The notes under the pieces: model-generated | What the model saw: the letters and a program-made list of their open reading frames with translations, nothing else | Told to the model about the DNA's origin: nothing | Databases searched by the model: none | NCBI GenBank assembly: GCA_903813345.2 | Contig: CAIIXF020000011.1 | Coordinates: 9,398,842 to 9,462,841, forward strand | Origin: Owenia fusiformis | Lineage: Eukaryota; Annelida; Polychaeta; Sabellida; Oweniidae | Length of the DNA stretch: 64,000 bases | Reading direction: 5' to 3' | Program-made: the position numbers and the translations under genes | Shown here: one piece after another, positions 1-64,000 of the stretch | Numbering within the stretch: the first letter of the stretch is position 1 | Layout of the letters: the number at the start of each line of letters is the position of its first letter

Positions 1-274
1 TGGCTATACTATATTACATGCTATAATTTTCACAGCTTAATAATAAATATTCAGACTATACATCCTGCAAATTTTGTCTTGTTCCGATTATTCCTGGTAT
101 TTTTAGAGCAAAAAGAAACGAGAGATAGAACATTTTATTACCCTGGAATACAGTGCTTGTCAATTAGATGAAGCTATATTTACAGAAGCAAGCCACACTA
201 TTGCGAACCGTAACCTTTTATCTATCCAGATCGACCTTGACAAGTCATTATAACATTTTAAGACATTCTGTTAC

Positions 275-377
275 AAAAAGTAGGTGCCATATTTCTGTAA
301 AATCCAGGCGTGCCTGCAAAGGAATAGACCACACATCTTGTAATGCTCGTAAAGGTGCATCTAATTCACCTAGTAAT
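275..377 (-). CDS. MDN1: midasin exon 9 of 9 in window
   Basis: It encodes LLGELDAPLRALQDVWSIPL, then QARLDFTEIWHLLF, joined to exon 8 as RNNQ-LLGELD. The acceptor GCAGAAATTTTAG/A is good. The donor is unclear: GT at 273-274 (GTAACA) gives phase 0, but GT positions near 264 and 254 are also possible before an in-frame stop. The tryptophan-containing helical sequence and continuous phase support it as coding. Later exons lie beyond base 1. Confidence 0.72.
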
Positions 378-2053
378 CTAAAATTTCTGCTTCTGCTGCT
401 CCATGGAGTAAAGTTTTACTATGCAAAAGAACAAGTCAGAATTTATGCAGATAAAAAAGTTATGCAACATTATGTGGGTGGGTAGAGATAGAAGCATGTA
501 GCAGTAATTACACAGGGAGATATGCGGAGTACTAAAATAGTACTCATGGCATTTTAGCGCTAATTGAGTACTCATTTCAGCAAATTAATATTATATGAAG
601 GACATAGAACCTTATTGCATTAAAAATCTCCTATTTCTGTTGGAGATAAGGCTTTATAACCTTAATCTTTGGAAAGGGCATGGTGAATTTAGGGGGAATC
701 CACTTTCACATGCATTTGACTCATATTGGTAGTTAGAACCTTATAATAGTGAAGGGACGAATTATATATTGGCTTCAAAAACTCATTTTTAGTAAGATTT
801 AAATCATACCGGAAGTGTAACGGAGGAGAAGAGCATCACTAATTGAATTCCCGGGAAAGATGTCAGAATGCTAACTCTTTAAGCCAATGACCCCCTCCTC
901 CCCTGTGTAAATACAGTTATTTTTCGGATATCGAACTTTTGATATGCTCCCTAATACAAGGCATTAACAAAAAACACAATTGCCATCAATGAAAGCAACC
1001 CAGCCAGGTTTCACTTATGTACTCACTTCTGTATACTTTTTAAAATCTCGATTGATAGATATTATTTCTACCAGATTTCGAGCTACCGAGTGGGGGTCGA
1101 CTTTTGACTCAACTATCGATCTTATCTGTTTACCTAATCTTTCAAATGAGGGTTATCATTTATAATATCAATAGGCTATCCTATTGCTTTAATAGCTTTA
1201 TTGCATGGTAACTATCTCAAACTAACACCAAATGACAACATGTTGCTAGAATCTTCATAAAACAGATTATATAATGTTGGTTCACTGCTAGTTGCAATAT
1301 TTTCTAGTGAATACACACTTGAAATTTTAGTAAAAGGCAATTTTATTCAGTATTTAACTTTAATGAAGAAATAATTCCCATCTAATTATCTGCCCTAAAA
1401 GTTTATTGCCATTTCAAGGGTTGTTTTTGAAATCCATTAATACTCAATAATAATTGATCTTAGGACAGAAATGGAAAACTATATTTCTTGCTACAATTGA
1501 CAACCATATGCAACCAGAGCCCTGTAAAATAAATTGCAATGAAATACTTACAGTATATAGATAAAATGGTCTTCTCTTCAACATACATGTGCCTGTGTGC
1601 TATACCTAATTGTTGATATGTCGAATGGAAAGCTGACATTGAATATTTTTCAGTTTGACTGCAATATATGTTATGATTGTATATTCTGTGTAATCTCTGG
1701 TGTAATGGAATAAAACAGTCTGTATTTGTTAACCAAGAAAATCAATGTGATAGTGCATTTTATCCCATGTCCCATAAATTGAGCCTCTTATCATTAAATT
1801 AAATTCTAGTTTAGAGTGACACTTTAATTCTCAGATGTCTAACAACATTGTGCTGGAATAATGGACCTCTACTAAACATACGCCTTCAACACATAAACAA
1901 CTACATAGTAAATGATTCTTACTTGAATTTGCTATTTTATGGCAATGCCCTTTTTCCATGCATAAAGTGCAATTTAAATAGAGGCCATCTTAAAAATTTC
2001 TTCTTGAACAGAGTTCCTTTGCCTAAAATTTGAACCAAATCTGTCCACTAGTA

Positions 2054-2085
2054 CAGGGTGGGCCAAAAAATGTAATAACTTACCG
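2054..2085 (+). repeat. possible mariner-type terminal inverted repeat
   Basis: TA followed by CAGGGTGGGCCAAAAAATGT resembles mariner ends (CAGGGTGT-C-AAAAA-TGT) at a TA target. It lies about 0.8 kb from the transposase relic. I did not find a matching inverted end, so the link is inferred. Confidence 0.45.
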
Positions 2086-2879
2086 TAATCGCCGTATTAA
2101 GGGCCCACCCCTAATAAGCGCCGACTCCGCTTCACAGAGTTCAAGAAATATCAAGGAATGACCACATATTAAAGAGTATATCAGAAAAAATCAAAGTGGG
2201 CGATAATAGAGTACTTACACTAAAATGCAGAAAACATGACGCATTTTGTAAATCGATGCATCCTCCCGATAAATATATATCAGTGGGTGCTTCCCACATC
2301 ATACTAAGCTAATATTATCTCAAAATAGTCCATAATGAATGAAGGAAATTATCACGTTTCAGAGTTCTGTTTCGACATTTTACTAATTTAATGATCGACA
2401 AGGTAATGTCAAGGTCGTGAACTTTCTTGTTTCTTTTTACGATTTCTTGACTTTTACATGACTTTTACACGAAAAATGATGATGTCATGAAATTAAAAAA
2501 AAACAAGGTATAACTTTAGATCGATATCTAACAGTCTAAGTTACTGTATTCTCTCCAATAACGATACATATCTTATTGTAAAAAAAAATAGTTGTTACTT
2601 TCGTTGCAAATGAGGCATTTTTGGCAAGAAAAATTCCCATACATGAAATTCCCGGGGATTTTTGACTTATCTCATATATGGGCGCTCTATGTAATGGGTT
2701 ACAATGGGAATTTCAATTTCAAAAGCGCCCTACGGCGAATAATATTCATAATTGGCATGATTGGCCTGATACTTTCTGAGATGACTTAGAATTGATGCAA
2801 GTTTCTACGTAGTTTCCATGTATGTCTCTGCATGTTTTAGTGGCTGCCAATCAAATTATTATGTCCATTTTAGTGTTCG

Positions 2880-3390
2880 ATCCATACGCCATGCTGGCCA
2901 AGTATTGCTTGGACATGCACATAGAAATTATCAACAATATACCTTATAATCCTTTAGGTACCCCCAAAGAAAGTAATCACATAGATTAGCATATTGAGAG
3001 TATGGTGGCCATATGTACTGCATAAGATAATCTTATCACCTTTTCAGACTGCTGTTAGAGCAATAAGGAGGTGGTTCATCCTGCTGGAAGATGACAACTC
3101 TCATTCTCACCTGTCTGTTCCATCTTAAGGCAGGTAGGAAACACTTGCGGATGATCAGGTTCTGGTTCCTTTCAGAATTCACCGCTACATGGTTTCCTTA
3201 GGAATCTTTGAACCAGAATGGTATAGTTTACCATACTGTTACATTCTCAACACTAAGTGTCCTATTTTGCATCTGTGTAAGGTTATTAGCAGCCAAGAAT
3301 CTCATGTTCTGCTTGTTGACATGTCCAAATAGGTGAAAGTGAGCTTCGTCACATACATCATTCTCTATATCCTTCTCGAACTTCATTTGG
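2880..3390 (-). pseudogene. degraded mariner/IS630-type DDE transposase
   Basis: On the minus strand, in shifting frames, three blocks of a DDE transposase can be read: CDEAHFHLFGHVNKQNMRF (first shown Asp block), VVIFQQDEPPPY (the QQDGAPPH-type block), and LCDYFLWGYLKDYKVY (last acidic block). These match the common SDEAHFHL / FQQDGA-PH / DYFLWGYLK family of animal Tc1-mariner/IS630 transposases. The frame breaks several times and no start remains, so it is a dead copy. Confidence 0.8.
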
Positions 3391-3402
3391 TGAGACAATA
3401 AG
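3362..3402 (+). repeat. H4-type 3' terminal hairpin fragment
   Basis: CTATATCCTTCTCGAACTTC followed by ATTTGGTGAGACAATA matches the 3' end of the H4 elements (for example at 57415-57448). It abuts the transposase relic; no H4 5' end was found nearby. Confidence 0.6.
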
Positions 3403-3946
3403 TAAAAGTAATAGCATCTTTTCAAGAAAATCAATTAACTGTGCTCATTACTTTTCATAAAACTTCATTTGTTTGAAAGATGTATCTTTTACGAGTACGA
3501 GTTCACAATATAAGGAAACCTTTCTATTATTATATACTGTATTTTGTATTTAACATGGTATTCTGAAAATATAATTTATGACTGTCCCAAGTGATCTACT
3601 TTAAGTAATCATGAGACCACCTAAATCCAAGACATACACTAATACATGTAATACATACATTTATTATTTCCTTGTAGTGATAATCAGTTTGTGATTGGTC
3701 AGTCATGTGCCATGTGACTAAAAATACCACAAGGTATTCCATCCTTGTACAAGTCATCGACATGAAAGGTGTATTTTTAGAAAAATAAATACAGGTATTC
3801 AACGAATGTGACGTCACATGTATAGACTTTTGAAAACATATGACATTATTTATCTGCGTGGAATACATCCTCAGAAATATCTACAGGTATTGCACTCAAT
3901 ATCATTCAATATTTGTATAGTATTACATTAAGATTAATAGACTTAC

Positions 3947-4085
3947 TGATTGTTTCTGTGGAACACCTCACTGAACATAAGTGACAGATTAGTTGTAGCT
4001 GCAGTCTGCATCTTTAACTGATTGGTTGCCATCTTGTTTAGAAGTTGGGGGTTCCATCTTAAATCCAAGGGCTGCTCCTCCACAA
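3947..4085 (-). CDS. MDN1: midasin exon 8 of 9
   Basis: It encodes VVEEQPLDLRWNPQLLNKMA, then TNQLKMQTAATTNLSLMFSE and VFHRNN. The donor is AATCA/GTAAGT. Two acceptors two bases apart are possible; the one giving 4085 keeps phase 1 with exon 7 (G+TT = Val). It exits in phase 2 (CA+A = Gln into exon 9). The open frame is only 46 codons, so support comes from the splice sites and phase agreement on both sides. Confidence 0.82.
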
Positions 4086-5002
4086 CTCTGAGAACTAAAA
4101 CAATGGAGAATACTTGTTGTACTGGAGTATACTTTTTGCAAGTGGTTTTGGATTAAGATTATATAATATTGCTAATAAATCAAACTTAATGTAATAAAGC
4201 CATTTTAAAAATTTATGGAGATACATATTTGCAAAAACTAGTAGTACTATTAGACATTGTTGTTATCCAGAAGTCAATACAAGAACAAATCATAGTTATA
4301 CAATTTTTGTTTCCAATGATGCTGTCCACAATTGCGTTTCATGAAGCACCTCATCAATGAAATTGTAGATCGATGAATAACTACGACTTTTTGCCATCTA
4401 CTTGACAGCAATCACTTAGCAATTGAGCAAACACTGTTTTATTGGCACAATCTTTTAATTTGCTGAAGGTAAAATTTCATCTTTTGAATAGACTATAATA
4501 AGTATAAAGTATTGTATGATCGTAACATATCAGTGTCACATCAGTCTAGCTTAGCACATTGATGGAAGAATGTTCAAATTGATATTCTCACTAAATGTGT
4601 TCTCCAAAACAAGATTAAGAAAAGAATCTATTATTCAGCTGTAGTTTTGACCCAGAAGGCCTTTGTTCTGGTTGAATTGATGCTTTGGGTATCTTTCCCT
4701 TGTAAGTGCTATAGGTAGTTGACAATTGTGGGGGAACGTCAATTTGATATTACCTTAAATTGTTATAAAATGTACAATTGCAACAAATGTCAGATGTTAA
4801 AGCTCACTAAAATGGAGACTATAGCAAAATATCCCCACTTCTTGGTGGAGAACTGAAAATGCTCAGTTAGGCACAGTAGGGAGCAATGGTAGTTTTAGTG
4901 AATTTCGATGCATAATTAGAATCAAATAAGATGCATTTAATATGTTAAAAATCATAGCACAATGTATCTTTTAATAATCTTTTGATGTAAAATTGATGTA
5001 TA

Positions 5003-6225
5003 ACCAGAACAACAGCAACGCCAAAGCGTAGCGAATCCCATCGAACAGAAATGGCTGGCATTTTGACAAACAAAATATATAGCAAATATCATAAAATAAC
5101 ACACATAAGAAAGGCCACCATTTTCAAAATGGTTGCTCACTAGCCAAGTTGTCATCAGAAGTAATATGCTTTTTTTCTAGCATTCACAACCAAATAGGAA
5201 CAAAATCGCTCCACTACTTTTCGAGTTATAGTAAAATACTTTAAAATGCTGGCCATTTTTCAAAATGGCCGCCTTCTACAAAAAGTGTTATTAGACAGTG
5301 TGCCATACTTATAGTATTCACATACCAAATATGAACAAAATCGCTCCACTACTTTTCAAGTTACAGTAAAAATTGTAAAATAACAAGTAAAGGCTGAGTA
5401 AAATACGTTTAAATGGCGGCCATTTTTCAAAATGGCCACCTTCTACCAAAAGTGTCATTAGACAGTGTGCCATGCTTATATTATTCACATACCAAATATG
5501 AACAAAATCACTCCACTACTTTTCAAGTTAAAGTAAAATACGTTAAAATGGTGGCCATTTTTCAAAATGGCCGCCTTCTACCAAAAGTGTTATTAGACAG
5601 TGTGCCATGCTTATAGTATTCACAAACCAAATATGAACAAAATCGCTCCACTACTTTTTGAGTTATAGTAAAATATGTTAAAATGGCGGCCATTTTTCAA
5701 AATGGCCGCCTCCTACCGAAAATGTCATTAGACAGTGAGCCATGCTTATAGTATTCACATACCAAATATGAACAAAATCGCTCCACTACTTCTTGAGTTA
5801 CAGCAAAAATCGTGAAATAATGAGTAAAGGCCGCCATTTTTCAAGATGGCTGCCATGTGCTTCTTTAATATCTACATTTCTAACTTTATCAATGTCCTAT
5901 ATAATTTTTTTACATTTAAAACATATTGCTATTACAGTTTTCATATTGCACCTAAATTACAGTAAAATCGGCACTAAAATGGCCGCCATTTTTAAATGAG
6001 CGGCCATTTTGAAAATCGGTTTACGAGCAGAACTTCTACTCCCATAGGGTATATGTGTACAAAATATGAACAAAATCGGGCCAAAGGTATTTGAGTTATT
6101 GCCCGGACGGACGGACAGACAGACGGACGGACGGACGGACGTACGTACGTACGGACGGACGGACGGACGGACGGGCGGACGGAGGCGTTCCCTATATCCC
6201 TCCGAACTTCGTTCGATGGGATAAT
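5003..6225 (+). mobile_element. H4 element, copy a, with 135-bp tandem core
   Basis: The 5' box reads CAACGCCAAAGCGTAGCGAA, then TCCCATCGAACAG. The 3' end reads ATCCCTCCGAACTTCGTTCG followed by ATGGGATAAT, and folds as a hairpin whose right arm (TTCGATGGGAT) is the inverted complement of the 5' box. The core has imperfect tandem units with period 135 bp (ATGGCGGCC or variants at 5413, 5548, 5683; an earlier diverged unit near 5246). A (GGAC)n stretch at 6109-6183 precedes the hairpin. No coding potential. Confidence 0.75.
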
Positions 6226-6233
6226 AAATTAAC

Positions 6234-6544
6234 TAGAAAATAACAACTCCACAGAGTACAATGTAGCAAATCCCATTGGACAAAACATATTTTATTAAAT
6301 ACCGCATCAATTTGGGCATCACATTGTAGAAATAACCAGGAAATAGTCTTGTCTCCTTTTGGTATTTGGTATTGGCATTTGAATTATCAAAAAATAAGTT
6401 CAAAAAAAAAATTTAAAAGGCTGATGCCTATAAACTGGCATTTGAGCTAACGCAAAGACAAATGAAAGAATGAATGGACAGACAAACGGACAAACAGATG
6501 GATGGCTTCTCTATATCCCTACAAACTTCATTTGGTGGGATAAT
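6234..6544 (+). mobile_element. H4 element, copy b, short
   Basis: It starts TAGAAAATAACAACTCCACA and continues to AGCAAATCCCATTGGACAAA; it ends ATATCCCTACAAACTTCATT, then TGGTGGGATAAT. It is 311 bp with a GGACAGACAAACGGAC-rich segment before the hairpin. It lies directly after copy a, separated by nine bases. Confidence 0.75.
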
Positions 6545-7261
6545 AAAACATGAGCATCAAATTTTCTCAATGTGTTGACTAAAATTATTGTACATATTAA
6601 TGTGAAAATTAAACCACTTGGAGCTTTTAGTACATTATACTGTCAAATAGATAGAAATGAATAAATTATGCATACGCTCCTTTGTCAAACTGAATCATCA
6701 AAATGAGTGGAAAACATTTGTCGTTAATGAAATTTCCTTGATAACCATTCAAGCACAATATCTGAGATATTATTGTAACACAACAGATAATGCATCCTTT
6801 ACACCTGGAAGTTCTCATGAAATGAAGTACAAAATCTGTTATTTGCCACTGGAACTCTGGTAATAGTTCAAAATAATTGAATATCATATGATTGGCCTTG
6901 ATAGTCATTCAAACACAATATCTGAGATTTTATTGTTTTCCAACAGACAATACATCTTCCCTTACACATTGAAGTTCTCATAAATGAAGCATAAAACCTG
7001 TCATTTGCAATCTTTAAATGTACTGAATGATATTTCAACCACATATGTTAATCAGCCACGATGCATCTGCCTGATGAATTTGGAAGACACTAATCTATCA
7101 TTGATTCATCATAGAATAATAAAATAGGTTGGGCAAGGCTAATTTCATGTTGAGTGACTTAAAGTAAACATTCCTTTGGAAACAGTTGAAGATCTTAAAA
7201 CGTCAATACCATTCTATCCATTTACCATAATGAATCTTTTGTTCATTTCAAACAAGGCACA

Positions 7262-8144
7262 GACGTGAACAATATCGTACCTAAAACACAGCATTGTGGT
7301 CTTGTTGACCAAGAAAGCAAGATGGCCGCAGAAAAGTTAATCAGCTCTAGAACTTATCACTGTGTAACATATGTAAAAATTTGAACGGTTTGGCTGGAAA
7401 CCTGTAGACAAGTCTTGAAAGTGAAAATTTTAGGACGGAAAATCCAAAATGGCCACCTTAAAATTTACCCAGAATGCCCAAAAACCAATCAGTTCTTGAC
7501 GTTGATATGTAGAAACATCCCTGAAAATGTCAGATGAATCCCTCAAATGGTTTGGCTGAAAATCTGTAGACAAGTCTTGAAAGTGAAGATTTTAGGACAG
7601 AAAATCCAAAAAGGCCACCTTAAAATTTAACCAGAATGCCCAAAAACTAATCAGTTCTAGACGTTGCTATGTAGAAACATCCCTGAAAATTTCAGATGAA
7701 TCCCTCAAAAGGTTTGGGTGGAGACCTGTAGACAAGTCTTGAAAGTGAAGATTTTAGGACGGAAAATCCAAAATGGCCACCTTAAGATTTACCCAGAATG
7801 CCCAAAAAGTAATCAGTTCTTGACGTTGATATGTAGAAACATCCCTGAAAATTTCAGATGAATCCCTCAAATGGTTTGGCTGGAGACCTGTAGACAAGTC
7901 TTGAAAGTGAAGATTTTAGGACGGAAAATCCAAAATGGCCACCTTAAGATTTACCCAGAATGCCCAAAAACTAATCAGTTCTTGACGTTGATATGTAGAA
8001 ACATCCCTGAAAATTTCAGATGAATCCCTCAAATGGTTTGGCTGGAAACCTGTAGACAAGCTGAAAAGTGAGACGCCGCCCGCCCGCCCGCCGCCCGTCA
8101 AGCTGACTACAATATCGTACCTTTTGTTAGGTACGATAAAAATG
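7262..8144 (+). mobile_element. H1 element with 162-bp tandem repeats
   Basis: The 5' box ATCGTACCTAA (7274-7284) is the exact inverted complement of TTAGGTACGAT at the end of the 3' hairpin (8114-8137, ATCGTACC-loop-GGTACGAT). The core is about four tandem units with an exact 162-bp period (AATCCAAAA-GGCCACC at 7441, 7603, 7765, 7927). A (CCCG)n stretch at 8073-8100 precedes the hairpin, which ends GATAAAAA. It matches the layout of the H2-H4 elements. Confidence 0.78.
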
Positions 8145-8177
8145 ATTTTGCTCACTTACAGTAACTTTATACAGTAT

Positions 8178-8276
8178 CACTGATCTCCACAGGATTTTTT
8201 CAGGTGGGTGCAAGCCTATTTTCAAAATCTCAGCTGGGTGCTGCGCCCACTTGCTTTAATGCTGGGGAGATCACTG
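8178..8276. repeat. small inverted-repeat element, 99 bp
   Basis: The ends CACTGATCTCCACAG and CTGGGGAGATCACTG are inverted repeats of 15 bp with two mismatches. The interior also pairs partly (GGTGGGTGCAAGC against GGGTGCTGCGCCCAC). It looks like a small MITE; no clear target duplication. Confidence 0.5.
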
Positions 8277-8494
8277 AGTATGTAGAACATCACTCAATTA
8301 TACAAAGTAGACACATGTCACGAAAAAATTCAACTCAATCATTTTTCGCCTTTTTACCTCAGTTGCTCAGTCTATTTATTTATGATATGTTTTGCCTATC
8401 TGGCTTCTCTGGAAAATACATTTCCCTAGGTACATTTTATGCAGTGTATCATAGACCAATCAGATCAAAGGAAATAAATCGTGGATAGTTGATG

Positions 8495-8605
8495 AGTATT
8501 ATATTCTCTCTAATGAGTGCACAATGCAGTTTCCAAATTGGAATTTAAAAGGGTAATTTATTAAGAGATTCCAATGAGCGCACATTCATTAGAAAGAATA
8601 CGGTA
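8495..8605. repeat. foldback sequence
   Basis: GTATTATATTCTCTCTAATG, then AGTGCAC, pairs imperfectly with GCGCACATTCATTAGAAAGA, then ATAC about 60 bp later. It is a diverged inverted repeat of unknown type. Confidence 0.4.
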
Positions 8606-11033
8606 CCCCAAAAGGTGTCAGCAAAATCATCTCCATCCACAATAAAATCATAGATTGACAAAATTGTCAAGTTTCGAGACACAAAAAATTGTAAAGACAA
8701 CTGAATCGACGAATCATAATTGACAATGTTTTCGAGAGACAGGTTCTAGTTAACTAAGACCTCTGTATATCTCAAGTAAATGGATTCATTTTTGGAACTA
8801 TGGAAAAAAGTGATTTTTTATATTAAAAATGTTGGCCAATTTAATTTTTTGCGAGATATTTTGCCTTAGTTTTATAGATTAGCATATTTATAGTTCAATG
8901 TCAATTACACAGTCCACACGAGACTGGAGGTAAATTAGGGGTTCACACTCCAATAGATTCTCCAATGAAATCCAATAAATTATGTAACTTCAGTAAAAGA
9001 ATTTCTAGTGAAATGAGTTGATAAGTAGCGATAAGAAGTCCCATAACTCTAGAAATAGCCATATCTTTCTCTAGAATTTATGGAAGTTAATTCTTTACAT
9101 GATGACTTCATGCTTGTTTACTTTATTCCTTGTGGATCATGTTTCTTTTACCCTATCATTTTGGATGTTAAAGCATGACTAAGCAGATGTAGCTCCCAGG
9201 GCAGGCTAATTGTTATTCAGTGTGCAGAGTGCAAAGTTCACTCAACTGTACTTTAATTATGACATGCATACTGAGCAACCTAATATGAATTTGTTTTTAA
9301 AGCTCCCCAGGGTGAAATCATTCTCAGTTTGGCCTCTTTATGGCTAATTTGTGCATAATTTCCTCAGAACGTCTGCATAAACAAGATGCATTATGGGCCA
9401 TTTGTCTCACTGCCACACTTTCCAAAATTGGAAGCAATAAAAACAGCCGTAAGAATAATGTGTGCCCAACATAAAACAACCATTAGATATTTGCAAGAAG
9501 ATCTAAGCTTTGAATAAATCATGGTTATGTTTTGACTTATAATTTTACACTTGGCTGCTTCATGAATAGTTAGACCAGAAAAGTCACCACTTACAATGAT
9601 AATGGACAAAGCTTCAACACAAATTGCAATTTCGGAAATATAGCTCTTTGAAAGTAAGCCTATTCAATATGTTACTTTATGAAGGTTAAATATTCTGGCT
9701 TAGAACTTTTGTGCTTTTATATTAAGTCCTTTACTTTATACACCAGATCTTAAAGTGTGCGCCTGACCCGGCTACGTATAGCACAGAGTTTATACTGGCG
9801 GATTAGACTAGTTCATTTTTTATATGTGTGTGAAAGCTTTCTCTTATTTGCGTTTTTTCGTTTAGTACGGTTTTGTTATAATTGCCGAGGTCATATAACC
9901 GGGATAAAACAATGATTATCGTTGACTGCCCACACACAAAACATACGTTGAGTGAACAGTGTTATTACAAACAACAGGCTTTAGAATACAAAGCGTAGTG
10001 TGATAATAAGCTGTACACTACCACTGCTGCATGTACATATTACTAATTTACTAGGGCTCCCAAAGAGTTGATAGGGAGGTTGTGTTTGTCACTTTTAAAT
10101 TTTACATTTCAAAATTGTCATTTTACTTGTCATAATTTGTTGGTTTCATTCATTTAGCCAATCAAAACATTGTAAAACAATAAATTGTCTGTTACGTACA
10201 ATCAATTTTGTTCAGTTTTGATTAGTTGTCAGAATACAAAGTTACGTTCATCTGAATCCATGTATCAAAACAAAAATCCTATTTTCACTTCAAAATACTT
10301 CAGTGAGATGAAGGCTCGGAATTGTCACATGCAATAACTTATTGTCGTATTCGTTATTTTATCTTCTCGATAGTAGCATTTAGTCGCACATTTGATGCCA
10401 GGTCACCTTGTCGCGTACCTCTTGGGGAACCCCACATTTATGTGTGTACTCATGGAAGTAAATTCCCCGGTGTAGCCGAGAGCCACAAACTTTTCAACAG
10501 GTTCGAAATGACCAATTTCTCTCATATATACTCTAAATATTTTATTATTTAGTACCTACAAAGTATTGCTAATAACCATATGTAATTTCAATAAGGAAAC
10601 TTATCTGGCTACATATAAATTCAATATCAACACTAGCTGTTCTCTCAACATGTCCTGGCTTACCTTGTGGTGACAAACCCTGGATTTTCGCTATTTATAG
10701 TTTATCAACGCATGCGCATTTTATAGTTTATCGGGCACTTTAAACAAAAAATGGATTTGACAGGATTCAAAATTCTAAGCAACATCTTGACTTGTAGGCT
10801 TCTCCAAGCAATGCATTTATCAAATATAAGGTCTCAAAAAGATCTATAAGTGTTTTTGAGAAAATGGTAAAAATGAAAAGTGGTATCCATTTTTCAAAAT
10901 AGTCACCATATCATTCAAATTCTCGCAGGAATATAATAATGACTTCCATTTTCAAAGATGACCTCCATATTTTTTTTAATAATTTGGATTTGGGACGGAA
11001 TCAACATCATTAGTTTTTTTGCAATTAAAACAC

Positions 11034-11895
11034 TAGACAACAGCAACGCCGAAGCGTAGCAAATCCTACTTTTTCAGTTATAGCAGAATTTCAACATCAC
11101 ACAAACATACATGTAAATGACAGCCATTTTGAAAAATGGCCGCCTACTAGTGAAAGTGTCATAAGATTTATTTTATTCTAAGCCCATATAAACATGGTCT
11201 TAAATGTACGCTGATCATGAAACCTTTTTGTTTTCTTAATCTTTACACTACCTCTCTGGACAATTGCTGTTTTTCAACTGAAATCTAATCAACGTACCTT
11301 CATTGATCTTCGTATGTAATGTTACTTCATATGCCCGTCTACGTACATCGGCCATTATTTAATCTTTAAAGAATTTGGATCGCAGGTTTTGACCTCATTA
11401 CTTAATGAATTTCAAAACAGACAAGAAGTGATCAATATAAGTTCAAATATTTTGTATTGTCATTTTGAATTTACAACCAGTCATTAATGTCAGACATTAA
11501 CGACATATTGGAACTGTTTTAAAAAATGTCTGCCAGGTGATTTTAATTAGAAATGAATATTCTCATTACAAATGAACTTTTTTCATTTTTCAAAATGGCC
11601 GCCTTCTACCAAAAGTGTCATGAGACAGTGTGCAATGCTTATACGTATGTACGGATGGACTGACGGACGGAGGAATTCCCTATATCCCTCTGAACTTCGT
11701 TCGATGGGATTATTACTGTAAAACCGGCCCTAAAATGGCCACCCTTTTTCAACGAGTGGCCATTTTGAAAATCAGCTTTCGAGCAGAACTTTTAGTCCCA
11801 TAAGGCATATGTGTACAAAATATGAACAAAATCAGGGCAATGGTATTTGAGTTATCGCCAAGACAGATGTACGGACAGACATCTTGTAATATATA
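11034..11895 (+). mobile_element. H4 element, copy c, rearranged
   Basis: It starts TAGACAACAGCAACGCCGAA, then GCGTAGCAAATCC. An H4 3' end (CCCTCTGAACTTCGTTCGAT, then GGGAT) lies at about 11687-11710, but H4 core sequence (AAAACCGGCCCTAAAATGGC) then resumes and runs to a GACGGACAGAC stretch near 11890. Either two copies are joined or one was rearranged. Confidence 0.6.
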
Positions 11896-12675
11896 AATAC
11901 ACTGTCCCACATGTTTTGTTAAAGAGCAACAGAAGCATACAATCTTTCCACAAAGATAAATTCAGACTGACATTTGGATATCTACATCATGTAGGTAGAT
12001 AATAATTTTATATGATTAATTATAGGTTTTAACCCATATTAATATTAAAGTCATATTTGGTAAGTTTAAAATCTAGTATTATAATAATTATAGGAAATAC
12101 TGAAAAAAATACTGTAAAATCAACATACAACATACATGTAATATATTTCAATTTCAAGTAGCACTTATCCAATTGGTTACATGATAGTGACCTTGATGGA
12201 AATACGGACATCTTATAACATCTCCTGTTAAAGCTTTGAATGATGGGTAATTAAAATCATGGCAAATGGAAGGCTCCAACCTTTCATGAATACTGAATGG
12301 CAATTGACTGGATGAGATAGAAAACACAAGGTTAAACTCACCTGGGACAACCCTCTGATATTTTCATTAATTCCCCTTACAACAAAATTAAAATGTATAC
12401 ATTCTGAAATCATATATGAAACTTCATTCAAGACATGAATGATTCAAAAGAAAATAAGAACTTTGATAAGGGCAAATGTCAGGTATTAAACTTGGTATAT
12501 TTAAATCATTGAGTTCTGTTGTGTGAGAAAAGATTCATTGCAGAGATTAAAATCATTGTATTTAGGGTAAAAGGAGAAGATGGCCCATCAGGGTATATCA
12601 AAGAGAATGATTAATTGAAGCTGATAAATGTGATGTTAATTCCCTTCCAACAAAGCTAACCACAATATCAAAACA

Positions 12676-13060
12676 AGGCATTAACATGACAACATGTCAC
12701 CACCTAGTTGCTCACAATATTATGAGTTCAATCTTAAGTCAGATTTGAATTTCTGAGAACTCAGAACTTGTAGATGATTTTGAAAAAAATGTTTAATTTG
12801 AAGCAAGTTGAAAAAAAGACCTTTTTGACATTGAGAAGGTCATTGAAGGTCAAATCTCAAAGCTAGAGTCAGATTTGAACTTCTGATAACTTGTAGATGA
12901 TTTTGAAAAAGAAAATTGGTTAATTTGAAGCAAGTTGAAAAATACCTTTTTGACCTTGAGAATGTCATTGAAGGTCAAATTTCAAATCTTAAGACAGATT
13001 TGAACTTCTGAGGTCTTTTTGACCTTTTTCGAACCTAGAAGTCACATTTCAAAGAAAGCT
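12676..13060 (+). mobile_element. H2 element fragment
   Basis: It begins GGCATTAACATGACAACATG, then TCACCACCTAGTTGCTCAC, the H2 5' end. The body has repeated TTTGACCTTGAGAAGGTCAT-type units. No 3' hairpin is found before the next element, so it is truncated. Confidence 0.6.
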
Positions 13061-13139
13061 AAACAAATTTTGAAACCACATTTCTAGATGCAATTTTACA
13101 CGTAGATGCAATCACTTTTGAATATTTAGTGATGTAAAT

Positions 13140-13195
13140 TAGAAATTGGCAACTCCATGGAGTAGCAAATCCAATGAACACTATATTCAGGAATC
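13140..13195 (+). repeat. H4 5' end fragment
   Basis: TAGAAATTGGCAACTCCATG, then GAGTAGCAAATCCAATGAAC matches the H4 5' end, including the small palindrome ACTCC-GGAGT. No matching 3' end is seen before 13349. Confidence 0.6.
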
Positions 13196-13648
13196 TATAC
13201 ATGTATATGTCACAACATTATATTGACCATCTACTCTACCATTGATTAAACTGGCAGATATTAGAGACATACATGTATAATGATTAGAGTTATATAAGAA
13301 TTTCCATCGATTTAAGAATTTGGGTGACCAAATCATAAAGACAATACAAGGCATTAACATGACAAAATGTCACCACCTAGTTGCTCACAATATCATTAGT
13401 TCAATCTTAAGTCAGATTTAAATTTTTAGATGATTTTGAATTTTTTGACCTTGAGAAGGTCACCAAAGGTCAAATCTTAAGTATAAAGTCAGATTTGAAC
13501 TTCTTAAAACTTGTAGATGATTTTGAAAAAAACTGAAGTCAGTCTACATCTCAAATCTAAAGTCAGATTTGAACTTCTGATAACTTGTAGATAATTTGAA
13601 AAAAAGTTGGTCAATTTCAAGCAATTTGAAAAAATACCTTTTTGACCA

Positions 13649-15259
13649 CATGAAAGAAGTTCATAGTCTGGTAATATTAAATCCATTTATTATTAGTGTT
13701 CATTGTCACAGACTTTATTACAATTTTTTGTTTTAGACGTTTCTAAAATGGACTATTAAAAAGAGACAGGAACGTTTTGAACGTGAAGCAGATACAAATA
13801 AGGACAAGACAGAAATAAGAAAGGTAGTAACCATACCCTATGTGAAAAATATATCAGAGCAAATTAGAAGAATAATGAAAAAAAAGATATCAAAGTAGCT
13901 TTTAAACCTATGCAAACACTTCGAAATGTTCTCGTTCATTCTAAAGATAAGGTCAAACAGAATCGCAAAGCGAACGTGGTATATCAAGTTCCATGCAACA
14001 ATTGTAACTAGATTACGGCAACTCCACGGAGTAGCAAATCCCAACGAACAAAATATCAATTACCGAATTCCAATCAATTATACTCATTACTTTGGTTAAA
14101 ATTGAAAAATTTAGATTTTAGAATTGCGAATTCCTGCAAATCAGCCATTTTGAATTTTCTGAGGTACAAATCTGAAAAATAATACCATAATTGTGATCTA
14201 CTCCAAAATTCCTTCAATTTGAGTATAATATAGCCATACTCTGAAGGGATCGAAAAATTATTGCGAAATCGTACATTAGACGGCCTTTTTGAATTTTACG
14301 AGGCTCGAATCAGAAAAGGATACAATATTTGCAATCTACTTTTCATTGCCTTTCATTTGAGTATAATAAAGCTATACTTCAGAAAGATCTAAAAATTAGC
14401 GAAAATTTCTGTTTTCCTGGCCCCCCATACACGGCCCCTGGGGGTCAGGATGAAAAACACAGAATATATGTGAAATAGATAGATGTTGCGAATATACTAC
14501 CAAAATTTCAAACAATGATATTAATTACTTTGGTTTAGAATGAAAAATTTAGGATTTTTGCGAAAAAGTCCCGTCATTTTTAAAGCGGCGGCCATCTTGA
14601 AAAAAAATCTTGAAGAAAATCCGTCCAGTAGTATTTGAGTTATCTTCCGGACAGACGGACGGACTGACTGACTGATGGACTGACGGACTGACGGACAGAC
14701 GGAAAGACGGACGGAGGGCTTCACTATATCCCTACCGAACTTCGTTCGTTGGGATAATAAAAGTTACATAGGAGAAACAAGTAGACCTCTTGGCACTCGC
14801 ATCAAGGAACACAAAACAGAAGCAGATAAGAAAAAGAGTCACTACACTAGAAACAATAAAAAAGATTCTTTTAACAGCTTTAATAAATCAGCGATTGCAG
14901 ATCATATTCTCCAAGAAAACCACAAAATTGATTGGAACAATTATAAAATAGTTAGCACAGAAAGGAACAGAATCAATAGGTTGATAAGAGAAGCCATTCA
15001 CATTAGAAAACATAAAAACTTCAATAGAGACATGAGCAACTTCAATCTAGATCGCTTGTGGGATGAAGTTATATTGCCATAGAAATTAATTATTTTTTGA
15101 CATTGTTAAGTTTTAATGACGTAATAGTAGATTTACCTGTATTCATTTCAACTGTTTTCAATTTAAATTTAGTGATCATGGGTGCAGTTTGCATTCGAAA
15201 CGTCTAAAACAAAAAATTGTAATAAAGTCTGTGACAATGAACACTAATAAATGGATTTA
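13649..15259 (+). mobile_element. Penelope-like element, C-terminal part with GIY-YIG domain, interrupted
   Basis: From 13741 the plus strand reads KRQERFEREADTNKDKTEIR, then KVVTIPYVKNISEQIRRI and, after a one-base frame change, FKPMQTLRNVLVHSKDKVKQ and ANVVYQVPCNNCN. After an H4 insertion (14009-14758) it resumes SYIGETSRPLGTRIKEHK and ends at a stop after LDRLWDEVILP (15079-15081). The VYQVPC-x-x-C...SYIGET-R-LGTR-KEH pattern is the GIY-YIG endonuclease typical of Penelope-like elements. Inverted repeats of about 63 bp flank the unit (13678-13743 and 15197-15259). ACCTTTTTGACC on both sides is a likely target duplication. The reverse transcriptase part is missing, so it is 5'-truncated and dead. 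Confidence 0.82.
14009..14758 (+). mobile_element. H4 element, copy d, inside the Penelope-like element
   Basis: It starts TAGATTACGGCAACTCCACG, then GAGTAGCAAATCCCAACGAA, and ends TACCGAACTTCGTTCGTTGG, then GATAAT. Because it interrupts a reading frame, its ends are exact to within a base or two: removing 750 bp restores CNNCNKSYIGET across the site. The site is AAC/AAAAG with no evident duplication. The interior repeats an AT-rich unit (AATACCATAATTGTGATCTA) and has (GACGGACT)n before the hairpin. Confidence 0.82.
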
Positions 15260-15502
15260 CCTTTTTGACCTTTTTTCGACCATGAAAATGTCACCGAAGG
15301 TCAAATCTTAAGTATAATCTCAGATTTGAACTTCTGAAAACTTGTAGAAGATTTTGAAAAAAACTGAAGTCAGTCTCAACAGTATTTGTTAAGTTATTGG
15401 AAGTTTAAAGAATTGTTACAGACGCCAACCGCCGATCACCAACCGTCGTCACAAAAAACGGAGACCATAACAATATGTCACCACTTTTTGGTGGTGACAT
15501 AA

Positions 15503-15730
15503 CAAAACGATACAAGCAATTTTGAATTTTCTGAGGCACGAATCAGAAAAAATACCATAATTGTGATCTACACTGTACTCTAAAATCCTTCAATGTGAGT
15601 ATAATATTACAGCCATACTTTGAAGGGGTCAGGAAATTATCAACCACACCCCCCCCCCCATTCATGGCCCCTGGGGGTCAGGGTGAAAAACATGGAATAT
15701 ATGTGAAATAGATAGAAGTTTTTAAGTCTA
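15503..15730 (+). repeat. H4 core fragment
   Basis: TTTTGAATTTTCTGAGGCAC to CTGGGGGTCAGGGTGAAAAA repeats sequence found inside H4 copy d (14150-14470). It lacks both H4 ends. Confidence 0.55.
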
Positions 15731-15855
15731 AATTCAATTCTTTAATTGTAGAAAATTACTGATGACTTTGAACGTTAGAAGTGTTCTCTCAAAAGCCTAT
15801 GAAGATAATGAACATTGCATGATGTTTCTAATCTATTCATAAATTAACTCTTTAC

Positions 15856-16229
15856 CTTCTCCAGATATGTTTGATGTTTTCCACTCAGCCATCAGTTGAG
15901 AAAATGTCTCACTTTGGAAAAGTTTTCCAAATGTCTGTTTGACAAATTCTTGTAACATTTCGAGAATTGCGAGCTGGGTCTCATTTTTACTTTTTAATGT
16001 TCCCTCTGATTCTTTTTCATTTCTCAAGGTTGACATCACATCTTTGCCGAACCGTTCATGCATGATTTGTGAAAGCCAAGTTAGTCTCAGCTGCCAGTCA
16101 TTGCTAGAAGCGCCATCTATGAACAATTCTATGGCATATTGGAAATATGGCAACAAAGACGCTAGAGCATTGTGGGACAGTTTACACGATTCGTCTTCTA
16201 CTTCATGGTACGTCAACTTCAGTGCTGAG
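15856..16229 (-). CDS. MDN1: midasin exon 7 of 9
   Basis: It encodes SALKLTYHEVEDESCKLSHN, ALASLLPYFQYAIELFIDGA, SSNDWQLRLTWLSQIMHERF, and on to AEWKTSNISGE. The acceptor is CTTTTTAG/CTCAG and the donor GAAG/GTAAAG. It enters in phase 2 (AG+C = Ser) and exits in phase 1. It is a mostly helical spacer with an acidic, Lys/Glu-rich middle (RNEKESEGTLKSKNE). An 11.8-kb repeat-filled intron follows. Confidence 0.9.
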
Positions 16230-16777
16230 CTAAAAAGTGAATCATATAATGTCTATAATTATTCTGAATTATTAACATACTTTTGAAGTGCAAGAGAACT
16301 TGAAAAGAAGTTGTGAAATTATTCATCAAGAATACAGAGTCAATTCATAAACAACTTGTGATACATGAAGAAAGTAGATTATTGTTAAAATCAAATCTAA
16401 AATAGCTAGGCACATGACATGAAAACAAAACCCCAAGTAGGCAGTAAATATAAAGAATAGACAGGCAGCTTCTCTTTATCCCTGAATTGGAGGGATAGGG
16501 CAAAGGGGTCTACACCATTTCGACATAAGGGGTAACTTCAATACATTGTTGCTTATTAGCTCATATTTCTGATCTAGGGGGAAGCCATGTTTTTCTTCTC
16601 GAATGGATTGAGATCTTACAAAATCAAACATGGCAGAAAACAGAAATTCTAATTTCTTAGCCGATTTCTGATGTCAACATTACCCACCCATTGATGTTAC
16701 ATCCCTTTGCCCTAATTAACTTGTGATAAATTTCTCAAACAAAACATTGAGCCCAGTGCTTGAATCATTGAACAAAC

Positions 16778-17001
16778 CTTTTGCCAGAGTTGAATATGAG
16801 AGAAGCATGGTCGAGTATGTGGGTTAAGATGAAGGCAGATTGCTGGATGTTAGATACTGCACTCTCGCGTGTCCACTGTGTAACATCTGGCCTTCCAACA
16901 GGCCATTGACCCACTCTGAGTAATGCTGATGTCCCGTTGGTCAGTTCCCAACCAATAGGGTCAAACTGCTGAATGTGTGATTCTATGATTTCCTTTGCTG
17001 C
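16778..17001 (-). CDS. MDN1: midasin exon 6 of 9
   Basis: It encodes AAKEIIESHIQQFDPIGWEL, then TNGTSALLRVGQWPVGRPDV, then TQWTRESAVSNIQQSAFILT and HILDHASLIFNSGK. The acceptor is TTTTCAAG (polypyrimidine weak) and the donor AAAAG/GTTTGT. It enters in phase 0 after SKQ and exits in phase 2. I recognise no catalytic motif; the position after the lid suggests the spacer before the next AAA module. It was found by reading between flanking exons, since the open frame is short. Confidence 0.88.
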
Positions 17002-17224
17002 CTTGAAAAGAGAGAAAAAATGAAATTAATCACAGAGAAGAATGTTATGATGGTCATGCATTAAACTATGAATTTGAAATGTCACAATATAATATTTTCA
17101 ACCTTTTCAGTTAGAGAGTATGGTGATTAGTTTCATAATCTTATAATAACATGCTTCAACTTGTATTCATATATTCTTGACATATACAAGCTCCTCTCTT
17201 AAAGCAGCAGAACAGTTATATTAC

Positions 17225-17582
17225 CTGTTTGCTGGCAAAATTCTTTTGTGTTTTCACATAAACATCTAGACATGAATTCAAAATGGCTGATTTGGCATGG
17301 CACCCTCTTTGCAACTGTTGGCTCACAAGATGTGCACAGTTCATCAGATCCAGCACTGTTAATTTTTCTGGGCCATTTCTGTTTTGTTTCATCACATCAT
17401 GAATTGACATCAAAGTCTCACAAGGCTCTTTACCCACAATTCCCATGCTGTGGAGCATTGTCATGACATCATGGTTGCTATAGCTTCCACCTTCCTCCTC
17501 ACCAAGGAGATAGATCTCGATACCTCTGTTACGCATTGCACGAGATATTTCACCATTTTTCGGGTCCATTGCTAGGAAGAGC
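17225..17582 (-). CDS. MDN1: midasin exon 5 of 9: sensor 1 and arginine finger
   Basis: The 358-nt exon starts LFLAMDPKNGEISRAMRNRG, then IEIYLLGEEEGG, and ends NFASKQ. LFLAMDP is the sensor-1 strand and ISRAMRNRG the arginine-finger segment of the AAA module. The C-terminal two thirds (HDVMTMLHSMGIVGKEPCET, then LTVLDLMNCAHLVSQQLQRG) form the helical lid and the link to the next module. The acceptor is AAATTTTTTTCAG/G and the donor AACAG/GTAATA. It exits in phase 0. This is the clearest single piece of evidence for midasin in the window. Confidence 0.95.
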
Positions 17583-17624
17583 CTGAAATTTTTTTAAATC
17601 ATTTTATTTTATTATTTGCTACTG

Positions 17625-18260
17625 TCAGCTCATTTTGAGTCAAGTAGCAAAAATTCCTTAACCATCATAGGTGTACAGTAGCTGTACCTCGTGGATTGAA
17701 AACTTTGAAAAAACTGGTTTTGAAAAAAATTGCCAAAATATGATTCTTCCATTTGGTAAAAAATACCATTTTTATTTTGACAAAATATCCCATAAATTAT
17801 CACAGTTATCAAGGAATAAATAAAGTATATCCTATGAGTTTTGAGGAAGATAATTTGTGGATAAAAATGATAGTCCAAGAAAATCATAGAATATCATACT
17901 TATCCTATTTTTCAAATATTACTTCGCATGTTCAAAATATAGCCCACATAAATGACTTCACTGAACAGGTGTTATGAAGTGGTTGCATGGAAACATTCAA
18001 ATCCTATTTAATAAGCATATAACAATGGATGAAACTTCATTTTGACAATCAATAAGGTATTAGGCTGTTGTGTTTTGAACATCTTGTGTTGTGATCCCCA
18101 TTTATATTTACAATCCATGGAATAGAGATTATCCTATATGAGGTTCAGGATATTGGGATTATACCGAGGCAAATATAATATATCTGCCCGCTAATGAAAA
18201 TAAATTTTTACAAACCTGCTTGACGTACCTGCTACCCGTCCAAGGATGGGATAAAAGATT
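17625..18260. repeat. dispersed repeat related to 60.0-60.8 kb
   Basis: The stretch from AGTAGCAAAAATTCCTTAAC through AAATACCATTTTTATTTTGA matches 60440-60600 (AGTAGCAAAAATCCATAAAC to AAATACCGTTTTTATTTTGA). ATATCTGCCCGC near 18180 also recurs at 60050-60064. This repeat occupies most of the intron between MDN1 exons 4 and 5. Copies are diverged, and the family is unknown. Confidence 0.5.
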
Positions 18261-18382
18261 TTATAATATATATATATATCAAAACACAAGATAATTTTGG
18301 AAGGCCTGATATTTTAATGATTTTCTCTGCAAACATTTTTTATCCACTCATGGATATTACCTTTCTCGACTCCTGGAGAATA

Positions 18383-18548
18383 CAAAGCATTAACATGCAA
18401 GATGTCACCAACTGCCATTTGTTACAGATGCTGTGCCATTTGTTACAGATGCTGTGCCATTTGTTACAGACACTGAACACCAACCAGCGTCCACAAAAAA
18501 GTTAGAGACTAAAACAATATGCTAACACTTTTGGTTGTGACATAAATA
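18383..18548 (+). mobile_element. short H2 element
   Basis: It starts AAAGCATTAACATGCAAGAT, then GTCACCA, and ends AACAATATGCTAACACTTTT, then GGTTGTGACATAA, a diverged H2 hairpin. Between them are three tandem copies of a 21-bp unit (CCATTTGTTACAGATGCTGTG, shown from 18416). It is only about 165 bp. Confidence 0.6.
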
Positions 18549-18607
18549 TGATATTCCTCAAAAGTTATAGGATATCCTATATTTTCTAATGATGAAAATA
18601 TTCATAC

Positions 18608-18724
18608 CTGAAGTTTTTGTGTGGTTTGATAGTTGGGATCCCCCCATCTATGATGCCACGCTCGTTAAGAGTAAGGACACCCCCAGGTTCTAGTAGGCCA
18701 TTCAGACGGTCTAACACTGATGCA
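18608..18724 (-). CDS. MDN1: midasin exon 4 of 9
   Basis: This 117-nt exon encodes ASVLDRLNGLLEPGGVLTL, then NERGIIDGGIPTIKPHKNF. SVLDRLN-LLEPGGVL is a hallmark following Walker B in midasin AAA modules. The acceptor is GTTTCAG and the donor TTCAG/GTATGA. It joins exon 3 as VNFC-S-ASVLDRL and exon 5 as KNF-R-LFLAMDP, so phase is kept at both ends. Confidence 0.94.
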
Positions 18725-18933
18725 CTGAAACACAGCAAAATCTGTTATAAACAAAGTATCATGATTCCCAAAAGCATGGTCACTAAGGGTTGCAAATGAA
18801 AAAAAAATGATGATTACCTTTTAATGCTTTGTATTAAACTGCAAGGGTTATCTTATTTTATGTGGATTATATTATTCTTGTTAAGTTCTGTAAATACTTT
18901 TTTTAGGTTTTTTATTTTAGCTCAATGAGAAAC

Positions 18934-19000
18934 TAGAAAAAACTCCCTGGAGTAGCATATTGTACTGATCAAAATATATTTTCTCAAATCACTTGTCATT
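18934..19000 (+). repeat. H4 5' end fragment
   Basis: TAGAAAAAACTCCCTGGAGT, then AGCATATTGTACTGATCAAAA matches the H4 5' end. No hairpin end follows. It lies in the intron between MDN1 exons 3 and 4. Confidence 0.5.
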
Positions 19001-19022
19001 TTGAACATTACATGATTGAAAC

Positions 19023-19080
19023 TAGAGAACTGCAACTCATGGGAGTTGCAAATCCTAGCGAACAAATTGTAGTTTATTTC
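19023..19080 (+). repeat. H4 5' end fragment
   Basis: TAGAGAACTGCAACTCATGG, then GAGTTGCAAATCCTAGCGAA is a second H4 5' end 89 bp after the previous one, also without a 3' end. Confidence 0.5.
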
Positions 19081-19459
19081 ATCATAAAATCAAAGTGTCA
19101 CAGGCCTATTATCTTACATAATTATACAATATCACAAAACAAGTCATCAAAATATCATACAGTGAGTGGATCAGTATACAGTCACTGTATTATTTTAGTT
19201 ATTCTTTTATAATATTTTTAGTTCGTGAAGGTCGTCAAGACCTCCACTGCTAACAGGAAAAAGATTGATTTTTTCATGCTGGGGGGATTCCACCTTTTTA
19301 AATAGACCTCATACCTTTTAAGCGTATCAGTTAAAAAATCACAGAAGACCTAACTGATTTTACCATATTGTGCACCTATTCATTTAATGATTTATTTGCA
19401 AACATTCTCATGAAAAAGTAAATCTTGCATACAATGTATTTGTTGAATTTTCTACTTAC

Positions 19460-19619
19460 CTACAAAAGTTGACATTGTCTATCAACAGCCAATCACCATC
19501 TCTCAAAGCATTCACAAGAAGGCTGTCTACCCATTCGAACTGCCCCCCTGTTTTAGAACCACCATTTCTCTCAAACATTCTTCTGATCTTCTTCAATTCA
19601 TTTTGTAGTACTGCAGTTT
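19460..19619 (-). CDS. MDN1: midasin exon 3 of 9: Walker B region
   Basis: The exon encodes TAVLQNELKKIRRMFERNGG, then SKTGGQFEWVDSLLVNAL, then RDGDWLLIDNVNFC. The hydrophobic stretch followed by DN (WLLIDN) is the Walker B-like strand of a midasin AAA module. The acceptor is GTATACTTCAG and the donor TGTAG/GTAAGT. It enters in phase 1 (G+AA = Glu) and exits in phase 2 (AG+T = Ser). The acceptor was chosen by phase agreement with 27342-27461; an open frame continues upstream to about 19674 but there runs into intron-like sequence. Confidence 0.93.
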
Positions 19620-19849
19620 CTGAAGTATACAAACCAAACGCATCAAAATAATGTATAGAGGGGGGGAGGGTCATGGTTGTTAGTTATCTGCTGTCTCTGT
19701 CCATTATTGTGGCACAGCTATTGCCACATGAATAGAATGATCATATCAAATATTCTCTCTATATTGTATTGTATTTTGTTCACCACCAATGAAGGTGAGC
19801 AATACCACTTGGGTATATATACAGTTGTAATTAACGTATGCAATCATGG

Positions 19850-20075
19850 AAGGCAGACCCAGGAACTCCTCCTTGAAGGAGCCCTGTGTTCTTTTATTTG
19901 CTCTCATACAGGTAATGTACTCATACAGATTTTGTACAAGTTGTGGACCACTCAGCCAAACGCCCTGAAGTACTTTAAGCAAATAACAAGCAAATTACTA
20001 ATGCCTGAACCAGGGATCGAATCCGTAAAATATTGCGTAAGAGGTACACGCGCTACCGCTGAGCTATATGGGTGG
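19850..20075 (-). repeat. tRNA-like SINE head
   Basis: On the minus strand from 20075, TAGCTCAGCGGTAGCGCG is a good Pol III A box region of a tRNA and GGATTCGATCC about 40 bases later a B box. The arms do not pair well enough for a working tRNA, and sequence continues past the tRNA end (CTGGTTCAGGCATTAGTAAT), as in a tRNA-derived SINE. The extent of the body below about 19850 is a guess. Confidence 0.55.
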
Positions 20076-20585
20076 ACCATAGCTTATGCTACCCACATAT
20101 CTTTTAATTACTCATTATTTTTCAAGGGTATGAATATCACACAATTATCAAATCAAATCAATGGGATAAATCAATATGAATATGAATATGAAAGCAGAGT
20201 TAATAGAGACTGTTTTGGTGAAGAGTATAGTAGTTAGAAAGCAGCTGTTGAAAATCAATTCAAATCTAGAATCTTCCAGCAGAAGTTACATTATTGATTT
20301 GAATAAAAATTAATGCAAAACGTGTTCTTTAAATTAACTTTTTTTCTTTGATATGCAGAGCATGAAAAACTGCAATATAAAACTCTTGCAAGGGAAGTTG
20401 TATTAAAACCCTATGCAAGCTAAGTGGGTATTTCTAGATCTGATGAAATGAATGATGAAAATTATGATGAAATGGGCCACAAGACAGTGTTCAACTCATT
20501 AAAAGATAAAACTGAGTAAATTACAGAGACATTGACAAATTAAGTAGAAAGCAATTATTCATCATTAAAATACAATATAATTAAA

Positions 20586-20682
20586 ATGACTGTTATTATG
20601 ATGATTGACAAAATGTTGATTATTTTGTTGCTAATGCCAAACTTCAGCATTGCAGCACCAAATATGGCAAAGAGGGCTGCTG
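20586..20682 (+). CDS. GPC-MDC repeat protein, exon 1: signal peptide
   Basis: It encodes the N-terminus MTVIMMIDKMLIILLLMPNF, then SIAAPNMAKRAAG. A hydrophobic core (MLIILLLM) followed by small residues (SIAA) looks like a signal peptide; the KR just after could be a processing site. The donor is GCTG/GTAAGA and it leaves in phase 1. It lies inside an MDN1 intron on the opposite strand. No TATA box or first non-coding exon could be assigned. The start is the first Met of the open frame; a later Met (residue 5 or 6) is possible. Confidence 0.75.
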
Positions 20683-21216
20683 GTAAGATATATTTTAATA
20701 ATATCTAATAAGAATAATTAACACAGAGAGATGGATTCTAATTTTATCAACTGAGAGTATTCTAATCTTATCTTCTCAGATACTCCAAGTAGCACGTTAT
20801 CAGATTTTTATCACTTTTTTGTTTCAATTTCTAGCTTATCACGATTCACGTTTTGGTAATCGAGAATCATGGTAAAATGCATAATTAAATGACTACAAAC
20901 ACTTCCAAATTCGTTCTAAAAAATCAAAATATTTTCACTTAATTACCTTACTTACAGATTTTGATGGATTTTAAAATAATCAGAGTCAAGATTTGTACTA
21001 GTGTTCACTTGGAGTGTCTGTCTTCAAATCTTGTATAAAGAGATGGATTCTACATAATTTTGGAATCTTGTTGAATGATTGTCTCACTTTTGATGACATT
21101 AGGATTTTTGCATATCTAACCAAAAAGGACTTAAGTTTTCTTATATGTGATAACATATTATGATATCTCAAGGGAATCTTAATGCATCATTTTTGAAACT
21201 GAACTGGTATTTGTAG

Positions 21217-21345
21217 GCCCCTGTATTGGAATGGACTGCCTACATGGGGTCCTCATGCACAATGATGAGGGTGTTGGTGACAACCATAAACATGAGGATG
21301 CAGAGAAACTTAGAGAGGAACTTGAGGAGAACAAGAAAGTTAAAG
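21217..21345 (+). CDS. GPC-MDC repeat protein, exon 2: repeat 1
   Basis: The 129-nt exon encodes one complete module, GPCIGMDCLHGVLMHNDEGV, then GDNHKHEDAEKLREELEENK and KVK. The acceptor is TATTTGTAG and the donor AAAG/GTTGGT. Both ends are phase 1, so the exon is symmetric and could be duplicated or skipped without changing frame. The module has two Cys (C-x4-C), Met and His residues, and an acidic/basic tail predicted to be helical. The next exon begins with the same motif, which strongly supports the splice. Confidence 0.82.
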
Positions 21346-21654
21346 GTTGGTTACATAGTAATTTCACAGCAAATCATAAGTAACATAAGGCTAAGAACAT
21401 TGCCTATGCTATACCTTGTATCAATATCTTGCATATGCATGGCCATTTGCAAGACAATCATAAGTAACATAACAGCATGAATTATAGCAATACTACGTTC
21501 GGGATGTTAAATTGAAAATATTTGAGTTTATTGGGTTTAGCATTTGTGTCATCATTTATCGCACAGCTCTATATGTCCATAAGTGTGATATGCTTACATA
21601 TAAACAACGATTTATAAGAATATCTCACTCATGGATGTACTGTATAGAGCTGCG

Positions 21655-23209
21655 CAATAAACAGAGAGGATAAGATGCATGGGCAACCTAAACGTGAACC
21701 TGTATTTATGCGTATACATATAGGTTATTCTAAATGTTCCTTTTGAGTAATAAGCGATTTATTCTCTGTTGACGAAACGTAAACAACAAAATGTACCCAA
21801 AAGTAATTCAACAGCAAAGATAAACCAATCAATATTTTCAGATATTTCTTGCTTGGCCATTTAGGCAAAACATAAAATTTTACTCCCAAATACTAAATGT
21901 TTAGTTCAATCATGCCTTTTTAATGCTTTAACCCTTTTTTATACCATGTTTTAAAATAAACCTCCTCATATTTTGATGACAGCCTACAGCCTTACTGCTA
22001 CATTGTCGATCACATTTCATAATATTTTTAGTGAAATGTTTAGAATTTCTTTTCAGATGTTGGCCTTAAGTTGTTCTAGGTCTCTTGGCTTGAGATTAGC
22101 ATAATATGGTTATTCAAGCTTTGAATAAGTTACCCCAGAGAAACGGTCTGGGGTGTCAAATCTTATGAATAGGGAGGCTCTCGCAATGTCTTTATTCAGA
22201 GAGATCAGACGTAGAAGAAACTGCTTTCATGGGAATTCTTGTATGACCCTTACTGTACGTGGAGGGGCCCAATCTTTTTGACACTACAGTGTTCTCATTT
22301 GAATATCAATCAGTCTCCATAACTCTGGAAGGTGGAACTCTGTTATCAACTGTTATGGGATTGTTCTTTCGTCTTCATCATCAAACTTCTCTTTCTGGGC
22401 TATTTGAAGGAGCATTTTTAAACCAAATTTTTAAGCCATCTCAAGCCAACAAAAGACCTAGAACAATGTAAGGCCAACATCCAAAGGGAAATTGAAAACA
22501 TTTCACCAGAAACATTTTCAAATGTGATGAACAATGTAGCATGAGGATGTAGGCTGTCATTGAAGTATGAAATAAAAAGTAAAGGGTTAAACCACCAAAA
22601 AGCCAAGACTGAATGAACTAAAAACTGTATTGGGGATAAAAATGTTTGGAAATATTGATTTAGCTGTGCTGTTGATATACTTTTGGGTACATTTTTTGAG
22701 ACACCCTGTATTTTAAGATGGCAATCATCACTCATAATTGATCTTATGAAATAAATGCTATTTTCCCGGGGCTAGTTTACCCACAAGATAATTATTTTGA
22801 GCCAACTAAATGCATACACAACTATTCGACAGATATGCTACTTTCAAATTAAGAACATAAATAAACATAGTTTTGCTTTTTTAGTCATTTATTCATGGAA
22901 CAAAACTCATGTTACTGCCAACACAAAAAGCAGAGTTTAGCGTTTCAATGGCCGTATAAAATGATTGAAATCGTGAAATAAGTACTAAAAAGTTATGTAA
23001 TCTGAACCTCACTCACAATCTCTCGAGTTACAGGTTCAACGCAAGACCTAACTCCAACTGACCCTATTGAATTTACATTGAATCTACACGTCGAAGGGAT
23101 TATAAAACAAGTCAAACTTGACAAGTTTACATAATTTGTTGCGCACAACGCTGTTCACGTTCAGGTTTTTGTTGTCCAAAAGGTGAAATCTTATCCTCTC
23201 TATTGTTGA
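21655..23209. mobile_element. inverted-repeat DNA element, 1.55 kb, with a nested mariner-like element
   Basis: AGAGAGGATAAGAT (21663-21676) is inverted at 23188-23201, and ACCTAAACGTGAAC (21687-21700) matches the inverse of GTTCACGTTCAGGT (23153-23166), so both terminal and subterminal sequence pair. It lies in intron 2 of the nested gene. No transposase is visible. Confidence 0.5.
21770..22708. mobile_element. mariner-like non-autonomous element
   Basis: The right end ACATTTTTTGAGACACCCTG, then TA (22689-22710) is a classic mariner terminus at a TA site. Its inner part, GCTGTTGATATACTTTTGGG (22668), is the inverse of CCCAAAAGTAATTCAACAGC (21796-21815). The left outermost bases are degraded. 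The interior has no intact transposase. Confidence 0.6.
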
Positions 23210-23259
23210 CGTAATCAAACGCTTCATAAGTTATACATTATATGGGATTCTAATATCAT

Positions 23260-23860
23260 ATGTGATGTCACAATAGCTAAAACAATTGATTTACTACTGG
23301 TCTATATTGGAGTATGTATGACTGCTAAAATTCATAAATACAAATAGTTGTGTTTCTTGTCTGTTTATCATATTAGAATCGTAACAAAGACCTCGATTTT
23401 ATGATTTTATGTCAAATATATGACCTCAAATTTTATTCTGGCCTTTGCCTTTGTGTAGCGATTTCGGTCTTTTAACAATGAACAGAGTAAAAATTTAGGT
23501 CATATATCACGCCATAAATCATAAAATCTCGGTCTTTATTCCTTAAACCTAATATGATACGTGATGTCACAATAGCTAGAACAATTGATATACTGGTCTA
23601 TATTGGAGTTTGTATGACCGCTAAAATTCATATATGTAAATAGTTGTGTAAAGTCTGTTTATTATCATATTAGAATCGTAACAAAGACCTCGATTTTATG
23701 ATTTATGTCAAGTACAGTATATGACCTCAAATTTTATTCTGGCCATTGCAAAAGACCTCAAGCGCTACAAACGGTCTATTAAAAATGAACAGAATAAATT
23801 TTTTGGTCATACATTACGCCATAAATCATAAAATCTCGGTCTTTATTCCTTAAATAACTA
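23260..23860. repeat. tandem pair of a foldback element, period about 303 bp
   Basis: GTGATGTCACAATAGCTA recurs at about 23262 and 23563. Inside each copy, ACAAAGACCTCGATTTTATG pairs with CATAAAATCTCGGTCTTTAT about 140 bp later, and TATGACCT pairs with AGGTCATA, so each copy can fold back. Two copies with flanks were duplicated in tandem. Confidence 0.65.
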
Positions 23861-23929
23861 GACTTTGGAAATTGAACGAAGTTCAATTTCAGACTCCAGA
23901 TTTAGACCAATTTAGCCGAGTCATCCAGA

Positions 23930-24390
23930 ATAAGCTGGGTCATCCAGAAAAAGATGGATGAATAAAATAGGAAGGTAGGATAGGATGGAATAGGAAGGAA
24001 CGATAGGATAGAATAAGAAAGAAGGATAGGATAGAACAGAATAGGAAGAAAGGATATGATAGGAGTAGAGGTCGCAACGGTACTGAAAACCAGTACCGGT
24101 AACCGTCACGCTAATAACCATACCGTTACCGAAATACCGGTAAAATATGTAAGATAAAATGCCAATGCGCTGTCGGCCCCACCTTGTTCCTAACTCTCTC
24201 CATAGTTTCTCAAGTCTATATGCATACATGGTGCAAGACCGATTTGAACCCATACTGATGAACTTCACGAAATAGTATGTAACTATCTTACGAATCAAGA
24301 TGTATTTTTTAGGAGAGGATAGGAAGGAAAAGATACGAATGAAGGATAGATAGGAAGGATAGGATAGGATAAGATCAGATAGGAAGGATG
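23930..24390 (+). repeat. purine-rich GGATAGGAA low-complexity sequence
   Basis: Runs of GGAAGG, GATAGGATAG and GAATAGGAAG occupy 23950-24065 and 24310-24390. Between them is a segment with repeated ACCGGTA and CCGTTACC words. Confidence 0.7.
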
Positions 24391-24469
24391 GATAAATTTT
24401 TCAATATTTTCGACTTCTCTACTCTTGACTTTCTATCAGGATACCATCAGATCGATTTTCCGAAATTTC

Positions 24470-24765
24470 AAAACGCCATAACTTCCGGACCGGAAGTCGG
24501 ATCGAAATTTGATTTAAAGATTTGGATTCCTGACAAAATTCTACCCTTAATTCATAACTCATACGTTACATTTGGTGAATTTCTATTTTGACCTACTTTT
24601 CGGACACGCCATAACTTCGGAACCGGAAGTCGGATCGAAATTTGGTTTGCAGATTCGGATTCCTGAGAAAATTCTACCCTTAATTCATAACTCAAACGTT
24701 AAATTTGGAGAACTTTTTATTTTGACCTACTTTTCGGACACCATATCTCAAAAGTGGGTCAAAAT
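24470..24765 (+). repeat. diverged tandem repeat, period 133 bp
   Basis: CGGAAGTCGGATCGAAATTT starts at 24491 and 24624, and TTTTGACCTACTTTTCGGAC ends each unit. A third, more distant copy (GAACCGGAAGTCGGATA) lies near 25277. Confidence 0.65.
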
Positions 24766-24879
24766 ACTTTCTGATGGCAAAAGGCTAACACTATTAGCAC
24801 ACTCTTGGCTACAAGTATACAAAATTTCGAACAATATAATTAGAGTGTAGTGTCAGAATCGCAAAAATAGGGAAAAACT

Positions 24880-25200
24880 TTGAATTTGACCTAGATTTTG
24901 ACCTAGGCCCTGGACTGGATTTAGACCTAGACTTGACTTGGACCTGGACATGTACCTGGACTTGGATTGAATGAGAAGGAAGAATAGGATAGAATAGGAA
25001 GGAAGGATAGGAAGGAAGGATAGATAGGAAGGGAGAATCATCCAGAATAAGATCATCTAGATAGAAAGGATAGGATAGACCTAAATTTTGATCTAGGTCC
25101 TGGACTGGATTTGGACCTAGACTTGACTTGAACAAAACTGGACTTGGACCTGGACTTGACCTTGATTTGGACCTTGAAATGGACTGGACTGGTATTTTTT
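24880..25200 (+). repeat. degenerate GACCTGGACT repeats
   Basis: Short units such as TTGACCTAG, GGACCTGGACTTG and TAGACTTGACTTGGACCT alternate with GGAAGGATAG runs. Apparent frames with SRSKSSPG-like peptides on the minus strand come from this repetition. Confidence 0.6.
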
Positions 25201-25679
25201 CAATTTTATTTCACTTTTCTTGACATTCTATGAGGGTACCATCAGATCGATTTTCCTCGAACTTTCAAAACGTCATAACTCCTGAACCGGAAGTCGGATA
25301 TCAATTCGGTTTTCAGATTCGGAATCCTGAAAATTTCCTATAAGACTATTATCCTGGACATCGGATTCGGAGAACTTTTTTTCGGACCTCGTTTTCGGAC
25401 ACTGATATCTCGAAATTGGTTCGAGATATCAAAAAACTAAATCGACCCTAGCTTTCCTACTTTTTTATGAGGAACACAATGAAAAAAACCCGGATCAAAA
25501 ATACTGAAGGACGACTGAGAAAATTGAAAAAAGTGACAAAGTACTGGATTTGACCCAGTTCCTGACCTTTGACCTAGATAAAAATTTGACCTAATTTCCG
25601 AGAAACTAGATACTGGACCTGAATTAACCATATACAGGTCTTGACTCAATGTCTTCTAGTTAAGGAGAAAACGTTGGAA

Positions 25680-25712
25680 GAATAATAATAATAATAATAA
25701 AGAAGAAGAATA
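25680..25712 (+). repeat. AAT/AAG microsatellite
   Basis: An (AATAAT)n run turns into AAGAAGAAGAAT. It sits just before the last exon of the nested gene. Confidence 0.8.
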
Positions 25713-25862
25713 CTGGCAAAAACAATAGACTCCAGATTGACATCTGGAGTCTAATAATAAATATGCAATAAGTGAGTTGCGAAATCTCTCTATTTATTAT
25801 CAAACCACTAATACCTCATTTCATTCTATCATAATCTCTGGCCAATATTTAACACATTTCAG

Positions 25863-26707
25863 GACCATGTGAAGGAATGGATTGCATGCATGAACTGATG
25901 CATAATGACAATGAAGACCCCTTGGCCAAACACAAACCCAAATCTGGCCCAGAAGAGCAGCCCAAGCAACAGGGGCCGTGTGAAGGAATGGATTGTATGC
26001 ATCAGGTCCTGATGCATGATGAGGAGGAAAAGGGGAAAGCTCACAAACATGATGAGGACAAGAAAAAAGATGTTGCTGAAGGTGATCCTTCTAGTCAGCA
26101 TGATGGACCATGTCTTGATTGCCTCCATGATGTCATGATGCATGGTGAAGATGAGGCTGGCAAACACCACAACAATGACAATGATGCAGAAGACACAATG
26201 TCTGACACAGACCCTCAACAGAAAGGGCCTTGTATAGGCATGGACTGCATGCATGGTGTATTGATGCATAATGATGAAGAGCAAGGTAATGACCATCAGA
26301 ATGACGATGAAGAAATCCAAAAAGATGCTGATGATGATGGAAAATACCCTAGTGTTGCAGACCCACATGAAATGATTCATGGTACTCATGACATTGACAA
26401 CCAAGACTATCTCAAATGGAAACAAGAAAATGACAAGAAAACTGAACTTGAGACATTAAAAGAACTTGAAAAAGATATTCAAGGATATAGCTATCCCTTT
26501 GTGTCTGATACAGTACTCTCAGATGTGGAACTTATGAAAAAGCGCTACTTTGCCAAACAAGGTGAGGAAGAGGATGGTGAAATAGTAGAAATGAGCCAGG
26601 AACTTGACAAAGAGGCAGGCCTGCCCATACATGGCATGGACATGAGACACGATCTGGAAAATATTGGAAGCTCAGATCCAATCAAAATACACCATGATGA
26701 AAGTTAA
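25863..26707 (+). CDS. secreted Cys/His/Asp repeat protein, exon 3: repeats 2-5 and C-terminus
   Basis: This last exon encodes 281 codons and the stop. Modules start GPCEGMDCMHELMH, GPCEGMDCMHQVLMH, GPCLDCLHDVMMH and GPCIGMDCMHGVLMH, separated by 25-30 residue linkers rich in Asp, Glu, Lys and His. Module 4 has lost two residues, making C-x2-C. The tail (YLKWKQENDKKTELETLKEL and on) is a charged helix, followed by PIHGMDMRHDLENIG, which looks like a module without cysteines. The full protein is 356 residues over three exons with matching phases. The paired Cys, Met and His suggest metal binding or disulfide-linked modules in a secreted, calcium- or metal-rich setting; that is inference. I recognise no named family. 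The acceptor is ACATTTCAG. Confidence 0.88.
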
Positions 26708-27080
26708 AGGTGCAACAAAGACTTGAGACTAAAACAATTTTTGAAATATATTTCTCTCATAAGATTATGTGCAGGGTGTTGCAATGTAATGTAATGTATG
26801 GTGTATTATGTACACAGAGGTACAAAACATACGATGCATATATCATGAACAGGTTGGCTCAAAATATGTTTCAATACATGTAATGTATGGTGTATTATGT
26901 ACACATAGGTACAAAACATGTGATGCATATATCATGAAAAGGTTGGCTCAAAATATGTTTCAATACATGTGATGTATATGTTTTGGTGATTCAAAAACTA
27001 GCATTCTCTTACATACAGTTGCTCTTGTAGAATGATATTCACTTAGAATTGTGTCCAATGATCAACAGTTGTGGAATAAA
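26708..27080 (+). other. 3' UTR of the GPC-MDC gene with an 89-bp duplication
   Basis: After the stop, TAATGTATGGTGTATTATGT (26792) recurs at 26881, so a unit of 89 bp is duplicated in tandem with few changes. AATAAA at 27075-27080 is the best polyA signal and lies about 260 bp from the MDN1 exon on the other strand. Confidence 0.6.
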
Positions 27081-27240
27081 GAAGTTAGTTGTGTCAGGGA
27101 AGGGGATAAATGATACATGAAGTACATTAGTGAATAGTGTTTTTTTAATATTCAAGTGATTGACAAATCAACATTAAAGTCAAAGGGAGGGGGTCAAACC
27201 ATAATGAAATTAACTTCATTAATCCACAACTGTTGATAAT
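27058..27240. repeat. inverted repeat around the predicted polyA site
   Basis: ATGATCAACAGTTGTGGAAT, then AAAGAAGTTA (27058-27088) pairs with TTAACTTCATTAATCCACAA, then CTGTTGATAAT (27209-27240). Arms are about 30 bp with few mismatches and the left arm contains the AATAAA. It may be a small MITE, or an RNA hairpin at the 3' end. Confidence 0.55.
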
Positions 27241-27341
27241 TGAACACCATCCCTTTGCATTATCTAATTTTCAACAATAAAAAAAAAATATATAGTCTTT
27301 GTTTAACATTCCAACTATTCATTATGTATGTGACAACTAAC

Positions 27342-27461
27342 CTTCATTTGATTTCAATTGCAACTTTCCAAAGATGATCTCAAGTGTCTCTGTGAGGTCA
27401 TTCAACAGCTTCAGCTGCTCTATCATTCGGACATCCTCCTCATCTATGCTCTTACATCTCT
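27342..27461 (-). CDS. MDN1: midasin exon 2 of 9 in window
   Basis: This 120-nt exon encodes ERCKSIDEEDVRMIEQLKLL followed by NDLTETLEIIFGKLQLKSNE. The acceptor is TCTTTGCAG and the donor GAAG/GTTAGT. Both ends are phase 1. It is a helical linker segment within the AAA module before the WVDSLL block. It is bounded by the 24.9-kb intron upstream and the 7.7-kb intron that holds the nested secreted-protein gene downstream. The nested gene's predicted polyA signal is only about 260 bp away on the opposite strand, so the two transcripts converge here. Confidence 0.92.
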
Positions 27462-27815
27462 CTGCAAAGACAAAAATAACATTTTGAAATGAATGTTGGA
27501 AATATATATATTCATCAACACACAGACAGACAGACAGACAATCAGTTAGACAGAGGGCTTTTCTACATCCACTGCGTGAAATATGGGATTCCAATTCTTG
27601 ACACGTCTAGAAACTAGTCTTTTCACGCCGGGTTTCTAGACGTGCCAATTATTTACACCTCTTGACACGCGATGAATCCAACTCTTTACACATCTATGCA
27701 CTTCTTGACACACGCCATGCAAAGCAGTGCACAGACCATGCCAAAAGTCTTGACACGCGCTGATTGGAATCTCATTACTCGCTCTTGGCACATTGATAAT
27801 TATGTGTAAGCAACT

Positions 27816-27992
27816 GACATAATTACCAAAAGCAAAACATATAGTATTTTAACATGAAGTAATTATTTCCAGATTTGTGACCGGTAAGGGGTTGCACAGG
27901 AGCAAAGTGGAGTTATATCTTGTATTCGCGAATGCAACTAATTAATTACCAAAAGCAATACATATAGTGTTTTAACATGAAGTAATTATACG
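27816..27992 (+). repeat. direct repeat inside the CACTA-like element
   Basis: TAATTACCAAAAGCAAAACA, then TATAGTATTTTAACATGAAG (27818) recurs at about 27944 with two or three changes. Confidence 0.65.
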
Positions 27993-28384
27993 TAACTCTA
28001 TATTTTTACTAATCTAGTATTTAATCTCCAGCTTAGGTGCAATCAAAATGTTGATCACATAATAAGCAGTCAGAAAGATGCTCTTACCACTGTAGTTTTC
28101 AATATTCCCTTTGTTGTAACATCTTATTTCAAAAGAATGGATATTGATGGTTGTATGGAAGTATTCATATCAAATATGGTTTTACGCCCCTGATATGTAC
28201 TCTTTTTTGCAGATATCGGTACAGCCTGTCTTGGTCATTGCACGCAGGGTATATGTTGTTTAGGATTATGTCATTTGCGAAATAGCTGTAAGACATTATG
28301 AGAATGAAGATGGGAGTTTCCACGATAATGTTGTTCACATGATTTTATACACATACCTGCATAACAATCGGAGACAGAAGTCTT

Positions 28385-29045
28385 AATATTGTCCAATCAA
28401 AAAATAAGAATCTAACATTTAATAATAACAAAAGGATTAATTGCTTAGTTCTCTTTGTCTTAGTCTTTATTTTCTTAAATGCGGAAGTGTACCAACATCA
28501 CCTAGATTACATAAGAGATCATCTAACAGTCTAAAATTGCTTTTAATTGCAAGTTAATGCATTCCGATCAAAATTTGTATACCTGTAATATCGGGGGGGG
28601 GGGGGGGGCGATGTTACATCACATAACTACAACGTTCATATAGAAATATACTAATAAGCATGTCCGTATAAAAGCTAAAATTATAAAAACTCATTTCAAA
28701 GTCATTCTGTTCATGGACGCGTCAAGTTATGAAAAACAATGCTAAGCACTCAAACAAATCGACTTGATTACCTTTGAAAACTTCTTGAGAGGAAATGGAC
28801 AAATGTATTTTTCGAACTCATTAGCACGTCTGTCTGATTGAAATACTATAAAAACATAAATGATTTAATCTTGGTCAGAAGTCTGAACATTGTCCAACAA
28901 AATAATAAGAATCTAACATTTAATGATTACAAAAGGATTAATTGCTATATAGTCTTTGTCTTAGTCTTTGTTTTTCTAACTGCGGAAGTGTACCAACATC
29001 ACCTTGATTACAGAAGAGATCTAACAGTCTAAAATTGCTTTTAAT
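28385..29045 (+). repeat. duplicated 160-bp segment inside the CACTA-like element
   Basis: AATAAGAATCTAACATTTAA through CGGAAGTGTACCAACATCAC to CTAACAGTCTAAAATTGCTT occurs at about 28400-28545 and again at about 28902-29042, about 500 bp apart. Confidence 0.7.
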
Positions 29046-29740
29046 TCCCGGGTTTTAATTACATTTACACATGAATAGACTTTTTGCCTCTATTCTCATT
29101 TTTAAACCTGTTTCTATTTGCGTATTTAACAATTGTGATAAATTATTCAGTTAGTGTCGAAATCAAAAAAAATTTCTACATTAATAGTCCCCTCCTCTTG
29201 CACTGACTAAATATTAAAATAAGCCAGTCTGATTGCGAATTTACAAATCCTGTAAAAGTAGCTTCAAACCGCCTTTTAACATGTTTAATCAGAGAAAACA
29301 ATAAGTTAATTCATCTGATTGCGAAAATACGAATCAATCTGATTATCTGATCTCCATGCTATTTGATTCGTGCATTATCTACAAGTCAGTCCGGCAAGGG
29401 TGAAATTATTTCATTTGAAAACAGAAATAAATATCAGAACCCCTCTAGCATAACTATTCGGAAGAAATTCATACAAAAATAAGGTACACAACTGATGAAG
29501 GGTCGCACGCAATGCATGCACCCCTCTCCTCCTCCTCCGTGTTTGCCCACACACGACCATATTTGACAATTTTTCTAAAAGCGTTTTCCCCGGGAATATA
29601 GGTGTAGCGGTTGCCAGAAGTCGCACAGCTTGGGAGTCAGGGTATCCTGATCCATGCCTCAACGCCTGACGGGTCTGATATTTAAAGGGGGTGCAAAAAT
29701 TATTAGGGGGCGGGGTAAACGTGAAAGTTGCCAAAATATC

Positions 29741-29925
29741 CATAGGCGTAGCCAGGAGGGGGGGGGGGGTGCGATCGCAACCTCCCCCATAACAATAAAA
29801 ATAAAACGCTGAGAAAGAAGAAGAAAGAATTAGAATGCCACAATCATACCATCCTGACTGAAAACCGAAATCTTTTTGGCGATCGCACCCCTCCCCCCCC
29901 TGACTGAAAGCTGGCTACGCCCTTG
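29741..29925. mobile_element. MITE, 185 bp, nested in the CACTA-like element
   Basis: The ends CATAGGCGTAGCCAG and CTGGCTACGCCCTTG are inverted repeats (13 of 15). ATATC flanks both sides (29736-29740, 29926-29930). Next to the ends, GTGCGATCGC and GCGATCGCAC also pair, with poly-G/poly-C runs between. The terminal GGGCGTAGCCAG resembles common animal hAT-like MITEs, but a 5-bp duplication is short for hAT. Confidence 0.7.
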
Positions 29926-32399
29926 ATATCTGTTTTTGGTCATCAATAAAACTATATTTATATGGTGAGGATTTATGGATTTTGATAACAAAAGGCTTTA
30001 TATATGCTTTAATGTTTTATTTATCATGATGCTTTTATGTAGGCTATTAATTACAGTTCTTTTTGCAATAAAAACTGGTATGTTTATGCCATTGGACTAA
30101 TATAAAGCGATATTGTTTCATTATGTGGACTTGAGAAAGTCCGACATACTCATTGCTTTCAACCCAAAACTTAAAATAGGAAGTTATCAAGATCCCAAGA
30201 ACACGATCGCTACTTAAACAATACGTTTGTAAAATCCCGGCGATCGAAATGCAATCAAACTTTCGCAATCAGGTGCCTAATTAGTCTTTTGATCTCTAAA
30301 GTTTTACGACTGAACTTTTCAATGAACTCGTGAGAAGCAAACGCAATCATCATATAAACATTTTTCTAGTAAATCTAAAATAGAGTAAAACCCAGGGAAA
30401 AAGATCGCGTGGTTATTTGATTATTTCATAGGAATTAGGCATATTTCAATTTTGAAATAACAAAAGTCAGTCTCGGAAGAATTCGATGCGTTTTTATTGC
30501 AAGGGTCGTTTAGCGCCGATATGAATTCATTAGGGCATTAGGGTTGTGCTTTATTTGTTTTATTTATATAAATGTTATGAAATGTGTACGACACTTTAAT
30601 GAATTATTTTTAGGGTTACAATGCATATTTGACTTTTCCCTCTAAACGTTTAAAATTCATCTTTATACTTTTCTTAGTTTGATTCAATAAAATTAACATT
30701 CGATCCCAGACAGTTATCAAATTATCAGACATTTGATTAATATAGATAATTGTACTTCCTTTGACCAGTGGCTGGTGTGACTGAGATTCGAATCTAATCT
30801 GTTTCATTTTTATGTAAATTGAGAGGAATAAAGTTTTATTTTAAGGTTTTAACAATCTTAACGTTTGGCGTGCAGCTCAACTTAATACACAATCAAAGGA
30901 CAGAATACAGAAATAAGAACATGCCTTTTATTTGTTATTCAAGCTCGAGCAATATCCCCGGCGTTATAAAACCAAAATAACTGCGGTTAGGTAGCATCTT
31001 GATTACAGTAAAGACAGGCCATCTTATTTCTAGGAATTATTTCTGCCTCTCATTCCTTAAACCGGCTTCGTTAAACAGTGCCAAAATATTTAAGTCGGAT
31101 CGGAGCCAAAAACAAGACTATTTTTATATTTAAATCCCCTCACCCTGTCAATGTCTATGCCTGCATCTGGTTTTCCCACCTTTGGGAGGGAGCCAATATA
31201 CACATAGATTACTTACTGGCCATGGATAGGGGGGGGAGGGGGGCACAGAAACGAACATTCTGGGGTTACTTTTTAAGAAATTCCAGGGGGAGTTCACTTT
31301 TGGCAATGTTAGTTCAAAAATGGCCAAAATAATTTAAAATGTGCTCAGTATGGGATAAAAATGCAATTTTGGTCACGGTAGGGGAGGGGTCGCTAGAACC
31401 AATCTATCCCCCCTGTATTCGGGCCTGCATGTGCTATCTACATATTTGACAATTTGATTGACACGGTTCAAAGTGGACTTTGTTAATTATTCAAACTGTT
31501 TTAAAAGAGGAATATGCGTCCAAGTTCAAATCACTCGAAATCAGGGTAGATAAACCTAAGAAAAACACATTTCGTGTTTTCATTTGATCTTCATCATGAT
31601 CCTGTAAAAATGTCAGATTTAGCAAAATAGATAGGCGATCTCTATCTGCACACGTCTACTCATTTCGACTAAGCTATTGCCTATACTTACACGCACACAC
31701 ATACTTTTAAATTTATTTTATTTTGATAATGATTTAAAAACACAAATTATTAACACGAAATTAAAATGCTTGTTATATTCCAATCCTAGTAAAGTATAAT
31801 TAAGTGCGACTATAGGGCATAACAACATGTGGCCGGTCTAATTATACTGTTTGTTTTGATAAGGCTGTGCAAAGAGATATCAAAACTCTTGACACGCTCT
31901 TTACACGCGAGGTCTTTGCACCTCTTGACACGTCTTGGAATCTCTAGATACGCGGAGTTCCTAGACTATCTTTGCACGTCTAGAAATTGCTTGGAATTTC
32001 ACATTTGACGCAGTGATCCCTTCTCGAATTTCATTTGCTGGGATAAGTATTTGAACTTCGTTCAGTGAGATAAATATCCAAGTTTAGTGCCAGGAAGATT
32101 GAGGAACCATTCCTTAACGATTCTATAAATCGACCAGTATAGCTAAAAGATCCATCACAGGTCCAATCTGGCAAATTGAATCTTGTAACTACATCACATT
32201 TTTCACTGCAGAAACTAAGTACTGTGACAACTTGCTACACTACTGGCAAAACAAATGTATAGCACATATTAATTCTGGTACTCATCATATCTTTCTGTTT
32301 TTCAACAAGCAAATATGTATTTCTTAAATAATACTGAGCAGATGATTATGTATGATTGTATGTATGATTAACATTGATTATGTTTATCTACAGGTTTTA

Positions 32400-35300
32400 G
32401 CAAGATGTTGGCACTATTCTGACCACTGATATTATTTTTGCAACATGTATATGTGAAAGCACTATTTTGATTTTTACTATTTTTTGCAAGATGTGTATGG
32501 GAAAGCACTATTTTGACCAATACTATTGTTTTTGCAAGATGTGTATGTGAAAGCACTATTTTGACCATTACTATTGGTTTTGCAAGATGAAAGCACTATT
32601 TAGACCATTACTATTGTTTTTGCAAGATGTGTATGTGAAAGCACTATTTTGACCATTACTATTGTTTTTGCAAGATGAAAGCACTATTTAGACCATTACT
32701 ATTGTTTTGCAAGAAGTGTATGGGAAAGCACCATTTTGACCATTACTATTGTTTTTGCAAGATGTGTATGGGAAAGCACTATTTTGACCATTTCTATTGC
32801 TTTTGCAAGATGTGTATGGGAAAGCACTATTTTGACCATTACTATTGATTCTGCAAGAAGCGTATGGGTAAGCACTATTTTGACCATTACTATTGTTTTT
32901 GCAAGATGTGTATGTGAAAGCACTATTTTGACCATTACTATTGTTTTTGCAAGGAGTGTATGTGAAAGCACTATTTTGACCATTACTATTGTTTTTTCAA
33001 GATAAAAGCACTATTTAGATCATTACTGTTGTTTTGCAAGAAGTGTATGTGAAAGCACTATTTTGACCATTACTATTGTTTTTGCAAGATGAAAGCACTA
33101 TTTAGACCATTACTATTGTTTTGCAAGAAGTGTATGGGAAAGCACCATTTTGACCATTACTATTGTTTTTGCAAGATGTGTATGGGAAAGCACTATTTTG
33201 ACCATTACTATTGTTTTTGCAAGATGAAAGCACTATTTAGACCATTACTATTGTTTTGCAAGAAGTGTATGGGAAAGCACCATTTTGACCATTACTATTG
33301 TTTTTGCAAGATGTGTATGTGAAAGCACTATTTTGACCATTACTATTGTTTTTGCAAGATGTGTATGTGAAAGCACTATTTTGACCATTACTATTGTTTT
33401 TTCAAGATAAAAGCACTATTTAGATCATTACTGTTGTTTTGCAAGAAGTGTATGTAAAAGCACTATTTTGACCATTACTATTGTTTTTGCAAGATGTGTA
33501 TGTGAAAGCACTATTTGACCATTACTATTGCTTTTGCAAGAAGTGTATGGGAAAGCACTATTTTGACCATTTCTATTGCTTTTGCAAGATGTGTATGGGA
33601 AAGCACTATTTTGACCATTACTATTGATTCTGCAAGAAGCGTATGGTAAGCACTATTTTGACCATTACTATTGTTTTTGCAAGATGTGTATGTGAAAGCA
33701 CTATTTTGACCATTACTATTGTTTTTGCAAGATGTGTATGTGAAAGCACTATTTTGACCATTACTATTGTTTTTGCAAGATGTGTATGTGAAAGCACTAT
33801 TTTGACCATTACTATTGTTTTTGCAAGATGTGTATGGAAAAGCACTAATTTGACCATTACTATTGCTTTTGCAAGAAGTGTAAGTGAAAGCACTATTTTG
33901 ACCATTACTATTTCTTTTGCAAGATGTGTATGGGAAAGCACTATTTTGACCATTACTATTGCTTTTGCAAGAAGTGTATGTGAAAGCACTATTTTGACCA
34001 TCACTATTGCTTTTGCAAGAAGTGTATGTGAAAGCACTATTTTGACCATTACTATTGCTTTTGCAAGATATGGATGTGAAAGCATTATTATGACCATTAC
34101 TAATGTTTTTGCAATATGTGTATGTGAAAGCATTATTTTGACCATTACTATTGTTTTTGCAAGATATGGATGTGAAAGCATTATTTTGACCATTACTATT
34201 GTTTTTGCAAGATATGGATGTGAAAGCACTATTTTGACCATTACTATTGTTTTTGCAAGATATGGATGTGAAAGCATTATTTTGACCATTACTATTGTTT
34301 TTGCAAGATGTGTATGTGAAAGCATTATTATGACCATTACTATTGCTTTTGCAAGATGTGTATGTGAAAGCATTATTATGACCATTACTAATGTTTTTGC
34401 AAGATGTGTATGTGAAAGCATTATTTTGACCATTACTATTGTTTTTGCAAGATGTGTATGTGAAAGCATTATTATGACCATTACTAATGTTTTTGCAAGA
34501 TGTGTATGTGAAAGCATTATTTTGACCATTACTATTGTTTTGCAAGAAGTGTATGGGAAAGCACTATTTTGACCATTACTATTGTTTTTGCAAGATGTGT
34601 ATGGAAAAGCACTATTTTGACCATTACTATTGCTTTTGCAAGAAGTGTAAGTGAAAGCACTATTTTGACCATTACTATTTCTTTTGCAAGATGTGTATGT
34701 GAAAGCATTATTTTGACCATTACTATTGTTTTTGCAAGATATGGATGTGAAAGCACTATTTTGACCATTACTAATGTTTTTGCAAGATATGGATGTGAAA
34801 GCATTATTATGACCATTACTATTGTTTTTGCAAGATGTGTATGTGAAAGCACTATTTTGACCATTACTATTGTTTTTGCAAGATATGGATGTGAAAGCAT
34901 TATTATGACCATTACTATTGTTTTTGCAAGATGTGTATGTGAAAGCACTATTTTGACCATTACTATTGTTTTTGCAAGATGTGTATGGAAAAGCACTATT
35001 TTGACCATTACTATTGCTTTTGCAAGAAGTGTAAGTGAAAGCACTATTTTGACCATTACTATTGTTTTTTCAAGATAAAAGCACTATTTAGATCATTACT
35101 GTTGTTTTGCAAGAAGTGTATGTGAAAGCACTTTTTTGACCATTACTATTGTTTTTGCAAGGAGTGTATGGAAAAGCACTATTTTGACCATTACTATTGC
35201 TTTTGCAAGAAGTGTAAGTGAAAGCACTATTTTGACCATTACTATTGTTTTTTCAAGATAAAAGCACTATTTAGATCATTACTGTTGTTTTGCAAGAAGT

Positions 35301-36765
35301 GTAAGTGAAAGCACTATTTTGACTATTACTATTTCTTTTGCAAGATGTGTATGGGAAAGCACTATTTTGACCATTACTATTTCTTTTGCAAGATGTGTAT
35401 GGGAAAGCACTATTTTGACCATTACTATTGCTTTTGCAAGAAGTGTAAGTGAAAGCACTATTTTGACCATTACTATTTCTTTTGCAAGATGTGTATGGGA
35501 AAGCACTATTTTGACCATTACTATTGCTTTTGCAAGAAGTGTATGGGAAAGCACTATTTTGACCATTTCTATTGCTTTTGCTATTGCTTGTGAAAGCATT
35601 ATTTTGACCATTACTAATGTTTTTGCAAGATATGGATGTGAAAGCATTATTATGACCATTACTATTGTTTTTGCAAGATGTGTATGTGAAAGCATTATTA
35701 TGACCATTACTAATGTTTTTGCAAGATGTGTATGTGAAAGCATTATTTTGACCATTACTATTGTTTTGCAAGAAGTGTATGGGAAAGCACTATTTTGACC
35801 ATTACTATTGTTTTTGCAAGATGTGTATGGAAAAGCACTATTTTGACCATTACTATTGCTTTTGCAAGAAGTGTAAGTGAAAGCACTATTTTGACCATTA
35901 CTATTTCTTTTGCAAGATGTGTATGTGAAAGCATTATTTTGACCATTACTATTGTTTTTGCAAGATATGGATGTGAAAGCATTATTTTGACCATTACTAT
36001 TGTTTTTGCAAGATGTGTATGTGAAAGCATTATTTTGACCATTACTATTGTTTTTGCAAGATATGGATGTGAAAGCATTATTATGACCATTACTAATGTT
36101 TTTGCAAGATATGGATGTGAAAGCATTATTATGACCATTACTATTGTTTTTGCAAGATGTGTATGTGAAAGCATTATTTTGACCATTACTATTGTTTTTG
36201 CAAGATATGGATGTGAAAGCATTATTATGACCATTACTAATGTTTTTGCAAGATATGGATGTGAAAGCATTATTATGACCATTACTAATGTTTTTGCAAG
36301 ATATGGATGTGAAAGCATTATTATGACCATTACTAATGTTTTTGCAATATGTGTATGTGAAAGCATTATTTTGACCATTACTATTGTTTTTGCAAGATGT
36401 GTATGTGAAAGCACTATTTTGACCATTACTATTGCTTTTGCAAGAAGTGTAAGTGAAAGCACTATTTTGACCATTACTATTTCTTTTGCAAGATGTGTAT
36501 GGGAAAGCACTATTTTGACCATTACTATTGCTTTTGCAAGAAGTGTATGTGAAAGCACTATTTTGACCATCACTATTGCTTTTGCAAGAAGTGTATGTGA
36601 AAGCACTATTTTGACCATTACTATTGCTTTTGCAAGAAGTGTGCGTGAAAGCACTATTTTGACCATTACTATTGTTTTTGCAAGATGTGTATGTGAAAGC
36701 ACTATTTTGACCATTACTATTGCTTTTGCAAGATGTGTATGGGATAGTGCTATTTCCTGACCATT
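32400..36765 (+). repeat. minisatellite, 48-bp unit, about 90 copies
   Basis: The unit is TTTGCAAGATGTGTATGTGA, then AAGCACTATTTTGACCATTA, then CTATTGTT (48 bp). Variants have ATATGGATG or AAGTGTA in place of GTGTATG, or lack about 12 bp. A longer block containing TTTTTTCAAGATAAAAGCAC, then TATTTAGATCATTACTG recurs at about 32993, 33402, 35068 and 35247, so larger segments were duplicated. Because 48 is a multiple of three, frames up to 344 codons stay open on both strands; these encode 16-residue repeats and I do not regard them as genes. Confidence 0.95.
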
Positions 36766-39314
36766 GCTATTTATGCCAGAGGAGGTTGAGAAAGTACTAG
36801 CCTGACCATAGATTTAGCCAGTGATGTAGTATAATGAAAATGTTCACAGAACGTTGATGTCAGCTGTGTTAGTCTCAGATGTTAAGTTCTTGCAAAATAT
36901 TTCCTCATTTATTCATTTTTCATTTTTAAACATGCAGATCATCTTCAGTGATCCATAAAATTTAAATGACAAATATAAAATAGGTCTGTTGACTCTTCAA
37001 AATATAAAATATTTTCATGGAATCTAAAGGAATGAGTATTTTATGTCTGAAGGGAGCAACATAGTAAAGATGATTAGGTATTGGTCTTTTAGTCTTATTA
37101 CTGAAACGAAGCATATCTTTCCAATTATTGAAGGCAGATCAGGAGCTATTGCTCTTTTATGGAGAAAATGAGTAAAAACGAATCAGTATGAAAAAAGAAT
37201 GCAATTCTTTAAACATGTTAATATGTGCTCAATTTCTACTTTATTTAAATTATTTATTTTTAATACTTATTTCATGGAATTTTATGTTTAAAAAAACTAT
37301 CAATAGTTTGCTTCGAGAAAGAAATTAATCTTCTTAAGATGTTTTCACATGAGGCAGCCTATTAGGTCTCTTCCAATCAATCCAACACTGCATTGGTTCA
37401 ATACGCTTCTCAAAACCTAAAATAATCACGAGGAAAACCAAAGAATTGAGAAGATGAATGAAGCTACAGATATTAATATAAATACCACAAAAGGAGAAAC
37501 AATCACACATAAGAGAAAAAAATGAATATCTAAGACAGCTGGTTGATATTTTAGAAGGTTTCGTTTGCTTTAATAGCCACTTATTGGTTTGTGTAGCAGA
37601 CTTTAGCAGATTCGCAGATCTGAAACTTCTTGCTTGGATTTGGATACTATCAACACTACAGATATCAGGTGAGTTTTACTTCACAGCTGGATGCAATCTG
37701 CAAAATGGAATTGCTTTTTATGATGGTTATGTAGTCATTTAACTTACTTTTTCATATACATTAATAGCTTTAAAATGTCTGCTTCAAGAGAAGATCATAA
37801 CATTGATAATCAATGAGATAACACCACTGTAATAGTTTTTATATGAAAAATTAGCATTAGAAGGCCAATGCACATTCCCGGGTGCACACTGAGGTGATAT
37901 AAAAAAATTTCCCCAAGATTATTTCATGAGAAACATTGAATGTCAAAATATTTAGATGAATAAGAAAACTATAGTAACAACAACAATATCTTACCTTTTT
38001 AAGGTAGGATAAAAAACTTGTTTATACCATCATGTCCTTTTTGCTATAAAACCATATATTCATAAATTACAACCATATATCACTAGCAAATGTGCTTTTA
38101 TAATTTTTTCCTATTTATAAGAACTTTGACAACAAAAAATCAAAAATGATTTCAAAAGGCCATGTAGTAGATTTGCTATAAATAATAGGTGAATACATAA
38201 AAATCAAATATCATTTTGGAAAAATTTGGTATACATGAAACCATAGTTGGCATACTTATTGAAATATTTTAACTTTTTCATCACATGTATTTGTACTAAC
38301 TATTGATTGCAAAAGACAAGTCTCGGTTTGGAGAACAGTCTATTGGGCTGATAACATTATAATGAAAAATATAGAAATAACACCCAAAACAAATTATGAA
38401 TATTCAAAAGAGGATATTTAAATCTACAATATGTAAAAATATCAAAATTGTCCAAAACAGGCGTAACATGCAGTAGACTGATGAACTTGGTTCTCCAAAC
38501 ATGAAGAATATGTCAAATAATAAAGTACTAGCCATATAAAAAACATAATGTAAAAATACACCAAGTTACACTTACTTCAAAACAGGAAACCTAATTTTGA
38601 AACACTAAAATGATATAGACTCCTTTATTGTTGAAAAAGTGATTTTGACCCATTAAATGGAAATGAGCACTGATTCCCAAGAATGGAGTTTTCATTCGTC
38701 TAAAAATTGTTCATGCACAGACAGACAATTAGTAGGCTACATTAGCCTCACCAAGTGAACCAAAAATACCATCATAATATTATCCATGTCATCTCATGTC
38801 ATCTGATATTTACAATGTCATCTTATATTTTATCTAAAGAAAGTAAGAAAACAGAAAGTTGTGATGAGAATCAGAATGCTTCTAGTCTTAGACTTAAATT
38901 ATCTACTGGGAAATCATTGTGTGAGGTGAAAAAATGAAAGAAGCTCCTGAAAAGGAATCAAATGTGAACCAGTGTATCGCTAGAGTCAACACTAATAAAT
39001 GGATAAGGGATTTGGAAAAAAAAATTCTCTGCTCAATTTGAAGTGAATCAAAAATTACCTCTTTACCATTTTTTCAATTTAACATTTCAAAAACTGTAGT
39101 TGTAGGGTAGACAGAAAATGAGAAACTTTGAGAAACTGTTATTTGACCTTAAAAGTAACCTTTGACCTTGACATAAATATATTGCTTTTGTTTCAACTGC
39201 CAAATATTTTGAGCATTCCATGCATGGGAGAGCAAAATATTAAAAATGATGACATGTAGATGACATAATTCTTGACGACTGTATATGCTTGACCATTATG
39301 ATATTGCCAAGTAA

Positions 39315-39715
39315 AAAGCGGGCGAATGCATTGCATAATATATAATTTAGTATGCCCCCTGGGTATCATGAAAAAGAACAATGATTCCATGCGTTGCAAA
39401 TTACATGCTCACACATTTTCAACAATAGCAGTTCCTCCAAGTGTACTTAAACTGTTAATTACAATGTGTCAAACTTGTCGGGTAACAGCGTTTCGTTGTC
39501 AACCGCACCGGCTTGTTGCTAGTGCACCACAGGAGTGCAATAAACCGTGATGTCTTTCAAAAGAATTATGTGTGTGTTAGTGCACTCGAATGAGTTTGTA
39601 TTTTGCGCTACGGGGCATTCTGTTCTTTTTCTTGATACCTGGGGTGAAATCTTATTACCTATTACACAATGCACCATGCACGTCACAGGTGATTCAAAAA
39701 TCCAGCATAAAAGAA
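39315..39715 (+). mobile_element. foldback element F, copy 1
   Basis: The left arm (GCATTGCATAATATATAATT ... CCTGGGTATCATGAAAAAGA) and the right arm (TCTTTTTCTTGATACCTGGG ... ACACAATGCACC) are long inverted repeats of about 100 bp. Both arms continue to GCAAATTACATG/GCGCAAAATAC. A second copy, inverted, is at 48307-48688. Confidence 0.65.
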
Positions 39716-40932
39716 TCATCTATTAATTATAGCATATCTTGGCAAACAAGTTACTATGAAATAAGTTAGAAATACTGTAGTGATAAGCATGTAAAGTTAT
39801 TGGGAAACTAACAATCATGTTGAACCCTTAAAGAAGATTTTTGACAAATCATGTGTGAATGTTGGTTTTATATTTTTTATATCTTCTTGGTCATTTCTAA
39901 AATCATTCCCTCAGTTTGAACTTTCACAATATATTGTCATTTTTAAAATTATTTATTTGGAATGCAAACATTTTATGTTTACATTTTTGAGATATAAATT
40001 GTGAATGAGAACTACTTAGTAAGGTTTAGATAAATTGCTGAACATGTTCACTTCTTCATAATAACTATATAATATACAAGAACGGAAACTCCAGGAGGGA
40101 AACCTTTGCCTGTGTAATAATTCAGTTGTTCATGTTTAACACAGACTCCCAAGATACGGTTTTAACACAAGTCCCCTTCATTAGGGAGGTTAAGATTAGC
40201 GAAAATAGCCCATTTACCTATACCTATACGTAGTTTGATATTTTGTTATTACACTGTGGCATTCTACCTAAGTTACAGAGTTTGCAATACGTAATTACCT
40301 ATCAATGGCCGAAGATAGATAATTCGAAAACGTAATATGTATTTATCTATCTAACAAATTCTGTCATTTGTAGATCAAATATCATTCTTAGAACTTTAAA
40401 ATAGTGACAACAAACATTTCTCATTCGATCTGCATAAAAATTAAGTGGCTGAACACCACCATTGATGTGATAAATGTTGCCATGTGATGATGCATGAAAT
40501 TGTTGAATTTACACATTCTTCATCAGTTTTGCTTATTGTAAATGTATGACATTAGTCATTTTCTCTTGGTTTTTATTGTTTGATTGTACCTATTTTGTCA
40601 CTCTCATTGCTGGATCATGCTAAAAATTTAATAGTTCGCCTTAAGTCTCTGCCCAATTAGCAACAACAACAAGTTTTGAAACGAATTCCTCACCTGTGAT
40701 GGCCAGGTGATTGTTTATGACCAAGTAATTGTTTATGTCTTACCTCATTTGACAATGATTACCAATTATAAGGTAAACCTAGATTTATTTGTTGTAAAAT
40801 GGTACCATGGGTACTGCACTCATATGGGAAGGTTTCAATATTTTTAATATTTAGCAGCAGGAGCTAAGAATAATTAAGGATGTGAAAGGTAAGTAATAAT
40901 TTTGAAGAACGTAATAGGCTGAAATTGAAAAC

Positions 40933-42249
40933 ATAGGTGCTAGTTTGGATCGATAAATCAGCCAGCCAGGAAAAGGGGTCTTATCATAGATTTTTTCAAT
41001 ATTCTGATTTTTTGTTTATCTAAAAAGCACAAAGAGACCTTTTAAATTGGCCATGGCTTGTGTCAGATATGTTTGGACAGACAGGCAAGTGGGTGATAAC
41101 AATAGCTCACCATGTGGGCTAATAATAAAGGACCCACGGTCCTGTGCTCACACAGTGTTTTGTGCAGCCAATGATGATTGACTTTATACATGAGAAAGTT
41201 CCCTGAAAATGACTTTATGTCAAATTTTATAGAGTAAACACCAAAAACTGTAATTTCAACAGCTTTGAAATCTTGAGAGAACATAAGTTCAATAACCCAG
41301 GTGCGAGTAGACATAATCTTGATTTACGTCATTAAAAATTCAAAATTCAGTCAAAGTAATATCATATTTGAAATCTACAGGTAAAATTACATCTAGAAAT
41401 GCGGTTTTAAAAAGTGTTTATCAACTTTGAAAAATTAATTTTCTTTGAAAATGTGACTTCTAGCTCGGGGAGATTCCCCATAGACCCCATGCTATAAAAT
41501 CACAAAAAATGAAATATCTTTTCTTTTAGTGGACAGATAATATTTTGCTTTACTGGACATATTTTCATTAGTATAAGTATCACACGCATAAGGGTTATAT
41601 ATGAAAATTGAGCCACTTAAATTGATAATATTCAAGTTTAAGGGAACTTTCTTATATACCTGCCATGTTAATTGACCCGAATCAGCCACCTGGTGGTGAA
41701 ACTGGTAACTACCTACTCGCATTTGGGTAATTGGCCGCCAATCTGTACATGTATATTGAAAAATCAGGTTTTCAGCTTTTTTTGGTCATAACTCCACAAA
41801 TATTTTCTTTAAATTGTGCAAGTTCTTTAATTTATATGTTATCAATAGTTTCTACAAGTTTAGCAAAATATGTTACAAATTTCAAAATGGCCACCACTTT
41901 TATTGTAGAAAAATCATGCTCATAGCTGCTATCTGTTAGTGTGCTAGTGAAATTCCTCTGGTCCAACTCCATTGTGGAAATTGGTAGTTTAGCCTGGCCA
42001 TAGAAAAACTGGTCTGATCACAAAACTTAAAATTGTGCTACAGAGTCAAAAATGTGCCCAAGATAAAGAGGAAAATGTGCTGAATTCAAATCAGACTTCA
42101 TGGTCTGTATAGGTGACACAAGCCATGGCCAATTTAAAAGGTCTCTTTGTGCTTTTTAGATAAACAAAAAATCAGAATATTGAAAAAATCTATAATAAGA
42201 CCCCTTTTCCTATGGCCCTGCTGATTTATCGATCTAAACTAGCACCTAT
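40933..42249. mobile_element. DNA element with 133-bp terminal inverted repeats
   Basis: The left arm 40933-41065 (ATAGGTGCTAGTTTGGATCG ... GGCCATGGCTTGTGTCA) is inverted at 42114-42249 (TGACACAAGCCATGGCC ... AGCACCTAT) with few mismatches. The 1317-bp element has no transposase frame. A target duplication is not obvious. I cannot place it in a superfamily. Confidence 0.75.
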
Positions 42250-42424
42250 ACAGCAACTACTACAAGTTATTTGAAAGTTCTACTTCAACAAAGTGTCTAG
42301 TATTTACAGAAAATTTGAAAAATCAGCAATTTCTTGGGAACCGGGCGAACTAGGGAAATGGCAATGATAGGTAAAATAGGCATTATGGATATGCATAAAA
42401 TGAATGTGGATATGACTCAATCCG

Positions 42425-42500
42425 AAAAGCAGTTTTAATTTGAGCGGCCAATGTTGACGGGTGGATGGACAGACCAACGGACGGACGCCTGGTCGATCCC
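42425..42500 (+). repeat. GGAC-rich simple sequence
   Basis: GTTGACGGGTGGATGGACAG, then ACCAACGGACGGACGCC, then CGATCCCATAGG resembles the simple-sequence part before H4 hairpins, but the hairpin is not complete. Confidence 0.4.
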
Positions 42501-42939
42501 ATAGGCTCACTGTGTGATTCAAAAATATCTATAATCGAAGACAAAGTTTGTGAAAGAACTACAACAGTTGTTGTTTCTGTTCTTTTTCAAGCAATTGAAG
42601 GGGCAAGAAGGCCTGTAGAGAGAAAATTCAAATATTTTTACTTTTTCTGAGCTTAACATTTGGATTAACATCTTAGACATACCTATTTTCTTAAAATGTG
42701 TGGATAAAATATCAATTTCAGCATTAAGAAGTGTAAATTCAGTTCAAAATTTCTATAAAGGGAGTTCATCCAGGGGGTTACTTTGTAGATAATAAAAAAT
42801 ATATGTTAGTCTTGATGAAATATCCAAACTTAAATATATTTTGACACTGGTCGATGACCGTCCCTCTGTACTAATTGGCAATATTTTCTGAGTATTTGGT
42901 CAAAATAAGATTTGAATTGTCACTTATTATTATCATTAT

Positions 42940-43905
42940 TATTATTTATTCAGTAAACTATGTATTAAAATACAGACAATGAATTGTGTATATTCCCGAC
43001 AGGGTGGTAAGTTGCCTACATAGAAACAGAGGGGGATCTGTTTGTGTGCAAATGCTTGTAATGGGTGGTAAGTGAATTGTGTGTCATAGAGCCCTAAATA
43101 TAAAGTATACAAATGATATTCAATTATTGACAAAGTACTTTTCAGCTCTCTTTTCATGATGGGAACACTTCGAGAAGATTGAATCTTGTTTGGTAATTGA
43201 TTCCAAATTGTTGGTGCTGCGAAAGTTAACATTGAAATGCCATAGTTCGTCTGTACCTTGGGTTTATCATAAGAATCCTTGTTTCTAGTATTGTTTTCAT
43301 GTCTCGCCTGGACCATTTTGAAAAAAAGTTAAGAAAAACTTTCTGGTAGTTATCAAGCTTATTTATCCATTTATACATGAATAAACATCTCTGTTGTATG
43401 TATATGTCAAAAATAATTATAATAAAAAGGTTTAACTGTTTGAATAATGGTAGGGACTGAGCTCTATAATTGCTGTTTGTTGCAATGCGGGTGGATTTCT
43501 TTTGCACAAGATATAAAGAATTTAATGAACTACATGTTTCACCCCAAATAACATTGCCATAAGATGAAAATATATAAGTGAATAATAGATGCTCATAAAA
43601 CCACTGATATTCAACAGTTGTTTAACTCTATATAAAATACCAATTGTCCTAGAAATTTTTGCATTAACAGAAGCAATATGCCGTTTTCAGTTCAAATGGA
43701 TATCTATTGTTATTCCAAGAAAGTTAATATGATCAACTTGTTCAAGTTGTTTGTCATTTAGATAGATTTTAATATTGTTTGCATTAAATCTTTTTTGTCT
43801 TGAGGAAAAAATGATATATATTGTTTTATTAGCATTGAGTGATAATTTGTTTGTGACCAGCCATTCCTCAATATGTTTCAGTTCAATATTTAAAGTTTCT
43901 GTAAT
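42940..43905 (-). mobile_element. LINE fragment (CR1/Jockey-like), RT C-terminal part
   Basis: On the minus strand, with frameshifts, it reads LNIELKHIEEWLVTNKLSLN, then ANKTIYIIFSSRQ, DHINFLGITID, ISRTIGILYRVKQLL and, at the end, APTIWNQLPNKIQSSRSVPI. These blocks follow the YADD motif in non-LTR retrotransposon reverse transcriptases (WL--NKLSLN--KT, FLG--ID, WN-LP--I). The catalytic core is missing, so it is 5'-truncated. Confidence 0.85.
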
Positions 43906-44075
43906 TTATGGACAAAATAATGACCTTGACACTTTAAATGTAAAATTAAATGCTATTTGAAGAGAAGACAAATGACCTTGTCAGCTTGAAATGGCCAAAT
44001 CAAATTAAAAAATTAAAAAAACTGGTTAAAGACAATATAAATCATTAAATTCCTTTAGACCTAATATCCTGAATG

Positions 44076-44275
44076 TTAATTAAGGATTTTAGCCTTGGAC
44101 TCAGTCAGTGCATTGTGTGCTGAACCATTCCACGAAGATGTTGTTTCCAAATCTTTGCATGACCCCGCAGGGCGAATACAAAGTTTAGGAAACAGCATCG
44201 GAGTGGAATGAAGCAGCCACAATTCATTCAGTCTTGAGCTTAAATTCTTTTCATGCATATTTTCTATAAAATCAC
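44076..44275 (-). other. open frame with an in-phase acceptor; possible cryptic exon
   Basis: After TAACTTTTAG/GT on the minus strand the frame reads DFIENMHEKNLSSRLNELWL, then LHSTPMLFPKLCIRPAGSCK and DLETTSSWNGSAHNALTESK, ending at TAA. The acceptor is in phase 1, matching the surrounding MDN1 exons. A weak donor (AATG/GTTCAG) would keep phase 1. I see no similarity I can name; it may be an alternative last or cassette exon, or chance. Confidence 0.25.
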
Positions 44276-45389
44276 CTAAAAGTTACAAAATCACTAAAAG
44301 AATATATTTTCAACGAAACTTTTTACAAGGGTCAAGTATTGGAACACTCAATTTCAATCTCAATTTCTTAGCAACTGTACGCAACAAATACGTTATTGAT
44401 ATTTCACACACTGTTCATTATGTGAATACTCTGTTTGGATTGGCTGGAATCAAACACACCTTGCCTAGCTATGTGTGAATTCAGTGCCCCTAGTGGGACA
44501 TTTCAGCAAGAAATCAAATCAACCCCAGATAGACATATCTTCATAAACAATTCTCTTATGTGCCATATCAAGCATAAGGCAAATGAAATAACTCTGTGAA
44601 ATACAAGTCTAACAAAACATTTCAGAGAAATATAAATTGTATCTGCATGTACTTGCAATATAATCTAATAAATGTGAATAAAATAATGAATACAAAACAT
44701 GATTATGAATAAAATTCAATGTTTACTGAATGTAAATAAGCATTTGAAGAATTCTCTGTTGGCCAATCTCTTCATTACTATTGATGGCTTTTAACTAATC
44801 TTTTCCTAATCAAGTTTTCTATCTCCATAATAAATTTCACAGGGAGATATATGAATGATAGGCTAGAATTCATGAAATCATGTGCTACATAACTAAGTTT
44901 ACCCTCTATACTAAGCTTGTGCATGCCTTATTCATTGCAGACATTTTTTTGATTTTACAACATAAGTTCTACTGCAAAACATATGCAGCCTGATCCATTC
45001 AAATTATGCAATAACCAGATGCTACAATGCTAGAGATTCAGAAAATTTGTTGTTATTTTCTGATCAAGGGAGAAGAATCCTCAGATGGATAAAAACCGAT
45101 GAATCATAATCTTGAAGTATGATTGATAATATCTGAAATTAGCAATTGCTGGTAGAAGTGGTTTTGCATTACACAGAATTCCTAAAATAACTGAAATAAA
45201 CCCCTTTATGGTAACAGATTACACGAGATTAGAGTCCTAGACTTAAATATTAGATTCAATTGTGTAAAGAGTATGAAAAAAGATCTTATTAAACAAACAG
45301 AAGTGAAACAGGAATTTAATTGTTCATTAATGTTGAAAATAAATTTCAATAAGTATGGATCCCACTATGCAACTGTTATTTGGGACAAA

Positions 45390-46700
45390 ATATAATATGA
45401 ATCACCCTTATGGTAGAAATCACCCTTGGGGAGAATGCAACCTTACTTATGGTAGAAATCACCCATGAGGAGAATACCGCCTTATGATAGAAATCATCCT
45501 TGGGGAGAATGCAACCTTACTTATGGTAGAAATCACCCTTGGGGAGAATGCAACATTACTTATGGTAGAAATCACCCATGGGGAAAATGCAGCCTTATGG
45601 TAGAAAGCACTCTGGGGAGAATAGAACCTTACTTATGGTAGAAATCACCCCTGGGGAGAATACAACCTTACTTATGGTAGAAATCACCCCTGGGGAGAAT
45701 ACAACCTTACTTATGGTAGAAATCACCCTTGGGGAGAATGCAACCTTACCTATGGTAGAAATCACCTCGGGGAATGCAGCCTTATGGTAAAAATCACCCA
45801 TGGGAAGAATGTAGCCTTATGGTAGAAATCACCCTTTGGGAGAATGCAACCTTATTTATGGTAGAAATCACCCTTGGGGAGAATGCAACCTTACTTATGG
45901 TACAAATCACCAATGGGGAGAATGCAGCCGTATGATACAAATCACCCTTGGGGAGAATGCAACTTTATGGTAGAAATCACTCTTGGGGAGAATACAACCA
46001 TACTTATGGTAGAAATCACCCTTGGGGAGAATGCAATCTTAACTATGGTAGAAATCACCCTTGGGGAGAATGCAATCTTAACTATGGTAGAAATCACCCT
46101 TGGGGAGAATGCAATCTTACCTATGGTAGAAATCACCTCAGGGAATGCAGCCTTATGGTAAATATCACCCATGGGAAGAATGTAGCCTTATGGTAGAAAT
46201 CACCCTTTGGGAGAATGCAACCTTATTTATGGTAGAAATCACCCTTGGGGAGAATGCAACCTTACTTATGGTACAAATCACCAATGGGGAGAATGCAGCC
46301 GTATGATACAAATCACCCTTGGGGAGAATGCAATCTTACTTATGGTACAAATCACCCTTGAGGAGAATGCAACCTTACTTATGGTACAAATCACCCTTGG
46401 AGAGAATGCAACCTTACTTATGGTACAAATCACCCTTGGGGAGAATGCAATCTTACTTATGGTACAAATCACCCTTGAGGAGAATGCAACCTTACTTATG
46501 GTACAAATCACCCTTGGAGAGAATGCAACCTTACTTATGATACAAATCACCCTTGGGGAGAATGCAATCTTACTTATGGTACAAATCACCCTTGAGGAGA
46601 ATGCAACCTTACTTATGGTACAAATCACCCTTGAGGAGAATGCAACCTTACTTATGGTACAAATTACCCTTGGGGAGAATGCAACCTTATGATAGAAAAA
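45390..46700 (+). repeat. minisatellite, 39-bp unit, about 33 copies
   Basis: The unit is ACTTATGGTAGAAATCACCC, then TTGGGGAGAATGCAACCTT (39 bp), with shorter 32-34 bp variants and a GGTACAAATCACC subfamily from 46270 on. A block of about 360 bp (45560-45910) recurs at about 45970-46290. Because 39 is a multiple of three, frames such as LLMVQITLGENAT stay open; they are artefacts of the repeat. Confidence 0.95.
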
Positions 46701-46814
46701 ATCATACTTGGACTAAGAAACACCCTTGGTAAAAATCATCCTTAGACTGAGAAAGCACTCTTGGTAAAATCAAACTGAGAATAAAAACATCTGGCATTAC
46801 ATTGTTGCTACTCA

Positions 46815-47100
46815 CTAGCGAATCTAGATAAGGGCGTGGGAGGGCGCACACCTCCATAAAAAATCAGAATCTTAAGTGGAAATCAAAATACATGTAGATG
46901 GTTATAGATTGTCATTAATGCAGTGCATACGTTGAAATCAGACCCAGGTTGGGCCTACGTTCTAAAATTGGTCAGAATGTACCAAATGATGTTCAATTTT
47001 CAAAATTTTCTGGGGGGTACCCCCTATTCTTGCTTTGTTTCGCTCACAGTTATTATCAAACGCCCCCCCCCCAACTCGAAATCCTGATCTGCCCCTGCTA
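46815..47100 (+). repeat. possible MITE with GC-rich ends
   Basis: AAGGGCGTGGGAGGGC near 46828 and GATCTGCCCCTGCTACTC near 47085, with CCCCCCCC and GGGGGGTACCCCC runs between, resemble ends of animal MITEs. Pairing is weak. Confidence 0.35.
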
Positions 47101-48306
47101 CTCTGAACAAGTAAAATATCTTTCCATTTCCCAGCACAAAACATTAATCAGGTTAATAAAGTATTTCAAAAATATATATATTGATGAAAAGGTTTGGTAA
47201 CCAGAATATCTAATGATGTGCAATCATACTAGATGCCATCCTTACATCTCAAGGGTGTATTTGGTTACATATTAGTATTCCTGAAGAAAACATATTAGGT
47301 GTATATAAGCATGATGTCTTTTTTGCTGGGGTATTGCTCCTGAAACAACGAAGAATGCAACATAATACGTGACACTTAATGACACTACTCTCAACTTAAC
47401 AGAAATGTCTACAAGATTCGTTAATTCTCAAGTACAGACTTCTAGCCAATTATTGGTGACTAGTTCAAGATAATATACATGGCAATAACTGATCAAATGG
47501 TCTATTATAGTCTATATGAGTCTATTTATTGCCTAGAGAATATTATATTGACACATTCACCCATCAGAATAACTCCAAAATAGCTCCTAATTTGACCACT
47601 TCCTTTATGCTGGCTAGATATAGGTGATACTTTCCAATGATTGCTACACTAAGAGGAGATTGAAATTGTATTCCAATCATCATAATGTCTTGCTAATTCA
47701 ACACATCTTACAGAATAATGAACAGAGAATAAGATTTTATTCCAGGGCAGCAAGCTTGTACAGTGACATTTCTTAATTTCTGTGTGACTCAATGAGGTGG
47801 TGTCTGCAAGATTAATAGAATGTCCTTTCTAGCAATAATATATAGAGGCATCACATTTAGCCTCACCATATCAAGTGAGGCACCTCTTGAGAATGCAACG
47901 TGTCCTCACCAATGAGTGATCCAGATGCAACAACAAATCAGTTCTAGTATCCCTGTAAATGTGATTTCATTCCTTCATACAGTTTGATGATTTGATGTCA
48001 CTTAATTTAAATAAATAAAAAAGATAATGTGTCTTGCACTGTATAGTGGAATACTTCATGACTAAAATTTCTTATTTGAAAAATAGCGAGAAATTTGAAA
48101 TTTGATTTTTTGAGAAATTAAAAGCAGAATTTCTTTTTTCAAATAAGAATTATTTTCAATAAATCTCTAAAATAACATTACAAATAGTGAATGAATGAAT
48201 GATAAAAATATATTTTCAAACTTTGCATGAGCACTTTAAAATAGGTCCCTTAATATACACTACATCTAGCACACCCAAAATATTACAAGATCTACATTTT
48301 TACTGC

Positions 48307-48688
48307 ATTTTTGAATCACCCACAGTGGTGGTGCATTGCATAATAGATAATGAGATTTCCACCTGGGTATCAAGAAAAAGAAGAAAAGCCCCATACTGCA
48401 AATTACATGGTCGCATGTTTACAACAAAAAACTCATCTGAGCGTACTAACACTCACATAATTCTTTCAACAAGCCAGCGTGGTTGACATACACTGTTACC
48501 CGACAAGTTTGACACATCATAATTAGTGGTGCAATCGCGCTTGGATGAACTGCTATTGTTGAAAATGTGTGAGCATGTAATTTGCAACGCATGGACTCAT
48601 TGTTCTTTTTCATGATACCTCGGGGGGGGGGCATACTAAATTATATAATATTAAGCAATGCATTCGCCCGCGGGTCGTTCAAAAACAC
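48307..48688 (-). mobile_element. foldback element F, copy 2
   Basis: It matches 39315-39715 in reverse orientation (TTGAATCACC, GCATTGCATAATAGATAATG, CCTGGGTATCAAGAAAAAGA ... GCGAATGCATTGC inverse). The arms of about 100 bp pair, and the outermost TTGAATCACCC and GGGTCGTTCAA also pair partly. Confidence 0.65.
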
Positions 48689-48903
48689 AGCCTTTATCTT
48701 TTACCATCTTCTGAAAATCCCTATTATTGGCTTAATAACTTGAGTAAGAATCAATATTATTAATGTTATTATAAAAGGAAGGATCATAAATAATATATTC
48801 TTTATGAGAAACATGTACACAGCTGTGCTATGATTGTGAGTAACAACAAGCCAAGAATCATGTTTCACTCTGCAACCATCATGACCTTAGATATGTGACC
48901 ATC

Positions 48904-49208
48904 CAAGGAGGATTGGCTCCCAGGATCGAAACTCGATATTTTCCAACAATGAAAACGTCGAAATGTCGTTATTTTCTGAAATTAAAACCGACTATAAATT
49001 CAAAATAAACAGTTTAAAAGATTCGAACCAATATCTCGATCATTTCTTGTGAGTTTTGGAATTTTTCGTTTGGAAATAAGACCAAAATTCACGATTTAAA
49101 TGTTGAAGTGAACAAAATGGCGGCTGTTTGAATTCGAATTTTGTATTACGACATACCCATATATGGGACAGAATATCGGTGGTGCACTCTGGGAGCCAAT
49201 CCTCCTTG
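48904..49208. mobile_element. MITE with 20-bp inverted ends and 9-bp flanking repeat
   Basis: CAAGGAGGATTGGCTCCCAG at the left is exactly inverted in CTGGGAGCCAATCCTCCTTG at the right. GTGACCATC flanks both sides (48895-48903, 49209-49217), as for a Mutator-type 9-bp duplication. Caution: GTGACCATC also occurs in the adjacent 46-bp tandem repeats. Confidence 0.75.
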
Positions 49209-49209
49209 G

Positions 49210-49360
49210 TGACCATCAAAACATTTAATATGTAACAGTCATGCCATTTAATATGTGACCATCACAACATTTAATATGTAACAGTCATGCCATTTAATAT
49301 GTGACCATCACAACATTTAATATGTAACAGTCATGCCATTTAATTTGTGACCATCACAAC
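49210..49360 (+). repeat. tandem repeat, 46-47 bp unit, about three copies
   Basis: The unit is ATTTAATATGTAACAGTCAT, then GCCATTTAATATGTGACCAT, then CACAAC. Confidence 0.8.
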
Positions 49361-50014
49361 TATATCATTTTATTATGTGTCAAGTTTGCTAGTTTTTATA
49401 TATATCGTTTTTTTCTATCAGAATTAACAGAAATGGCTTTTATGAAAGGTTCAGTTATTGATTCTCATAATCTATTCATCTAACTTTTCTCATTATTGAA
49501 CATAAACAAACATACACACCATTTGGTTGTTTTATTTATATTTATATTTGTAAATTGTATTAAAAAATCAACACTGAATTGCTGACTTGTGTTGTTTTAA
49601 TGTATTGAGAGAAATTAACAATATTCAAGACATAAGGCTATTGATTCAACTTGACATCGCATTGTAAGATTGAGGACATATTTCTTCACATTAATTCCTG
49701 GGCAACTTTGTACAACATTTACTGCTATAGTATCAATCCTTCCTTAAGCTATTAGAGTTGGAGGTGATGGTCACCCCGGGAGTGTCACATAGTGAGGTCA
49801 TCCATCAGTTAATTTCTACAAGTCTCAGTCTTCAAGAACTGGAACTTTAGGTAAGTGTCCTCAAACAATTTAGAAAAATTGACTTTTTGAAATTTTGACT
49901 TTGTCATCCAAAAATTCAAGATTTTTGGTTCAGACAAATGGTAAGATTTATTTGTCCAAATATTGTTTGTCAGATGGACAGACAGACAGGCAGACAGACA
50001 CAGAGAGGACAGAA

Positions 50015-52255
50015 CAAGACACACAGTGATAAATATCGCACTTTGAAGAGCAAACTGGCAACCATGCAATTTACCCAGCATGGCCAAAACCTAATCAGAC
50101 CTTGGCACTAGTCTGCTCTTGCATCTGTAAACATTTCAAATTGACAAGGTTAGCGGTTTTCCTGCAATTTTGATGACAAGAATTTATTTGTAGTCTTGAA
50201 CTTTGGGAAAATTTAGATAACATCGTTTGTGACCTAATTTGATGACCTTCGACCTTGAAAATTTCACTTTTTCAGACCCCAGTAGGTGTTTTGTAATTAA
50301 GCTGACCTAAATTTAAATCCAAAATATCAATTTAGAAAATCAACTTTTTTGACCTTTTCAAGACAAGAATGACAAGAATTTATTTGTAGTCTTGAACTTT
50401 GGGAAAATTTAGATAACATCGTTTGTGACCTAATTTGATGACCTTCGACCTTGAAAATTTCACTTTTTCAGACCTCAGTAGGTGTTTTGTAATTAAGCTG
50501 ACCTAAATTTAAATCCAAAATATCAATTTAGAAAATCAACTTTTTTGACCTTTTCATGAATGAAAGGTCAAATCTGAAATCTAAGGTCAGATTTGAACTT
50601 CTGAGAACTTGTAGATGTTTTTAAAAAAAAAAAAAAATTTGGTCAATTTGGAGCAAGTTGAAAAATTCAAAATGGCCGCCAAATTGAAAAATTCAAAATG
50701 GCCACCATGTAATTCAGCCAGCATACCCAAAACCTAATCAGATCTTGGCAATAGTCTGCTCTTGCATCTGTAAAAATTTCAAGTTGAACAGATAAGTGGT
50801 TTTCCTGGAATTTTGATGACAAGATTTGTTGAAAAATTCAAAATGGCCGCCACGTAGTTTACCCAGCATGCCCTTAACCTAATCAGATCTTGGCACTAGT
50901 CTGCTATTGCATGTGTAAAAATTTCAAGTTGAACAGGTTAGCTGTTTTCTTGGAATTTTGATGACAAGAATTGATTTGTAGTCTCAAACTTTGAGAAACT
51001 TGGATAACATCATTTGTGACCTAGTTTAATGACCTTGACCTTGAAAATTTCACTTTTTCAGACCTCAGTAGGTGTTTTGTAATTAAGCTGACCTAAATTT
51101 AAATCCAAAATATCAATTTAGAAAATCAACTTTTTTGACCTTTTCAAGGTCACTGAAGGTGAATGAAAGGTCAAATCTGAAATCTAAGGTCAGATTTGAA
51201 CTTCTGAGAATTGGTAGATGTTTTTAAAAAAAAAATATGGTCAATTTGGAGCAAGTTGAAAAATTCAAAATGGCCACCAAATTGAAAAATTCAAAATGGC
51301 CACCATGTAATTCAGCCAGCATACCCAAAACCTAATCAGATCTTGGCAATAGTCTGCTCTTGCATCTGTAAATATTTCAAGTTGAACGGATAAGTGGTTT
51401 TCCTGGAATATTTGATGACAAGATTTGTTGAAAAATTCAAAATGGCCGCCACGTAGTTTACCCAGCATGCCCTAAACCTAATCAGATCTTGGCACTAGTC
51501 TGCTATTGCATGTGTAAAAATTTCAAGTTGAACAGGTTAGCTGTTTTCTTGGAATTTTGATGACAAGAATTGATTTGTAGTCTCAAACTTTGAGAAACTT
51601 GGATAATATCATTTGTGACCTAGTTTAATGACCTTGACCTTGAAAATTCCACTTTTTCAGACCTCAGTAGGTGTTTTGTAATTAAGCTGACCTAAATTTA
51701 AATCCAAAATATCAATTTAGAAAATCAATTTTTTTTACCTTTTCAAGGTCACTGAAGGTGAATGAAAGGTCAAATCTGAAATCTAAGGTCAGATTTGAAC
51801 TTCTGAGAACTTGTAGATGTTTTTTAAAAAAAAATTTGGTCAATTTGGAGCAAGTTGAAAAATTCAAAATGGCCGCCAAATTGAAAAATTCAAAATGGCC
51901 ACCATGTAATTCAGCCAGCATACCCAAAACCTAATCAAATCTTGGCAATAGTTTGCTCTTGCATCTGTAAAAATTTCAAGTTGAACGGATAAGTGGTTTT
52001 CCTGGAATTTTGATGACAAGATTTGTTGAAAAATTCAAAATGGCCACCACGTAGTTTACCCAGCATGCCCTTAACCTAATCAGATCTTGGTACTAGTCTG
52101 CTCTTGCATCTGTAAAAATTTCAAGTTGAACAGGTAAGCAGTTATCCTGGAAATTTGATGACAAGATTTGGTTTATGTCCCGCCCGACCGCACGCCCGCC
52201 CGCCCAACAGCACAAGACGACAACAATATAGCACTTTTTCAAAGTGCGATAAAAA
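50015..52255 (+). mobile_element. H3 element, copy 1, with about 600-bp tandem core
   Basis: The 5' end CAAGACACACAGTGATAAAT carries the box ATCGCACTTTGAA (50035-50047), the exact inverted complement of TTCAAAGTGCGAT in the 3' hairpin (GCACTTT-TTC-AAAGTGC, 52231-52247). The core has tandem units of about 590-600 bp (GACCTCAGTAGGTGTTTTGT at 50471, 51061, 51660) plus a partial one at about 50275. A (CCCGC)n stretch at 52180-52206 precedes the hairpin, which ends GCGATAAAAA. Confidence 0.8.
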
Positions 52256-52316
52256 CAAGTATGTGATTCCATAAGCTTACAACGTGAGCCAAAATGGCAA
52301 TATGTGTTACACTCAC

Positions 52317-52476
52317 CTTTCCTCTGTAAGGTCTTGAAGCTGTCCAAAAGTTGCATTGTTGACTGAAGTAGAGGGTCCATATCACCCTCTGCCAACAGGA
52401 GTGCATGTCTGACAGCTTCATATACAGCGCACTCTATCTTTGCACTCACATCAGATAGGTGGCGCCTGATGTCAGC
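52317..52476 (-). CDS. MDN1: midasin exon 1 of 9 in window
   Basis: It encodes 53 codons plus one base, starting ADIRRHLSDVSAKIECAV and ending near DSFKTLQRK. The acceptor is a pyrimidine-rich tract ending TTTTCAG and the donor is AAAG/GTGAGT. It enters in phase 0 and leaves in phase 1, which fits the next exon at 27342-27461 (joined codon G+AG, giving QRKERCKS). The sequence is a charged helical segment that lies before the Walker B part of the AAA module. I find no exon above it in the remaining 11.5 kb, so the upstream intron runs past the window edge. A repeat element (H3) ends only about 60 bp from its donor. Confidence 0.9.
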
Positions 52477-52589
52477 CTGAAAATATAACAAGACAGAGCT
52501 GAAACACATAAATACTCTAAAATTCTTTTATATCGCACACATGTATCAAAATATTTAAAGGTGAAGTTTTTTTTATTAAAATCAATGTA

Positions 52590-53198
52590 ACATATTTACA
52601 GGTTGTAGTGGCTATGACCCCCAAGAGGGAGTAATAGGTGCCACATAATGGTATTTACAATGATTTGTGAAATATTATAAGAAGTGTACATGTAATTGTG
52701 TAAAGTATGATATTGTACATAATTGAGAAAATAAACGGATTTAATGGAAATGATTAATGGTGCAAGCAATAAAAATGTGTAGAGTAATAGAATAAATTTC
52801 AATATTACATTATCAAATAGGATAACATGATAACATCTGATGAGATTGTACAGTAGTTCAAAGAACTACTCCTCCAAGTATAGATTGCAGTAATTATCTT
52901 TAAATGACTTTTTGAGAATAGGGATGCTTTTTGAGGTTTTGATATCAGGGGGTGTTTCATTCCATATAAGGCCACCTTGAATTAAAATACTTTTCTTTCC
53001 ATAGTTAGTGTTAAATTTGGAGATATGGAGATCATTCACTCGTCGAGTGAAATGATGATGAATGTCCATATTGCATTTATAATAATTACAAAAAAGATCA
53101 ACTGGAAAATCAATTTTTCTTAAACATTTGAACATGAATATGAGAACATTAAGATGGTAAACATCAACTATCTTTAAAATTTTGGAGAAAGAATACAT
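52590..53198 (-). mobile_element. LINE fragment, C-terminal end
   Basis: On the minus strand it reads VYHLNVLIFMFKCLRKIDFP, then VDLFCNYYKCNMDIHHHFTR, RVNDLHISKFNTNYGKKSI and LIWNETPPDIKTSKSIPILK. This is the end of a non-LTR retrotransposon ORF2 (compare HHHYTRQ and LWNALPHDIK at 61.3 kb). It is cut off at about 53198 by an H2 element. Confidence 0.8.
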
Positions 53199-55010
53199 GG
53201 CATCAACATGACAAAATGTCATCACCTAGTTGCTCACAATATTATCAATTCAATCTTAAGTCAGATTTGAATTTCTGAAAATTTGTAGATGGTTTTAAAA
53301 CAAAATTGGTCAGTTTGAAGCAAGTTGAAAACAAGACACACAGTGATAAATATCGCACTTTGAAGAGCAAACTGGCCACCATGCAATTTACCCAGCATGG
53401 CCAAAACCTAATCAGACCTTCTCACATCTGTAAACATTTCAAGTTGACAAGGTAAAGCAGTTTTCCTGCAATTTTGATGACAAGAATTTATTTGTATTCT
53501 TGAACTTTGGGAAAATTTAGATAACATTGTTTGTGACCTAATTTGATGACCTTCAACCTTGAAAATTTCACTTTTTCAGACCTCAGTAGGTGTTTTGTAA
53601 TTAAGCTGACCTAAATTTAAATCCAAAATATCAATTTAGAAAATCAAATTTTTGACCTTTTCAAGGCCACTGAAGGTCAACGAAAGGTCAAATCTGAAAT
53701 CTAAGGTCAGATTTGAATTTCTGAGAACTTGTAAATGTTTTTAAAAAAAAGATTTGGTCAATTTGGAGCAAGTTGAAAAATTCAAAATGGCCACCAATTG
53801 AAAAATTCAAAATGGCCACCATGTAATTCAGCCAGCATACCCAAAACCTAATCAGATCTTGGCAATAGTCTGCTCTTGCATCTGTAAAAATTTCAAGTTG
53901 AACAGATAAGTGGTTTTCCTGGAATTTTGATGACTAGATTTGTTGAAAAATTCAAAATGGCCGCCACATAGTTTACCCAGTATGCCCTAAACCTAATCAG
54001 ATCTTGGCACTAGTCTGCTATTGCATGTGTAAAAATTTCAAGTTAAACAGGTTAGCGGTTTTCTTGGAATTTTGATGACAAGAATTGATTTGTAGTCTCA
54101 AACTTTGAGAAACTTGGATAACATCATTTGTGACCTAGTTTAATGACCTTGACCTTCGACCTTGAAAATTTAACTTTTTCAGACCTCAGTAGGTGTTTTG
54201 TAATTAAGCTGACCTAAATTTAAATCCAAAATATCAATTTAGAAAATCAACTTTTTTGACCTTTTCAAGGTCACTGAAGGTCAACGAAAGGTCAAATCTG
54301 AAATCTAAGGTCAGATTTGAACTTCTGAGAACTTGTAGATAATTTTTAAAAAAAAAATTGGTCAATTTGGAGCAAGTTGAAAAATTCAAAATGGCCGCCA
54401 AATTGAAAAATTCAAAATGGCCACCATGTAATTCAGCCAGCATACCCAAAACCTAATCAGATCTTGGCAATAGTCTGCTCTTGCATTTGTAAAAATTTCA
54501 AGTTGAACGGATAAGTGGTTTTCCTGGAATTTTGATGACAAGATTTGTTGAAAAATTCAAAATGGCCGCCACGTAGTTTACCCAGCATGCGCTTAACCTA
54601 ATCAGATCTTGGTACTAGTCTGCTCTTGCATCTGTAAAAATTTCAAGTTGAACAGGTAAGCGGTTATCCTGGAAATTTGATGACAAGATTTGGTTTATGT
54701 CCCGCCAGCCCGCCCGCCCGCACGCCTGCCCGCCCGCCCAACAGCACAAGACGACGACAATATAGCACTTTTTCAAAGTGCGATAAAAAGTCCTTCTTGA
54801 CCTTTTTTGACCTTGGAAAGGTCATTGAAGGTCAAATCTTTTTTGACCTTGAGAAGGTCATTGGAGGTCAAATCTCAAATCTATAATCAGATTAGAACAT
54901 TTGAGAACTTGTAGATGATTTTTAAAAAAGAATTTGTTCAATTTGAAGCAAGTTAAGAGAAGACTTTAACTTCTTTAACCTTTTTTGACCTTGAGACTTT
55001 ATTTAACAAA
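53199..55010 (+). mobile_element. H2 element interrupted by H3 copy 2
   Basis: The 5' H2 end GGCATCAACATGACAAAATG, then TCATCACCTAGTTGCTCAC starts at 53199. H2-type sequence (CTTCTTGACCTTTTTTGACC) resumes after the H3 copy at about 54790. The H2 3' hairpin of this copy was not found. Confidence 0.6.
53332..54789 (+). mobile_element. H3 element, copy 2
   Basis: It has the same 5' end (CAAGACACACAGTGATAAAT; box 53352-53364) and 3' hairpin (54765-54781) as copy 1, and two core units (GACCTCAGTAGGTGTTTTGT at about 53579 and 54183). (CCCGC)n lies at 54705-54740. It is inserted in a run of A in an H2 element. Confidence 0.8.
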
Positions 55011-55567
55011 AAATGTATATGTTTCCTCAGGTTCAACAAAGTTATAGGGCTTATAACCTTTTTTTGAAAATGGATATGTTTCCTAAGGTTCAACAAAGTT
55101 ATACGGCTTTAAAGTCAAAATTGTTTTTCAAAAACCTCTCCAATTGAAATAACACAGGAGGCGAAAAATTATTTTCAAAAATGACTTTGAAGAGCTGTAA
55201 CTTTAGTATTCATCCAGTAAACTAAACACTTAGTGAACAAAAAAGTTTGACAATTCAATTTTCTATATAAAAATATTTCTTGCTGAATCGTTTACCGAAT
55301 AGATATCCTGATTTCTGGTTTGCCCCGAACCCACAATTTCTCATTGGTTTACATGGGAATGATGATTTTCAAAAATTTATCAAATTTATCGTCAGTACCT
55401 AATGTAATTTAGGAAAAAATTGGGAAAATTTGGAGGTATTGGAAATCAAGTCAAGTTATGTCTCCATTAATATTATACGTTATTACATTGCAGGTTAAGT
55501 AAATAAAAATTCAAACGTGAAGAGGCTTTAACACGTATTCAATGGGGGAGCTAAGGTTGCCAAAAAA

Positions 55568-56024
55568 AGGCATTAACATGACAAAATGTCACCATCTAGT
55601 TGCTCACAGTATCAATCTTAAGTCAGATTTGAATTTTTGAGAATACTCAATGTCAATTTTAAGCAAGATTTTTACGCTGAGAAGGTCATTGAAGGTGAAA
55701 TCTTAAGTCAGATTTGAACTTCTGAGAACTTGTAGATGATTTTGAAAAAATTAGGTCAATTTGAAGCAAGTTGAAAGAAGACCTTTTTGACCTTTTTTAA
55801 CCTTGAAAAGGTCATTGAAAATCAAATCTTAAATGTTTAGTCAGATTTGAACTTCTGAAAACTTGCAGATGATTTGGAAAAAATTGAAGTCAGTCTAAAC
55901 AGTATCTGTTAAGTTATTGGAAGTTTTAAGAAATTGTTACAGATACACCGCCCGCCAACCACCAACCACTGCCACAAAAAAGGAGACCATAACAATATGT
56001 CACCACTTCTTGGTGGTGACATAA
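55568..56024 (+). mobile_element. H2 element, complete
   Basis: It runs from GGCATTAACATGACAAAATG (box ATGTCACCATC at 55586) to the perfect hairpin ATGTCACCAC-TTCTTG-GTGGTGACAT (55997-56022), preceded by CCGCCCGCCAACCACCAACC. It is about 460 bp and the best reference copy for H2. Confidence 0.78.
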
Positions 56025-56550
56025 TTAATTTATTATCAGCATGTTAAAAGCATTCACACTTTAATCCTAATAAATACATGTATCATTAACACATTCAACT
56101 TGTTTAATCAACCAGATGAAATCATGTTGGCTCAATCATTTCTGAGTACTTTGCATAGAAGCTCCAAATGTTGTTATGTAGAAGCCAGTTTCTGCTTTAA
56201 ACAATATTTGAAAATGGTGTAACAATGTAAGTTACTCTGGATGTTGATTGGAAATGGCAATTAACAGATGCTGAAATCTCAAAGTTATGGAAAATGAGTA
56301 GCAGATTTAATGTGAACTTTATATGGGTAGAAGCATTAAGGGCATAAACTGTTCATTTATTCATATTTTATATAAATGGTTGTCTAGTTATAGAACCATA
56401 TAATCATAAAAAAGAAAACCTGATATAAATCTGTGTAACTTTGCCTGGAAACAGATATTTGCCAGGAGACAAATATTGAACAAATTTTCAGACAAGAATT
56501 CCATAATGGCTGCCTTAAAAATGGCTGCCAAATCTCTTTGTTAATAAAAC

Positions 56551-57448
56551 TAGAAAAACAGCAACTCCAAGGAGTAGCAAATCGCACCGAACAAAACATG
56601 TTTTTATAAATAGGCTAGGCTAAGCTTATCGCTAGGCATCAGAGTTCTTTTATGAAAAATGGCAGCCATTTTGAAATTCAGCTGATACCTTTGAAATTTC
56701 TTCTGAAGCAGATCTCTTTTTTCCCTAAACATCAGCATATAAAATTGGAACCAAATCCATCCACTGGTATTTGAGTTATCAATGATTATGTTTTTTTTAC
56801 GAAAAATGGTGGCCATTTTGAAATTCAGTGGCCATCTTGAAAATGTCTTCCTGAGCAGAACTTGTTTGTCTCTAAGCATCAGCATATATAATTTGAACCA
56901 AATCCATCAACTGGTATTTGAGTTATCAAAGGTTACATTCTTTTAGGAAAAATGGCGGCCGCATTTTGAAATTTAGCTGCCATTTTGAAAATCCTTTCTC
57001 GAGCAGCGCTCCTATGTCTCTAGATATCAGCATGTAAAATTTGAACCAAATCCATTCAATGGTATTAAAGTTATCAAAGATAACGTTTTTTTACGAAAAA
57101 TAGCCGCCATTTTGAAATATGGTGGCCATCTTGAAAATGTCTTCTTGAGCAAGGCTCTTTTGTACCCAGGCAACAGCATATAAAATTTGAACCAAATCCA
57201 TTTACTAGTATTTGAATTATTAAAGATTATATTTTTTCCGAAAAATGACCGCCATTTTGAATATAGCGGCCATATTGAAAATTCCTTCTCGAGCAGAGGT
57301 CCTACACCCATAAGTCATAAGCCTATATAATTTGAATGAAATCCATCGCCCGGTATTTGAGTTATTGCCCGGACACACGAACGGACGGACGAACGGACAG
57401 ACGAACGGCTTTTCTATATCCCCCTCGAACTTCGTTTGGTGGGATAAT
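56551..57448 (+). mobile_element. H4 element, copy h, with 147-bp tandem core
   Basis: It starts TAGAAAAACAGCAACTCCAA, then GGAGTAGCAAATCGCACCGA, and ends ATATCCCCCTCGAACTTCGT, then TTGGTGGGATAAT. Core units have a period of about 147 bp (GAACCAAATCCAT at 56748, 56895, 57043, 57189). (GGAC)n at about 57370-57405 precedes the hairpin. Total 898 bp. Confidence 0.78.
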
Positions 57449-57695
57449 TGGGTGGGCCCAGAAAAAAATTGGGCCCTAAAAAATATGGGCCAAAAAAGAC
57501 CTTAAGGCCCCAAAAAGTGTGCCTTTTCGGCCTTTTAAGGCCTTATTTATTAATTTCGGGCCATATTTTGAAGAAAATAGGCCTCAAAATTTCAAAATTT
57601 GGGCCCATTTTTGGGTTTTATGGGCCCAAAATCTTTATCTATGAGTCGAAATTTGGCCCCCCCCCTTTTGGGTTCCCAGATCCGCCTCTGGATTA
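57449..57695. repeat. GGGCC-rich palindromic sequence
   Basis: Many GGGCCC, AAGGCC and TTGGGCCC words make this stretch self-complementary, and it ends GGTTCCCAGATCCGCCTCTG, which resembles MITE ends. An apparent 102-codon frame here is not credible. It directly follows H4 copy h. Confidence 0.5.
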
Positions 57696-57699
57696 TGCC

Positions 57700-59550
57700 A
57701 AATCAATTGAAATTAATTTAACAAATCCAAGTGATCATTTCTCTCAATTGAAATAGGGAGTAGCATTTCAAACAGCTGCTGCAAGTCTAAGACAATTACT
57801 TTAAGTGAAATGAACAAATTGTTTTATGTTCCCTGAATAACGTTAACATACAGTAAAACCTGTATATTCTTCTCCTACAGTCCTAGTTTTTAAAGCTGCC
57901 ATAAGCATCCATGTTGAAAAAACTCCAAATGAGAACACCTGCCAATCTGAACACTTTTTGCCAATCCCAGAAGCATTCACATTGGACAGGTTCTACTCAA
58001 CATGTAGTAAAAAATTGGAAGAAATATTGTTTTATACTTTCAAGTAACAACAAGGTCTAAGCCATATTGTTACCTTGGGAATGTATCAAGAGTGGAAATA
58101 TGTGACATAAAATACAATCCCCAATCCCCAACCTACATCATTTTAACACTTATCTTCTTGAAAAGGTTAACTTTGGTTTTAACTTAAGGAGACTATAGGC
58201 TCAATATCCCACCATTAATTAAAAGTATTATGAGACTAGAGCTACAAAAGATTCATTTTGTAGAATATAAAGGGCTTATCGATACTGTAAATGAGCCAGT
58301 GGTGGTTATACAAGAGAACCAAAGGACATCTAGGAAACAGCAATATGGAATTCCCCTGTGTAGGACAGATCCCATTGTCTTAACTGTAGTGAAGGTATGT
58401 GCAAACATCAATCTATTTCCTGAGCTTTAATTTCCCAAATGCCAGTCTACGTCTATTGATAATAGATACTATGATATGATTCTATTTCTGCTACTCAGTT
58501 GACTAAAAATCCAATTTGTCATTTGAACAAAAACCAATGTTCTGAGCTTGTCTAAGATCAACTTTCATGTGGGAATAAAATGTGATGCAATTCCCATAAA
58601 CAAGCTGCAAAAAGTAGCATTCCAACCAGATCTACAGTAGAAAAGCTCTCAAAATAGAAATATCAAAAATTCAGGAGGCCCATCACAGATAATCTCATAT
58701 CTTTTTAAGCCATGAATGCATTATTACAAAAAAGAAAAATTAAAAATGAATGTAAATACTATAGAAGGAGGCAGTAGACATTGTACCTGGAAAGGGAGGT
58801 AAGTAAGTATGGCCTATTTCCTCCCTGCTCTTCCATTCCAACATGGTTCACTGGCATGTAGCGATTATAGCGGTCCTGTCTTGGCTTATTGAATTGTTAC
58901 GAAGTCACGTATGCGGTGCGGAAGTTAGAGAGCAAATGACCATCATTTCAATGTAATAGTTTATGCAGGAAAGTTGAGATTAGGCCATTGGAGTATTTGT
59001 TTCATGCATTTGTAAAACGTTACCCACTCATAGGTCATACTTATCGTTAAACCAATAACTCAAATATATTCCCTTGTACACCGATCACCTGTTGAGATTA
59101 ATACAGGCCGATTTCAACAAATATAAACGGCGATATATTTAAAATCGTATTCAAGCATGACCACGTCCCAACTTCTTTTGTTTTCTTTACAACTAAGCTA
59201 TGACTGCAGTCTATTCAGTGTTGCGTATCGAACCTTGTTTATTATAAAAATAGTGCAACAACAAGCAGAATTCACACATTTACCCTATACTTATTCTCAA
59301 CTGAAGACATTGAATTTATCTCTTAGGTTTTACATTATAAATATCTTAACATGCAGAATACGAAAATAGAGGCTTAGGCCCAACTTTGTATGAATTTTAT
59401 GAGAATAATCTGATTTTAGAGAAATGAAAAGAAAAATGTCCACACCCTACACAAAATATTTATGGCTCCCCGGGAATACGTATGTGCTGCTTGTATATTA
59501 GAATCGTATTCCAGTTACAGAAAGAAGTACATATCATGCTAAACTTATAC
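57700..59550. other. no feature supported
   Basis: The stretch is AT-rich. An open frame at 58230-58430 (+) is followed by a donor-like GAAG/GTATGT and another at about 58785-58880 (-) by CCAG/GTACAA, but neither fits MDN1 phase or any family I know. Confidence 0.5.
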
Positions 59551-59555
59551 AACAG

Positions 59556-59696
59556 TTATGCACTTGGAGGTTTTGGATACAGGGAATATCCCGAGGGATA
59601 TATAATATGTCTTCCCTTGGTCCCTTCGGTCCCTCGGGAAGATATATTGTATATCCCTCGGGATATTCCCTGTATCCAAAACCTCCAATTGCATAA
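59556..59696. repeat. near-perfect palindrome, 141 bp
   Basis: The left arm TTATGCACTTGGAGGTTTTG, then GATACAGGGAATATCCCGAG is inverted in CTCGGGATATTCCCTGTATC, then CAAAACCTCCAATTGCATAA. The arms are about 60 bp with few mismatches and a short spacer (GGTCCCTTCGG). The apparent frames on both strands are mirror images caused by this. Confidence 0.9.
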
Positions 59697-60036
59697 TCCC
59701 TATATATTGGCCAAGGGATAATCCCAATATCCTGACTATAGGATAATATGTTTATCACATACCAATCTTGGTCATCTGGTTCACATTGTTAAATCGTGGA
59801 AATATTTTAGAATATTCATGTCCAGTTTTGTTTTCTTGGCCGTGGGCGGATTTTCATGTTCTCTCAAATATTCCCATATTTATTTTCTCGAATTTTTTAT
59901 TGATATAGTGGATGCTCTTTCCCTTTTTTTAACTATCAAACAGACCCTGATTGCCTGTGTTTTCTCCATTGCCGTTTACAGTCATTCAGCGAACGTTACA
60001 AATTATGAACAAATATGTAAGCGGCGATTATGACGT

Positions 60037-60065
60037 AGCGGGCAGATATACTATATCTGCCCGCT
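60037..60065. repeat. perfect 29-bp palindrome
   Basis: AGCGGGCAGATATA and TATATCTGCCCGCT pair exactly around one base. A half of it (ATATCTGCCCGC) also occurs near 18180. Confidence 0.85.
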
Positions 60066-60233
60066 TGGAGCGGGACGTAAAGCTTTATCCCATGGTTGCA
60101 AGGAGGATATAGATCGAATATCACATGATGATATATTTGATATGTGGATCAAGATATCATATTTTAGCAAACAATTTACAAACCATCGAATATCACTTTT
60201 AAACTATCGAATATCACATCTTAAATAGAGGAT

Positions 60234-60367
60234 ATCCTATGATTTATGAGTGATATGATTTTTATCCACGAATGGATATGATATCTGCACGAGTGAGCGT
60301 AGCGAGAGAGTGCAGATATCAACATCCATGAGTGGATTAAAATCATATCACGAGTAAATCATAGGAT
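60234..60367. repeat. palindrome, 134 bp
   Basis: ATCCTATGATTTATGAGTGA, then TATGATTTTTATCCACGAAT pairs with its inverse (GTGGATTAAAATCATATCAC, then GAGTAAATCATAGGAT). The centre is GCACGAGTGAGCGTAGCGAG, then AGAGTGC. Confidence 0.85.
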
Positions 60368-60636
60368 GTTCTTTATATTCCATAGTTAAAGTCATCATCA
60401 GAATCTTCGGGAATTAAGTGATCTAAAACGAACTTAGCCTCGTTTTGAGTCTGAAGTAGCAAAAATCCATAAACCATGGCATACGGCGCCGCATGTCATG
60501 GCTAAAACACCGTATGCTATGGTTAAGTGAAAATTTGCCAAAAATATCATATTTTACCACTGATTTCAAAAATACCGTTTTTATTTTGACATGTTATCCT
60601 ATGGATATCATGCTAACTATGGAATAATATAGGAAT

Positions 60637-60771
60637 ATCCTATGGCTCTGAAAAAATATCACTTATATCAATGAGTGGATATTGATATCTTCGCGAGTGA
60701 GCGCAGCGAATGAGTGAAGATACTGATATCCATGAGTGGATATAAGTGATATTTTTGAAAAACTATAGGAT
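60637..60771. repeat. palindrome, 135 bp
   Basis: AATATCACTTATATCAATGA, then GTGGAT pairs with ATCCATGAGTGGATATAAGT, then GATATT, and ATCCTAT pairs with ATAGGAT. The centre GCGAGTGAGCGCAGCGAATG is nearly the same as in the palindrome at 60234, so the two are relatives. Confidence 0.85.
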
Positions 60772-60974
60772 TGTCCGTTTATCCCATTGGGAATTATTAT
60801 CCAGCGAACATTGAATAGTCAGATAAATTGCAATGGAAATTCCATTTCGTCTGACATTTTGATTGCGATAATTCAACGAACGTCAGATACGTGACGTAAC
60901 AGAGTGGTTTGTATTTAATGCGAACGCCGTAAAAACAAGATCCCGAAAAATAAAAATATATAATAAATATATAA

Positions 60975-62835
60975 TTCAATTCAATTCAATTTATTTCATA
61001 ATTCTTATATAATATACACTATAAAAACAAGCCGCTAGACACCCTAGTGGGTATATGTTGCGGTCTAACAGAAATCATTAAAATGACATCTAGACTACAT
61101 ATAAAAGAAAACACTATATTATGTTACATGTAGGTATAGTATATAAAAATGGTATTAACAATTAATCTAAGGATGTACAATGTAAAAATGTTACAAAAAT
61201 CAGGTATCAGTATAAAATCAACAGTATAGTATGATATTGGTATTATACATTATCGATAGATGAGTAGTTTTTTATATGAAGATTTGAAAATATTTAGAGT
61301 GGAGCATTTTTTAATATCATGTGGTAGAGCATTCCAAAGATTAGGACCTAGATAGGGAAGGGAAAGTTTAGAGCATTTAGGGATATGAAAATAATGCAAT
61401 TGTCTTGTGTAATGATGATGAATATTAATGTTGATATCAAACAAGTCTTGAAATAGATTTTTTGGAAGACTGGGGTGCTTATTAAAGATTTTGTACATGA
61501 ACTGACCAGTACAATATCTGTTGACATCAAAAATATTTAATATGTTAAGATCTTTAAATAAGGGAGCGGAGTGAGAAAGTCTATCCTTATTTAAAGCTAG
61601 CCTTAAGAATTGTTTCTGCAGTTTATGTAGACGATCATAAAATGATTTAAATGTGTTACCCCAGATTATGTTGCAATAATTTAATTGAGAGTGTATCAAT
61701 GAGTAGTAAATTGTTTTGAAACTGTCTATTTGAAATAGATGTTTAATGTGATAAAGAGAACCAATGACGCGAGAAATCTTTGTTTCAATAGATTTTATGT
61801 GCTCTTTAAATTTCAAGTTTTTATCAATAATAATTCCAAGAAAGTCAATTTTATCCCGGAAATTTATGTTCTCATAGCGTATTTTGAGATTCAGATTTGT
61901 TTGATTTTTTTGGGGTCCAAATAGAATAGCATTGGTTTTGCCAATATTAAGTGAAAGTTTGTTTGCTTTTATCCAGTCATCTATTGAATTCAAGTTTGCA
62001 TTAGTTCTAGTCATAAGTTCATTTAAATCATAATCACTATCAAGAAGATTGGTGTCATCAGCAAACATAAAATTTTTAGATTAGGGTCAACAAAAGGCAG
62101 ATCATTTATGTAAAGAATAAGTAATAGTGGTCCAAGTACCGAGCCCTGCGGAACACCAAAATTTAGAGATGATTGTTTAGATTCATAATTGTTAATGGTG
62201 ACATATTGTTTGCGGTCTTTTAAATAACTTTCAAACCAGGACTTAGCTATTCCTCTGATGCCATAATATTCAAGTTTTTGTATCAAAATGTCATGATTAA
62301 TTGTGTCAAAGGCCTTGGAAAAATCTAATGTTATGCCAATGCTCGTTTTCCCAAATCAGTTGATTTTCGAATTTGTTCAATGAAATATAAAATGGCCATG
62401 TAGGTAGAGTTGAATTTCTGAAATCCAAATTGATAAGTAAAAATAATTTCAAAACGTTCTAAAAAAACAGTGAGTTTGGCGTGCATGAGCTTTTCTAACA
62501 ATTTAGAAAATACCGATAAAACTGAAATTGGTCTATAGTTCGAAGGACTTGTAGTGACTCCTTTTTTAAATACAGGTGTTACTTTGGCCAATTTGATGGC
62601 GTCTGGGAAAATACCAGATTTAAAAGATAAGTTAAATATATACAAGAGTGGATCAATTAAAAACTGTCTTACAGACTTAATAAGTGATGGTAGAATCCCA
62701 TCAGGTCCAGGCGAGGAAGATTTTAGAAGACATATTTCTAATTCAAGCTCAGTTTTTGAGGTCTTTTTGAGATAAATAGATGATTGAACTTTTTGAGCTC
62801 TTGCTAGGTATTCATAAACAATCGTTTTGCTGAAT
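60975..62835 (-). mobile_element. non-LTR retrotransposon (CR1/Jockey-like), 5'-truncated, two frameshifts
   Basis: On the minus strand the reverse transcriptase reads SSPGPDGILPSLIKS, VTPVFKKGVTTSPSNYRPIS, then GITLDFSKAFDTINHDI, GVPQGSVLGPLLLILYINDL, FADDTNLL, then WIKANKLSLNIGKT, FLGIIID and LWNALPHDIKK. F-ADD and the PQGSVLGP block are intact, but the frame shifts near 62335 and near 62070. The endonuclease part is absent beyond about 62835. The 3' end near 60975 has short repeats of AATTC. Confidence 0.92.
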
Positions 62836-62844
62836 TAATAAAAA

Positions 62845-62990
62845 AAAATCCACTTTTTTGGAAGCGGGAAGATACGCCCCGAAGCGGGAAGATATGCACC
62901 GAAGCGGGAGATATGACGGGAGATATGGAGGTTCTTGATATGGAAACCTCAAAATCAGGATACGGGATATATCTTACCAACTTATCTCCC
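62845..62990 (+). repeat. short tandem repeat GAAGCGGGAAGATA
   Basis: GAAGCGGGAAGATACGCCCC, then GAAGCGGGAAGATATGCACC and GAAGCGGGAGATATGACGGG are three diverging units of about 20 bp just outside the truncated LINE. Confidence 0.7.
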
Positions 62991-63124
62991 TAAAACCCTA
63001 CTTGGCATAGGATAAATCAAGATAATTTCTACTCGCATCTAGTCTATTCCACATGTTTGGGAAAAGTGTACAGGAAAATCTCCATGTTCAATTGATGTAT
63101 GATCAACCCTCATAGGGGTCAATC

Positions 63125-63200
63125 CAGTTGTCCGAAACCCAGTTGTCCGAAACTCAATTCTCCGAAACCCAGTTGTCCGAAACCAAGTTCTCCGAAAATT
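63125..63200 (+). repeat. minisatellite, 15-bp unit, five copies
   Basis: The unit is AGTTGTCCGAAACCC with variants AATTCTCCGAAACCC and AAGTTCTCCGAAAAT. The frames with FRTTG-type repeats come from it. Confidence 0.85.
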
Positions 63201-64000
63201 AGGGGATCTTATCAAAAAATACAATTTCTTAAAACGAATCTTGTCGCAACCTCTGCGAATCACGACAGCATAACATTTGAATCACGTTGACATCATTGCA
63301 TAATTAGGCTAAATATGCTAAGTCAAGACGTTAATTAGCCCACGAAAGTTCATGGGTAACTTGAGAACTACAAAATACAACCAAATACTTTTCGAACGTA
63401 CAATAGCAATATTTCTCACCCAACGTCTTCATAGTTTTAGGAACGTATTTTAAACGCATGATAGCCAAATATATCAAGATACTATATCTGCCTAAATGAA
63501 GTTATCTAGTGTTGACAAAGTTTTGAAATATATTTTATCCAGATCCATCAGAAATTAACTTATCCAATACATTTGTTCATAAGAATTCTTTAATTCTACC
63601 TCGTTCCCAATACGTCCTCAGACAGACAAGAAATTGAAGTCACACCCGTTTGTTTGCGTGGCATATTTATACGTATACGCACTTTCTCTGATTATTGTCA
63701 AACAAATACATTTCAGGAGAAGAAAATAAAAAACAAATGCCTGAAACGAATGCCGAAACATAAATCCCAAGTGATTAAGTTTAGAATGTTTTATTCTTTT
63801 ACGATTTGATAAGAGACTGAGACTAAGAAATTAAATGCGAAGAAATATTTTGACAACGTAATTTGTATACTGTTTTATTCTTAAAGTTCTATGCGATAAC
63901 TTATTTTATCTGTTTCAAAATGTTTCATTTTATTTTGCCTATATAAAAGAGATTGAAGAAGGTAAGATAAACTGTTCCGTAATATATATTGTGTTTTAAT
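63201..64000. other. no feature supported
   Basis: AT-rich sequence to the window end. I see no exon, RNA gene or clear repeat. Confidence 0.5.

Follow-up and report, generated by a model that had tools for sequence, protein, structure and literature searches.

A small gene at the MDN1 locus of Owenia fusiformis encodes a putative secreted acidic protein with five short Cys/His/Met/Asp modules

The window analysed here is a 64-kb stretch of DNA from the annelid Owenia fusiformis, in which three plus-strand exons were found to join into a frame of 356 amino acids without internal stop, as the preliminary description had held (Table 1). Both exon junctions split a codon as G|GN in phase 1, and shifting the end of exon 1 by one base in either direction loses the frame. 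The splice sites had been called good, and indeed both donors score 7/9 against a simple consensus and are the top scorers within 20600-20900 and 21230-21400, the stretches examined for donors; both acceptors end in AG. The open frame of exon 3 comprises 284 codons, a length reached in none of 200 simulated 64-kb windows, and a chance open frame was rejected on this ground. An antisense frame (25859-26455, 198 codons) was also rejected as a real gene, since its first codon positions correspond to the plus-strand third positions, the most variable ones among the module copies. The reality of the small gene is supported by ORF length, codon-position pattern and splice phase, and the exon beginning at 20586 is likely to be the correct first exon.

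The gene is oriented opposite to its neighbour MDN1, which encodes midasin, a ribosome-building protein. It had been placed inside an MDN1 intron, and on the low side this placement is borne out by Midasin matches; the frame nearest the gene matches Midasin 6or5 with a whole-sequence E of 1.1e-23, summed over six stretches of which the best single one reaches 0.0012. On the high side, nesting is suggested by same-strand AAA_5 exons 53-89 kb past the window, assigned as AAA_5 and not specifically as Midasin, and no Midasin match was found on that side of the gene for the intron border. In a genome search, exon 2 matched modules 3, 4 and 5 of its own gene, and the 498-Mb genome yielded no second copy of the gene. 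Only one further open site, at C8:9578590, reads GHCFGMDCWH, with one mismatch to the module pattern; it was rejected as a copy because its frame spans 54 codons, no MH follows, and it lies opposite a frame resembling an EGF repeat by eye. The genome was classed as protostome and probably annelid. As phylum markers, mitochondrial COX1, GFP and molluscan haemocyanin gave no match, a result that for GFP and haemocyanin does not imply absence.

Table 1. Positions of the gene, its modules and neighbouring MDN1 exons in the 64-kb window.
Feature	Position	Strand	Remarks
Open frame with further MDN1 exon	17219..17593	-	Midasin 5jcs, E 3.9e-8, residues 2255-2282
Open frame with MDN1 host exon	19459..19683	-	Midasin 6or5; 5jcs residues 2187-2217
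Exon 1	20586..20682	+	Carries the start codon and a hydrophobic, signal-like stretch; residues 29-30 are KR; end phase 1
Intron 1	20683..21216	+	GT...AG, phase 1
Exon 2	21217..21345	+	129 nt, phase 1-1; codes for module 1 with its linker
Module 1 core, GPCIGMDCLHGVLMHNDE	21217..21269	+	First base of Gly codon at 20682
Intron 2	21346..25862	+	GT...AG, phase 1; local repeats abundant
Exon 3	25863..26707	+	Modules 2-5, acidic tail, stop codon
Module 2 core, GPCEGMDCMHELMHNDNE	25863..25915	+	First base of Gly codon at 21345
Module 3 core, GPCEGMDCMHQVLMHDEE	25973..26026	+	
Module 4 core, GPCLDCLHDVMMHGEDEA	26105..26158	+	C-x2-C variant
Module 5 core, GPCIGMDCMHGVLMHNDE	26225..26278	+	
Degenerate Cys-free module-like stretch, LPIHGMDMRHDLE	26621..26659	+	Likeness by eye, aligned with the modules
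Candidate poly(A) signal	27075..27080	+	Closest AATAAA or ATTAAA 3' of the gene

The encoded protein consists of a signal-like start, five modules on acidic linkers, and an acidic tail, with the modules beginning at residues 33, 76, 113, 157, and 197. All five had been described as GPC-x-GMDC-x-H-x-VLMH-x-D-E; the number stands, and a looser pattern, GPC..DC.H..(.)MH, is found in every module, whereas the full pattern is strict in just two of the five and in three when the trailing x-D-E is left off. Module 2 has no V, and module 4 has no GM and spaces its cysteines as C-x2-C, against C-x4-C elsewhere. G1, P2, C3, D7, C8, H10, M14, H15, and H24 are invariant in all five, each module thereby containing a pair of Cys and a pair of His spaced as C-x4-C-x-H-x3-4-H (C-x2-C in module 4), together with one Met and one Asp, and an additional His is present in the linker after each module. 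The 10 Cys of the protein all lie inside the five 17-residue cores, which are devoid of Lys. Modules had also been said to start exactly at two exon borders, and the borders do coincide, with the correction that each intron interrupts the module's initial Gly codon.

Comparison of the module copies with one another showed variable columns at 13 of 18 third codon positions, 6 of 18 first positions, and 3 of 18 second positions, a bias equally extreme in 103 of 100,000 shuffles; the third-position excess therefore indicates that the protein is under selection. For 4 of the 10 module pairs no dS value was obtained, which was read as saturation, and dN was below dS in five of the remaining six, modules 2 and 4 giving a dN of 0.33 above a dS of 0.15, with every estimate drawn from 15-18 codons only. 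In 8/10 pairs the silent sites have reached saturation or come close to it (no dS value, or dS > 1.2). If the reading of the locus is correct, this would be an orphan gene whose constraint is demonstrable from a single genome, because its internal copies serve as their own comparison.

The signal peptide claimed earlier is upheld, given exon 1, as a signal-like hydrophobic start: Kyte-Doolittle windows reach a mean of 2.51 over residues 3-17 and reveal no second hydrophobic stretch in the protein, so that an N-terminal hydrophobic signal occurs with no other membrane segment, as in secreted proteins. From residue 25 onwards the net charge is -51 and the pI about 4.6, and the composition includes 8.1% Gly, 7.8% His, 25.9% Asp+Glu, and 3% Cys. 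In a single-sequence model of exon 3 (mean pLDDT 48.6), the modules are without secondary structure at pLDDT about 34-48, and a single-module model with five rows has a mean pLDDT of 55.8, both models being too poor for ligand placement. Structureless modules fit metal-dependent folding and equally fit a poor model. In the tail the exon 3 model places three helices, of which two have pLDDT values of about 67-75.

Searches of Pfam, of NCBIfam (with exon 3 alone), of PDB sequences, and of viral and prokaryote contigs gave no match, nor was any relative with known function found in these collections. The statement that no known family carries the module holds as far as these collections and the present genome reach. 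In Pfam, nothing exceeded the curated cut-off with the whole protein or with the tail or module half of exon 3; the best sub-threshold scores were 14.4 bits for SpoOE-like (cut-off 23) and 11.1 bits for Arm_3 (cut-off 28.8), and when the five modules were searched singly one gave Arm_3 at E 0.016. The module strings had no match in the literature. The shorter string 'gmdcl' did return literature matches, those listed being mostly plant and seemingly a soybean Dicer-like gene name, and 'gmdcm' matched too.

The metal-binding or matrix role proposed earlier from the residues is plausible. The explanation we tentatively favour over its rivals is that a real single gene gives rise to a secreted acidic protein in which five putative metal-site modules on flexible linkers may form a multi-site buffer or carrier for soft metals. 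Each module would wrap one soft or borderline metal ion, most likely Zn(II) or Cu(I), in a C/C/H/H site that has Met and Asp close by, and the protein, largely unstructured and secreted, would work extracellularly or in secretory granules. The Cys pair of a module could form an extracellular disulphide, which would leave His, Met, and Asp alone. It is possible, and more doubtful than the carrier role itself, that the gene represents an undescribed animal, probably annelid, family of extracellular metal carriers, whose hallmark would be a C-x4-C-x-H-x3-4-H module of a new kind, invariant in its Met and Asp, and which is found here as a single gene inside MDN1. Such a family would be old, given the saturation or near-saturation of silent sites between most modules. 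If so, the animal secretory pathway would contain a compact soft-metal-binding peptide unit of about 18-24 residues, a size open to direct synthesis and testing.

The strongest competitor, itself rather improbable, is a matrix protein of worm jaw, chaeta, tube or cement, with modules that would be cross-linked by disulphides or by bridging metal ions, and with acidic linkers that would bind calcium or zinc. Repeats and acidic linkers would suit this role, and Nai11527 and Nvjp-1 of annelid jaws are secreted zinc-binding proteins rich in His (PMC13120676). Nai11527, which has a signal peptide, consists of 29% Gly and 16% His (PMC13120676), however, whereas the present protein, with less than half of either residue and rich in Asp+Glu, does not share the Gly/His-rich composition of the Nvjp-1 type. 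The word 'cysteine' is absent from the main text of the jaw-protein paper, and several Nvjp-1-like transcripts are described there, as opposed to a single gene copy here (PMC13120676).

A secreted immune effector, acting by metal starvation of microbes or as an anionic antimicrobial protein like theromyzin, is an unlikely reading. Leech theromyzin is described as an anionic secreted effector with a three-helix model, present in coelomic fluid and gut epithelium (PMC10748772), and the predicted three-helix tail of the present protein recalls it, but the leech polypeptide is linear and 86 residues long (PMC10748772). Slightly less probable still is a precursor from whose acidic spacers several small cyclic (C-x4-C) signalling peptides would be excised. 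The signal-like start and the tandem short Cys-pair units agree with it, as do the dibasic pairs KR and KK, which precede modules 1 and 2, respectively, by two residues. The nearest pairs before modules 3, 4, and 5 are, however, 39, 12, and 52 residues off, and those after cores 1-5 are 21, 49, 11, 94, and 52 residues off, so that dibasic sites within 10 residues precede two of the five cores and follow none; nor does Gly ever precede a dibasic pair, which leaves no amidation signal of that kind. A multi-copy neuropeptide precursor was rejected as the leading reading because cleavage sites are missing at most modules. Least probable is that exons 2 and 3 are real and another first exon alters the protein start: by crude criteria a rival hydrophobic start lies upstream at 19728 with phase-1 donors at 19794 (8/9, outscoring the 7/9 donor of exon 1) and 19911 (7/9), but the exon at 20586 is the closest candidate, such donors number just 6 distinct ones on both strands of the 64 kb, and secretion would still be likely, because both candidates encode a signal-like start.

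Among known systems, C2H2-type zinc sites bring together closely spaced pairs of Cys and His. The module has the same residue set, likewise closely spaced, and differs in being part of a protein with a signal-like start; no zinc-finger family matched C-x4-C-x-H-x3-4-H in Pfam, searched with parts to E 10 and with the whole protein at the cut-off. Metallothioneins form small soft-metal sites and have no fixed fold when metal-free. The putative sites of the present protein would resemble them in both respects, and the protein is unlike them in its low Cys content, its signal-like start, and its richness in His and Met. By description alone, theromyzin offers an annelid, anionic, coelomic-fluid protein with a helical model, in a linear chain of 86 residues for which tandem Cys modules go unmentioned in the account considered (PMC10748772). 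Nvjp-1 and Nai11527 share with the present protein an annelid origin, His richness, putative zinc binding and, in Nai11527, a signal peptide (PMC13120676); compared by composition and description, they are Gly/His-rich, whereas the protein reported here is marked by its acidity, by Cys in pairs and by a conserved unit of 18 residues.

A real gene encodes the repeat protein, and its module is under selection. Joined in phase 1, three open plus-strand exons (20586-20682, 21217-21345 and 25863-26707) encode 356 residues, and exon 3 alone stays open for 284 codons. Frames in 200 simulated 64-kb windows keeping first-order composition reached at most 198 codons, both strands counted, and none of 2000 random stretches of exon 3 composition stayed open in the given frame. 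A stronger argument for a gene than frame length is the codon-position pattern: across the five cores (n = 18 codon columns), 13 third, six first and three second positions vary, and only 103 of 100,000 label shuffles were at least as extreme. In a hand-set module alignment with three gap codons and only 15-18 codons per pair, dS had no value in 4/10 pairs (read as saturated) and dN was below dS in five of the remaining six, the exception being modules 2 and 4 (dN 0.33, dS 0.15). Third-position GC (0.392) is near the 0.394 of a pair of MDN1-strand open frames, namely 17219-17593, which matches Midasin, and 15836-16252, assigned to MDN1 by position only. An overlapping antisense frame of 198 codons was taken as a shadow, because its first codon positions are the plus-strand third positions, where the copies vary most.

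Both donors agree with the consensus at 7/9 positions and are the top donors in the stretches scanned, and both acceptors carry AG, with pyrimidines at 8/16 and 9/16 positions. The frame length, codon-position pattern, in-phase join and splice sites thus bear out the gene proposed in the preliminary description and fit its three exons. Under crude criteria for a first exon (ATG, hydrophobic start, phase-1 donor of at least 7/9), the plus strand of the whole window offers eight start-donor combinations with four distinct donors and the minus strand two with two; among those on the plus strand is a rival start at 19728 with donors at 19794 (8/9) and 19911 (7/9). The exon at 20586-20682 is likely, though not proven, to be the right one, since it is the nearest of the candidates. 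AATAAA occurs at 27075 and TATAAA at 20376, both common words. Shortly after the stop codon, an 89-base unit occurs twice in tandem (26789-26966, 96% alike), likely inside the 3' untranslated region, and intron 2 contains several diverged local repeats (23250-25400), including an 83-base unit in three copies with a CCGGAAGTCGGAT core.

The N terminus of the protein is hydrophobic (mean Kyte-Doolittle 2.51, residues 3-17), and a scan on the same scale found no other membrane-like stretch. Five modules start at residues 33, 76, 113, 157 and 197, followed by an acidic tail without Cys; from residue 25 onward the net charge is -51. G1, P2, C3, D7, C8, H10, M14, H15 and H24 are identical in all copies. 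The five modules first described are present; their exact pattern is less uniform: GPC-x-GMDC-x-H-x-VLMH occurs in three of the five and the full form including x-D-E in two, module 2 lacking V12 and module 4 the G5-M6 pair, which gives C-x2-C in place of C-x4-C. All 10 Cys are confined to the cores, whose 85 residues include 10 His, 13 Met and no Lys. The C-terminal end (26690-26707) reads HHDES, near but not identical to an HDEL-type endoplasmic reticulum retention signal.

Searches of best-candidate type, which a diverged copy might escape, matched the exon 3 protein in the 498-Mb genome to itself and exon 2 only, exon 2 to itself and modules 3, 4 and 5, and the tail to itself only (E up to 10). 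With at most one mismatch, the module pattern occurs at seven places, four of the five modules without mismatch and three places elsewhere with one; the reversed pattern, used as a control, occurs nowhere in the genome. A stop interrupts two of the outside places. The remaining one, GHCFGMDCWH, lies in a 54-codon frame without the MH part and was taken as chance. Opposite it, on the minus strand of the surrounding stretch (L009, 908-1135), lies a frame that by eye resembles EGF repeats. The module is also absent from the libraries searched: no relative was found in Pfam or, with exon 3 as the only query, in NCBIfam; PDB sequences gave one chance match to the protein (E 1.1) and none to the module profile; and 32 pattern places in viral contigs and 21 in prokaryote contigs yielded no confirmed case, a further viral search likewise giving none. 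The earlier statement that no known family has this module holds for these libraries, which cover animal proteins only via Pfam and PDB and do not thereby establish the novelty of the family.

Sequence matches make it most likely that MDN1, on the opposite strand, spans the gene. Against Midasin 6or5, the minus-strand frame 19459-19683 scores a whole-sequence E of 1.1e-23 (six stretches summed; best single stretch 0.0012), and it aligns with 5jcs residues 2187-2217; a minus-strand frame at about 17219-17593 matches 5jcs residues 2255-2282 (E 3.9e-8). Their order along Midasin fits a minus-strand gene. Frames 27340-27606 and 52096-52527 gave no Midasin match. In a whole-genome search, seven AAA_5 matches, one with an internal stop, fell on this contig's minus strand (C11:9516075-9551726), ~53-89 kb past the window's high end, which would fit the N-terminal part of MDN1; further AAA_5 genes sit on other contigs. 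The proposed nesting in MDN1 is accordingly supported on the low side by the Midasin matches and, more tentatively, on the high side by the same-strand AAA_5 matches.

Other features of the window
Feature	Position	Strand	Remarks
Apparent large tandem DNA array, not a gene	33511-36813	both	long overlapping open frames of one short unit (CKNNSNGQNSAFTYTS and other readings)
Second apparent tandem array	46186-46712	both	open frames
Frames resembling the reverse transcriptase of a non-LTR element	61250-62834	minus	by eye
Open frame with YIGETSRPLGTRIKEH	14684-15082	plus	by eye

A Pfam scan of one of the reverse-transcriptase-like frames (61253-62080) gave nothing above cut-off. The YIGETSRPLGTRIKEH stretch resembles GIY-YIG nucleases and may belong to a Penelope-like element. 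Elsewhere in the genome, let-7 is present with a mir-10 family member ~220 bases ahead, mir-2 gave three above-cut-off matches in one cluster (a match below cut-off came from one of 14 prokaryote controls as well), and the erythrocruorin linker family gave three on one contig, one with an internal stop. The let-7 and mir-10 pair and the mir-2 cluster point to a protostome and the linker matches to an annelid, mir-2 not being known outside protostomes nor this linker outside annelids.

The module looks like a repeated metal site, because two Cys, two His, Met and Asp are kept in all five copies while silent sites and most linker residues are free. That both the Cys (x4/x2) and the His (x4/x3) occur at two spacings suggests a site that is short and flexible rather than rigidly folded. 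Structure models add nothing here: that of exon 3 had a mean pLDDT of 48.6 (modules ~34-48, two tail helices ~67-75), and that of a single module 55.8, without assigned secondary structure. The reading given most weight, though at less than even odds, is a secreted protein that buffers or carries Zn(II) or Cu(I). A matrix protein is an unlikely reading, an immune effector distinctly less probable, and a peptide precursor slightly less so again. In kind, secreted acidic repeat proteins rich in His and with likely metal sites are known. Annelid precedents for His-rich zinc-binding proteins are Nai11527 and Nvjp-1 (PMC13120676), whose composition is unlike that of the repeat protein.
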